From Zanthoxylum bungeanum (taxonomy: Eukaryota > Streptophyta > Magnoliopsida > Sapindales > Rutaceae): DNA of 64,000 nucleotides. Both the position numbers and the translations under genes were made by a program. How positions within the stretch are numbered: the stretch's first letter is position 1; each line of letters opens with the position of its first letter. The DNA is taken from assembly GCA_019454045.1 (NCBI GenBank), contig SKCR01025357.1, positions 1 through 64,000 of the forward strand. The letters are read 5' to 3'. The notes under the pieces are model-generated. The model did no database searches. It had not been told where the DNA came from and saw only the letters and a program-made list of their open reading frames with translations. Shown piece by piece: positions 1 to 64,000 of the stretch.

Positions 1-254
1 AGCATGTTGCGTAGATTCGGTTAAGACATTGCACAAATCACATCATTACAAGTGGCATAAGTAAGGGACCATTCCGAACCTAACAGGTTTGAGGTCTTCC
101 CTTGCGAGGGATGAGTCCGGCCATAAATCTTTGTCCCGGTTCACACCGGGTGGCGACTCCATGTTATTTCTCCGGTTTAGTTCCCCGCGAGCTATTCCGT
201 ACTCCCAACTAGGCCGCAAACCTAGAACAGCGTCGTCAGGTTCTGTGTCCTACA
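1..254 (+). mobile_element. 3' end of an Ogre-like LTR (second copy, plus orientation)
   Basis: Positions about 40-254 are the reverse complement of the terminal part of the LTR that starts at 9961 (9961 to about 10170). The segment ends exactly at the LTR terminus (TGTCCTACA, 246-254). At 255 the sequence jumps to the interior of a minus-oriented LTR of the same family, matching about 11317 onward. No primer-binding site follows 254, so this is the outer end of a 3' LTR or solo LTR of an element inserted in the opposite orientation. The rest lies left of the window. The likely duplicated target is ACCTC at 255-259; its partner would be outside the window. Confidence 0.75.
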
Positions 255-1882
255 ACCTCGTATGCTCGATTAAACATATCTCACATTCAATCAAACATAC
301 TCCGTCCGGCGCGGCAAAACATCATGGAAAATGTAGCATTTAGGCATTTCCCTCGAATAGAGGACCTTTAATCCACCCTAGTTAGCCCATGCGCACTATA
401 TCATCATGCATAAATAAGTAACATGCAGAAAGTAATAGCATACTAACGACTAAATCATGCTTAAAAAATAAATAACATACTAGCAACCCAATCATGCTCG
501 AATACAAGGTTGGATGAAATGAAATGTGTGAATCTCTCAAGTGGTACGTGGCATTATATCCCGAGTGCAAACCGCAATACCGTCTATTCGGATTCGGCTA
601 CGGAATTTACGTTCGGGATTCCATCCGATATACCACAAGAGAGAACACATATTCCATTCATTCAAGGACCATAACATATATCAATACACGACTCTAGTGC
701 GAGGGAATTCTAATAAACAACAAAAAAGATGAGAATAAATAAGAAGGGTGCCCTCAGGTCTAACCTTTTAGGTCGTCTCTCGAAAGTGCGTTACACGGCC
801 GTCAGAAGGGTTGATGCTCCGCAACTCATCTGGTTGACTAGTCCATTGCTCTCGTTCGTTGCTTCGCTGTTTTGAGCTGTTGTTTCCTCTATTTTGCTAC
901 TGTTTCCGCTGTATTTTCTGGTCACAGTATTGGCTTACTAGTTTTCGGTAAATAAGAGACTGTTTTTTGCATTTTTAAGGGGTATTGGGCTGTTGTTTTA
1001 TGCGGTAATTGAGGTGTCTTAAGGTATATTTTTTTGTCACTGTTTTTCATAATTTAGGTTACTGTTTTGCGGTGTTTGGGCTGCTGTTTGAGTGTGTATT
1101 TTCGGTGACTGCAGTACAGTTCAGGGAGTTATTCTCGGTGATAGGCAGTGCGGTTAATATGAGGCTTATGGTGCGGTAATGTGAAGGTGTTTTGAGGGCT
1201 GTGTGATGCGTCAATGGATGGGTTATTTGGTGAGTGTTTCCGTGATGGTGGAGTATAGTAGAAGAGAAAATTATTTTCTTGCTTCGTGTTTTTTTTTGCT
1301 TGGGAATGTATGTTAGGAGAGGGCATGGGTTGGATTTGTGTTTATTTTATAGGCAAAGGCTAGGGTTCCTCTTGTGTGAATAGGAAAGAGAATCATGTAA
1401 TTATGGGGGAATATTTCTAATTAGTATCTCACAAGGAAAGCATCTGATTAAATTAGGGAGGTGATTTGTTCAAATTAGGAATAAATTTATTTGATTTGTT
1501 TTAATTAGGTATGTGATTATTTAGATTTTATTTGATTTGTTTTAATTTCACCATGTGTTAAATATGTGTTTTGTTATTTTTGGGTGGGTTTTGGTAGGCT
1601 AATTGGGCTTGGGCGTGAGTCTAGCAACAAAACCAGAAGTACCGACATCGTTCGAATGCTGATTCGAACGCTACACGAACGCCCGCAATCTGCTTGACGT
1701 TCGAACGTGTTCACGAACGCAGCACGAATGAACGTAGTGAACATGTGAATTGAATCCGATGACATACTTATTCTGAATTTCCCCTTCCGACATTCGTTTC
1801 CCGCGACTTCCGCAACCTAAAGAGTAGTGCCTCCGTACGAGACTCATCATCGGGACTTATATGCAAAAATGTTGTGCCTACA
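255..1882 (-). repeat. 3' LTR of the Ogre-like element (truncated)
   Basis: Closely similar over its length to 11317-12833, with indels such as about 100 extra bases near 910-1020. It ends with TGCCTACA at 1882, matching the right LTR end at 12833. The part corresponding to 9961-11316 is absent because the opposite-oriented LTR fragment at 1-254 interrupts it. It contains one copy (about 311-398) of a roughly 88-bp motif that occurs three times in the other LTR. Confidence 0.9.
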
Positions 1883-1896
1883 GTCGCCCCCACTTT
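1883..1896 (-). other. polypurine tract of the Ogre-like element
   Basis: Read on the minus strand this is AAAGTGGGGGCGAC, directly abutting the LTR start TGTAGGCAC. Position and purine content fit the plus-strand priming site of LTR retrotransposons. Confidence 0.75.
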
Positions 1897-2017
1897 GATG
1901 GGACTTGTGCAGTGTGTGACAATGACAATCCTATCAAAGTTGTGCAATGCATTTTTACTTACCTGGCTTGCCAGCTGCCACCTGACTTACCTGCTGCTTC
2001 GAGCTGAGTTGATGACG

Positions 2018-2722
2018 CAGTGGACCTCGATCCTGGGACGCATCCTAATAACTGCAACCGACAACGGGGGTCACGACCCTGGGATGCATCCCAATACCGC
2101 TGACAATGTGGGTCACGACCCTAGGACGCATCCCCAAAAATGATGATGCAGTGGGCCAACGACCCTGGGACGCATCCCGATAACTGCAACCGACAACGGG
2201 GGCCTCGACCCTGTGACGCATCCCGATAACGTTGACAATGTGGGTCACGACCCTGTGATACATCCCTAAAACTGCTGATGATGTGGGTCACGACCCTGGG
2301 ACGCATCCCCAAAACTGCTGATGATGTGGGTCACAACCCTGGGATGCATCCCCAAAACTGCCGATGATGCGGGTCACGACCCTGGGACACGTCCCCAAAA
2401 CTGCTGATGATGTGGGTCACGACCTTGGGACGCATCCCCAAAACTGCTGATGACATGGGTCACGTCCCTGGGACTCATCCCCAAAACTGATGCTGATACT
2501 GATGCTGATATTGATGTGGGCCTCGCCCCCGGGACTCATCCCCAAAACTGATGCTGATACTGATGTGGGCCTCGCCCCCGGACTCATCCCCAAAACTGAT
2601 ATTGACAATGCTGATGTGGGCCTCGCCCCAGTGACTCATCCCCAAAACTGATGCTGATAATGATACTGATGTGGGTCTCGCCCCCGGGACCCATCCCCAG
2701 AACTGATACTGATACTGATGTG
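2018..2722. repeat. 3' UTR minisatellite, units of 43-60 bp
   Basis: About 15 tandem units lie between pol and the 3' LTR. Each has a core like GGGTCACGACCCTGGGACGC, then CATCCCCAAAACTG and a variable GATGCTGAT-type tail. Units near 2288-2460 are 43 bp. Units near 2460-2720 are longer because the CTGATA tail is itself repeated. Hypervariable tandem repeats in this position are known for Ogre/Tat elements and can seed satellite DNA. Apparent reading frames here, rich in Q, Y and G, are by-products of the repeat. Confidence 0.9.
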
Positions 2723-2949
2723 TTGTTGCTTCTGGTTGGCTTGCATTTGCCGCTTTCTGTTTTTCTTCTTTGAAACCTGTGAATACAAAACAAAACAAAA
2801 CATAAAAAGGAATGCAGATACGTTATGTGTATGCATGAATGCATGAATTCCTTATCCCGTTGGGTTAGGTCTTCTGCCAGGTCTTCTCTTTCTCAAGAGA
2901 AGTACTGTTTCAATCTGTCCACGATGATCGGCTCGGTGAACTCGTTCCC

Positions 2950-4281
2950 TTACAAATTTGACAGACTCACTGCCCCATTTCCCATTACTTTCTGCACTAT
3001 GTAAGGTCCTTCCCAATTAGGTCTGAACTTTCCTCTCGGATCTGTCGTCGATGGCCTTGACTGCTTAAGTACCAAGTCACCCTTTCTGATCTTAGTAGGG
3101 CGCACCTTCTTGTTGAAGGCTCGGGCCAGCCTTTTCTGATATATCTGCATGTGATGTAATGACTTCATTCTCTTTTCATCCAGCAGTGCTAACTGTTCAA
3201 ATCTCTGTGCGGCCCATTCTTGTTCAGGTAACTCTGTTTCTTCTAATACCCTTAAGGACCGTATCTCAACTTCCACTGGCAGTACTGCTTCCTTTCCATA
3301 GACCAAAGAGTAAGGCGTGGCTCCTGTTGCTATTCTTACTGATGTTCTGTACCCCCACATGGCATATGGTAGTTTGTTGGCCCAATCTTTGCAGTTTTCT
3401 GTCATCTTGGCTAATATCTTCTTTACTATCTTGTTGGCTGCCGCGACTGCCCCATTTGCCTGCGGCCGGTAAGATGACGACTTGTGATGTCCTATCCCAT
3501 ATCTCTGTAGCATTGCCTTCGTTTCCCCTTGAAACTAAACTCAGTTATCTATCACTACATGATGCGGCATCCCATATCGACATATGATGTTCCGAGCTAT
3601 GAACTTCGCCATCTGCTTTGCTGTGACGTTACGAAATGACTCGGCTTCCACCCATTTTGAGAAGTAGTCCACTGCCACTACTATAAAATGATGTCCATTC
3701 GATGCATTCAGTCGAATCTCCCCGATCATATCAATTCCCCATGCTGAGAAAGGTCATGGCTCTGATAGCCCGTGTAACTCTGTGTGAGGCAGATGGTTCA
3801 AATTACCGTGTGCTTGACAATCATGACAATGTTTTACCAGCTTTGCACAGTCTGTCTCCATGGTCAACCAGTAGAAGCCTTGTTTTACAATATTGCGAGA
3901 CAAGTTCAACCCATTCATGTGCGGTCCACATACCCCGATATGTACTTCTTCCATTGTCTTCTGAGCTTCTTCTTTTCTCAAACACTTCAGCTGAACGCCA
4001 TTTGTCTGTCTCTTGTACAAATCTCCTTTCAAAACCACATACTGAGAAGCCAACTTCTGAATAGCTATCATGTCTTTTCTTCTTGCTTCTTCTGGGAGTT
4101 CTCTGAGTTCCAGGTATTGCTGAATATCATGGTACCAAGGTTTTCCGTCGTCGACCTCCACTTCCAGAACTCTTTCTATCTCATAAACGGGTCTACTTGC
4201 TGTTGTCAGTACCAGTGGTTTCATCACTAACTTCTCTGGATTTTCCCAAGTCACTACAAGTGTAGCTAATGCGTCTGCCAT
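2950..4281 (-). pseudogene. integrase of the Ogre-like element (broken)
   Basis: Would join element cDNA to host DNA in the nucleus. Three pieces in one frame (4281-3754, 3729-3541, 3513-2950) are separated by in-frame stops. The N-terminal zinc motif is visible as HIGVCGPH followed by CHDC. The catalytic core shows the first Asp in a WGIDMIG context right after a stop, and the second in VVIDN just before another stop. The third catalytic residue, expected as Glu in the NGAVEAAN context of Tat integrases, is Ala here (NGAVAAAN). The C-terminal part keeps the FRPNWEGPYIV block. The stops plus the active-site change make it non-functional. Confidence 0.88.
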
Positions 4282-4287
4282 CTGATT

Positions 4288-5286
4288 CTATTCTCGTGGC
4301 AAGAACTGAAACTTACAATTGGGGATAGCATGTGCCAACTTTCTGAGGTGAAAAAGGTAAGGTTTCAACCGTTCTTCATTCAATTCCCATTCTCCCTGCA
4401 TATGTCGGACTACCAACATCGAATCTCCGTAGACCTCCACGCTCTCAGCTTTCAAGGCTATCAATGCAGTCAATCCAAAAACACATGCTTCATACTCGGC
4501 CATATTGTTAGTTACTCCGAACGTCAACCTCTTGGCCATAGGCAAGGTTTCTCCCTCGGGGGTCACTATCACGATCCCAATTCCGGCTCCTTTGCAATTC
4601 ACTACACCATCGAAATACATCTTCCATCCTTGAACTGTTATTGCTTGGATCTCTTCATCTAGGAATTCAAACTTGTACTGATCCCCTTCAATAGGTTGCA
4701 AGGCTAGGAACTCTGCTACGACTCGCCCTTTGATTACTTTGGAGGTGAGATACTCAATGTAAAACTCTGTCAGCAACACTAACCATCTTCCCAACTTCCC
4801 CACTAGCGAAGGCACTGAATGTAGATACTTCAATGGATTTTCTTTGGACACCACATGGATCTTGTAAGACTGGAAGTAATGCCGCAGTTTTCTGGACGCC
4901 CATACCACTGTCAAACAGATCTTCTCTACCTCTTGATAACGGGCTTCGTACGGAAGCATCTTCTTACTGAGATAGTAGACTGCATGCTCTACCCCTGTCT
5001 CATCTGCCTGTACCATCATTGCCCCCAGTGCTTCTGATTCTATGGCCAAATACAATATCAAGGGTCTGCCCGGTCTCGAAGGTTTCAATATAGGAGGCTT
5101 TACCAAGTATTCTCTGATCTTGTCGAAGGCTGCTTGACATTGCTCTTTCCATTTCACTTGCCAGTCTTTTCTCAGCAGTTTGAAGATAGGCTCACATACC
5201 GATGTCAACTTGGCGATGAACCGACTGATGTACTGAATTTTCCCGAAGAATGCTCTAACTTCTTTCTCAGTCTTCGGTGCGGGCAT
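4288..5286 (-). pseudogene. RNase H plus archaeal-type RNase H of the Ogre-like element
   Basis: An open frame of 332 residues. The N-terminus (PAPKTEKEVRAFFG) is the RT-RNase H connection. The first RNase H follows, but the usual catalytic Asp context is replaced by LILYLAIES. The second domain has the archaeal-type signature: MYFDG, then NNMAEYEAC and VYGDSMLVV, giving the D-E-D residues. It ends at an in-frame stop (4288-4290); the frame continues directly into the integrase. Tat elements are known for this second domain, and the weak first catalytic site suggests the second one does the RNA removal. Confidence 0.88.
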
Positions 5287-5328
5287 CTCTGTGATTAGTT
5301 TGATCTTCTCAGAGTCTACCTCTAATCC

Positions 5329-5927
5329 TCACATTCCCACTGTATGTCCCAGCAACTTTCCTGATGTTACCCCAAACACACATTTCTTGGGATTCAGCCG
5401 TAAGTTGTATTTGTCAACTCTCTGAAGGAACTTCTCCAGTGATTCTATATTCCATATTCTTGTCTCTGATTTCACCATCATATCATCCACATATACTTCA
5501 ATCTCTTTGTGCATCAAGTCGTGGAATAGTGTAATGGCCATCCACTGATAAGTAACTCCTGCATTCTTGAGCCCAAACGGCATTACCTTGTAACAATATG
5601 TGCCTCCTCGGTGACAAAGGCAGTCTTGTGCTTGTCTTCTTCAGCCATGAGAACCTGATTGTATCCTGAAAACCCATCTGCAAATGAATACATGGCAGAT
5701 AAAGCCGCACTATCAACTAGCACATCTATATGAGGTAGAGGAAAATCATCTTTCGGGCAAGCTTTGTTAAGATCTCTGTAATCCACACACATTCTGACGT
5801 TCCCGTCTTTCTTCGGCACCGACACAATATTTGCCAACCACTCAGGATACTTCACCACTTCCAGGAACCCCACATCTATCCGTTTCTTGACTTCCTCTCT
5901 GACTTTATCGGCCCACTCAGGTCTCAT
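5329..5927 (-). pseudogene. reverse transcriptase of the Ogre-like element (frameshifted)
   Basis: The first part (5927-5583) has VPKKDGNVRMCVDYRDLNKA, FPLPHIDVLVD and FADGFSGYNQ. The second part (5583-5329) starts MPFGLKNAG and carries the catalytic box VYVDDMMVKS. The two parts are in different frames: one base appears to be lost just before 5583. An in-frame TGA at 5329-5331 then separates RT from the RNase H frame. Confidence 0.9.
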
Positions 5928-5930
5928 CCG

Positions 5931-6747
5931 TCAAAGTTTTTGTTTCACTGGCTTCATATTTGGATAAGTTGGTATTGTATGCTGGGCGATGCTTCTGTCT
6001 ACTCCAGGCATGTCCTCATAGGACCAAGCAAACACTTTGGCATATTTGGCTAATATTTCTTCTAATTTTTCCCGCTCCTCAGAGGTAACCTCACTTGCAA
6101 TTAGAATTTCCCTGGGGCTCTCAGGTTTACCAAGGTTAAATGCATTTGTTTTTGTGGAGCTGATATCAAATATACTCAAGTTGTGCAAATTAAAAGGGAG
6201 AGACTCAGACGAGTAAGCAAAATAATTGTCTTTATTGCCAGCAGATGCAGGAATACATTCAAATAAATTAGAGAGATAAACATCTTCATCCTCCACAGAT
6301 GCTTCATCTCCCACAGTTGGGTCTTCCTCATTTTCCTCGAGGGGTCAGGCTCTCCAACTTCATCAGCTCTTCTTCCCATTTCTCTTCTTCCTTCTTCGCT
6401 ATTTCTGAAGCCAGTGACTTCTCACTTATCACATCCTGAAAGATCTCAAACCCGGGCACCACAATCCCATTGACTTCTACCGGTTTAGGTTCTCCCTGAT
6501 ATCTCGTTGCCTTCACAAAGCATTCCATCAGCTTCAACCCTTTCTTCTTGGCTTTCGGCTTATCCTCATCAGACATGTATCCCAACCCTCTCCGGGTAGT
6601 CTGTCCCTTAAAGTTCGGCAATGTTGAACCTCTACCCGGCTCAAACTTCATCTTCTCCATGATCCTAGCCACCTTAGGATCCACATACTCCTCAAAAGTT
6701 GCTGACACTTGGAACCTTGTGAAATGTTCTATTTCCAAAGCGGCCAC
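5931..6747 (-). pseudogene. protease-RT spacer of the Ogre-like polyprotein
   Basis: Two frames (6747-6328 and 6314-5931) cover the region between protease and RT. The first holds MEKMKFEPGRG and the basic DKPKAKKKG. The second ends with KVFAWSYEDMPGVD and HTIPTYPNMKPVKQKL, the conserved block just upstream of RT in Tat elements. A frameshift lies between 6328 and 6314. The spacer has no known catalytic role. Confidence 0.75.
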
Positions 6748-6765
6748 AACACTGTCTACCTCAGC

Positions 6766-7305
6766 TCAGATGGTGACAATCTCTCCCCCGTATGGAAACT
6801 TAATAACCTGATGCAGAGTGGAGGGCACGCCCCCAAGCTTGTGGAACCACGGCCTTCCCAATAACAAATCAAAAGTGGCCGGGATATCCAGCACTGTGAA
6901 CTCAACCTCATCCTCAATCGGGCCAACCTTGACTACTGCGGCAAATGTACCCTCAACTCCTCGCTTGCTATCATCATAAGATTTGATAGTCATATTGGAG
7001 GGATCCAAATCCATTGCCTTCATTCCCAACCTTGCCAAAATCTTCAATGGGCAAACATTGATAGATGAGCCATCATCTATCATTACATAAGATGTCTTCT
7101 TGCCCCTTACTTCAACCCTGATAAATAGTGGCTTGTTGTGATTTCTTCCCTCTACCGAGAGTTCTTCCTCAGAAAAAGTTATTACCTGCAAGGTTTCCTC
7201 CTGTACTGACCCTACAAACATTGCAGGATTAGCACCCTCTGGTACTATTATTTTGCTCAAGGCTTCAACCATAGCACGTATGTGCTCCTGTGACGAACAG
7301 AACAA
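6766..7305 (-). pseudogene. aspartic protease of the Ogre-like element
   Basis: A 179-residue open stretch with the active-site block YVMIDDGSSINVCPL (DDGS in place of DSG, usual in this lineage). Later come FDLLLGRPWFHKLGG and PSTLHQVIKFPYGG, conserved in Tat/Ogre proteases. Same frame as gag (next entry) across a stop. The enzyme would cleave the Gag-Pol polyprotein inside the particle. The frame itself looks intact, but there are stops on both sides. Confidence 0.85.
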
Positions 7306-7320
7306 TTTCTAGATGCTGAC

Positions 7321-8852
7321 CTATGCCCGTGTCTTCTTTAGCTGGCGCAACACTGTATCCCCTTCAGTACTATCCATATTCTCTGCCACTTCTCCCTCCT
7401 CTGTCAACACTTCTTTACCTTTCTCAGCCGTATCACTGTAGAAACGCCGGCTGCATGTCATTCCTCTTACCACATCTTCATCACTACTGGAGAAACCTTC
7501 CCAGAAATTCTTCCCCTGTTCTGTTTCATCCTCGCTGTTGCTATCCCAAATTCCCAGGTAGAAGGCTTGGTGGTCAAAGGATTTGAGGACAAGGCTTTCG
7601 GGTAGGCCATAGTTTATCATATAGGTTGGTGGTGGGACAGAGTGGTAATTCGGCAGGGGGTTTTTGTGTGTGTTAGGCTGTTCTTTTTCAAGGTTGGGTA
7701 TTTTTTGGGAGTCTATAAGGTTCTGGATTTGATGGCGGAGGCGGGCATAATTGTCAGTGTCATGGCCTTTCTGTTGATGGAAATGGAAATACTGGTTCAG
7801 GTTGACATGTGGTGGTGGAGGGTGTGGAAGTGGTTTGGTCTCTAAGGGTTTCAGAAGTCCATGTCTCTTTAATTTCTCCAATACCTTAGACAAGGGTCTA
7901 CCCAGGTTGGAGAAACGCCGGTTCCGGATAGCAGCAATCTCAGCAGCAATAGGCTTGGTACCCGATGGTCCCCCAATGGGCCTCCTATTCAGGCTATAGA
8001 ACTTTCTGTTCTCAGCTTCTTCTTCTTCAATATCCATGACAGTCTCCCTCAACTGTCGAAAATTAGTAATCATGGAGGTCATTCTCCTCAGCTTTCCATA
8101 AATCGAGGGCTTAGTACCATTGATAATCATCTTTATCTGGTCCTTCTCTGAGGGCCTAGTCTGCATTTTCAAGAGCTGGCTCCTCCAACGGTCTACATAT
8201 TCCTTGAAGCTTTCTTCTGGCTTCTGCTTGGTATTTTCTAAGTCCCGGAGTGACAAGTCGATCTCCAGATCTGTAACATACTGTCTCAAGAAGGCCTCTG
8301 TCAATTCCCTCCAATCCTCTTTGCTCTTCCTCTCCAGGCTGTGATACCATACCACGGGTGCCCCCTCGAGTGACATCCCAAACATTTTCTGAACCTGACG
8401 CTTGGATAGACCCACTTAACTCATAACTGAAACATACTACCGGAGATGGACCCTTGGGTCCCCGTTCCCATTGAACTAGGCTATATCCGGCATTTTAAAC
8501 TGAGCTGGCAACTGTTCCTCAAACGTCATTTCCTCATAATCCAACAGGTCTTCGTGCTTGCCCCTCATCTTACGGGTAACCGACTCTACCTGATCTCAGA
8601 TTTCTGCAGTTCAGTTTGAGACCCTGCCATTTTCCCCGCATCATATTCAGCCATATCATCATCAAAACCCGGGATATCATCATTCAATCTAGTCGAAGGG
8701 TCTTCACACCTATCGTTCTCAGAGTTTCCCATAGCACGGGGCACAGCCATATTGGCCATAGCGGTAGTCAAGGCTTGCAACTGTTCAGTAATCTGGGTGA
8801 GATTGGTTTCCAACTGATCCATAAGGGATACCTCGTTCTCTGATTCGCTCAT
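7321..8852 (-). pseudogene. gag of the Ogre-like element (broken)
   Basis: Structural protein of the virus-like particle. The N-terminal piece (8852-8586) starts MSESENEVSLMDQLETNLTQ, an acidic and coiled-coil-like region. The main piece (8415-7321) has the retrotransposon Gag core: GAPVVWYHSLERKSKEDWRE, FLRQYV and PEESFKEYVDRW. A Gln/His-rich segment (YFHFHQQKGHDTDNYARLRH) stands where a zinc knuckle would be. The two pieces are in different frames, with stops between 8415 and 8586. The start at 8852 is the first Met with a long acidic N-terminus and follows the leader. Confidence 0.85.
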
Positions 8853-9939
8853 GTTTGCTATCGGTCTTTTGAATGTCTTCCATTTTTCCTAACCCAACGA
8901 GAATCTATGGTGTCTTTTAAAATTCTCAGTCAGCATGTATGCGTGCAATGCATGGAATATATAAGTTGGCCTCTCGTCATTTTAAAGCTTCAATCACATT
9001 ATTGCAAGGTGCAAACTTATCCCAGTTGAAAATTCCCAACAGTTTTACACCTTTGCGATAACATGGTTAAACAACTTCAAATGATAAGGGGCCCAAACAC
9101 AGGATGGCCCATCAGTATTTTAGAAACTTTTGGCCCTATTGTCAAAGGATACGAACTCATCCTAGTTTAAATGGCCCAACAAGTTCGCATTTTTGACAAG
9201 AAGTCCAACTGCATCTAAATGAGGATGGTCCCCAAATACAAGCATAAAAAGATAATTCAAGCATAAAGCAATAATTTCTACAGAGCGGCCCATCGACATT
9301 TCAGAAGCTTTTGGCCCAGTTGTCATAAGATACGAACTCATCCAAGTTTAAATGGCCCAACAAGTTCGCATTTCTGACAAGAAGTTCAACTGCATCCAAA
9401 TGAGGATGGTCCATGAGCACAATGAAATAGTTGCTATAGGTCACACAACTCCGGTCTACGTGTGGGTTTGCGGGAGTGTAGACAAAGGCTCTGGTTGGTG
9501 AAGGATTTCCCATAACTAGGTTTCCCCACTCAATGGTTCAAACGACCAAGTGAGCGCACCTTTTTTATACTTTACGGTACGTGCCAACGAGCTATGATAC
9601 GTGACTGACTGTCAATTGGATTTCCTATTGAAGATTCCCCAGAGGGAGGGTGGAGCGAACTCTCTTAAATACCCAAGCCTCTTAGGCTCTTATCGTCTTG
9701 GTGACAGGAATAAAAAACAAGTCCTCCAAATTAGTCCATCACATTAAGCTTCGAGTAATGATTATCTAGGTGCCTTTGCAGCTTTTCCTTATAGAAAGGT
9801 AGTGAATGAAGAAAGACACCAAACCATTACTTAACTCTAATAATGCCTTTGATTAAACCCCTTCAACCCACGATAGACACGGTTAACTAAAGCACAAATC
9901 ACAATCACTACAAGACATTATTTCGGGGCCGATTCTCTA
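8853..9939 (-). other. untranslated leader with duplicated 110-bp segment
   Basis: No gene. Two direct copies of about 110 bp lie at 9122-9231 and 9302-9412; both contain GATACGAACTCATCC and GAGGATGGTCC. A more diverged related stretch is at about 9000-9110. The pea Ogre type has an extra open frame upstream of gag; nothing comparable is visible here. Confidence 0.7.
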
Positions 9940-9957
9940 TCCCCAGTGGAGTCGCCA
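9940..9957 (-). other. primer-binding site, tRNA-Arg type
   Basis: On the minus strand TGGCGACTCCACTGGGGA begins three bases after the LTR end at 9961. From memory of plant tRNAs, this is complementary to the 3' end (with CCA) of a tRNA-Arg. That choice is typical of Ogre elements. Confidence 0.8.
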
Positions 9958-10504
9958 GACTGTAGGACAAAGAAATCGGCGACGCTGTCCCAGGCTCGCG
10001 GCCCGGTTGGGAGTACGGAATAGCCCGCGGGGGAACTAAATTGGAGAAACAACATGGAGTCGCCACCCGGTGTGAACCGGGAAATGATTTAAAGCTGCAC
10101 TCACCCCTCGCAAGGGAAGACCTCAAACCGTTGGGTTCGGAATGGTCCCTTACTTATGCCACTTGTAATGAAAGGATTTTTGCAATAATCTAACCAAGCC
10201 TAAGCAACATATATTTCCAAGGATAATCTACTTCTAAGTTCATGCATAAAAAAAATAAATTGGAATAATGACAAGCATATAATTTCATGAACACATTATA
10301 TTGATAAACACAGAGACGCAAATAAACAATAATTGTACAAACATGCAAATTAAAGAGAGGCAATTAAATGCATAATGTAAAGAGATAACTAAAGAGGCAA
10401 TTAAGTGCATAAATATTGAAGTGAGCTAACTAAACATATGATGGGGAAGGGAATGACTATGGGAACAAACATGCATGAAACATGATAAAGGAATCTGTCC
10501 AGTG

Positions 10505-10915
10505 TGTGCGCGTTCGTGTAGCGTTCATAAACGCGTTCGAACGGTAAACAGAATGCAAGCGAGTATCATTTGATAACGCATTCGAACGATAAACAGAATT
10601 TCCGCGTTCATATAGCGTTTGATAATGTGTTCGAACGGAATGAGACCTGATGCATGATACAATAAAATGTATGCGCGTTCGAGTAGCGTTCGTAAACGCG
10701 TTCGAACGGTAAATAGAATGCAAGCGTTCGAGTAGCGTTCTGAGGCGCGTTCGAACGGAAATAAGACAGAATGCATACGTTCGTGTAGCGTTCGTAAATA
10801 CGTTTGAACGGAATCAGACAGAATGCATACGTTCGTGTAGCGTTCGTAAACGCGTTCGAACGGAATGAGACAGAATGCATACGTTCGTGTAGCGTTTGGA
10901 AACACGTTCGAACGA
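10505..10915. repeat. LTR-internal tandem array with CGTTCGAACG palindromes
   Basis: About eight units of roughly 50 bp, consensus GCGTTCGTGTAGCGTTCGTA then AACGCGTTCGAACGG and a spacer like AATGAGACAGAATGCATA. Each unit contains the palindromes AACGCGTT and CGTTCGAACG or close variants. The array lies near the inner (U5-side) end of the LTR in element orientation. CpG density is much higher than in surrounding sequence. Confidence 0.85.
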
Positions 10916-11034
10916 GATTGCCAAAATGGCATCTGAAATTACACAAACACATATATAGATAAACAAATACACAATGTAGGACGTTGTGTGCCCGATGGAA
11001 CATATTTCAGATTCAATCGGGTGCACCTCGTCCA

Positions 11035-11456
11035 GCGCGGCAAAATATCATGGAAAAGGTAGCCTTTGGGCATTTCCCTCGAATAGAGGACCTTTAATCC
11101 TCCCTAGTTAGCCCATGCACACAAGAATACAATGCATGCGTAAATAAAGCAATGATATGCAAAGGGTAAATGACATAATAAAAAGCGCGGCAAAACATCG
11201 TGGTAAAGGTAGCCTTCAGGCATTTCCCTCGAATATAGGACCTTTAATCCACCATAGTTAGCCCATGCACATTATATTACAATACATATAAAATAAAGAC
11301 AACAATAATATTGGACCTTGTATGCTCGATTAAACATATCTCACATTCAATCAAACATACTCCGTCCGGCGCGGCAAAACATCATGGAAAATGTAGCCTT
11401 TAGGCATTTCCCTCGAATAGAGGACCTTTAATCCACCCTAGTTAGCCCATGCGCAC
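11035..11456. repeat. three copies of an 88-bp LTR segment
   Basis: Copies at 11035-11120, 11185-11270 and 11369-11456 begin GCGCGGCAAAA. They share GGCATTTCCCTCGAATA, GGACCTTTAATCC and TAGTTAGCCCATGC. They are spaced 150-185 bp apart, so this is a dispersed triplication rather than a tight tandem. The left LTR keeps only the third copy because it is truncated. Confidence 0.85.
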
Positions 11457-12833
11457 TATATCATCATGCATAAATAAGTAACATGCAGAAAGTAATAGCA
11501 TACTAACGACTAAATCATGCTTAAAAAAATAAATAACATACTAGCAACCCAATCATGCTCGAACACAAGGTTGGATGAAATGAAATGTGTGAATCTCTCA
11601 AGTTGTACGTGGCATTATATCCCGAGTGCAAACCGCAATACCGTCTATTCGGATTCGGCTACGGAATTTACGTCCGGGATTCCATCCGATATACCACAAG
11701 AGAGAACACATATTACATTCATTCAAGGACCACAACATTTATCAACAAACGACTCTCATGCGAGGGAATTCTAATAAACAACAAAAAAGATGAGAATAAA
11801 AAAGAAGGCTGCCCACCGGTCTAACCTCTTAGGTCGTCTCTCGAAAGTACGTTACACGGCCGTCGGAAGGGTTGATGCTCCGCAACTCCTCCGGTTCACT
11901 GGTCCACTGCTCTCGTTCGCTGCTTCGCTGTTTTGAGCTGTCGTTTCCTCTGTTTTGCTACTGTTTCCACTGTATATTATGTTGTTTTATGTTTTATGCG
12001 GTAATTTAGGTTACTTTTTTGCGGTGTTTAGGCTGCTGTTTGAGTGTGTATTTTTGGTGACTGCAGTACAGTTCAGACAGTTATTCTCGGTGATAGGCAG
12101 TGCGGTTAATGTGAGGCTTATGGTGCAGCAATATGAAGGTGTTTTGAGGGCTGTGTGATGCGGTAATGGATGGGTTATTTGGTGAGTGTTTCCGTGGTGG
12201 TGTAGTATAGTAGAAGAGAAAATTATTTGCTTGCTTCTTGCTTTTTTTTGCTTGGGCGTGTATTTAGGAGAGTGCAAGGGTTGGATTTGTGTTTCTATTA
12301 TAGGCAAAGGCTAGGGTTCCTCTTGTGTGAATAGGAAATGATATCATGCAATTATGTGGGAATATTTCTAATTAGTATCTCACAAGGAAAGAATCTGATT
12401 AAATTAGGGAGGTGATTTGTTCAAATTAGGAATGGATTTATTTGATTTGTTTTAATTAGGTATGTGATTATTTAGATTTTATTTGATTTGTTTTAATTTC
12501 ACCATGTGTTAAATATGTGTTTTGTTATTTTTGGGTGGGTTTTGGTGGGCTAATTGGCCTTGGGCGTGAGGCTAGCAACAAAACCAGAAGTACCAACACC
12601 GTTCGAATGCCGATTCGAACGCTACACGAACGCCCGCAATCTGCTTGACATTCGAACGTGTTCACGAACGCAGCACGAACGAACGCAGTGAACATGTGAA
12701 TTGAATCCGATGACATACTTATTCTGAATTTCCCATTCCGACATTCGTTTCCCGCGACTTCCGCAACCTAAAGAGTAGTGCCTCCGTACGAGACTCATCA
12801 TCAGGACTTATATGCAAAAATGCAGTGCCTACA

Positions 12834-14084
12834 AATACTAAGAAGATTGTATTTTGCTTGTTTATTTACAGTTTTTGTAATAAATTTACTTTATGTAATA
12901 GTAATTTCTTTTATTTACTTTTCAACTTTTACTATTCAGCATGAGTAGGTAACTCTCTTCTGCTGGGGTGAAAGGTAAGCTTTTATAACTAATATTTAGA
13001 ATAATCTCCCTTAATTATAATATATAAACTATTTAAAACCTGACTTAATAAGGATACCGCCTATATGGCAGGTTGAATTTAATTATAAAAATTGGTTTTA
13101 ACATGACTAAATATGGATACCGCCTGTATGGCCGGTTGGAATTAATTATTAATTTGACTTAATCAAGATACCGCCTATATGGCAGGTTGGTAATATCACG
13201 CAAAATTAATATATTATAATAAGGGAGATATCTAAAATAGTAGTAATAAAAGTGGATTCTCGAACCCCCATCATTTTCTTTTATTGTACTTTTACCTTTT
13301 TAATTTTCAGTATTTACCTTAAGTATTTTATTTTAGCTTTTACTAGTTTTAAATATGTGTCGTAACTAAACCCGTTATCTGGGGTTGTGATGATTTCCAA
13401 TATCACCGGTTTATAAGGGGTTATTTTATAGTTTTGGTAATATAAAGGTTTACTTATTAAGTCTTAAGCTTAATGCTTCTTGTTAACTGGCCACTAATAA
13501 GATTGATCTGGTAAACTTAAAAATAAACTTGAGGAAAGAATTTTAGGTTTCAGCCTTAGACTTAAAAGCCCATGATCTTCCTTGAGGATAAATAACCCTT
13601 TAATAGATTTCCTTACAAGATAGACATATACCTGTCGGGCGGGGGTAGCCATAATTGGAATTTAGTCTTAATGAATTTAAGTAACTTGGTTGACATAGGC
13701 ATATGGTTTAATTGGGCTGCACTAGGTATTTGCTTCTGACCATCGACAGAGGCTTTTGCAGAATTTCATGTTCCAGGTTAGTAAACCAATATATTACACA
13801 AACATAAGATAACCACTTCATCTTTAAAAGATATTGGAAAGATTCACAACCCTGGATAGTTTAATAATATTGAATTTTCCTCAATCTACTTTCACGACAT
13901 TTTATTTACTTGTTTTAAGTTTAAAGTCACTATCCACTCAAACAATCAATCCATTAGATACTCGTAAAAATTTGACTTCATAAATTAATAGCTTAGGTAT
14001 TAAGTCCTCGTGGGATCGATACTTTTTATACTACTTGAACGATACATGCGCTTGCGTTATACGCGTGTGATTACGCACCGGTCA
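12834..14084 (+). repeat. 5' LTR of the Athila-type element (R/U5 side only)
   Basis: Closely similar to 22946-24179 and ends with the same CCGGTCA. Begins AATACTAAGAAGATTG exactly where the Ogre-like LTR stops. Contains three copies of a GATACCGCCTATATGG-type motif at 13053-13074, 13116-13138 and 13167-13190, separated by about 50-65 bp. Confidence 0.9.
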
Positions 14085-14090
14085 AGTTTT

Positions 14091-14106
14091 TGGCGCCGTT
14101 GCCGGG
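14091..14106 (+). other. primer-binding site, Athila / tRNA-Asp type
   Basis: TGGCGCCGTTGCCGGG, six bases after the LTR end. From memory this is complementary to the 3' end of plant tRNA-Asp and is the usual Athila PBS. Confidence 0.85.
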
Positions 14107-14225
14107 CACTTATTTATCTTTCACTATTAGTTTTGGGGTTAGATACCTTTACTTATATCTAATTTCTTTTTACTTATTATTTTTGTTTTCTTGTGTTTCA
14201 GATTCTCAGACACTACATAAGATGA

Positions 14226-15821
14226 ACCAGAAGCTTTGAAATCCGACTGTTTGACCCGGAAATTGAAAGAACCATCAGACAGTTGCGAAGGGAAAGGCGA
14301 GAAGGCCAAGAAGCATTAGTCAACATGGAACCTGAACCTTTGGAAGTTGTACCACCAATTCCCATTCGAGATAGAACCATTCCGGTGGTTGACAGCTTCT
14401 TTTTCTGTATTGTACTTCCTCCCTTACCAGCAAATGTGTGTGACATCAAAATATGCATTCAGATGATACAACAGTCAGTTCAGTTTAGGGGGAATGCAAC
14501 TGAAGATCTTAATGCTCACATCATCAACTTCCTGGAAGTTTGCGTCACTTTCAATTATAACTGAGCGGCTGAAGAAGCCATGAGACTGCGAGTTTTTCCA
14601 TATTCCTCAAAAGACATAGCTAAGGCTTGGCTACATTCACTACCAACAGGTTCCATCACAACTTGGAACACTCTAGCCACCAAATTCCTTGCAAAATAAT
14701 TTCCACCGGCCAGAACTGCAAAGCTGAGGAATGACCTCACATCCTTTGTGCAACATGATTCAGAGTCTCTCTGCGAAGCTTGGGAAAGGTATAAAGATTT
14801 AATCAGAAAATTCCCTCACCATGAGATTGCAAAGTGGCTACAATTCCAAACATTCTATAATGGACTTTCTAGAATAATGAGAACCACAATTGATGCTGCT
14901 GCTGGAGGAGCTTTAATGGAAAAATGAGAAGATCAGGCTTGGGACTTAATTGTAGAAATGGCCAACAACAATTCCTTGTGGCCAACAGAAAGGAGCATGA
15001 TCCAAAGAATTACAGGAATCTATGAAGTTGGAGCCAACACAGCAGTGAATGCCAAGCTGGATCAGATATGTAAATTCATGGAGACTCTTACCATGCTAGA
15101 CAATATTGGATCCACAAGTTCACCATATGGAGGAGCACTAGAGACAAACCAATATGAAGAGACGGTGAATTATGTTAACAATTTCAACAGACAGGGGAAC
15201 AATCCATATTCCAACACCTACAACCCGGGGTGGAGGAATCATCCCAATTTTGCATGGAGCAACAATTCAGGGCAAAAGAATTATCCACCACCTGGATTCC
15301 AACAGCAGAACAAAATCCAGGAGTATGAAAAAGAACCAAGAATAACGGAAGTGCTAGCTCAGTTAAAAATATATGATGCTATGTTTCAAAGCCAATCTGC
15401 TTCTATTAAATCACTGGAGAATCAAGTTGGACAATTGGCCAATTCTCAGAGTTACAGACCGCCAGATAACCTTCCTAGCAACATAAAACCAAATCCAAGG
15501 AATAGAGGGAATGAGCAATGTCAAGCCATTACTTTGAAAAGCGGTACTGAAATCAACAAAGATGTTGGAATCAAGGAATCCATTGAAGAAGTTCCAAAAA
15601 ATGCAATTCCACAGATGGAGGATAAAGAAGCAAAGGCAAAAGAGCAAGAAAGAATCACTCCACCTCCACCTTTTCCACAGCGTCTCCAGAAAAACAAATT
15701 GGACAAGCAGTTTGCTCGATACTTGGAGGTTTTTAAAAAGCTGCACATCAACATTCCATTTGCAGAAGCGTTGGAAGAAATGCCCAGCAATGTCAAATTC
15801 ATGAAAGATATTCTTTCATGA
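14226..15821 (+). pseudogene. gag of the Athila-type element
   Basis: One frame with stops at 14562, 14697 and 14925, and at 15819-15821 before protease. Early residues read FDPEIERTIRQLRRERR. The core has SLPTGSITTWNTLATKFL, FVQHDSESLCEAWERYKDL and FQTFYNGLSRIMRT, the Athila-type Gag signature. The C-terminal half (from 14958) is 287 residues, rich in Asn/Gln, with NSLWPTERS and a proline-rich tail (TPPPPFPQRL). No zinc knuckle is seen. The exact start is uncertain: a TGA at 14223-14225 closes the same frame just upstream. Confidence 0.85.
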
Positions 15822-16418
15822 AAGCGGAGATTGAGAGATTACGAGACAGTAGTATTGATAGAAGAATGCAGCGCCATCATTCAGAGGAAACTTCCCCTAA
15901 AGTTGAAAGATCTAGGCAATTTCACTGTTCCATGCACTATTGGAGAAAATTATATCGGTAAGGCCTTATGTGATTTAGGTGCCAATGTTAATTTAATGCC
16001 TTTTCCAATTTACAGGAAACTGCAAATTGGTGAAGCACTGCCCACCTCAGTCTCGCTGCAACTTGCTGATAGAACTCTCGCATTTTCGAGAGGTGTAGTT
16101 GAAGATGTGATGGTCAAAGTCTACAAACTCATTCTCCCAATAGATTTCATTATCCTTGATATGGAAGAAGACAAATATGTACCTATCATCCTCGGGAGAC
16201 CATTCTTGGCTACAGGTCGAACTGTTATTGATGTGCAAAAAGGAGAACTAACCATGAAAGTGCATGACCAAAAAGTTACCTTCAATGTTTTTAATGCCAT
16301 GAAATTCCCGGGTGATGAAAAGATGAGGAATGTTTCAGAATTGATGTTGTTGATAGTATCATTCAAGCTACTGATACATTTCCCACGGATAAACTTGAAG
16401 CTTGCATCACCAACATGA
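15822..16418 (+). pseudogene. aspartic protease of the Athila-type element
   Basis: Same frame as gag after the stop at 15819-15821. The active-site block is LCDLGANVNLMPFPIY, the Athila form in which the usual Asp-Ser/Thr-Gly is DLGA. The second landmark is VPIILGRPFLATGRTVIDV. The frame is lost near 16340, where conserved downstream sequence (TDSELDAEILECINYLDKPF) resumes in another frame. Confidence 0.85.
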
Positions 16419-17570
16419 CTGACAGCGAGCTAGATGCTGAAATTCTGGAATGTATCAACTATCTTGATAAACCATTTCGCTTCAAAACGAAACCACAAGT
16501 GGAAAGTCTGGAACTATCGAAGAAAGAGTGAATTAAACCTTCGATTGAAGAACCACCGCAGCTGGAGCTTAAGTTACTTCCGAGATATCTCAGGTATGCA
16601 TTCTTAGGAAACTCTTCTGAATTACCTGTGATTATTTCTTCTTCGCTAACATTGGAGCAGGAAAAAAAGTTGTTGAGAGTGTTACGAGAGCACAAGAAAG
16701 CCATTGGCTGGACTATAGCAGACATTCGAGGCATTAGTCCATCATTTTGCATGCACAAGATTCTGATGAATGATGAGTACAAACCCACAGTGGAGCATCA
16801 ACGGAGACTAAATCCAATCATGAAGAAGGTTGTGAAGAAAGAAATCATCAAATGATTGGATGCCGACATCATCTACCCTATTTCTAACAGTACTTGGGTG
16901 AGTCCTATGCAATATGTACCAAAGAAATGAGGAATTACTATAGTCACAAATGAAAAGAATGAGCTAATTCCAACAAGAACGGTGACTGGATGAAGAGTAT
17001 ACATGGACTACAGGAAGCTAAACAAAGCAACAAGGAAAGATCATTTTCCGCTGCCATTCATTGACCAGATGCTAGACAGACTGGCGGGGCATGAGTTCTA
17101 TTACTTTCTGGATGGATACTCGGGGTACAATCAGATTACCATCACCCAAGAAGATCAGGAGAAAACTACTTTTACATGTCCGAATGGTACTTTTGCTTTC
17201 CGCAGGATGCCATTTGGATTATGTAATGCTCCTGCCACATTTCAACGTTGCATGATGGCCATATTCTCAGACATGTTGGAACAAAGTATGGAGGTTTTCA
17301 TGGATGATTTCTTTGTGTTTGGAGACTCGTTCAACCACTACTTGCAAAATCTAGAACAAGTGTTACAAAGATGTGAAGATACCAACCTGGTACTCAACTG
17401 GGAGAAATGCCACTTCATGGTGTAGGAAGGCATCGTCCTTAGACATCGAATATCACAAAAAGGAATCAAGGTAGACAAAGGAAAGATCGAGACAATTGAA
17501 AAACTACCTCCACCAACATCTGTCAAATGGATTCAGAGTTTTCTCGGACATGCAGACTTTTACAGGAGAT
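16419..17570 (+). pseudogene. reverse transcriptase of the Athila-type element
   Basis: Pieces in one frame (16628-16855 and 17003-17425) with several in-frame stops. Landmarks: HKKAIGWTIADIRGISPSFC, MDYRKLNKATRKDHFPLPFI, FLDGYSGYNQI, MPFGLCNAPATFQRCM and the catalytic VFMDDFFVFGD (FMDD). A frameshift near 17570 moves the reading into the RNase H frame. Confidence 0.9.
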
Positions 17571-18221
17571 TTATCAAAGATTACTAAACCTTTATGCAAT
17601 CTTCTGGAGAAGGATGTGCCTTTCAACTTCACCAAAGAATGCCACGAAGCTTTTGAGATCTTGAAACATAAGTTGGTTTCTGTTCCCATCATAGTAGCAC
17701 CAGACTGGACCCTTCCATTTGAGGTGATATGTGATGCTAGTGATTTTGATGTAGTTGCAGTTTTGGGTCAACGCAAAACAAATATTTTCAATACTATTTA
17801 CTACTCTAACAGAACTTTGAATGAAGCTCAACTCAACTACACAACCACTGGAAAGGAGTTGATTGCAGTTGTGTTTTCTTTTGATAAATTCCGCTCTTAT
17901 CTGTTAGGTCCCAAAATGGTGGTCTACACAGATCATTCAGCAATCAAATACCTGATCGTGAAGAAAGATGCCAAACCCAGATTGATCCGTTGGATACTTC
18001 TACTGCAAGAATTTGACGTGGAGATCCGAGATAGGAAAGGGACAAAAAACCAAGTGGCAGATCACTTACCGAGGATCGAGAATGGAGAAACAGTTGGCAA
18101 AGAACTGACAATCAAAGAAACTTTTCCAGATGAACAACTTTTTGCCATGAAACAACAAGATGTCTCTTGGTATGCTGACTATATCAACTACATAGTATCG
18201 AGAAAATGGCTGTTGGAATGA
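17571..18221 (+). pseudogene. RNase H of the Athila-type element
   Basis: Open from about 17571 to a TGA at 18219-18221. Shows [20 protein letters not shown] (catalytic Asp retained), [16 protein letters not shown] (Glu) and [12 protein letters not shown] (Asp). Unlike the Tat elements there is a single RNase H, as expected for Athila. Confidence 0.88.
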
Positions 18222-19419
18222 ACAACTCAGGAACGAAAGAAGTTCTTCAAAGAAGTCAAGCATTATGTCTGGGATGAACCGTACCTGTTCAAATGCTGTG
18301 CTGATCAATTACTGAGACGTTGAGTTCCATAGGAGGAGGTCAATAGTGTTCTGCAACATTATCATTCATCACTATACGGCGGACACTTCAGCGGAAACAA
18401 AACTGCAGCCAAAGTCCTACAGTCAGGTTTGTTCTGGCCCACTATTTTTAAAGATGTTTATCTATTTGCTCTTCAATGTGACAAGTGCCAGAGAACGAGA
18501 AATATTTCGAGGAGAAATGAAGGACCTCTCTAAAATATTCTGGAAGTGGAGATATTTGATGTATGGGGTATTGATTTTATGGGACCATTTGTTCCATCAT
18601 TCGGAAACCTGTACATACTAGTTGTAGTAGACTACGTCTCCAAATGGGTTGAAACAATTGCACTGCCATCCAATGATTCAAAAGTGGTGATTAAATTCCT
18701 TAAAAATGAATATTTTCACTTGCTTCAGAACACATCGGGCGATTATCAGTGATGGTGGCACACAATTCTACAACAGATACTTTGATGCACTCCTATCCAA
18801 ATACAGAGTTACTCATAAAGTTGCCACAACATACCATCCACAGTCAAATGGATAGGTTGAAGTTTCAAACAGGGAGATCAAAAGAATCTTGGAGAGAATC
18901 GTTGGATCAACAATGAGGGACTGGTCTACAAAACTTGATGACGTATTATGGGCCTACCAGACATCTTACAAGACACTCATTGATATGTCCCCATATTGAA
19001 TGGTGTTTGGGAAAGCATGCCATCTGCCAGTTGAGCTTTAACACAAGGCATACTGGGCACTGAAGAAGTTGAATCTTGATCCACAAGCAGCAGGAGAGAA
19101 ACGACTCCATCAACTCAACGAATTGGATGAGTTCTGCCCACAGGCTTATGAGAATGCCAGACTATACAAAGAAAAGAGCAAGAAATAGCATGATCGAAAA
19201 ATAGTGCGCAGACAACTGGAACCAAAGCTGCAGCTGTTGTTATACAATTCACGGTTAAAGCTTTTCTCTGGAAAGTTGAAGTCAAGGTGGTCGGGTCTAT
19301 TTGTGTTCACTCAGGTTTTAACATATGAAGCTGTTGAGTTACTTGATCCCAACCCCAACGAAACATTCAAGGTTAACAGTCAGCATGTCAAACACTACTG
19401 GGGAGAATCATTTGAATGA
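18222..19419 (+). pseudogene. integrase of the Athila-type element
   Basis: Continues the RNase H frame with stops and at least one frameshift (near 18720). Visible parts: a zinc region with a CDKCQRTRNISRR block, [16 protein letters not shown] (first catalytic Asp), [11 protein letters not shown] (second Asp), and HPQSNG then a stop followed by [13 protein letters not shown] (Glu kept). The C-terminal tail (19204-19419) has SRWSGLFVFTQVL and FKVNSQHVKHYWGE, typical of Athila integrase ends. The TAG at the Gln position of the third catalytic block and other stops make it defective. Confidence 0.88.
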
Positions 19420-19560
19420 ACAAAAGAATGTGTCACACTTTCAGATCCAGCCTAACATTCGGGCAGTCATGTCTAGCTGACGACGTTAAACTTAGCGCTA
19501 TCTGGGAGGAAACCCATGCAACTCGTGTATATATTATGATTTGGTGTGTTTTATTTTCGT

Positions 19561-19577
19561 GTGTTTAATTTGTGTAG
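19561..19577 (+). promoter_or_regulatory. candidate 3' splice site before the accessory frame
   Basis: GTGTTTAATTTGTGTAG ends at 19577, 18 bases before the ATG at 19596, within a T-rich stretch. Some plant gypsy elements express the gene downstream of integrase from a spliced RNA. This site would fit that route, but no donor has been identified. Confidence 0.35.
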
Positions 19578-19595
19578 GTAAAGTCACATTTTAGG

Positions 19596-20145
19596 ATGGA
19601 AGAAGTTCTCGCAAATCTTCACAAGCAATTTCCTTCTCTCCCTCAAAACTCTCTGATGAAGATCTACAAAGCTCGCATAGAATGAATGAGACTTCTAATG
19701 ATAAAAGGTATTCCTAATGACATTCGTTGGATTATTGAAGCACTAGTCCGATTGGCAGGTGAGTCTTCTGACTCTTTTGTTTCACATCTGCCTGGTTTAG
19801 GAAGAAACACCTATGCTAAAAAGAGAAGAGCTAAAAAGATGGGTGTTTTTTTATAAATGTGCACGTATGACATGTGATACTCGTTGTCGTTCTTTAGGAA
19901 TGATGTCTGATAACCGTGAAGATAAGATTAAATTCATTAGGGATGGCTTTAGTAAGGAGTCTTTGGATGACATATCTAAGACTCTTGAGACGCATTCCAG
20001 TGGATATGTGCATCATGCAATTCACATGTTATATACACAATTCCGAAAAGAAAGGCAACAATACAATCTTGGCAATCTGACTTTAAAAGACCCTGTTTGC
20101 CAATTTATAAGAAAATTGGATGGGAAGCTTGTCCCTGACGCATAG
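19596..20145 (+). pseudogene. accessory frame of unknown function, basic with a Cys motif
   Basis: Not recognised as gag, pol or env. ATG at 19596 opens MEEVLANLHKQFPSLPQNSL; a TGA at 19683 interrupts it. The same frame goes on through IPNDIRWIIEALVRLAGE to GLGRNTYAKKRRAKKMG, a strongly basic, nuclear-localisation-like stretch. In a run of seven T (19846-19852) the frame slips by one base. The other frame continues with KCARMTCDTRC (C-x4-C-x3-C), IKFIRDGFSKESLDDISKTL, and ends at 20145. A basic patch followed by clustered Cys recalls small cysteine-rich nucleic-acid-binding proteins of some plant RNA viruses, but the Cys spacing differs and this is only a resemblance. It lies between integrase and the LOG-like frame, directly behind a splice-acceptor-like sequence. 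Confidence 0.6.
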
Positions 20146-20395
20146 ACGTCATTCAAGCAATTACTTTTTTGTAAATATTATTTTCTCTTTGTATATATCT
20201 AATAATTGTGATTTATTTTGTTATTTTCTTTTATTTTCTCCGACAAGATCCAGACTTCTTGACCTTTCACGATTTATTTTACTGTTTAGCTAATAATTGT
20301 TATTTGGCAGGTACTAGTGCTATTATTACTCACCCTTTTTTAGGTTCTATAAATTCAACTCATCATTGCACTCTTGAAGGCACCCATAGTTAAAA
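20146..20395 (+). other. spacer with candidate splice acceptor before the LOG-like frame
   Basis: No gene. T-rich spacer. GCTAATAATTGTTATTTGGCAG, ending at about 20310, combines a branch-point-like CTAAT and an AG acceptor upstream of the ATG at 20396. Confidence 0.35.
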
Positions 20396-21049
20396 ATGAA
20401 AGCCATTTCAAGAAGACGAGTTGTAAACATCTGTTTATTTTGCGTTACTAGTGTTGGTTCTAAACCAGAGTTCATTGAAGCAGCACAGGAATTGGGTAGA
20501 GTCATTGCTGAAAGGAATATGCACTTAGTATATGGCAGTGGCATTCTTGGACTAATGGGGATCGTTTCACGCGCTGTACATGGGGGAGGCAGTCAAGTCT
20601 TGGGAATCATCCCAAAACCTTTGGTAGAGGTAAATCTTATAGGACCATCAAACGGAGAGGACCTGATCGTGCCAGGTATGTCTGAACGACTGGTAGAAAT
20701 GATTAACCGTGTTGATGGTTTTAGTGCTTTGCCAGGTGGCTTGGGTACGATGGAGGAAATTTTTATCGTGTCATCTTGAGCGAACCTGAACATACACCAG
20801 AAACCAATTGGACTGTTTAATGCTGATGGATTTTATGATTTTCTTTGTGTGTTTCTTGATGATGCTGAGAGAAATGGGTTCGTGTCAAAACCTGTAAAAG
20901 AACTTCTCTTTAGAGCCAGAACTGCCCTAGATTTAATTGACGAAATATTAGCCTTTGAACCACAGATTGACCCTATCCTCTCAAAGATAAACTGGTCGAA
21001 TAATAATCGTGGTAAGAAGCGTCAGATAAATCTGGATCTTAACCTTTAA
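20396..21049 (+). pseudogene. captured LOG-like cytokinin phosphoribohydrolase frame, one nonsense codon
   Basis: LOG enzymes release active cytokinin bases from nucleoside 5'-monophosphates in the cytosol. This frame spans 217 codons, close to normal LOG length, without introns. It shows ICLFC near residue 13, LVYGSGILGLMGIVSRAVHG, GGSQVLGIIPKPL, and the family signature PGGLGTMEE (residues 113-121, 20732-20758). After a TGA at 20777-20779, at a position where relatives have Trp, the same frame goes on with NIHQKPIGLFNADGFYDFL and FVSKPVKEL, and ends with LDLNL. The usual CGS near the N-terminus is CVT, and the GGG-type nucleotide-binding loop reads GSG, so activity is doubtful even apart from the stop. 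Host LOG genes have several introns, so this copy looks cDNA-derived. It lies between integrase and the 3' LTR, inside the element. A recent processed pseudogene insertion is the main alternative, but I see no poly-A tail or target duplication. Confidence 0.85.
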
Positions 21050-22326
21050 TTTTAGATGTAGAATTTCAGCTAACCAGATACTATATTCTAAACTATTCTT
21101 CTACTTTTTAAGACATTGGAGACAATGTCTCATTTAGGTTTGGGGAATGTGAATACTTAAATAGTATCTTGTTTATATTATGTGTTTTTATTTAGTCAAA
21201 AAATTTTAAAAAAGTCAAAAAAATTAAAAAAAAAATATTTTGTATTTTGTGTTTTTAATTTGATTAATCGGGTGAAATTGGTATGAGATAGTTGTGTAAG
21301 GAATTTCCATTCCTGAGACATATTTCAACATATTTCGAAACAAGTTAATTTTTGTTTATTTCATTTTGGATTATTTAATTTGTGAATTCTCCATAAAACT
21401 GACTAAAATGAATCTTCATATGCTCAGTTGACAGGTATTATCAACATGCATGGTAACATACGGACATGAGTTGTAATTGACGAGTTTGTAATATTCAGTG
21501 CTCTAGTTTAATTGGAGGAAGCATCTAAGAAGTGATGGGATTAAAAAAACGTCTAAGATATGAGTTATTAAGTCTGTAGGGGTGTTTTAACACCTAGTGC
21601 CCTAAAGCCAACTGGTTTGGGAGTCACTGACCCAAAGCTCGCTACATGGATCGAAGATGTTACAAAAAAATATGTATGTATGAAATCCGAGTAATTTAGT
21701 CTGTAGGGGTGTCTTAACACCTAAAGCCAACTAGTTTGGGAGCCACTGGCCCAAAGCTCGTTACATGGATGGATGATATTGTATATAAATAAATAAATAA
21801 AATCAGAAAAATCAAAAAAAAAAAAATTATTCCATTGCTACAAAAAATGTGTGAATTCTGATATAACTTTAGGACAAAAATATTACTCTTTTTTCAACTA
21901 CACTTGTGAATATTGTGGGCACAATAAGTTGATTAATATTTTGTTGATTGTGTATATGGAGAATGGTAAAAATAATCGGAGAATTTACTTATTCGGTAAT
22001 TTAGAAAGAAAGAAAACAATTCTTAACTTGGATAAGAAGTTTCACCTGTTTAGTCACTAACTTGTCTATTATCTTTTCTCTTGTCTTTTTTGCTTTTTGT
22101 GCATTAGTTTTATTATCTTTTTTTTAATGTGACGTTTATGGGTATCGTTGCTGTAAGCCCTCACGAGACTACAACTCGTCCACTAGGGACACCTAGGGGT
22201 TTAAAGGCTTGTTGCATATGCTAAATGCAACCGTGATCCATACGAATATGGCTTAGTTTAATGTTTATTTTAAAGATGTTTATGTTATTTTATTTTGTTG
22301 TTTTGCTCGAGGACTAGCAAAATGTT
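21050..22326 (+). other. 3' untranslated region of the Athila-type element
   Basis: No supported gene in about 1.3 kb. Two direct copies of about 80-90 bp at 21572-21660 and 21699-21777 start GTCTGTAGGGGTGT and contain CCCAAAGCTCG and TACATGGAT. Long A runs occur at 21190-21235 and 21810-21830. A short 69-codon frame at 21851-22060 has a CEYC pair but nothing recognisable. Confidence 0.6.
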
Positions 22327-22339
22327 AGATTTGGGGGTG
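22327..22339 (+). other. polypurine tract of the Athila-type element
   Basis: AGATTTGGGGGTG directly before the LTR start TGATGAGTGG. This is the usual Athila form of the tract. Confidence 0.8.
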
Positions 22340-24179
22340 TGATGAGTGGTAAATGTATCAATATTTCCCACTCATTTGACCTAATATTTTGTATAGTTTC
22401 TTGCATTTTGTGAATATTTTGATGTGTTTTGTGTTATTTTGTAGATAAATAAAGTTTCAGAACTCTCTGGAATCAAATCAGGGCCAAAACAGAGAAAAAT
22501 AGACAAAATGGCAAATTCGTAATATGGGCGTCGCGACTGCTAACATGCGCCAGGTAATGCTAATATGCGCCGGACACGTGTCAAAACTAGAGAAATTTGC
22601 TATCATATGACGTGCTAACATGAGCCTGCCACGTGTCAACATCACATCAATTCTTGCTAACGTGCGCCATGCCACGTGTCATCATCACATGCTGCTGACA
22701 CTTATCATTGAGACACGTCATTGATGACATCATGCTGACGTCAGTGTCACGACACATCAACTTTTACGCGTCGCGACTCGGAGCCAATAATTCAGATAAT
22801 CATTCAGCCGTGCCACGTGTCGCTAGCTCTGGAATTGTCACCGTAATTAACGACGCGCGCACAAGGTTATGAACGCCTATAAATTCAGGCTGAATTTTCA
22901 TTTTCATTTTCAATTCATACTTTCTTCTGAAGAATTCCTTAAGAATACTAAGAAAATTGTATCTTGCTTGTTTATTTACAGTTTTTGTAATAAATTTACT
23001 TTACGTAATAATAATTTTTTTCTTTAATTTTCAGGTTTTACTATTCAGCATTAGTAGGTAACTCTCTTCTACTGGGGTGAAAGGTAAGCTTTTATTACTA
23101 ATATTTAGATTAATCTCCCTTAATTATAATATATAAACTATTTAAAACTTGACTGAATAAGGATACTGCCTATATGGCCGGTTGAATTTAATTATAAAAA
23201 TTGGTTTTAACATGACTAAACATGGATACCGCCTGTATGGCCGGTTGAAATTAATTATTAATTTGACTTAATCAGGATACCTCATATATGGCAGGTTGGT
23301 AATATAACGCAAAGTTAATATATTATAATAATGAAGATATCTAAAATAGTAGTAATAAAAGTGGATCCTCGAACCTCAGCAGTTTCTTTTATTGTACTTT
23401 TACCTTTTTAATTTTCAGTATTTACCTTAAGTCTTTTATTTTAGCTTTTACTAGTTTTAAATATGTGTCGTAACTAAACCCGTTATCCGGGGTTGTGATG
23501 ATTTCCAATATCACCGGTTTATAAGGGGTTATTTTATAGTTTTGGTAATATAAAGGTTTATTTATTAAGTCTTAAGCTTAATGCTTCTTGTAAACTGGCC
23601 ACTAATAAGATTGATCTGGTAAACTTAAAATAAACTTGACGAAGGAATTTTAGGTTTCAGCCTTAGACTTAATAGCCCACGATCTTCCTTGAGGATAGAT
23701 AACCCTTTAATAGATTTCCTTACAGGATAGACATAGAGGGTAGTCATAATTGGAATTTAATCTTAGTGAATTTAGGTAACTTGATTTACATAGACATATG
23801 GTTTAATTGGGTTGCACTAGGTATTTGCATCTGACCATCGACGAAGGCTTTTGTAGAATTTCGTGTTCTAGGTTAGTAAACCAATATATTACACAAACAT
23901 AAGATAACCACTTCATCTTTAAAAGATATTGGAAAGATTCACAATCCTGGATAGTTTAATAATATTGAATTTTCCTCAATCTACTTTCACATCATTTTAT
24001 TTACTTGTTTTAAGTTTAAAGTCACCATCCACTCAAACAATCAATCCATTAGATACTCGTAAAAATTTGGCTTCATAAATTAATATCTTATGTATTAAGT
24101 CCTCGTGGGATCGATACTTTTTATACTACTTGAACAATACGTGCGCTTGCATTATACGCGTGTGATTACGTACCGGTCA
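22340..24179 (+). repeat. 3' LTR of the Athila-type element (1,840 bp)
   Basis: Starts TGATGAGTGG after the PPT and ends CCGGTCA. The second half matches 12834-14084. A related solo LTR is at 53995-56165. U3 carries several CACGTGTC and TGCGCC motifs (22540-22830), then a TATA box. R/U5 carries three GATAC-CGCC-type motifs (about 23161-23300; two are slightly changed). Confidence 0.92.
22877..22884 (+). promoter_or_regulatory. TATA box of the Athila-family LTR
   Basis: CTATAAAT within GCCTATAAATTCAGG. The same GCCTATAAATT context recurs at 54797-54804 in the solo LTR. It lies just downstream of a cluster of ACGTG motifs, as expected for a core promoter. Confidence 0.65.
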
Positions 24180-24625
24180 ACAGGGATCTAAGGATTTTTC
24201 AAACTATCATTTTCGTTGGAATAGTCTCTCCTAGGTTAAAGCTTGAGTTAACTATATCGTTAATCTCAGCGTAAAATTCATCAAAGGTCTCATAATCTTT
24301 AATCCTAGCGACTTCAAACATAGTGGAAAGTTCTTGGAGTCTATTATTATTAACGGACAATATGCCCTCTTGCACAGTATGAAGGATGTCCCATGCATCG
24401 TTGGCTATCTCAAACATTGAGATACTCCTAAACTAAACAGCAGAGCAAACAACGACATGAATGACATTAATTGTCTCATTGTTCCTATTGCTAGCATCAA
24501 ACTCCTCATTGGTCCAGGTCAGTTTATCTTTAGGGGAAGATACCCCATCAACCATAACCACATGAGGTTTCCACATATACTCTACGGTCATCCAGACCAT
24601 CTCATCTAAAGATTTAAGGAATGCT
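24180..24625 (-). pseudogene. Ty1/copia gag remnant (part 1)
   Basis: On the minus strand: AFLKSLDEMVWMTVE, KLTWTNEEFDASNRNNETIN, AWDILHTVQEGILSV, ETFDEFYAEINDIVNSSFNL and RKILRSL. This is the UBN2-type Gag core of copia elements. It has a stop near 24433 and is cut on one side by the Athila-type LTR (24179) and on the other by the minus-strand Tat element (24626). Its N-terminal continuation is at 34242-34334. ATGCT at 24621-24625 is the target duplication of the Tat element. Confidence 0.8.
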
Positions 24626-25216
24626 TGTGGGAACTGATTTCGGTCGAGGTCCACAATCAAGAAAGTGAGCTGAGGGGCACGAACAAACCTGCAAAATAAG
24701 AGTAGAGCGAGAGAGTAGGTTACTGCCCACCGGTGTGGTGGAAGCCGTAGGCACTCCGACGCTCAAGTTAGCTTAAGGGGAAATGAGTTCAGGATGAGAG
24801 GGTTAAGGTCTATGGAATACCTCAACCACAGATTTGCTAGCCGTGAGGGCGGTGCATTGGAGTAGTATATTGATGTAGGAGTAGTGTCTAGGAGCCGATC
24901 CCTCTCTATTGCTTCGTCTTCCTCTTTTATAGGTTCTCTGACGCGGGGTCCCTATTCTGCCCGTTGGAGTCTTCTTTAATGATGGTTTAATTCAGGCGGT
25001 TTATGTCTGATAACCGATGATCGTATGTCTCCCTCGAAACCGTCGACTTCACGACGATATTTATGAATTCGGATCCTCTTCTCCGTTTGACTTTCTTTAT
25101 ATTTACGAGTTTGGGACTGTGAGGCGGCCCGTGGATCTACTAATGGGCTCCAGATTTATTGGTTGGCCTGGTGGTAAATGTCAATTTTATCCCTGGGCCC
25201 AATTTTTGCCCGTACA
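24626..25216 (-). repeat. 3' LTR of the Grande/Retand-like element
   Basis: TGTGGGAACTG to CCCGTACA, closely similar to 33632-34241. On the minus strand a TATA box TATAAAAG lies at 24931-24924. Adjacent internal sequence on the minus strand is purine-rich (AGAGAGTATGGGAC), a weak PPT. Confidence 0.9.
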
Positions 25217-25608
25217 GTTTGTCCCATACTCTCTAAGTTTGGAAGCTCTAGACTTGAGGAGTACCTTCGAGTCTGTCGAATGAATCAAGATATGGATAAT
25301 TATTTCTCTGATCTTGGCGTCGGTTTAGAGCTAATCCACATGATGTCCCATCATGCAGTCAGGAGGAGGAAGAATTCAGGTCTTCTTTCGCTTTCAACAA
25401 TAGCCCAGGAGATGTCCTTGGTTTGTTTGAAACTGTCGAAGGCTTTTTGGATATTAACCTTGATAAACATGTTGCATAGTGTAGGTGAACTCATACCTTT
25501 AGTTTGTGGTCTGCGTGGGTTTATGGGGAATTTCCTTATGCGGACTGAACCAATTATTGGTTTTTAGAAGACATTTCATTTGGCATGTAGTACGAAGATG
25601 GTCAAAAA
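25217..25608. other. internal 3' region, no gene seen
   Basis: Between the 3' LTR and the 111-bp array. Short frames on either strand have no recognisable content. Confidence 0.5.
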
Positions 25609-26520
25609 CATATTTTAATTTGACTCGACAAGAATCATTAAAGGTATGTCCTCGGTCGACTTAACCAGATGGTGTTTTAGGAGAAATCTTATTCGACTTA
25701 TCGTATGAGGTGAATATATTTCAAGATATCTTTTTGACTCGACATGAATCCTCAGGGATATGTTTCTGGTCAACTGAATCAGATGGTGGTTCATGAGTAA
25801 TTTCACTCGACTTGTCATATGAGTCGAGTGAGTTCAATGATTATATTTGACTCGACATGAGTCATCCGAGGTATGTCCCCGGTCGACTGAACCAGATGGT
25901 GGTTTAAGAATAATCACACTCGACTTGTCGTATGAGAGGAGTGTATTCAATGATTCTATGACTCGACATGAGTCATCGGGGGTATGTCCCCGGTCGACTG
26001 AACCAGATGGTGGTTCAGGAATAATCACACTCGACTTGTCGTATGAGACGAGTGTATTCGATGATTCTATGACTCGATATGAGTCATCTGGGGGATGTCC
26101 CCTGGTCGACTGAACCAGATGGTGGTTTAGGAATAATCACACTCGACTTGTCGTATGAGACACATGTATTCCATGATTCTATGACTCGATATGAGTCATC
26201 TGGGGGATGTGCCCTGGTCGACTGAACCAGATGATGGTTTAGGAATAATCACACTCGACTTGTCGTATGAGACGAGTGTGTATTCGATGATTCTATGACT
26301 CGATATGAGTCATCTGGGGGATGTCCTCTGGTCGACTGAACCAGATGGTGGTTCAGGAATAATCACACTCGACTTGTCGTATGAGACGAGTGTATTCCAT
26401 GATTCTATGACTCGACATGAGTCATCTGGGGGATGTCCCCTAGTCGACTGAACCAGATGGTGGTTCAGGAATAATCACACTCGACTTGTCGTATGAGACG
26501 AGTGTCGAGTGGTCGCTATT
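25609..26520. repeat. tandem array of eight 110-114-bp units
   Basis: Unit starts at about 25622, 25736, 25850, 25960, 26071, 26183, 26297 and 26409. Each unit contains an inverted repeat of the form ATGACTC-GATAT-GAGTCAT, a second one GAACCA-GATGG-TGGTTC, and CACTCG...CGAGTG. Six of eight units hold TGAGTCA, a bZIP (GCN4-like) site. The two leftmost units are most diverged. The array lies upstream of the antisense accessory gene. Confidence 0.92.
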
Positions 26521-26895
26521 ATGGTTCCTATATTTTATTAGGTGTTAAGTCGAATGGCTAGTAGATATTATGTCAAGTCTTGTATAGATGTTGTGTCGAA
26601 TCGATGTTCCAATTCCATTGATCTTATGTTTGAGGTGGCGTCGAATGATCAAACAACTCGAAATAGTGGTTGTTTAAACGTAGAATCAGCCTATGACTTG
26701 ATGAGTCCATTACATGTATTTCGATTTATGATGTTGTCGTGTCAAACATGGATAACTCAAATGAAATTGTGGTGAGCGCACTACATCTGATGTTGTAATT
26801 CTTTTTTCCATTCGACGATACCCGATAGAAAGATTTTGGATTTTTCCACGTGCCATTAGATGCTGTATGACCTAATGCAAATAACGAGGCGTCTA

Positions 26896-26919
26896 TTTGG
26901 CGGGAATTTTGGCGCCAAA
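26896..26919 (+). promoter_or_regulatory. paired E2F-like sites
   Basis: TTTGGCGGGAA at 26896-26906 and the perfect palindrome TTTGGCGCCAAA at 26908-26919, one base apart. Both fit the E2F/DP consensus (TTTSSCGS). They lie 15 bp upstream of a TATA box on the same strand as the accessory gene. Confidence 0.6.
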
Positions 26920-26933
26920 TCTTAGGTAGCGTG

Positions 26934-26940
26934 TATAAAG
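26934..26940 (+). promoter_or_regulatory. TATA box of the antisense accessory gene
   Basis: TATAAAG in GTGTATAAAGGAGC, about 268 bp upstream of the ATG at 27202. The region between holds no other gene and ends in an acceptor-like TTGTTTTTATGCAG at 27189, suggesting a leader intron. Confidence 0.6.
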
Positions 26941-27201
26941 GAGCTTTGTGTGTTTCATTTTTCCTCATTCGGAAGTCGAGTAAGGAATGCTCTCAAGAGT
27001 TTTAAGGTATTCTTCGAAATCTTCCTATTGTTCTTCATTTCTTTTAACATTCATAGTGAATATTCAAACTGTTCTTAGGTAAATTAGGCTGTTTGATCTC
27101 TAGGTTTGCGTGATTTGTTTTAAATTTGTGTTTGTGGGTTTTGATCTTTAGGAGGTAGGTCACTAGGGAGTGTAGTTGTTTTTATGCAGGTCGTTTGGAA
27201 G

Positions 27202-29447
27202 ATGTCAAGTGGAGAATCTTTAGGCAGCTTAGGTGCCAAGATTGATAGTTACGTCGAGTCGTCAAGTGAAACTAAAGAATCATCAAGTGAGACAAATGAG
27301 GATGTAGAGTACAGAGATCGGTCGTACCAGGAGTTAATCGAGGGTGGCGTAGTTACCTTGGCTAGGCCTTCTCAAGAAACTCCTACTGAGGCTATACCAT
27401 TAAGGTTTTTGCCCGCAGTTGGGGAGCCGGGTGAATTTCCATGCACGAGTGAGCCTACTAACTTGCTATAAAAAAATCCTGCAAGTCGAATGACTGGGAA
27501 AGTATTAGGGAACTTAGCTGTATGTATAGGTTCCCTAATTCTTTGGAACTCCGGGTGCCTTCGTCGAATGAAAGAATCGATTACAAGGTTCCTGGGTGGA
27601 TAGGATTCTACGTACGTCCATTTTTTGTAGGGCTGAGGTTTCCTATTCCGAGACTGGTTTGGGAGGTTTTGGATCATTTCGGAGTCGCTCCTTCACAGCT
27701 GATGCCGAATGCGTGGAGGATTTTATTGTCAATTGAATGTTTGTCTTTCGAATTGGGAGTACTTTTTGAGGTAAAGGATGTTTTAGAGACGTACTACCTG
27801 AAGGAGCATTTGAAGGAGAAAAGAAGATATACATTGATCCTTCGTCAGAGAAAGACGCACTTAGTTACTGGATTGCCGACTAATGATAGAGGAAATTGGC
27901 AGTCTTATTATTTCTTTGCAAAGGGTGAGGGTATATTTGGATCGACCGGGGCTGGTCGAATCCCCGAATTTTGGTGTTTGTCGAGTGAGTAACGTACTTT
28001 TGCTTAATTTTAATCTTTGAGTCATACTTGTGTCTTTGAATAACCAAGTTTTTGCTGTTGCAGATCCTCTACGAAACAAGTCATTTATCACGACTGCACG
28101 CACAATCTCCAACACCAAAGCCATTCTGTCCTTGTCGGCTGAAAAAAGGGATTGTAAAACAATTTTAACGGAAAAGAGGTTAAGGTCGACTCCGTTATGG
28201 AAGGAAATCTATCAACGAGAAGAAGGTAAGGTTCTGGCCTCATGTAACAACGCTTTGTCCGTGATAAATTGTAGATGGTCGTGTCAAAATTTATATGGAG
28301 GATATAGATATCGAGAGCCTCTAAAACTCGAAGAATTTTTATGCGCAGAGGAAATGATGACTGGGCCATTCACCGTAGCTTCACTCGATGAAATGAAGAA
28401 CCGGAAGAAGTCAAGGAAGCAGAAGAAAAAAGAGCTAGAGGCTGAAAAAGAGGCTGTGCCTCAACAAAGAGAAGTTGTTTCAAGTGAGGGTGCCACAGAG
28501 AAAGGGAAGTCGACTGCAACGGTTTCTGCGGGGAAGAAAATGAAGTCTGTTGCTGAAGTGGAAGTAGAAGTAGAAGAGGACTTTGATAACCTTATCTTAA
28601 AGGTTCCACAAGAGTCGACTGCAATATCTGACCTTTCGAGCATTGACTCTTTCTTGGATGGGCATCTTCTTGAAGGGGATGAAGTAAGGTTGGCACAAAT
28701 TGGCCCGGTGGAGGCCATGAAGAAAGCCATCACATTAAATTATCAAGTGAGTAGAGCTATTTCATTTTATTTATTTTTTTTTTTTGGTCGAATGACGTTC
28801 TGACTCGACTTCATCAGGCACTGGAATGTAGCCTATTCATGCGGAAGAATGTGGAATCCAATCAAAGGAGAATCAAAGAGCTGGAGAAATCGTTGTCGGT
28901 GGTGAGGAAGGAGTCGTCAGAGCTGATGTCTGGGCTGGTCGCATCTCAAAGGAAGGAAAAAGGGCTTGAGAAAGAACTAAAGGAAGTTAAGGCTGCTTTG
29001 AGGTTGGAGAAAGAGACGGCCGAGCTGACCATCGACAGATATAAAGAAGGTTTCAAGAATGTAAAGAAAGAAAAAGAATTACTGCTAGAGCAAATGGAGG
29101 ACATTGCCATCGACTCCATGATGAGAAACATGTGTGATTTAATTAGGGAGTTTGTAGCTGGAAAACACGTAGACTGGAAGCCTGAGGAGTGGATTAAAGA
29201 ATATGAAAGGCGCGAGGCCGGTATCTCTTCTTCGACGCAGGACGATGGTGAAGAGAAAGGGTTGGAGGTCAAGTCGAAGAAGGACGAGGTGGAACCATAT
29301 GGGATTGTTGTTGTTGAAATGGAAGAGGTCGAAAAACATTTAGATGGAGAGGAGGTCGTTCCGGAAGCTGTTGAAACGCAAGATGATGTTCCTGCCAATC
29401 TTCCTACGGCTACCGACGATGTACCCGGCAATGATTCAGAAGTTTAA
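27202..29447 (+). pseudogene. antisense accessory gene of the Tat element (three coding exons)
   Basis: Opposite strand to gag-pol. Coding exons 27202-27984, 28064-28746 and 28818-29447. Intron 1 (27985-28063, GTGAGT...TTGCAG) joins in frame in phase 1. Intron 2 (28747-28817, GTGAGT...CATCAG) joins in phase 0. The first exon begins MSSGESLGSLG, acidic and Ser-rich. The frame slips at an A run near 27469-27475 right after a stop, so this copy is damaged. Then comes CMYRFPNSLELRVP, GLRFPIP and APSQLMPNAW, the N-terminal signature of the family annotated in databases as putative gypsy-type transposon protein. The C-terminus is a Lys/Glu-rich coiled coil (28850-29110) and an acidic tail. Grande elements are known to carry a similar antisense nuclear-protein gene with its own promoter. 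Molecular function is unknown. Confidence 0.8.
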
Positions 29448-29729
29448 GGGCTTGAACTTAACTTTGAGTTTTTTGTATGAAGTTTGAATTAGTGGTTTTA
29501 GGAGGAAGGCGGAAGCCTCAATTGAACAATCGTGTTTTGTATGTGTTAATCATGTCGTATGATATTCTATCGAACGGTCTTTTGATTTGTTGTACAAATG
29601 TCGACATAAATTTTAATGATCATTCTTTTATTGCAATTAGTCGAACGACTTCAACATATTTCCTTATTCATTCTTAAAACTACTAACAGAAAATATAATT
29701 GCAAACAAACAAGCCACAAACATAAGTGT
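29448..29729. other. convergent spacer
   Basis: About 280 bp between the stop of the antisense gene (29447) and the end of integrase (29730). The two genes are tail to tail. No other feature seen. Confidence 0.5.
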
Positions 29730-31086
29730 TTACCGGTTGAAGCGCTTAAGATGCACCGTGTTCCAACTGTTGCGCACGAGAGTCCCCTCCATAGTCTGTA
29801 GCTTGTATGCTCCTTTCTCGACAATTGTCGTGACGAGGTAAGGGCCTTCCCAATTTGGACCCAACTTTCCGTCTCCAATTTCCTTGGTATTCTGGAACAC
29901 TCTCCGTAGGACCCAATCTCCAGCCTTGAAAGTCTTTCTCCTGACGTTTTTGTCGAAGTATCTGGCCATCCTTTGTTGATAAGCGGCCAGTCGAACGGAA
30001 GCTCTGTCCCTTGTTTCTTCAATCGTGTCGAGATGGAAATTCATTAGTGTTGATTGTTTTCTTCGTTAAGCCATTGGTAGCGTGTTGAAGGGATGACTTC
30101 TTCAGTTGGAATGACTGATTCCATTCCAAATGCTAATGCGAAAGGAGTTTCGCCTTTCGAAGACCTCACGTTGTCCTGTATGACCATAACACCTCTGGTA
30201 GTTCATCCGCCCATGCACCCTTAGACTTCTCCAATCTCTTCTTCAAGGTGTTCATGATTGTCTTGTTGGACGATTCGGCCTGACCGTTTTCTTGTGGAAA
30301 GCGTGGTGTCGAAAAGTTCAGCTTTATCCCCCAGTTCCTGCAAAAGTTTTGAAAGTGATGGCTGATGAATTGAGAGCCATTTTCAGTTACAATTTCTCTT
30401 GGTATGCCGAACCGACAAATGATGTTTTTCCATACGAATGTTTGAACTTCTTTGTCGTGTACTCTAGCGAACGATTCGGCTTCTATCCACTTTGAATAGT
30501 AATCTGTCATGAAAAGCATGTAGACTCGTTGGCCGGGCGCGGTTGGGATTTTTCCAACTATGTCCATCCCCCACTTCATAAAAGGCCATGGAGATATAAT
30601 GAGATTTAGTCTTTCTGGCGGAAGATGAGAAACTGGTGCAAATCTCTGGCATTTGTCACACTTTTTAGTGAATTCTGTGGAGTCAATTCTCATTGTCGGC
30701 CAATAATACCCAGTCGAATGCGCTCGAAGAGCCAGGCTCCTGCCACCAGAATGGTTCCCACACTCCCCTTCATGCAACTCGGTCAACACAAGCCGTGCTT
30801 CGTCGCGTGTTAGGCACTTCAAATAGAGTCCTATGAAAGATCTTTTCAGCAACTGGCCATCGAACACTACGAACCTTGCAGACTGTCTCTGGATTTTCCT
30901 GGCTTGCACTTTGTCGTCTGGAAGCGAGCCTGTTTGTAAGGACTCGACTATAGGTGTCATCCAGGTGTCGACCGAATCGAGCGCTGCAACGGCTGTTTCT
31001 TTCTTCCAAATTGCATGCCAACACAAATATACTACAGGAATTGTCCGTGGTTTATCACCCTCCATTGTTGATCCCAAGGTTGCCAA
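29730..31086 (-). pseudogene. integrase of the Grande/Retand-like element
   Basis: Main part 31086-30166; C-terminal part 30044-29730 in another frame. Zinc motif HEGECGNH and CDKCQ. Catalytic core: WGMDIVGKIP (Asp), then IVTENGSQF where Asp is expected but Glu stands, and ENGQAESSNKTI (Glu). C-terminal: AGDWVLRR, GPNWEGPYLV and NTVHLKRF, the usual end of Tat integrases. Besides the frameshift, the Asp-to-Glu change at the second catalytic position would impair activity. Confidence 0.88.
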
Positions 31087-31920
31087 TGCATCTGCTTGGG
31101 AATTTTCGCTTCTTGGGACTTGGGTTATGGAAAATTTCTAAGTAGGATGCCATTGCTTGACCCCTGGCGTGATAAGATCCCTCGATCTGGTTGACTATCA
31201 TCTGGGAGTCGGATTTTACTTCTATCTCCCTAGCTCCCAGTTATTTAGCTAACAGTAACCCTGCGATCAATGCCTCATACTCTGCTTCGTTGTTGGTGAC
31301 TCTAAAACCGCATTTGATTGCCTGTTGTAAGGTGTCGTATGTCGGGGTTGTGATCATGATTCCAAGACCGCAGCCCTTCTTGTTGCTGGACCCGTCGACT
31401 GCTAACTTCCAAGGTATTGTCGGCTGGATGGATTTGACCTCAGTTTCAGCTGCTACAAGGAGATCGGGGGCGAAGTCGGCCACGAAATCTGCCAATGCTT
31501 GAGATTTGATGGCGATCCTAGGCTGGTAAGCTATGTCGTGTTCCCCAAGTTCAATTGCCCACTTCATCAATCTACCTGACAATTCCGGTTTATGGAGTAT
31601 GCTTCTTAAAGGATATGTCGTGTACACCGTGATCGGGTGTCCTTGAAAGTAAGGTCTCAGCTTTCGAGCGGCTGTGACAAGGGCGAAAACTAATTTTTCC
31701 ATCAACGGGTAGCGCGATTCTGCTCCCAACAATGCTCTGCTTACGTAGTAGACTGGTTGTTGAGTTCCCGACTCTTCTCTCACTAAGACTCCGCTAACCG
31801 CGTGTTCTGAAACTCCCAAATAGAGGTAGAGTCGCTCATTGTCGTGTGGTTTTGACAATAAGAGAGGTGTAGTGAGGTACAGTTTGAGTCCTTCCAGTGC
31901 TTCCTCACAAGCAGGAAATA
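31087..31920 (-). pseudogene. RNase H and archaeal-type RNase H of the Grande/Retand-like element
   Basis: The RNase H part runs from about 31920 (PACEEALEGLKLYLTTPLL) through LYLYLGVSEHAVSGVLV, where the usual catalytic Asp context is missing. The archaeal-type domain begins WKLAVDGSSNKKGCGLGI, then VTNNEAEYEALIAGLLLAK. After a stop at 31241 it goes on with VKSDSQMIVNQIEGSY and reaches the integrase. D-E-D residues of the second domain are present. RT is absent upstream. Confidence 0.85.
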
Positions 31921-33561
31921 ACTAAAGCATCATGGTGGGGATTTAAATTGTGTGAATCCCCGTCGTCTGGAAACTCTATTGTCAAATTTGTGAAGACTTT
32001 TTCTACATACATCGAGTTGTGTAAAGTGTTATTTGCCAGAGCCCTTGATTGTCGTTTAGCCGCTGAATATGTTGCTCCACTGATTCCCGATCCTCCTGAA
32101 ATGACATTAACGGTGTTATTAATTGGGGTGGTGGGGTAGGAATTTCTCCTTGACCATCTCTCGCGTCCCTTCTCGCTAATGTTGCTTTTCCTTTATCAGT
32201 TAGCAAATCCCTTAGGAAACCCTTGTTTAGTAGCTCAAGAACTTCTAATCTCAAAGCCACACATTCTGCAGTCGTATGACCATAGTCCCTGTGGAACTCA
32301 CACCACTTTCTGGTGTCCTTTTTGGTCGAATTGTCCCTGGAGCGTGGAGGCCACTTTACTTCATTCCCCATCTTCTTAAGCACAAAGACCAGTTCCCCGA
32401 GAGAAATCGTAAAGTTGTAATCTGGTAGCCTGGGTTTGCTTGTTGGCAGCTCCTCCTTACTTTTGTATGGCCTTTGTCGTCTGTCAGTACTTGTGTAGAA
32501 AGGTCATCGTTCTCCTCGCGGTTGGTTTCTCCCTTCCTTGTGTGAGTGGATACTGCTATCATGTCGCCTGGGAGCAGCAGGCCTTCGGTCCACTCGGGAA
32601 TTCACAACATCTTCCCTTCTTTTATTTCTTTTATCTTCTTCCCATCTTATCTCAACCTGGGCCCGTGCCATGACTTGGTCCATGGTGTAGCACCGGAATT
32701 TTGTCAATTTCTTATAGAGTCCACTGTCATAAAGTAGTCCGTTCCGGAAGGCTTCAACTGCTGTAGGCTGGTGGAGATCCGGGACAATAATTTTTCTCGG
32801 TTGAACCGAGCCACGTAGCTCCGCAATGACTCTCCTCTTCTCTGTTGTATAGAATTAAGGTCGTCTGAAGTCTTTTCTAATTTGCATGAACTTGGAAAGT
32901 GCTGCACGAACTTGTCAGCTAGCTCTTGGTAGGACTCGATTGACCTGTAGGGTAGGTTAATGAACCAAGTAAGGGCAGGTCCCGCCAGAGTCTCCCCAAA
33001 GCATCTATACATTCTAGCCTCCCACTGACTTGGGGATAAGCCGGTTGACATCATCTTGTACTTGTAGTGTATTATGTGGTCGTCTGGATCGGCAGATCCA
33101 TCATATGGCTTCATTTCGGGTGAGCTGAATTTCTGGGGCAAATCGACAGCAACAATTGACTCCACGAACGGGGTATCAGAAATTGCTCCGGCCCTGCTCT
33201 TCCTGACTGGTAGCCTTACCCCTGGTAGTCTCGACATTATCGCTTCCTTGAATTCTGTCATTTCTCTTCTGATAGAGGTGGTGATCTGTTGGGATGGATC
33301 GATGAGGGTGTTTGGCTCTTGTGAAGTAGTCTGGTGATTTTTGTTTTGCGAGATTGTTGGATTGCTTTGGTCGTCTGGATTGCTGGTCTGGCCTTGAGGA
33401 TTATGCAGGGGATTGGATGATAACTGCTCCATCTTTTTCTGTAGACTGTCGTTAGTGTTTCGCATCGTTAGATTCTCCTCTTCAAGGGCTTGTAGTCGTT
33501 CTTGGAGCATGGCAAATTGAGCCATTAAAGGATCCTGGTATTGTTCATTGCTTGAGGCCAT
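31921..33561 (-). pseudogene. gag of the Grande/Retand-like element plus protease edge
   Basis: The ATG at 33561 opens MASSNEQYQDPLMAQFAMLQ with a coiled-coil stretch, then the Gag core: MKPYDGSADPDDHIIHYKYK, ETLAGPALTWFINLP and RGESLRSYVARFNRE. The frame is lost near 32704. Later frames carry WCEFHRDYGHTTAECVALR, the His/Cys block before protease, at about 32300. The last recognisable words, IESPDDGDSHNL and HHDALVI, are the start of the Tat protease region. It then joins RNase H directly at about 31915, showing a deletion. Confidence 0.85.
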
Positions 33562-33610
33562 TTCTGTCTTTTTTGTTTGTGTGTCTTATTTTTGCAAAAT
33601 CCGCTCGTTA

Positions 33611-33628
33611 GCCCCACGGTGGGCGCCA
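33611..33628 (-). other. primer-binding site, tRNA-Lys type
   Basis: On the minus strand TGGCGCCCACCGTGGGGC, just after the LTR end. From memory complementary to the 3' end of plant tRNA-Lys. Confidence 0.8.
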
Positions 33629-33631
33629 AAT

Positions 33632-34241
33632 TATGGGAACTGATTTCGGTCGAGGTCCACAATCAAGAAAGTGAGCTGATGGGCTCGAACGAACCTGCAA
33701 AATAAGAGTAGAGCGAGAGAGGAGGTTACTGCCCACCGGTGTGGTGGAAGCCGTAGGCACTCCGACGCTCAAGTTAGCTTAAGGGGAAATGAGTTCAGGA
33801 TGAGAGGGTTAAGGTCTATGGAATACCTCAACCACAGATTTGCTAGCAGTGAGGGCTGTGCATTGGAGTAGTATATTGATGTAGGAGTAGTGTCTAGGAG
33901 CCGATCCCTCTCTATTGCTTCGTCTTCCTCTTTTATAGGTTCTCTGACGCGGGGTCCATATTCTGCCCGTTGGAGTCTTCTTCAATGATGGTTTAATTCA
34001 GGCGGTTTATGTCTGATAACCGACGATCGTAAATCTCACTCGAAACTGTCGACTTCACGATGATATTTATGAATTCAGATCCTCTTCTTGATTTTCGTAA
34101 CTGGTGTCCGTTTGACTTTCTTTATATTTACGAGTTTGGGACCGTGAGGTGGCCCGTGGATCTACTAATGGGCTCCAGATTTAGTGGTTGGCCTGGTGGT
34201 AAATGTCGATTTTATCCCTGGGCCCAATTTTGGCCCGTACA
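33632..34241 (-). repeat. 5' LTR of the Grande/Retand-like element
   Basis: Closely similar to 24626-25216; ends CCCGTACA. The inner end reads TATGGGAACTG against TGTGGGAACTG in the other LTR. Minus-strand TATA box TATAAAAG at 33937-33930. Confidence 0.9.
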
Positions 34242-34334
34242 ACGCTCTCATGCGAACATTCCAATATAAATACTCAGTCCCATAAAAAAAATGGGGGACA
34301 ATTTAAGAGTTGACTTCTCTCCATAGCTAAATGG
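34242..34334 (-). pseudogene. Ty1/copia gag remnant (part 2, N-terminal)
   Basis: On the minus strand this ends GTEYLYWNVRMRA, which is the natural N-terminal neighbour of AFLKSLDEM at 24620. The two pieces flank the Tat element. An eight-T run shifts the frame just upstream. The next element (X) starts at 34335. Confidence 0.75.
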
Positions 34335-36860
34335 TGTTAGGGTTGGTGCTCGGAGTGCCAATCCGGATCGGATTTATGTCCGATTCATAAAAAATGAGCA
34401 ATACTATTTTCCATAATATTACTTAATTATTGGTAGCACCATTGTCTTTTATATGCTTATTCGATCTAATTGCGATTAGATATCTGATTACGATTAGATC
34501 GAAACTGAATCTGGTTCAGTGATACGTGTATATTAGACAAAGACCCTAGGATTTACAATATAGTGCGCAGTTACAACGTAGTTTGTAATTGACATTGGGA
34601 AGCGCACTATAAGATGTATATCCTTAAATAAAGTTCATGGTCAAGATTTGCTAACACGGGTCGTTTAATAAAATCCGCTGCAACCAGTACATGTCGTATA
34701 TCGTGACTTGGTCCGATGGTTTATCCCAATGAACCATGAGTCTCAGGAGACTCGTATAAATATGTAAGTGTTTATTTGATAAGACACTGAACGACTCACT
34801 GAATTTTTCCTAATAGACGGTACACCATTGTCAATAGGAACCTTTTTGAGTTGAACGAGCATAGTGGTCATTTGACTTGAGATACCACAATGGGATATAT
34901 GAGTTATCCTTCACACTTTGATGGCAGTCACGTCACCGATCTATTTAGATTAGAACTCCGCCTGTTCGTTGGGTGTGGATTGATGCTCATGATATCCAGT
35001 GCGTATCAAGATAGGATCCTTCAGTCATGTGTACAGGGCATAGGCATCCGCATGTGTTTACGATCTAGTAAATCCATGGTCGTTGTATAACTTCAGAAAT
35101 CAGTTCTGAGTGTTATTTAGAGATCGTAAATTGAAAGTCGATTGTATTATACCTAACGGATTTGACGTTTCATCTATATCCCATGTATAATACGGATAGC
35201 CTGTGACGGGGGGATTATACGTATGCAATGACCTCGACTTGTATAATTTAGCGAGATTATATGTGGTCGTCATAATCCATGAGTGGGTGGATTATGGACA
35301 TGAAATTAGATTACGTGACGGATAAACCTAAACTTAGAGAGTCCCATAATATGAAGTGTACTCGTTGAGCACTTGGGCAACACAATATGAATAATACAGA
35401 TTATTCATAATACTTCATCGGATTAAATGAGTTAATTCAGGTCGTTTAATCGGTTAAATGATAACACATGCATTACATGATTTTTTCCGTTAATAATTAT
35501 TGTGTATTTGTATTTGATACATAATACGATTAGATACACATTAATTATTCGTCAAATGAGATTTTTACACATGCCATAAATATATGTATTTATTATTTAT
35601 TGTAAATAAAAATACATATATAATAATAATTACATTAATTAATTATTTGGATATTTAATTGTTAAATATATGAATTGTTAATTAATTTTTTTTCCATAAA
35701 TGTTATGGAATTTGTCCATTTATTATTGGAACAAATGGCATGAATTAATTAAACTTGATATGTGTAATGTTGATTGGATTACATAAAGTTTAATTTATAT
35801 TTAATTAGATTAAATTTGCTAAATGACCAAAGTGCCCTTGTTGACCTTGTCAAAGTCGGTCATGAGCTTCTTTATAAGATAAAAAATTTTCACTTCTTCT
35901 AAGTGGTTGCCATGGCCGAACACCTCAAATAAAATGGGTTTCAAATCTTGTTTGATAAATCCATGAAGAATTGAAGAAAAAATCAATAAAAAGACTAAGG
36001 ATTTAGGAGATTTAAGGTAAGTCTTCAAAACCCTAAGCTAGAAAATTTGATTTATTGTTTCTTGATGATTTAGAAATGTTATAGGGTTTCTTTCAATTCT
36101 GAATTTTTGGGGCTTTTGGTTGTGGATGATGGATTGGAAGTGTATGTCCATGTGTGAAGTATATTTGGATGCAATTAATGTAATTAGTGTCCAATTTGAT
36201 CAATTGTTGATGAGTTGCTATTCTAAAGTGTTATGACCACTCATGTGACACCTATAATTGTTCTTGGGTTGTTCATATGTGGTGACTTTGGTTGGTGTTA
36301 TGATTAATTAGATTAATCTTGAACATTTGGATTTAAAGTATGAAAATTGGAATTTTTGGTTTCTGTATCATATTCTGTAAAACTGGAAATTTTGTGATGA
36401 AATTGATGTCATATAAATGTAATGGATGTATTTTGGGAGTTGGAACAATTGCCGGAAAGTATTTTGGAGTTGAAATAAGCGAAAACGGCCAAAAACGGCG
36501 TTACCGGGTAGATTTTGAGCCAACCAATTGACGGCTGTCCAAACAGTGAGTTTGTCACTATTCGGGCAGCCCATGAAATGTCCTGACACAATTGGGGCTG
36601 ACCTGACCAGTCCCCATAAGTGTCGGCTGGTCGGTTCGGTCAAAAACGTGTTTTGTATCATTTTGCGGAAAAACGTTTTTCGTAAAAGTTTCGCGTCATT
36701 TCAACCTAATTTATGTTGATTTTTGATATTGAATAAATAGGTTTAGGTGAAATATGAATAAATTATTCATATTGGATATTGAATAATTTATTCGGTAATC
36801 TAAAAAAATTTTAAATTACGATTTCGCCCGAACCGCGCTTCCGCTGCGCCCATCGCCCAA
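34335..36860 (+). repeat. X LTR copy A
   Basis: Matches copies B and C from TGTTAG to the CCATCGCCCAA block, then jumps into internal sequence. The LTR end and PBS present in B and C are deleted here. Contains long inverted repeats such as 35386-35409 (10-bp stem) and 36751-36773 (11-bp stem, one-base loop). Confidence 0.85.
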
Positions 36861-39800
36861 ATATCCATTACATTATTCATGCTTGATATTTGATATTTAA
36901 TCCAATTTTAATGCTCGTACATGCATGTAATCTAGATATGTTTATTTACTTTTCGGTTATACGTTAACGAAAATGTAATTGAAATTTAATAGTTAAATTG
37001 TGTTATGTTTTCTAAGGTAGATTTGAAATGTTTAGAAAATGATTTAGATTAAAATTCTGCATTTGATGTAGATTATAGCTTCCAGAGGAAAATCCCCGAT
37101 TTAAATATGGCTGTAAAGTAACGTGTATTGGATACATGTTTCTTGGTCCGTCTTGTCAGTACGGTTTATGGGTATCTTTCTATAACTGCACCCGAGATCG
37201 TGTCAAAGCTGTAAGGGTGTAGGTTATAGAATTATTATCCATACCGGTTGTATATTGATACTGGACAAATTCAAGCGAAAGTGGAAATCCTGAACATGCA
37301 AAGCTGTCAGGACTACACCGGTAGCTTGAGTTTGCCATTGACAAGTGTAGCCTTGATACGCCTCCTTGTGAACGTGCCAAAGCTGTCACAACGAGAAACG
37401 GTCAGGACCAAAACCAGGAGTCACTGGTGAGTGATTGACAATGAGTTGTCTACCTAATGAATATACGTAGGCGATATCGTGCCAAAGCTGTGAGTCGAAA
37501 TATATTCAAGAGATCCTACTCTCACTATGGAATTCGATTTAATTATGGAATTCTCGTTGTCCGTTGGGGATTACGGTATTACGAAAAGTAGTGGGAGACA
37601 CTGCTGAGTTTAAAATCCATAACTTAAGGAGTGTGTAATATTTTGGAAAATGCTGCTTTCGTTTTCCTTTATTCTATATTGTTTATAGATTTATACTTCC
37701 AATCCATTGCATGCTTATTACTTGAATAGGTTTTCTAACTTTACTTATGGTTGCGTAATTCTAGAATAGGTTCTAGAAAGACAGTAGACTTAGATATTAT
37801 TAGATTAGTTAAAAACCATCGGGAACTGTTGTTCCAATTTTCTTGAAAATCAAGATGGTTTGTGACTTTGTTACTAAGTCACGATAGGTAATTTAAATGG
37901 ATATCTTGTTTAGGATATAATTTTCTAGAGAGAATAGTTTCTTATGCAATAAGAATTTACTTGAATAGTTTATATCTCGAGATTCTTGACTGGCATTAAG
38001 AAAATCTCATTAGTATTTGTTTATCTTATAATGACGTTTCTTGGTTTTAGTGACTTTTAGAAGTCACATGTCTGACACAGTTTACTAATCAATCATTTAC
38101 AATTGTTGTGAATAATTGAATGCAAATTATAAAGCTTAAGAAAAGAGATGTGTATAGAAAATATCGATTCTCACAATACAACGACTATAAGTATTGGACA
38201 CTAGATCTCCCGTCTAGTTAATTAAAATAATGTTTAATGACTGTTTTGATATTTGATATCAGAACTTGTGACTGTTGGATAGTTACTTTTTCTGTATAAA
38301 TAGTTGTTACATATTTTAATCACTAGTAGTGTCATTAAAGAAAGATGAACATTAAGAAAAATATTCGGTAAAATAAATAACTTAGAACTGTGTTTTATGA
38401 GATTTTATCATAAAAGCATTAGATGCTTATTCCTTATGGTAAAAGATGGTCTGATACAAGTTCACACCACTTATCCATATCTATTTAATGAATATTGTAT
38501 TAAGGATATGATTAAATCTCATTTAACCAATGATCGTCATTGGACCACATATTTATTAAACTAATACATTGGATGTATGTAGTTTAATGAATTAGAAATT
38601 ACATTAGATAGTTTTCTATACTCTGTAACTTAGTTAATGATTTGTCATGATTTTGTTATGTGTTTCTAAAAGAGAACATGTTGAACGTCTTGAATTGTTC
38701 GAGAACTTTCACTATGTTTCTAATGAAACATGGATAAAATATTTTGAATGGTTCAAGAATATTCTATTTGTAGTGTTGAAAACTATATTTTAAAATTCAT
38801 TTTAGTCTTTGAATTGGTTAAAGATGTTTGATATGATCAAACATATGAATTTAAGGCAATTAGTTCTAAGCTTATTTAATGAATATGATTCTAACTCAAT
38901 ATTAAACTTTCGCGATTCAATTTTGATGGAATTGGTCAGTGGGAGTGATCGAATCTTATATGATTTGATTCGTTGATATTGAGTGTTACCGAATTGGTTT
39001 TCAATACTCTTGGGGTTATACTCCTGAAATACTTTTTCATCTCGTTAATTTAGGTTCCATTTGTTCCTACAGTTACAGATATGATATGTATAGTAGAAAA
39101 TTACAATCTTGAAAAGTTAGAGATTTGAAACTTTCTTTTGTATAATGGTTATATAATTGAAAGTACTTGCACCTCGGATGTACAAGTAAGGTTTATCATT
39201 TATTTTATTTAATGGAATATTGTATTCTATTTGATATAATATCTTTTTTACGATCCCGAGTGATAAAATTATTTTGTTACTTAGTGGTTAACATTGGATG
39301 TTGACAATTGCAGAAAAGATTTGACTTAGTAAGTCAAATGTGAGAATGATAAACTATAAGTGGAACTACATAATTAATAAGATGAAAAGACCCTTAGACA
39401 ACTTCCGTATAAGTTCAATAGGATGTAAGAATCATTTGTTAAGTATTTGATACTTATTGGTTCTGTTGTTTTCTTATTGAAGAAAATCATCCTATAATTA
39501 ATAGTGGGAGCGATATTTGATATCGATTTTGGAAGTCAACATTGAAGCATAGATGTAATATTGTTCATAGCTTACTACGATCGAGTTTTGAACTTGATTA
39601 GGCTTTTGTTATGAATAGTTCATAAAATATGTAAATTGTTTGCGCAGCAAAAACACAGTGAGCTTGATAAAGGTTTGACCATTATAGTATGACATGGAGA
39701 AAGGTTATACTCAGTAGTCTATTGTAGATTCTGAGAAAGCTTATGTCTTGTCGCACTAATTAAACAATTTAAAAAATGGTTGTTTAATGTTGATATAAAA

Positions 39801-41071
39801 CTAAGTTTTTGGCTAAAGAATGAAAAGTGGCGTTCTTGAGTGATTTCTTCGAATGAGAGATCAGTCGTGATTTCTTTGTTTGAAGAATTTATTCTAGAAT
39901 GGCCCTAGAGTTTGTATTATGTTAAAATCACAGTTTGATATATTAGCTTATGGAGCCTATTGTAGACTCAGATAAGTTTTCCGAAAAATCGTGTTCTCTG
40001 ATTTTGATATCATCTCAGATTTGTCTGGTTTTGTCGTTGTATATAGAGAATTGTGTTTTTTAAGAGTTAGTCAGTGGGATGCGTACAAACTTCTTTCTAG
40101 TATTATATATATCCTAAGTCTCTTCTTTTCTCTGTGAGAGCAGTGGGAGTAGTCTATGATATATTTGATATAACGTTTTATATAAGATATAAAACTATGA
40201 GACTAGTGAGATACTCTCATCAGTCGCATATTAGATATGATCTAATAAAGAACACCGTAAGACTATCTGTATGACAGTTAGTATAACTGTTTGACAGTTA
40301 ACGTGTCTTTTAGATATATAGTATTCATCTTTCGTAAATGATGACTCTTTTGTCGAAAGTTAGATTGATTGGAATGCCTAGTCAATCTTATGCATAATAG
40401 GATGATGGCGTAAAAAATACTATATTTTGTGTGATTAAAGATATCAATTTAATCGTAATTGTTAAGAGTTATTTTCAGATGCAGTCGACCATAAGATGGA
40501 TCTTGAAACATGTTCTTTGTTACCTTTGAGATATTAAGAACAAATTTATTATTCATGGAGAATTTAGTTTGCAACCATAAGGTCAGATTATTTTTTGATC
40601 CTAATTATGACATTAGATGGTCTAAGTCATATAAAGTCAGAAAAGATGCAGTGGGAGTGTCACCATTGATTCTACTAAATTAGTGGAATCTGTTGCAACT
40701 TATGAAGTATTGACTTATGAAGTTGCATAATGACCCTATAGATTAGAAGTTTTCATATTAGTGTAGTGCTTGTGGTTGTCTTATAGTATTTGGATTTGAT
40801 CTCTAAATACATAGACAACTCAGTAGCTTGAGCTCAATACTGTTAGAGCATCTGAGTCATATTGATGTAGAATTTGGATTCTACAAAATATGAATTATGC
40901 TGGCTAAGGAAAACAGTTGGGTTTGTTGGACAGACTCGATTCGTAAAGCAGACTTACTTGTTGTTGCCTACCAATTGAGTGCTGGTGAGCTCTTGTGGGT
41001 CATGAGTATGCGATACACATTAAGATGTGTATAGGATACCATGGATTGACACTAGAGTAAGTGGGAGAAAT
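36861..41071 (+). other. X internal region A, non-coding
   Basis: No gene in 4.2 kb. The first part has four spaced copies of a GTGCCAAAGCTGT motif (37200-37491) and AGTAGTGGGAGAC at 37587. The rest is AT-rich with many short hairpins. Its end (41040-41071) is TAAGTGGGAGAAAT, the PPT. About 0.5 kb near 40470-40990 is absent from internal B. Confidence 0.75.
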
Positions 41072-42855
41072 TGTTAGTGTTGGTGCTCGGAGTGCAAATC
41101 CGGATCGTATTTATGTTCGATTCATAAATACGACCAATATTATTTCCATAATATTACTTAATTATTGGTAGCACCATTGTCTTTTATACGCTTATTCGAT
41201 CTAATTGCAATTAGATATCTGATTACGATTAGATCGAAACTGAATCTGGTTCAGTGATACGTGTATGTTAGACAAAGACCCTACGATTTACAATATAGTG
41301 CGCAGTTACAACGTAATTTGTAATTGACATTGGGAAGCGCACTATAAGATGTATATCCTTAAATAAAGTTCCTGGTCAAGATTTGCTAACACGGGTCGAT
41401 TAGTAAAATCTGCTGAGACCAGTACATGTCGTATATTGTGACTTGGTCTGATGGTTATCCCAATGAACCATGAGTCTCGGGAGACTCGTATAGACATGTA
41501 AGTGTTTATTTGATAAGACACTGAACGACTCACTGAAGGTTTCCTAATAGATGGTACACCAATGTCAACAAGAACATTCTCGAGTTGAGCGAGCATAATG
41601 GTCATTTGACTGGAGATACCACAGTGGGGTATATGACTTATCCTCCACACTTTGATTGCAGTCACGTCACTGATCTATTTAGATCAGACCTCCACCTGTT
41701 CGTTAGGTGTGGAATGATGCTCATGATATCCAGTGTGTATCAAGATAGGATCCGTCAGTCCTGTGTACAGGGCATAGGCATCCCCACGTGTTTACGATCT
41801 AGTAAATCAATGGTCGTGGTATAACTTTGAAAATCAGTTCCGAGTGTTATTTAGAGATCGTAAATTGAAAGTCAATGTATTATACCGAACGGATTTGACA
41901 TTTTCATCTATACCAAGGTATAATACGGATAGCCTGTGACGGAGGGATTATACGTATGCAATGACATCGGCTTGTATAGTTTAGCGAGATCATCTGTGGT
42001 CGTCATAATCCATGAGTGGGTGGATTATGAACATGATATTGGATTTCGTGACGGATAAACCTAAACTTAGAGAGTCCCACAATATGAAGTGTACTCGTTG
42101 ACACTTGAGCAACGCGATATGAATAATAAAGATTATTCATAATACTTCATCATCGGATTAAATGAGTTAATTCTGATCATTTAATCGGTTAAACGCGATA
42201 ACATATGCTTAGGAGATTTTGTCAGTTAATAATTATTGTGTATTTGTATTTGATACATAATACGATTTGATACACATTAATTATTCCTCAAATGAGATTT
42301 TGACACATGCCATAAATATATGTATATGTTATTTACTCTAAATAAAAATACATATATAATAATAATTACATTAATTAATTATTTGGATATTTAATTGTTA
42401 AATATTTGAATTGTTAATTAATAAACTTTTTCCATAAATGTTATGGAATTTGTCCATTTATTATTGGAACAAATGGCATCAATTAATTAAACTTGATGTG
42501 TGCAATATTGATTGGATTACATAAAGTTTATTTATATTTAATTAGATTAAATGTGCTAAAGGACCAAAATGCCCTTGTTGACCTTGTCAAAGTCGGTCAT
42601 GAGCTTCTTTATAAGATAAAAAAATTTCACTTCTTTTAAGTGGTTGCCATGGCCGAACACCTCAAATAAAATGGGTTTCAAATATTGTTTGATAAATCCA
42701 TGAAGAATTGAAGCAAAAATCAAGAAAAAGACTAAGGATTTAGGAGATTTAAGGTAAGTCTTCAAAACCCTAAGCTTGGAAATTTGATTTCTTGTTTCTT
42801 GATGATTTAGAAATGTTCTAGGGTTTCTTTCAATTCTGAATTTTTGGGGATTTTG
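41072..42855 (+). repeat. X LTR copy B, left part
   Basis: First 1.8 kb of LTR B, interrupted after TTTTG (42851-42855), the target duplication of the Y element. It resumes at 52701. Confidence 0.88.
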
Positions 42856-44792
42856 TGTTAGACAATTATGACCCGTAGCGTCACTATTTGTAAAAGACAT
42901 TGTGGTTTTTGTACAAATTAACTATGTGACAATGGAAATTGTATTTTATCATTTTGTAATTTGATTACTTTAATATATATGATAAAAGTCCTTATTATTA
43001 GTTCCAGATTACAAGATATGAGACAATATCAATCCATAACGGTTTTATCATTAAATATCCCTAGTCGTAGTATTATCGAGACTGGACATCGATAATGCGG
43101 AATAGACTAGTATTGCACTTGTGCGTGTTATGGAAGCGTAACGACATAGTTCTCATATATTAAGTATTGGATACTTATGCAAGTGTGATAGGAGGTTGTG
43201 TTTTACCAACGGTACGGAAACAGCTTCGCTCTGGATAGACCCCGCGGAATCCCATTGGTAGTATGACTATGTGTCTATGGGAATCCGCATCAGGTAGGTG
43301 TATTTGGTCTTAACCTGAGACTTGCATCGCTAGTACTTGCGACAATTATACACTTTGGTTTTGGTCGTCCATGACTTTAACAGGTGTCTGTGTACGCCTC
43401 TTCTAGGTTTATTGAGAATCGTAGTGTATTGGGTGTGATGTCAAGACGGAAGTATCACTTCAGTCATGTGGAGATGATGATCACACAGGGATACAGAACT
43501 GGTACTCTAATTGGTTGCAACCATCGGGATAATATGACAAGGTCATGATTATCCGATTAAAGAGACTAGTTGTTTGTGATCCGATATATGCTTCGTACGG
43601 GGCAGACACTAATTCATTCCTCCCCAGCTCAGGCCTTGCATGTGACTATCCGATACTAGATCGCAATACGCAATACTACGTATACTACGTCTGGCATAGA
43701 TTATATATCCTTTACCTTTAGAATATTTCTGGAGAATTGGGTAGGCACGATGTTTTGCTAGAAGCCAACCATGTCTCGTAAATCGGTAAAAATGTAGTAC
43801 TAGGTACGTACGTGTTCGGATAGTCTGACGATCGGATTTACTGCCAACATATCCAGGGATCTCATGGGTCGCTTCCCGAAGATTCACCATGACGTATGAT
43901 TCGAACATAATTAATCTAGGATTAATTACGGAGAGATTTTATCTAGGATAAAATACTATTTGAAGAGAGAGAACGATTAATTTGGAATTAATCGATAAAA
44001 TAATATATTCGATATATTAAATGAAATTAGATTTCATAACGGAATTAAAATTAGATTCTAATTCGGGCGAACGAATTAATTTAGAATTAATTCGCAAGCG
44101 ACGTGAATAGTAATTTTGCTAGGCATAATTATTTAATTAAATTTGATTTAATTACGTCGTAACGGAAAGTTCGTTAATTCGGAATTAGCGAACCCGAGCC
44201 CGGGATGTGTTGCGGGCCCACTCAGATTTTGAATCAAGTGGGGCCCACAAGTCACATCACATCACATGTCATATCATTTGTTTCTCATCATTTTTTTTGG
44301 TGATGGTATTAGGTGAAGTGGGTGATGATGTGTAATGACTTGTAAAACACATTTTCTAAGTTGAAATACTTATACCAACTTTGGTATATCTTTATTTTGA
44401 TTTTGGAAATCTAATATACAACTTCCTTCTCTCTCTCTTCTCCCCATCTCACGCCCAAGTGCATATTTTTTTCTCCCAAAATTTCTAAGGCTTGGCCGAA
44501 TTTCACAAGAGAAAATTGAAAGATTTTGTTGCAAATTTTCAAAGGTGCTAGCACACAAAGAATCATATAAGGTGATAGGGAAACCAATCCTTGAGCTTGG
44601 AATCAACAACAAAGCTTGGAGCTTAGATTTCATCCCCAAAGGAAGAGCTTGGCCGAAACTTCAAGGAAGAAAAATTTTGTGTTCGACGCATCCAATATCC
44701 GATCAAAGTGAGTATTATTCCGCAAATTCTTCTTTGAGTATTCACATGTTTCATTGCTTAAATTGATCTTGGGACACTTTAGAAACCCAACA
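42856..44792 (+). repeat. 5' LTR of copia Y
   Basis: TGTTAGACAATTATGACC to AACCCAACA. Contains a chain of nine adjacent hairpins at 43908-44192. It matches 50954-52695 apart from roughly 190 bp near 43345-43540 missing in the other copy. Confidence 0.93.
43908..44192. repeat. chain of nine short-loop hairpins in the Y LTR
   Basis: Perfect or near-perfect inverted repeats at 43908-43928 (9-bp stem), 43936-43954 (8), 43974-43994 (9), 44001-44019 (8), 44021-44037 (7), about 44043-44065 (degenerate), 44072-44094 (10), 44134-44154 (9) and 44170-44192 (11 with one G-T pair). Loops are three bases in most: TAG, TGG, TCG or TTG. The same series is at about 51811-52105 in the 3' LTR and, inverted, at about 62640-62960. 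Confidence 0.9.
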
Positions 44793-47031
44793 ATGGTATC
44801 ATGGAGCCTATTTGAGCATGAAATTGATTAGGGTTTATATACTAAAATTTGGGTAAATTTGATTTGAGCATGATTTAACCAAATTGTTTGTTGGAGTATG
44901 CTTGTATATGGATAACTTGGAGTTATATGTGATCAAATTGATGAAAAACTAATTGGATTAATTTTCCCCAATTTGGGTATGTTGGCCGAATGGTGCTATA
45001 AACCCTAGGTCGATATTTTTTGTTTTAAGACCATTGGACGTGTTTAAAGACTTAGGATAAATTGATTTATGATTTAATTGGATTGAAATCGAAATCTGTT
45101 TTAAAATCCCTATAAATGCCGTGAGCCTAATAGTATGGAAATGAGATGATTTTGTAACAATAATGTTGGACATGTATTGATTATGAGTAAGCATGATTAA
45201 TTGATTAGATTAGTATTTTGGAAATGTTAATTTAAATAGTTAATCATGGCTAAGCACTTTATTAATTAAATCATGATATTGGAATATTAAAATTTAATTA
45301 GTTGGGCTTAATTTAGAATTGGGCTTATAATGTTGTATTTGGGCCTAATGGGCTTGGTTGGGCCAAGTTGGTTTAGGATGATTGGATTGGATCCAAATTG
45401 GGCCTAAACCATTCCATTAAGTCCAAATATGACAAATGAGCCTTTTATGTTTAATTGGGCCTAATGGGCCGAAATTGGTTTCTTGTCAAATATGGTAATT
45501 CTTTAATTGGGCTTTGGTATTTGGGTTTGACCCATATTGACCAAATTCCATGCCTTAAGAAATTAATTGAAAGCCTATTGGACTTTAATTAAAAAGACAT
45601 TGGATGTTAATTGGGCTTTGAGACCCATTTAGATTAGATTGGAATCTAAGTCTTAAAGGCGCATTTAAAAGTGTTGTTATTTAATTTTGAATTAAATATA
45701 GAATTCGTATTGAATACGAATTAAATTAGATTTAAATTGTAGTTCGATATAATTCAAGAATTCGTACTTTGAGTACTTATTCTTAAACGAGTTGGACTCA
45801 CGCAAATCAAATCGTTGTTTGAACATTGGATGATCACTTTATTCAAAGATTAATCAATTGGATTAGATTGATTGAATAACATGCTTTGTGTGAATACATG
45901 GATGTGTTGAATGAATAATGTATATCAGATGGATATTAGATGGGAAAGGGCAATTTTGGAAATTGTTGTAAATTTGGAATTTATTAAATTGGACCTGCGT
46001 GTCCAGCCTTATCTCTCGATTCTTTGTAATTCTCTTCTCACCTAATTCCCCTCAATGTTAATGAGGTTTCTTTAATTGTATTATGTAATTGGGTAGAAGT
46101 TAGAATAGTGCTAGCCGGGGAGAGGAAATGGAGTGATTTGTTCTAGGAACAATCTGTGAGATATCCATCCGCATATCATTATTAATTTATTTTCGTGTCT
46201 TATTATGCTTTTAGAATGCATGCTTAAGGGTGTATGATGAGACCTAATCAAAGATAATAAATTGGTTGCCAATTTACGCGAAAAACCCTCAATAAATATT
46301 AAGCGTTTTCCTTCCATTGAGTGATTCATTCTCAAGATCCAAGATTGACACTGGTTTGTAGGCCAAAGTCAAGACCTTTGTCCATCGCGGATGTGTTTGA
46401 ATCATGAATGCTTTGTTCCATATCGTATGTCTTGTCCATGTTGTGATTTGTTGGCCAAAGTCAAGATCAATTTTTGTCCATCGACATCGATTACGAAGCT
46501 TTCCAAGGTCAATGGGTTCCGCTTAATTGGGATCATTAAGCTTGTTGTGCCAAAGCCAAAGCTTATTTAATTCATAGGAAATAGGTTAGGAAAATATATT
46601 GGATATATTGGCATATATATTGTATATATGTTTCAGACTTGGAGGTCCACCTACCAGATCTAGGAATTGGATGAGATCCAATTGATCTTAGAGATCTACC
46701 TAGTTAAATATCATACAGCTTGTTGGCCAAAGTCAAGGTTGTGTGTTATTTAACGGGATCCTAGCCCACTAGGAAACTAGGTTTCCCGAGTACTCAACAG
46801 AGGGTTAGAGGCTCGTCGAAAAATAGTGGGAGACCAGTATTGAATTTGCAATTTCGTTCAAATACTTGGCTATACGCGCTTTCAAAATTATTTCGTCAAT
46901 CATATTTATTAGTTGGACTAATATTTTATTATTTTTCTTGTAACAGTTAGACTGTACCCATACATCGTTAATCGAATAGTTGGACTATTGCGATTAAGAT
47001 GACATGAAAGTTAAGCATTAAGGATATTATC
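44793..47031 (+). other. long untranslated leader of copia Y
   Basis: PBS at 44794-44808, then 2.2 kb without a gene. GGCCAAAGTCAAG-type motifs recur at 46361, 46453, 46547 (variant) and 46725, and ATAGTGGGAGAC is at 46823, in the same order as comparable motifs in element X. Gag begins at 47032. Confidence 0.75.
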
Positions 47032-47770
47032 ATGGGCGATAATGTCTTCAATGGCACAAACTTTCAAGACTGGGATATGAATCTCAGGATTGTCCTGGGA
47101 TCCGAGAAGTTTCTCTACACTATAGAGAGACCTCTTGGGCCTAAGCCCCGACCTAATCAGTTTCTTGAGCTAGAGCTTTGGAAGACTCATAGCGATGACA
47201 ACTCGACTGCTCAATCGGTAATGCTTACTGGTATGACTCCGTAATTCCGTCGTCAAAATCAGGGATTGGATCCCTATGAGATGATGACGAAGTTGCATGA
47301 TCTTTACCGATCTAATCTTAGATCGCAAAGATATGAGTTACAGAATAAGCTCTTCCGCTCTCGCATGTCAGAGGGTACGTCTATTGAGCACTATGTGTCA
47401 CAGATGATTGCTGACATTGAGCAGCTGGGACAGATGGGCATCGTCTTCGAGGCTGAGACTTCAGTAGATTTGATCTTACAGTCTCTCCCCGACACTTGGA
47501 GTGGGTTCATCATGAACTACAATATGTTGAACCAAGACCAAACTCTTGGAGAGTTGATGTCTACACTACGAGAAGCAGAAAAAGAGCTCCTAAAGGGCAA
47601 GAAGCGCGAGGCGCACTTCGCTTCAACATCTCAGACTCCGCGACTGGAGGTGTAAAGAAGAAAAGAAGAAAGGCAAGGCCAAATCGTCAAAACCTTCTGG
47701 GAAGGGTAAGGACAAATCCCAAGATATATGTCTGCAGTGCGGGAAGCGGGTCACTGGAAGCGTGACTGCC
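47032..47770 (+). pseudogene. gag of copia Y
   Basis: ATG at 47032: MGDNVFNGTNFQDWDMNLRI, then a TAA at 47242-47244. The same frame continues to 47655 with ELQNKLFRSRMSEG, SIEHYVSQMIADIEQLGQMG and SLPDTWSGFIMNYNML, the copia Gag core. A Lys-rich stretch and the CCHC knuckle follow but are split between frames; GHWKRDCREY is visible at about 47747. Confidence 0.88.
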
Positions 47771-47994
47771 GCGAGTACAAGGCACACATGAAGGAAATCA
47801 AAGCGGGCAAGGCACCGGCTTCAGGTATGTTTGTTATAGAAATATACATGTCTACTACTAGTTTTAAAAATTGGATTTTTGATTCTGGTTGTGGTACTCA
47901 TATATGTACTGATGTGCAGGATCTGCAGATTAGCAGGAGACTGGCCTCATGAGAGATTGACCTCCGCGTTGGAAATGAGACACAAGTCGCCGTT
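47771..47994 (+). pseudogene. aspartic protease of copia Y
   Basis: NWIFDSGCGTHIC contains the DSG active site at about 47880. A TGA at 47950 interrupts the frame; the C-terminal half (LELPSGHVLKL, YYVPSLTRNIISVS) follows in the next entry's frame. Confidence 0.82.
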
Positions 47995-49055
47995 TTGGCC
48001 GTTGGCACTTTTGTTTTGGAACTGCCCTCGGGGCATGTACTTAAACTTTCAGACCGTTATTATGTACCTAGTTTGACTAGGAATATTATTTCTGTATCTA
48101 TGTTAGCCCAATGTGGGTATACTTTTGTATTTAGAAACACTGGGTGTTTTATGTATAAAAATGATATGGAAATTTGCACTGCTGATGTAAATAATGGTCT
48201 TTATATTTTGAATATAAATCAATCTCAAACATATAATGTAACAAACAAAAGGCTTAAAGTAAGTAACAAAGATGAAACTTACATGTGGCATTGTCGTCTG
48301 GGACACATAAACAAGACACGTATATCCACACTTTCGAAGAGTGGGTACTTGGACGGATTTGATCCAAATTCATATGACGTCTGCGAATCTTGTTTATTAG
48401 GCAAGATGCCTAAATCACCTTTTAGCGGTAAAGGTGCACGTGCCACTAAACTGTTAGCCCTCGTTCATAGTGACGTATGTGGGCCCATGTCTAGCCAGGC
48501 TAGAGGTGGATATGAATACTTCGTAACCTTTATGGATGATGCATCGCGTTATGGTTATGTGTATCTTATGAGACACAAGTCGTAAACCTTTGAGAAATTC
48601 AAAGAGTTTCGACACGAAGTAGAAAAACAGACCGGAAAAAGTATTAAGACATTACGGTCGGACCGTGGTGGCGAATACTTAAGCAATGAGTTTCTTGATT
48701 ACTTGAAAGAATATGGTATTCTTTCACAGTGGACTCCTCCTGGAACACCGTAATTAAACGGTGTGTCCGAACGGAGAAACCGAACTTTGTTAGACATGGT
48801 AAGGTCTATGATGAGTCGCACAGAGCTACCTATTTCCTTCTAGGGATATGCATTGAACAATGCAATACTTATTTTGAATAAGGTTCCGTCATAGTCTGTT
48901 CAACAGACTCCGTATGAAATATGGACAGGAAAGAAACCGGGTTTCTCATTCCTGAAGATTTGGGGTTGCTGGGCATACGTCAAACGTTTGGAAGGTACCA
49001 AACTAGAACCCAAATCAGATAAATGCCTATTTGTAGGATATCCTAGGGAAACCAA
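47995..49055 (+). pseudogene. integrase of copia Y
   Basis: GAG-pre-integrase zinc part: MWHCRLGHINKTRI and CESCLLGK. Catalytic D-D-E: VHSDVCGPM with FMDDASRYG, LRSDRGGEYLS, and NGVSERRNRTLLDMV. In-frame stops at 48583-48585, 48751-48753 and later; a frameshift near 49070 leads into the RT frame. The C-terminal GKKPGFSFLKIWGCWAYV block is recognisable. Confidence 0.88.
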
Positions 49056-50135
49056 ATGATATTACTCTATCACCACCCACAAGAGAACAAAATATTTGTT
49101 TCTCTACATGTGGTTTTCCTTGAGAAGGATTTCCTAAATGCAGTGATAAGTGGGAGCAAAGTAGAACTCGATGAAAATCATAGTGATACTGTTCCTGGCA
49201 CAGAATCCTTAACGGATCATGAACATTTCATCAAGGATGAAACTGTACCACAATCTTCGAATACACAAGAACCGCGTAGGTCGGAGAGAGTCAGAAAACA
49301 ACCTGAGAGGTATGGGTTTCTGATCTCACCTCATGTAGATATTAATCTTATTGAGAAAGACGAACCAACTACGTATAAGGAAGTGATACAAGGTATCGAC
49401 TCCGGTTTATGGAAAGATTCCATGAATTCCAAAATGGATTCCATGTACACCAACCAAGTTTGGACACTGGTTGATGCACCAGAAGGCGTAAAGCCTATTG
49501 GTTGCAAATGGGTCTTCAAGAAGAAGACTGACATGGATGCCAATGTACAAACGTAAAAATCTAGGCTTGTAGCGAAAGGGTATCGTCAACGACATGGTGT
49601 CGATTACGACGAAACTTTTTCACCCATTGCCATGATTAAATCCATTAGGATAATGCTTGGTATTGCTGCATATTTCGATTACGAGATATGACAGATGGAC
49701 GTCAAAACCGTTTTCCTTAACGGAAACCTTTTGGAGGATGTTTATATGCAACAGCCTGACGGTTTTGTCTTACCAAGACTTGCAAACAAGGTTTGTAAGT
49801 TAAATCGATCCATTTATGGATTGAAGCAAGCATTGCGTTCTTGGAACCAACATTTTGATGAGATCATAAAAGAATATGATTTCGTTCAAAACGAGGATGA
49901 TCCTTGTGTATGTAAGAAGATTAGTGGGAGCACACTGACATTCATTGTCCTTTACATTGATGATGTATTGCTTATTGACAATGGCATTCCCATGTTAACG
50001 TCGGTGAAAGCTTGGCTTTCATTAAAATTCTCTCATGAAGGATCTGGGAGAAGCAGCCTTTATTCTAGTAATAAATATCTACCGGGATAATCTAGAAAGC
50101 TATTTGGACTCTCCCAGAGCACGTACATTGATAAA
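49056..50135 (+). pseudogene. reverse transcriptase of copia Y
   Basis: One frame with stops at 49554 and 49689. Landmarks: GCKWVFKKKTDMDANV, KGYRQRHGVDYDETFSPIAM, QMDVKTVFLNGNL, YMQQPDGFV, LNRSIYGLKQALRSWN and FIVLYIDDVLLI (YIDD). A short stretch near 50030-50100 is read in another frame by two compensating indels before the domain ends. Confidence 0.9.
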
Positions 50136-50939
50136 GTGTTGAAGAGATTCAACATGGATCAGTCCAAGAGGGGACTGCTGCTACTGTCACATGGTGTCAC
50201 TCTATCTAAGGACATGTGTCCTAAGACTCTAGATAAGAGAGACAACATGAGTGGGATCCCATTCGCCTTGGCCATCAGATTGATCATGTATGTCATGATA
50301 TGTACGCGACCTGATGTCTCGTATGCTTTGAGCATGTGTAGTCGCTATCAGGCCGATCCAGGTGAAGGTCACTGGATGGCAGTTAAGGATATCATTAAGT
50401 ATCTTAGACGAACTAAGGATGCTTTCTTAATCTATGTAGATGGAGAACTTGAGGTAACTGGGTATACCGATGCAAGTTTCCAAACCGATAAAGATGACTG
50501 CAAGTCGCAATCCGGGTACATATTTTGTTTGAATAACGGAGCAGTAAGTTGGAAATCTTCCAAGCAAGAGACTGTTGCCGATTCAACAACAGAAGCAGAG
50601 TATATTGATGCAGCTGAAGCAGCAAAAAAGGCAGTTTGGATCCGTAAATTCCTAATTGGATTAGGAGTAGTTCCGTTAGCAGCTGAGCCCGTTCCATTAT
50701 ATTGTGACAATAACGGGGCTATAGCGCAGGCTAAGGAAACGCGGTCTCATCAACGATCCAAGCATGTTCTTCGACGTTTCCATCTGATTCGTGAGATCAT
50801 ACATCGTGGCGATGTGAAGATCGAGAAAGTCGCATCAGAGGACAACATTGCAGATCCGCTGACGAAAGGTATTCCTCAACAAAAGTTTGAGCGACATGTA
50901 CAAAGTTCAGGTATTAGATGCTTGAGTGACTGGCTATAG
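50136..50939 (+). pseudogene. RNase H of copia Y
   Basis: Open for 267 residues to TAG at 50937-50939. ICTRPDVSYALSMCSRYQ, GYTDASFQTDKDD (Asp), DSTTEAEYIDAAEAAKKAVW (Glu), YCDNNGAIAQAKE (Asp) and NIADPLTKGIPQ. The best preserved domain of the element; the frame ends 14 bp before the 3' LTR. Confidence 0.9.
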
Positions 50940-50953
50940 GCCAAATGGGAGAT

Positions 50954-52695
50954 TGTTAGACAATTATGACCCATAGCGTCACTATTTGTAAAAGACATTG
51001 TGGGTTTTCTACAAATTAACTATGTGACAATGGAAATTGTATTTTATCATTTTGTAATTTGATTACTTTAATAAATAAATTATAAAAATCCTTATGATTA
51101 GTTCCGGATTACAAGATATGAGACAGTATCAATCCATAACGGTTTAATCATTAAATATCCATAGTCGTAGTATTATCGAGACTGGACATCGATAATACGG
51201 AATAGACTAGTATTGCACTTGTGCGTGTTATGGAAGCGTAACGACATAGTTCTCATATATTTAAGTATTGGATACTTATGCAAGTGTGATAGGAGGTTGT
51301 GTTTACCAACGGTACGGAAACAGCTTCGCTCTGGATAGACCCCGCAGAATCCCATTGGTAGTATGACTATGTGTCTATGGGAATCCGCATCAGGGTAGGT
51401 GTATTTGGTCTTAACCTGAGACTTGCATCGCTAGTACTTGCGACAATCAATATGACAAGGTCATGATTATCCGATTAAAGAGACTAGTTGCTTGTGATCC
51501 GATATATGCTTCGTACGGGGCAGACACTATTCCAGCCCCAGGCCTTGCATGTGACCATCCGATACTAGATCGAAATACGCAATACTACGTATATTACGCC
51601 TGACATAGATTATATATTCCTTTAAGAGTATTTCTGGAGAATTGGGTAGGCACGGTGTTTTGCTAGAAGCCAATCATGTCTCGTAAATCGATAAAAACGT
51701 AGTACTAGGTACGTACGTGTTCAGATACTCCGACGACCGGATTTACTGCCAACATATCCAGGGATCTCATGGGTCACTTCCTGAAGATTCACCGATGACG
51801 TATGATTCGAACATAATTAATCTAGGATTAATTACTGAGAGATTTTATTTAGGATAAAATACTATTTGAAGAGAGAGAACGATTAATTTGGAATTAATCG
51901 ATAAAATAATATATTCGATATATTAAATGAAATTAGATTTCATAACGGAAATAAAATTAGATTTTAATTCGGGCGAACAAATTAATTTAGAATTAATTCG
52001 CAAGCGACGTGAATAGTAATTTTGCTAGGCATAATTATTTAATTAAATTTGAGTTAATTACGTCGTAACGGAAAGTTCGTTAATTCGGAATTAGCGAACC
52101 CGAGCCCGGGATATGTTGCGGGCCCACTCGGATTTTGAATCAAGTGGGGCCCACAAGTCACATCACATGTCACATCATTGTCTTTCTCATCACTTGTTGG
52201 TGATGGTATTAGGTGAAGTGGGTGATGATGTGTAGATGACTTGTAAAACACATTTTCTAAAGTTGAAAGACTTATACCAACTTTGGTATATCTTTAATTT
52301 TGATTTTGGAAATCTAATATACAACTTTCCTTCTCTCTCTCTTCTCCCCATCTCACGCCCAAGTGCATATTTTTTTCTCCCAAAATTTCTAAGGCTTGGC
52401 CGAATTTCACAAGAGAAAATTGGAAGATTTGTTGCAAATTTTCAAAGGTGCTAGCACACAAAGAATCATATAAGGTGATAGGCAAACCAATCCTTGAGCT
52501 TGGAATCAACAACAAAGCTTGGAGCTTAGATTTCATCCCCAAAGGAGGAGTTTGGCCGAAACTTCAAGGAATAAAAATTTTGTGTTCGACGTATCTAATA
52601 TCCGATCAAAGTGAGTATTATTCCGCAAATTATTCTTTGAGTATTCACATGTTTCATTGCTTAAATTAATCTTGGGACACTTTAGAAACCCAACA
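50954..52695 (+). repeat. 3' LTR of copia Y
   Basis: Starts TGTTAGACAATTATG directly after AAATGGGAGAT (PPT). Ends AACCCAACA, followed by TTTTG. Lacks about 190 bp of the 5' LTR. Carries the same hairpin chain at about 51811-52105. Confidence 0.93.
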
Positions 52696-52700
52696 TTTTG

Positions 52701-53994
52701 GATGTGGATGATGGATTGGAAGTATGTGTGCATGTGTGAAGTATATTTGGATGCAATTAATGTAATTAATGTCCAATTTGATCAATGTTGATGAGTTTAT
52801 TTTCTAGAGTGTTATGACAACTCTTGTGACACCTAGAATTGTTCTTGGGTTGTTCATATGTGGTGACTTTGGTTGGTGTTATGATTAATTAGATTAATCT
52901 TGTAAAGTTGGATTTAAAGCATGAAAATTGTAATTTTTGGTCTCTAGATTAGATTATGTAAAACTGGAAATTTTGTGATGAATTTGATGTCATATAAATG
53001 TAATGGATGTGTTTTGGGAGTTGGAACAATTGTCGAAAAGTACTTCGGAGTTGAAATAAGCGAAAACGGCCAAAAACTGCGTTACTGGGTGGATTTTGAA
53101 CCAACCGAGTGACGGTTGTCCAAACGGTGAGTTCGTCACTGTTCGGGGAGCCCATGAACTGCCCTGAAACTATTGGGACTGACTTGGGCAGTCCCCATAA
53201 GTGTCGGGTGGTCGGTTCGGTCAAAAACTCATTTTACGTCATTTTGCGGAAAAATATTTTTCGTAAAAATTTCGCGACGTTTCAACCTAATTTATGTTGA
53301 TATTTGATATTGAATAAATAGGATTAGGTGAAATATGAATAAATTATTCATATTAGATATTGAATAATTTATTCGGTAATCTGAAAAATTTTCAAATTAC
53401 AATTTCGCCCGAACCGCGCTTCCGCTGCGCCTATCGTCCAAAACCCCAGCAAAAATGGTATCAGAACGGGTCTGATGCTTCATCCATTGCATTATTCATG
53501 CTTGATATTTGATATTTAATCCAATTTTAATGTTCGCACATGCATGTAATCTAGATATGTTTCTTTACTTTTCGGTTCTACGATAACGAAAATGTAATTG
53601 AAATTTAATAGTTAAATTGTGTTAAGTTTTCTAAGGTAGAATTGAAATGTTTAGAAAATGATTTAGATTAAAATTTTGCATTTGATGTAGATTATAGCTT
53701 CCAGTGGAAAATCCCCGTTTTTAAATATGGCTGTAAAGTAATGTGTATTGGATACATGTTTCTTGGTCCGTCTTGTCAGTATGGTTTATGGGTATCTTTT
53801 TATAACTGCATTCGAGATCGTGCCAAAGCTATGAAGGTGTAGGTTATAGAATTATTATCCATACCAGTTGTATATTGATACTGGACAAATTCAAGCGAAA
53901 GTGGAAATCTTGAACATGCCAAAGCTGTCAGGACTACACCGGTAGCTTGAGTTTGTCATTGACAAGTGTAGCCTTGATACACCTCCTTGTGAAC
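52701..53994 (+). repeat. X LTR copy B, right part, and start of internal B
   Basis: Continues LTR B to 53451 (CCCCAGCA). PBS TGGTATCAGAAC at 53456-53467, initiator tRNA-Met type. Then the leader with the CCAAAGCTGT motifs, interrupted after TGAAC (53990-53994) by a solo LTR. Confidence 0.85.
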
Positions 53995-56165
53995 TGATGA
54001 GTGGTATTTATATCACTTATTCCCACTCATTTGACCTAATATTTTGTATAGTTTCTTGAGTTTTGTGAACGTTTTGATGTATTTTGTGTTATTTTGCAGA
54101 CAAATAAAGTTTGGAAAGCATTGGAGGCAATTTGGGGCAAAAACGGACAAAAATGCGTCAACAGGGATATTTTGGTCTTAATCGCGTCGCGAAGCCAAGC
54201 CTTCCGCGTCGCGACGTCTAAAATGCGCCGAACAGTGCTAACGTGCGCCGGGTCCACAAATCAGAATCTGAGAAAAGTTTGACTTTGCTAAAATGCGCCG
54301 TGACACGTGTCACCATCACAGCCGATCTGCTAACATGCGCCGTGCCACGTGTCAGCATCCTACGGTGCCGACAGTCATCATCGCCACGTGTGCCACGTGT
54401 CAGCCTACGTGTCTCCATGTCATCAGCCACGTCAGCAAGTCAACAAGTCAAAATTGCCACGTGTCGTGCCACATCATCATCAGCCAATCAGGAAGTGACA
54501 CGTGTCGCAATTCTATGGTGCCGACAGTCTCTTTCCCACGTCGTCGCCACGTCACCGCCACGTCAGCATCAATAATTGAGTATCTAATCCTTATCTGACA
54601 CGTGGCGGATAAGAATCTCAGCGACCAATCAGAAGCCGCCACGTGTCACAATATTTGAAGCCCAACCACTCTGCCACGTGTCACCTTATCAGCTTATCCA
54701 GAATCTTCAAACCGGCGAACCAGAGCGTGCCACGTCGACAAATCTGGCGTAGCGACGCTGAGGACCTGGCGTCGCGACGCTGGATCCTACCGAGGCCTAT
54801 AAATTGAGCTCGAGATTTCAGAATTCAGTGCACCTTCCTCTCTCTTAAATTCTTTCTAAAGAGATAGTTTCTCTCTCTAGATTCTTTAGTTTTTAGTTTT
54901 TAGTTTTGTAAATAATTTTAATTACGTTTTGTAATTTAATTTTTACTTTTTACTTTTTACAGTTTTTACTATTTACCATGAGGAGGTAACTTCTCCAGCT
55001 AGGGTGAAAGGTAATTCTTTTACTGTTACTATTTAGATTAATCTCCCTTAAAAATAATATATTCACTATTTAAAATATTGACTTAAAAAGGATACATCCA
55101 GATGGTCGGTTGGTAATTCATTTTAATCTGGTTTAAACCTGACTAATAAAGGATACCGCCAGATTGGTCGGTTGGCAATTTAATTTTGGTTCCGCCTTTA
55201 TGGCTGGTTGGACTTAATTTGACTTAATCAGGATACCGCCTATATGGTCGGTTGGTATTATTATCATAAGTTTATATATTATTTTATGGGAGATATCTAA
55301 ATTAGTAGTAGTAAAAGTAATTCCTTTTACCTTAGCATTTTATTTTATTTTACTTTTCAGTTTTACTTTATGTCTTTTACTTTTCAGTATTTTTACTACA
55401 TGTCTTTTACTTTTAAGTTGTTACTAGCCCTAGTTATGTGTTAGTTATCTGGGGTTGTGATGAATTCTAATATCACCGGTTTATAAGGGGTTATTTTATA
55501 GTTTGGGTAATTTAAAGGTTTACTTATTAAGTCTTAAGCTTAATGTTTTTTGTGTCTGATCACCAATAAGATTGATGTGGTAAATCTAAAATGAACTAGA
55601 CATAGGGATTTTAGGTTTCAGCCTTAGACTTAATAGCCCACGATCTTCCTTGAGGATATATAACCCTTTAATAGATTTCCTTACAGGATAGGAATATACC
55701 TGTCGGGCGGGGGTAGCCATAATTGGAACTTAAACTTAATGAATCCAGATAATTTGGTTGACATAGACATATGGTTCAATTGGGTTAAACTGGGTATTTG
55801 CGTCTGACCATCGACAGAGGCTTTTGCATAATTTAGTGTTCCAGGTTAGTAAACTGATTTATTACACAAACATAAAATAACCACTTCATCTTTTAAATGA
55901 TATTAGAATGATTCACGACCCTAGATCATTGTGTCTTTTGTTATTTTCCTTAGTATTTTCTTTTGTCTTTTTATTTATTTATTTTGTAAAACCACATTCA
56001 ACCAATCAAACAATCATTATCTTCTCCATTTAATTAGATATTTGTAAATAAATAGATTCAACAATTAATAACAACAGTAGGAATTAAGTCCTCGTGGGAT
56101 CGATATTTTTATACTACTTGAATGATACGTGCGCTTGCGTTATACGTGTGTGTTTACGCCGGTCA
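53995..56165 (+). mobile_element. solo LTR of the Athila family
   Basis: 2,171 bp from TGATGAGTGG to CCGGTCA, flanked by perfect TGAAC duplications (53990-53994 and 56166-56170). The interrupted X sequence rejoins as it reads at 37365-37385. Related to but diverged from 22340-24179. Contains a dense CACGTG cluster, a TATA box at 54797 and four GATAC-CGCC-type motifs at 55080-55260. The internal domain was lost by LTR-LTR recombination. Confidence 0.93.
54290..54690. promoter_or_regulatory. G-box (CACGTG) cluster in the solo LTR U3
   Basis: About ten CACGTG cores, mostly as GCCACGTGTC, plus further CCACGTCA variants within 400 bp and about 110 bp upstream of the TATA box. TGCGCC motifs are interspersed. 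G-boxes bind plant bZIP and bHLH factors. Confidence 0.65.
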
Positions 56166-56170
56166 TGAAC

Positions 56171-59100
56171 GTGCCAAAGCTGTCTAAACGAGAATCGGTC
56201 AGGACCAAAACCAGGAGTCACTGGTGAGTGATTGACAATGAGTTGTCTACCTAATGAATATACGTAGGTGAGATCGTGCCAAAGCTGTGAGTCAAAATAT
56301 ATTTATGGGATTCTACTCTCACTATGGAATTCGATTTAATTTTCGAATTCCCGTTGTCCGTTAGGGATTACGGTATTACGAAAAGTAGTGGGAGACACTG
56401 CTGAGTTTAAAATCCATAACTTAAGCAGTGTGTAATATTTTGGAAAATGCTGCTTTCGTTTTCCTTTATTCTATATTGTTTTATAGATTTATACTTCTAA
56501 TCCACTGCATGCTTATTACTTGAATATGTTTTCGGACTTTACTTATGGTTGTGTAATTCTACAATAGGTTCTAAAAAGACAGTAGACTTAGATATTGTTA
56601 GATTAGTTAAAAACCATCGGGAACTATTGTTCCGATTTTCTTGAAAATCAAGATGATTTATGACTTAGTTACTAAGTCAAGATAGGTAATCTAAATGGAT
56701 ATCTTGTTTAGGATATAATTATCTAAAGAGAATAGTTTCTTATGCAGTAAGAATTTACTTGAATAGTTCATGTCTCGAGATTCTTGACTCGCATTAAGAA
56801 AATCACATTAGTATTTGTTTATCTTATAATGACGTTACTTGAATTTAGTCTGACACAGTTTGCTAATCAATAATTTGCAATTGTTGTGAATAATTGAATT
56901 CAAATTATAAAGCTTAAGAAATGAGATGTGTATAGTTGTGTATAGAAAATATTGATTCTCACAATACGACGACTATAAGTATTGGATACTAGATCTCCCG
57001 TCTCATTAATTAAAATAATGTTTAATGACTATTTTGATATTTGATATCAGAACTTGTGACTGTTGGATAGTTACTTGTTATGTATAAACAGTTGTTACAT
57101 ATTTTAAACTATTGTATTCAGGATATGATTAAATCTCATTTAACCAATGATCTTCTTTGGACCACAGATTTATTAATATAATACATTGGATGTATGTAGT
57201 TTAATGAATTAGAAATTGCCTTAGATAGTTTTCTATGCTCTGTAACTTAGTTAATGATTTGTTATGACTTTGTTACGTGTTTCTAAAAGAGAAGATCTTG
57301 AACATCTTGAATTATTCGAGAACTTTCAATATGTTTCTAATGAAACACAGATAGAATATTTTGAATGGTTCAAGAAAATTCTATTTGTAGTGTTGGAAAC
57401 TATATTTTAAAATTCATCGTGAGTCTTTGAATTGTTCAAAGATGTTTGAGATAACCAAACATATGAATTTAAGGCAATTAGTTCTAAGATTATTTAATGA
57501 ATTTGATTTTAACTCAATATTAAACTTCTGCGATTCCATTTTGATGGAATTGGTCAGTGGGAGTGATCGAATCTTATATGATTTGATTCGTTGATATTGA
57601 ATGTTACCGAATTGGTTTTCAATACTCTTGGGGTTATGCTCCAGAAATACTTATTCATCTCTTTAATTAAGGTTCCATTCGTTCCTACTGTTACATATAT
57701 GATATGTATAGTAGAAAATTCCAATCTTGAAAAGTTTGAGATTTGAAACTTTCATTTGTATAATGGTTATATAATTGTAAGTACTTGCGCCTCGGAGGTA
57801 CAAGTAAGGTTTATCATTTATTCTATTTAATGGAATATTGTTTTCTATTTGATAGAATATATTTTTTACGATCCCGAGTGATAAAATTATTTTATTACTT
57901 AGTGGTTAACATTGGATGTTGACGATTGCAGAAAAGATTTGACTTAGTGAAGTCAAATGTGATAATGATAAACTATAAGTGGAACTACGTAATTAATAAG
58001 ATGAAAAGACCCTTAAACAACTTCCATATAAGTTCAATAGGATGTCAGAATCATTTGTGAAGTATTTCATACTTATTGGTTATGTTGTTTTCTTATTGAA
58101 GAAAATTATCCTATAACTAATAGTGGGAGCGATATTTGATATCGATTTCAGAAGTCAACATTGAACCATAGATCTAAGATTGTTCATAGCTTACTACGAT
58201 CGAGTTTCGAACTTGATGAGGCTTTTGTTATGAATAGTTCATAAAGTGTGCAAATTATTTTCGCAACAAAAGCACAATGAGCTTGATAGAGGTTTGACCT
58301 TTATAGTATGACAGCGAGAAATGTTATACTCAGTAGTCTATTGTAGATTCTGAGAAAGCTTATGTCTTGTCGCACTGATTAAACAATTTAAAAAACTGTT
58401 GTTTAATGTTGATAATAAACTATGTTTTTGGCTAAAGAATGCAAAGTAGCGTTCTTGAGTGATTTCTTCGAATGAGAGATCTGTCATGATTTCTTTGTTT
58501 GAAGAATTTATTCTAGAATGGCCCTAGAGTTTGTATTCTGCTAAAATCACAATTTGATATATTAGTTTATGGAGCCTATTGTAGACTCAGATACGTTTTC
58601 CAAAAATCCGTGTTCTTTGATTTTGATATTTGTCAGATTGTCTGGTTTTTTCGAAGTATAGAGAATACATATTTATAAATAGGGTCAATGGGAGCGTACA
58701 AACTTCTTTATAGTATTGTATATATCATATGTCTTCTTTTCTCCGTGAGAGCAGTGAGAGTAGTCTCTAATATATTTGATATAAAGTTTTATATAAAAAT
58801 ATAAAGTTTTATATAAGATATAAAACTAAGAGACTAGTGAGATACTCATATCAGTGGCATATTAGATATGATCTAATAAAGAACACAGTAAGACTATTTG
58901 TATGACAATTAGTATAAATGTTTGACAGTTAACGTGTCTTTTATGTATATAGTATTCATCTTTCGTAAATAATGATTCTTTTGTCGAAAGTTAGATTGAT
59001 TGGAATACCTAGTCAATCTTATGCATCATAGGATGATGGCGTAATGAATACTATATTAGGTGCGATTAAAGATATCAATTTAATCGTAATTGTTAAGAGT

Positions 59101-59194
59101 TATTTTCATAAGCTCTTGAGGGCCATGAGTATGCGATACACATTAAGATGTGTATAGGATACCATGGATTGACACTAGAGTAAGTGGGAGAAAT
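56171..59194 (+). other. X internal region B, non-coding
   Basis: Homologous to 37370-41071 with scattered substitutions and a deletion of about 0.5 kb near 59115. No gene. Ends TAAGTGGGAGAAAT before LTR C. Confidence 0.8.
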
Positions 59195-61730
59195 TGTTAG
59201 TGTTGGTGCTCGGAGTGCCAATCCGGATCGTATTTATGTCCGATTCATAAATACGAGCAATACTATTTTCCATAATATTACTTAATTATTGGTAGCACCT
59301 TGTCTTTTATACGCTTATTCGATCTAATTATGATTAGATATCTGATTACGATTAGATCGAAACTGAATCTGGTTCAGTGATACATGTATAATAGACAAAG
59401 ACCCTAGGATTTACAATATAGTGCGCAGTTACAACGTAGTTTGTAATTGACATTGGGAAGCACACTATAAGATGTATATCCTTAAATAAAGTTCCTGGTC
59501 AAGATTTGCTAACACGGGTCGGTTAGTAAAATCCGCTGAGACCAGTACATGTCGTATATCGTGACTTGGTCTGATGGTTTATCCCAATGAACCATGAGTC
59601 TCAGAAGACTTGTATAGACATGTAGGTGTTTATTTGATAAGACACTGAACGAAACACTGAATGTTTCCTAATATATGGTACACCAACGTCAACATGAACC
59701 TTCTCGAGTTGAGCGAGCATAGTGGTCCTTTGACTTGAGATACCACAGTGGAATATATGAGTTATCCTCCACACTTTGATTGCAGTCACGTCACCGATCT
59801 ATTTAGATCAGACCTCTGCCTGTTCGTTAGGTGTGGACTGATGCTCATGATATCCAGTGTGGATCAAGATAGGATCCGTCAGTCCTGTGTACAGGGCATA
59901 GGCATCCGCACATGTTTACGATCTAGTAAATCCATGGCCGTGGTATAACTTCGGAAATCAGTTCCGAGTGCTATTTAGAGATCGTAAATTAAAAGTCAAA
60001 TGTATTATACCGAATGGATTTGACGTTTTCATCTATATCCCAAGTATAATACGGATAGCTTGTGACGAAGGGATTATACGTATGCAATGACGTCGGCTTG
60101 TATAGTTTAGTGAGATTATCTGTGGTCGTTATAATCCATGAATGGGTGGATTATGGACATAAAAATAGATTTCGTGATGGATAAACCTAAACTTAGAGAG
60201 TCCCACAATATGAAGTGTACTTGTTGAGCACTTGGGCAACGCGATATGAATAATACGGATTATTCATAATACTTCATCGGATTAAATGAGTTAATTTGGA
60301 TCGTTTAATCGGTTAAATGATAACACATGCATTAGAGGATTTTATCCGTTAATAATTATTGTGTATTTTTATTTGATACATAATACGATTAGATACACAT
60401 TAATTATTCATCAAATGAGATTTTTACACATGTCATAAATATATGTATTTGTTATTTATTGTAAATAAAATACATATATAATAATAATTACATTAATTAA
60501 TTATTTGGATATTTAACTGTTAAATATTTGAATTGTTAATTAATAAACTTTTTCCATAAATGTTATGGAATTTGTCCATTTATTATTGGAACAAATGGCA
60601 TCAATTAATTAAACTTGATGTGTGCAATGTTGATTGGATTACATAAAGTTTAATTTATATTTAATTAGATTAAATGTGCTAAAGGACCAAAATACCTTTG
60701 TTGACCTTGTCAAAGTCGGTCATGAGCTTCTTTATAAGATAAAAAAATTTCACTTCTTCTAAGTGGTTGCCATGGCCGAACACCTCAAATAAAATGGGTT
60801 TCAAATATTGTTTGATAAATCCATGAAGAATTGAAGTAAAAAATCAAGAAAAAGACTAAGGATTTATGAGATTTAAGGTAAGTCTTCAAAACCCTAAGCT
60901 TGGAAATTTGATTTCTTGTTTCTTGATGATTTAGAAATGTTCTAGGGTTTTTTTCAATTCTGAATTTTTGGGGCTTTTTGTTGTGGATGATGGATTGGAA
61001 GTATGTGTGCATGCGTGAAGTATATTTGGATGCAATTACTGTAATTAGTGTCCAATTTGATCAATTATTGATGAGTTGCTATTCTAGAGTGTTATGACCA
61101 CTCTTGTGACACCTAAAATTGTTCTTGGGTTGTTCATATGTGGTGACTTTGGTTGGTGTTATGATTAATTAGATTAATCTTGAAAATTTGGATTTAAATC
61201 ATGAAAATTGGAATTTTTGGTTTCTGGATGAGATTCTATAAAACTGGAAATTTTATGATTAATTTGATGTCATATAAATATAATGGATGTGTTTTGGGAG
61301 TTGGAAAAATTGCCGGATAGTATTTCGGAGTTGAAATAAGCGAAAATAGCCAAAAATGGCATTACCGGGTGGATTTTGAGCCAACCGAGTGACGACTGTT
61401 CAAATAGTGTGTTCATCACTGTTCGGGAAGCCCATGAACTGCCCTGACACTATTGGGGCTGACCTAGGTAGTCCCCATAAGTGTCGGGTGGTCGGTTCAA
61501 TTAAAAACGTGTTTTGCGTCATTTTATGGAAAACTATTTTTTAAAAAGTTTCACGACGGTTCAACCTAATTTATGTTGATATTTGATATTGAATAAATAG
61601 GTTTAGGTGAAATATGACTAAATTATTCATATTAGATATTGAATAATTTATTCAGTAATCTGAAAAAGTTTTAAATTACGATTTCGCCCGAACCGCGCTT
61701 CCTCTGCGCCCATCGCCCAAAACCCCAACA
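59195..61730 (+). repeat. X LTR copy C (2,536 bp)
   Basis: The most complete X LTR: TGTTAGTGTTGG to ACCCCAACA, followed by PBS TGGTATCAGAGC at 61735-61746 (initiator tRNA-Met type). Confidence 0.88.
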
Positions 61731-62030
61731 AAAATGGTATCAGAGCGGGTCTGATGCTTCATCCATTACATTATTCATGCTTGATATTTGATATTTAATC
61801 CAATTTTAATGCTTGCACATGCTTGTAATCTAGATATGTTTCTTTACTTTTCGGTTCTACGTTAACGAAAATGTAATTGAAATTTAATAGTTAAATTGTG
61901 TTATCTTTTCTAAGGTAGAATTGAAATATTTAGAAAATGATTTAGATTAAATTCTGCATTTGATGTAGATTATAGCTTCCAGTGGAAAATCTCCATTTTT
62001 AAATATGGTTGTAAAGTAATGTGTATTGGA
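61731..62030 (+). other. start of X internal region C
   Basis: PBS and about 280 bp of leader matching 36870-37130, cut at 62030 (TTGGA) by the next element. Confidence 0.8.
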
Positions 62031-64000
62031 TGTTGGGTTTTCTAGGTCAAACCAAGATCAATTAAGCAAGAAATAATGTGAATACAACAAAGTAAGAATG
62101 CGGAAAATACTCACTTTGATCGGTTTTAGATGTAGGAGATAACAAAAATTCCAAGCCTTTGTGTTGTGCTCCAAGCTCCCCTTTGATGTATGTAAAGCTT
62201 CCAAGCATCTCCTTGAATTCCAAACTCATGAATATGTTTCCATATCACCTTTTTAAGACTCTTTATGTGCTAGCAATGGAAAATTTTGCAACAAAAATTT
62301 CCACTTATCATTGTGTGACTCTCGGCCAAGCCAAGAGAAGAGAGGGAGAGAGGCAACTCTCGGTTTTTGAGAGAAAAGAGAGGAAGAGAGATTTGATTTT
62401 GGGGTTGTGTAATTGTAATTGATTTTCCAAAAAACAATTCCCTTTTACCAAAACCATGTTTGGTAAATGTCATTCCAAATGACAAAAGGTGTCTTACAAG
62501 TTACCAAAATAAATCTTCACCAACTTCCATCACCAAAAGTAAATAAAGTGACAAGTGAGGTGACTTGTGATGTGACTTGTGGGCCCCACTTGATTCAAAA
62601 TCCGAGTAGGCCCGCAACATATCCCGGGCTCGGGTTCGCTAATTCCGAATTAACGAATTTTCTGTTGCAACGTAAGTAAATCAAATTTAATTAAATAATT
62701 ATGCCTAGCAAAATTTCTATTCACGTCGCTCGCGAATTAATTCTAAATTAATTCGTTCGCCCAAATTAAAATCCAATTTTAATTCCGTTATGAAATCTAA
62801 TTTCATATAATATATCGAATATATTATTTTATTGATTAATTTCGAATTAATCGTTCTCTCTCTTCTAATTAAATTTTATCCCAGATAAAATCTCTCCGCA
62901 ATTAATCTTAGATTAATTTTCTCTCTTATCTAATTAATCCCAGATTAATTATGTTTGAGTCATACGTCATCGGTGAATCTTCGGGAAGCGACCTATGAGA
63001 TCTCTGGATATGTTGGCAGTAAATCCGATCATCGGAGTATCCGAATACGTGCGTACCTAGTACCACGTTCTTACCGATTTACAAGACATGGTTGGCTTCT
63101 AGCAAAGCATTGTGCCTACCAAATTCTCCAGAAATATTCTTTTAAGGAATATGTAATCTTTGTCAGGCGTAGTATACGTAGTATTGCGTATTGCGTATTG
63201 CGATCCAGTATCGGATGTCACATGCTAGGCCTGAGGCTGGAATTATGTCTGCCCCGTACGAAGCATATATCGGATCTCTAGTAACTAGTCTCTATAATGT
63301 GATAAACATGACCTAGTCATATTATCCCAATGACTGCAGTACTTAAGAGTACTAGTTCCGTATCCTACGTGATCATCATCTCCATATGACTGAAGTGATA
63401 CTTCCATCTTGACATCACACCCAATACACTACGATTCTCAATATACCCAGAAGAGGCGTACACAGAAACTGTTAAAGCCCCGGATGACCAAAACCAAAGT
63501 ATATTGATTGTCGCAAGTATTAGCGATGCAAGTCTCAGGTTAAGACCAAATACACCTACCCTGATTCGGACTTCTATAGACACATAGTCATACTATCAAT
63601 GGAAATCTGAGGGGTCTATCCAGAGCGAAGCTGTTTCCGTACCATCGGTAAACACAACCTCATATTACACTTGCATAAGTATCCAATACTTAAATATATG
63701 ATAACTATGCCGTTATGCTCCCACAACGCGCACAAGTGCAATACTAGTCTATTCCGCATTATCGATGTCCAATCTCGATAATACTACGACTAGGGATATT
63801 TTAATGATTAAACCTTAGTGGATTAATACTGTCTCATATCTTATTAATCCGGAACTAATCATATGGACTTTTATCATTTATGTATCTTGGTAATCCAAAT
63901 ACAAATGATAAAAGAGCAATTTCCTTTGTCACATAGTTAATTTATACAACAACACCATGTTATGTACAAATAGTAATGCTATGGGTCACAATTGTCCAAT
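62031..64000 (-). mobile_element. Y-family copia LTR, minus orientation, running off the window
   Basis: Starts TGTTGGGTTT, the reverse complement of a Y-type LTR end. It proceeds through the hairpin chain (about 62640-62960) to GTCACAATTGTCC at 63986, equivalent to the first bases of a Y LTR. Strongly diverged from the two LTRs of copia Y. It is nearly a complete LTR, but whether it is solo or part of an element cannot be told here. Confidence 0.85.

What the first reader, a model, noticed from the sequence alone, without database searches (positions are those of the whole stretch)
20396..21049. LOG-like cytokinin-activating enzyme frame carried inside an Athila-type retrotransposon
Seen: a 217-codon intron-free frame with the LOG signature PGGLGTMEE and flanking LOG-like blocks, broken only by one TGA, between integrase and the PPT of a gypsy element. 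Known: LOG enzymes make active cytokinin in one step, and host LOG genes contain introns. Inferred: the element captured a spliced LOG mRNA in the slot where Athila relatives have an env-like gene. A mobile element able to raise cytokinin in dividing cells would be a new type of retrotransposon cargo.
Basis: partly seen in the sequence, partly recalled or inferred. Interest (0 to 1): 0.92.

Follow-up and report, generated by a model that had tools for sequence, protein, structure and literature searches.

The report
Retrotransposon carrying a captured cytokinin-activating gene
A family of plant jumping genes carries its own copy of a plant hormone-activating gene, next to a second gene that resembles an RNA-virus protein; this copy is broken, but other copies in the same genome have kept the hormone gene open and under selection.

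Summary
Frame 20396-21049 is a full-length LONELY GUY (LOG) family protein with one TGA, between pol and the 3' LTR of a Ty3/gypsy element. It is no lone processed pseudogene: two searches list 300 distinct loci in this genome; 46 of 61 copies read have the same upstream ORF at the same place; and LOG evolves under purifying selection (dN/dS 0.17-0.31; 0.23-0.43 in codons outside the search query). LOG in Ty3/gypsy elements is already in print (Citrus, Populus: PMC9289625, citing Steinbauerova 2011). Beyond what I saw in print: (1) 52 element-type LOGs form one clade (100/100) apart from 18 host LOGs; (2) 109 of 151 element-type proteins carry an LxLxL tail, 0 of 31 host-type; (3) the upstream ORF's relatives match viral nucleic-acid-binding families (PF05515/PF01623; the window's own decayed pieces do not pass the cut-off), so the cassette reads pol / viral-type NABP / LOG; (4) three copies without gag-pol matches and one without RT-integrase keep LOG. 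Catalysis is inferred. Four Citrus gene models have lost the PGGxGTxxE motif, and the three with a C-terminus keep the tail, so a non-enzymatic role is a live rival.

The parts
12834..14084 (+). 5' LTR, lacking about its first 600 bases
   Evidence: 93.6% identical to 22944-24180 by blastn; K2P 0.0557 over 1236 sites
14091..14108 (+). primer-binding-like site TGGCGCCGTTGCCGGGCA, 6 bases after the LTR end
   Evidence: sequence; match to the 3' end of tRNA-Asp is recalled, not tested
14928..15821 (+). gag-region ORF (by position only; no Pfam hit)
   Evidence: homologous stretches in L070, L073 and L075
15822..16418 (+). protease-region ORF (by position)
   Evidence: no Pfam hit
16994..17425 (+). 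reverse transcriptase
   Evidence: Pfam RVT_1 7.7e-29
17475..18221 (+). RNase H
   Evidence: Pfam RT_RNaseH 9.8e-31
18898..19089 (+). integrase piece (decayed)
   Evidence: 63% to Citrus P0212 integrase, tblastn on L001 = window 18896 onward; no Pfam hit for two stretches of this region
19596..19847 (+). viral-type NABP ORF, first piece (one stop inside)
   Evidence: 75% to P0196 residues 1-84; Pfam Carla_C4 E 0.011 for sub-piece 19686-19856, below the cut-off
19819..20145 (+). viral-type NABP ORF, second piece in another frame, ends at TAG
   Evidence: 76% to P0196 residues 75-173; no Pfam hit for 19801-20142
20396..21049 (+). LOG-family frame, 217 codons, TGA at 20777-20779
20996..21046 (+). 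C-terminal tail with basic GKKR and LxLxL (QINLDLNL)
   Evidence: compared with other proteins
22330..22339 (+). polypurine-tract-like site before the 3' LTR
   Evidence: sequence
22340..24179 (+). 3' LTR, TGATGAG...CCGGTCA
53995..56165 (+). solo LTR of a related element, target duplication TGAAC, empty site matched at 37360-37385

Best explanation
An Athila-like LTR retrotransposon lineage of eudicots captured an intronless LOG coding sequence (most likely a spliced host mRNA) long ago and has kept it as an accessory gene downstream of pol, usually behind a second accessory ORF of viral NABP type. Shown: homology, position, many copies, one clade apart from the host LOGs sampled, purifying selection in the copies read, a tail not seen in host-type proteins. 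Inferred: the protein is made when the element is transcribed, converts cytokinin nucleotide to active cytokinin in that cell, and so favours dividing, meristem-like cells in which the element can replicate and reach the germ line. This particular copy is dead.
For: LOG homology. Genome-wide: 150 loci with the window's N-half and 150 other loci with a host LOG7 query, the lists sharing two contigs but no locus; 145 of the latter 150 show no stop over about 200 residues. Same position: NABP ORF upstream on the same strand in 46 of 61 copies, median gap 290 bases; integrase matched in 38 of those 46; nearly unbroken 86.7-98.7% nucleotide identity to the window over about 3.1 kb in the 16 copies listed. 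dN/dS, stop-free copies: NABP-bearing 0.27 (15 copies, 105 pairs), group B 0.17 (7, 21 pairs), group C 0.31 (3, 3 pairs), between groups 0.18-0.27; in codons 128-217, outside the search query, 0.23-0.43 with upper bounds 0.39-0.89. Clade: 52 element-type rows on one side of a 100/100 branch from 18 host rows. P113, G115, G117, T118, E120 and E121 are conserved in 18 host and 48 element rows (two Citrus and two Orobanche fused rows left out). NABP-LOG gene models in Acer, Citrus, Rhamnella, Orobanche and Diplodiscus.
Against: No expression or activity data. Four Citrus fused models have lost the catalytic motif (PGDLATLEA twice, LGDLTTLEA, LGDLATLEA) and two Orobanche ones read PGGYDTLNE. The host-invariant K99 is L, I or M in 41 of 48 element rows and K in 7. 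10 of 47 full-length copies here, counting one with a stop in it, do not read PGGxGTxEE. Copies were ranked by similarity to the window protein, which favours open, conserved copies. For most database proteins the element context was not seen.
Confidence: 0.6

Rival explanations
1. The captured LOG fold is kept for a non-enzymatic job: its basic + LxLxL tail (EAR-like) takes the protein to the nucleus and recruits a co-repressor such as TOPLESS, acting on transcription or silencing.
For: LxLxL tail in 109 of 151 element-type and 0 of 31 host-type proteins; of four Citrus models without the catalytic motif, the three with a C-terminus keep the tail (KLDLTLRL or KLDLMLRL); K99 changed in 41 of 48 element rows; tail codons between groups have dN/dS 0.25-0.30 for A x B and B x C, upper bounds 0.68-0.90.
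Against: 37 of 47 copies here read PGGxGTxEE, and the motif is kept in the element rows; Xanthoceras and Acer proteins lack LxLxL; within single groups the tail's dN/dS interval reaches above 1 or could not be computed in most cases. The EAR and nuclear readings are recalled, not tested.
Confidence: 0.25
2. LOG is an inert passenger copied along with the element.
For: This copy and others carry stops; 22 of 47 single-stretch full-length copies are not stop-free, and 14 of 61 are broken or incomplete.
Against: dN/dS 0.17-0.31 over the frame and upper bounds below 1, also in groups without NABP or integrase within 2 kb; length and motif kept across many plants.
Confidence: 0.08
3. A separate processed LOG pseudogene dropped into this one element.
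For: The frame is intronless; an A-rich tract lies about 150 bases downstream.
Against: Same order and spacing in 46 copies and NABP-LOG order in other plants; the window LOG lies inside the element clade.
Confidence: 0.01
4. The multi-copy intronless LOGs are host genes that retrotransposed and only sit beside the elements.
For: Genome annotators name several of them as LOG genes; the context of the 150 loci was not read.
Against: In the NABP-bearing copies LOG lies between NABP and the element's 3' UTR on the sense strand; in three group C copies it lies between LTRs.
Confidence: 0.04

Closest known systems
YgdH/LOG-domain Ty3/gypsy elements of Citrus sinensis, C. clementina and Populus trichocarpa (PMC9289625 section 12, read; it cites Steinbauerova et al. 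2011, not held; I recall that abstract as naming two Athila-like elements similar to LOGL4)
   Same: LOG domain inside Ty3/gypsy elements
   Different: The section read does not describe the NABP partner, the tail, selection, the single clade or the gag-pol-less copies; the genome here is unnamed
Host LOG7-type cytokinin riboside 5'-monophosphate phosphoribohydrolases
   Same: Family, length, most motif residues
   Different: Element proteins form a separate clade, most carry a basic + LxLxL tail, K99 is mostly replaced, and the copies read are intronless
Carlavirus/mandarivirus cysteine-rich NABP (Pfam PF01623, PF05515)
   Same: Basic KKRRAKR stretch followed by a Cys cluster; 53 of 64 relatives bear one or both families in the database's annotation
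   Different: Retroelement setting; modest scores, some below cut-off; a fold search with a poor model found nothing significant
Orchid Ty3/gypsy elements with an m6A demethylase domain (PMC9289625, start of abstract, passages and section 12 seen)
   Same: LTR element carrying a captured enzyme
   Different: Different enzyme; found in two Phalaenopsis species in that screen

Membership tests
LOG (type I cytokinin phosphoribohydrolase) | Sequence homology over full length | tested here: met
LOG (type I cytokinin phosphoribohydrolase) | PGGxGTxxE motif | tested here: met
   PGGLGTMEE in the window; 37 of 47 full-length copies read PGGxGTxEE; lost in four Citrus fused models and altered in two Orobanche ones
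LOG (type I cytokinin phosphoribohydrolase) | Phosphoribohydrolase activity | not testable with these tools
   needs an enzyme assay
Athila lineage of Ty3/gypsy | gypsy-order RT, RNase H, integrase | tested here: met
   (integrase by tblastn to a Citrus relative only)
Athila lineage of Ty3/gypsy | RT phylogeny with named Athila references | not tested
   no reference set held; the Athila label rests on recalled motif and PBS resemblance
Athila lineage of Ty3/gypsy | Extra ORF downstream of pol, long LTRs | tested here: met
Viral NABP (PF05515/PF01623) | Profile match above cut-off | tested here: inconclusive
   window pieces below cut-off or none; P0185, P0207, P0219 and P0227 above a cut-off; P0184 below; P0191, P0210 and P0212 no match; 17 and 18 of 21 at E 0.01, but all 21 already bore PF01623, so this is not independent
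Viral NABP (PF05515/PF01623) | Same fold | tested here: inconclusive
   model pLDDT 60.5; best viral fold match E 1.0
Processed pseudogene | Own target duplication and poly-A in one copy only | tested here: not met

The most novel reading that the evidence does not exclude
The element lineage carries an ancient two-gene host-manipulation cassette: a protein related to RNA-virus NABP/CRP (a class reported to suppress RNA silencing and, by the title of one paper, to act as a transcription factor for cell size and proliferation) and a LOG enzyme re-equipped with a nuclear/co-repressor tail. Together they blunt silencing and push cells to divide, and LOG is useful enough that copies without gag-pol keep it.
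Probability: 0.3. Interest if true: 0.92.

Novelty: new variant of a known kind. Interest (0 to 1): 0.7.

Why it matters
A complete hormone-activating gene is kept by selection inside a mobile element, in relatives from several eudicot families, beside a virus-like ORF. If active, it would be a mobile element that alters its host cell's hormone state, and it makes a direct test possible of whether plant retrotransposons manipulate development. It also warns annotators: some multi-copy 'LOG genes' in plant genomes are element ORFs.

Tried and rejected
Processed pseudogene: rejected by shared position. Inert passenger: disfavoured by dN/dS; because copies were ranked by protein similarity to residues 1-127, I recomputed on codons 128-217. 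Searches of viral contigs with LOG and NABP found no relative. IQ-TREE codon models ran but my script printed no omega, so pairwise NG86 was used. NABP model too poor for a fold verdict. PDB profile search of NABP: none. Readthrough of the NABP stop was looked at: the next codon is TAG in 30 of the 32 copies that my pattern caught, with no long conserved extension in this genome. Intron-bearing host LOG genes of this genome were not found: the one answered search was filled by matches of about 200 residues in one open frame. The search for NABP copies in this genome did not complete. Papers: PMC9289625 (passages and section 12), PMC12172455 (passages), PMC13317346 (passages; no occurrence of cytokinin, Athila or LONELY GUY); Steinbauerova 2011 recalled only. 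NABP in retrotransposons: one search gave no paper, twelve, of which I opened only PMC9289625.

Full report
What is there. The frame 20396-21049 encodes 217 residues and a stop, with a single TGA at codon 128, where relatives have the W of SWA. It matches solved Arabidopsis LOG proteins nearly end to end and PF03641 in both halves. It lies on the sense strand of a Ty3/gypsy element: partial 5' LTR 12834-14084, PBS-like site, gag and protease regions by position, RT, RNase H, an integrase piece, then a further ORF, then LOG, a 1.3 kb untranslated stretch, a PPT-like site and the 3' LTR 22340-24179. The shared LTR part has K2P 0.0557. The 5' LTR begins abruptly at 12834, where a repeat also seen at 1050-1882 adjoins, so no target duplication can be read.

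Copies in the same genome. G000 is 3.96 Gb. The N-half of the frame has 150 scored matches; a Populus host LOG7 query gives another 150, none at the same locus, 145 of them without a stop. Only the best candidates are scored, so these are lower bounds, and whole copies are favoured; the context of the second 150 was not read. I fetched 60 of the first list: ranks 2 to 63, leaving out ranks 46 and 59; with the window, 61 were studied. The NABP ORF lies upstream on the same strand in 46 of 61; integrase was matched in 38 of these 46 and in none of the other 15. I put the other 15 into two groups by their alignments and LOG identity: B (8; L040 by LOG identity alone) and C (7). Three C copies were read at 10 kb (L071, L073, L074): each has a 5' LTR about 1.9 kb before LOG and no match to the gag, protease, RT, RNase H, integrase or NABP queries in between; L073 and L074 have gag matches outside that span, and L074 has ORFs of unknown nature inside it. 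LOG is stop-free in two of the three and has one stop in L074 (as L027). L075, an NABP-bearing copy, has LTR, gag, protease, NABP and LOG but no RT, RNase H or integrase match. Of three B copies read at 10 kb (L069, L070, L072), none matched the window's gag-pol queries in the LOG orientation; L070 holds a reverse-strand gag-protease stretch, probably another element; their LTRs were not found, so B elements are not delimited.

Selection. 47 of 61 copies have LOG as one near-full-length stretch, 25 of them without a stop; the strict set is 24. NG86 dN/dS by group, stop-free: A 0.27 (15 copies), B 0.17 (7), C 0.31 (3); between groups A x B 0.18, A x C 0.27, B x C 0.21. Bootstrap upper bounds are 0.48 or less. 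Since copies were ranked by similarity to codons 1-127, the unranked codons 128-217 are the fairer test: 0.35, 0.23 and 0.43 within groups and 0.23-0.38 between them, upper bounds 0.39-0.89. The 17 tail codons alone give 0.25-0.30 for A x B and B x C with upper bounds 0.68-0.90, but within groups the interval reaches above 1 or could not be computed in most cases. For NABP, nine stop-free copies give 0.36-0.55 by dS class; only 6 of these 9 have an open LOG as well. These figures are not those of a random sample.

Relatives elsewhere. One search found 1229 proteins and listed 120; the best full-length ones are 217 residues long at 71-81% identity, from unnamed sources. Named multi-copy clusters come from Populus, Xanthoceras, Reevesia, Diplodiscus and Paulownia. 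In a tree of 70 rows chosen by me, 52 element-type rows lie on one side of a 100/100 branch and 18 host rows on the other. Many of the 52 are called element-type without context; those with context are the own copies and the NABP-fused models. The two Orobanche rows have long branches (2.05 and 0.91) and the Citrus pair stands on one of 0.68. The clade holds rosids and Lamiales, which fits one early capture, or later spread between plants. Host rows were mainly LOG7-like plus two Arabidopsis structures, so the exact donor is open.

Tail. 109 of 151 element-type proteins hold LxLxL within the last 14 residues, 107 with a basic cluster, against 0 of 31 host-type ones. The split into types was mine, by name and sequence after seeing the tails; 16 of the 31 host-type proteins are in the tree. 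Fragments are included. Xanthoceras and Acer proteins lack LxLxL. EAR and nuclear readings of this tail are recalled and untested.

The neighbour. An Acer gene model, P0130, joins the upstream ORF to LOG; its first part matches the window at 19692-20175 in two frames. A search with that part found 64 proteins, 53 of them with PF01623 and/or PF05515, viral nucleic-acid-binding families, in the database's own annotation. Several join NABP to LOG (Acer, Citrus, Rhamnella, Orobanche, Diplodiscus), others join RNase H, protease or integrase parts to NABP (Populus, Orobanche, Citrus). My own scans are weaker: P0185, P0207, P0219 and P0227 pass a cut-off, P0184 does not, P0191, P0210 and P0212 have no match, and the window pieces do not pass. 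Of 21 aligned proteins, 17 match PF05515 and 18 PF01623 at E 0.01, but all 21 had PF01623 in the listing from which I took them. Cysteines 89, 92 and 97 are invariant and 101 nearly so. Mandarivirus and carlavirus CRPs are reported as silencing suppressors and pathogenicity determinants, with NLS and zinc-finger motifs in the mandarivirus ones (PMC12172455 passages); [quoted passage not shown] Whether the element took the gene from a virus, or the reverse, or the likeness is convergent, is open.

Reading. LOG has been kept by selection in the copies read, so the protein most likely serves the element. The plainest role is the known one, release of active cytokinin in the cell where the element is transcribed. 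Against this stand the Citrus models, which have lost the motif but, where the C-terminus is present, kept the tail, and the changed K99. I give the enzyme reading 0.6 and the non-enzymatic one 0.25.

What is new. LOG domains in Ty3/gypsy elements are in print. I saw no report of the NABP partner, tail, selection or gag-pol-less copies in the searches, which cover open-licence papers only; I saw most of their hits as listings.

Noticed in passing
window 53995-56165: Solo LTR of a related element with 5-base duplication TGAAC; the empty site is present in the repeat copy at 37360-37385.
   Followed up: yes
window 34335-44792 and 50954-63999: Large duplicated blocks at about 87-96% identity, some inverted, within one window.
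   Followed up: no
window 25615-26505: Tandem repeat of about 112 bases, seven copies listed.
   Followed up: no
NABP proteins P0184, P0186, P0188, P0203, P0208 (other plants): After the usual NABP end (LDP/LDS) these read on with a stretch like RAFKPFLDVKPEEDVSHNHNY, where many others end. Not seen in this genome, where TAG stands in 30 of 32 copies caught.
   Followed up: partly
L074 5944-7160: ORFs of unknown nature between 5' LTR and LOG in a copy without gag-pol matches there.
   Followed up: no
P0218, P0219, P0226, P0231 (Citrus x changshan-huyou): LOG parts with the catalytic motif lost (PGDLATLEA, LGDLTTLEA, LGDLATLEA); P0218, P0219 and P0231 keep the LxLxL tail, P0226 lacks the C-terminus.
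   Followed up: partly
P0012, P0019 (Xanthoceras): Gene models with two LOG units in one protein.
   Followed up: no
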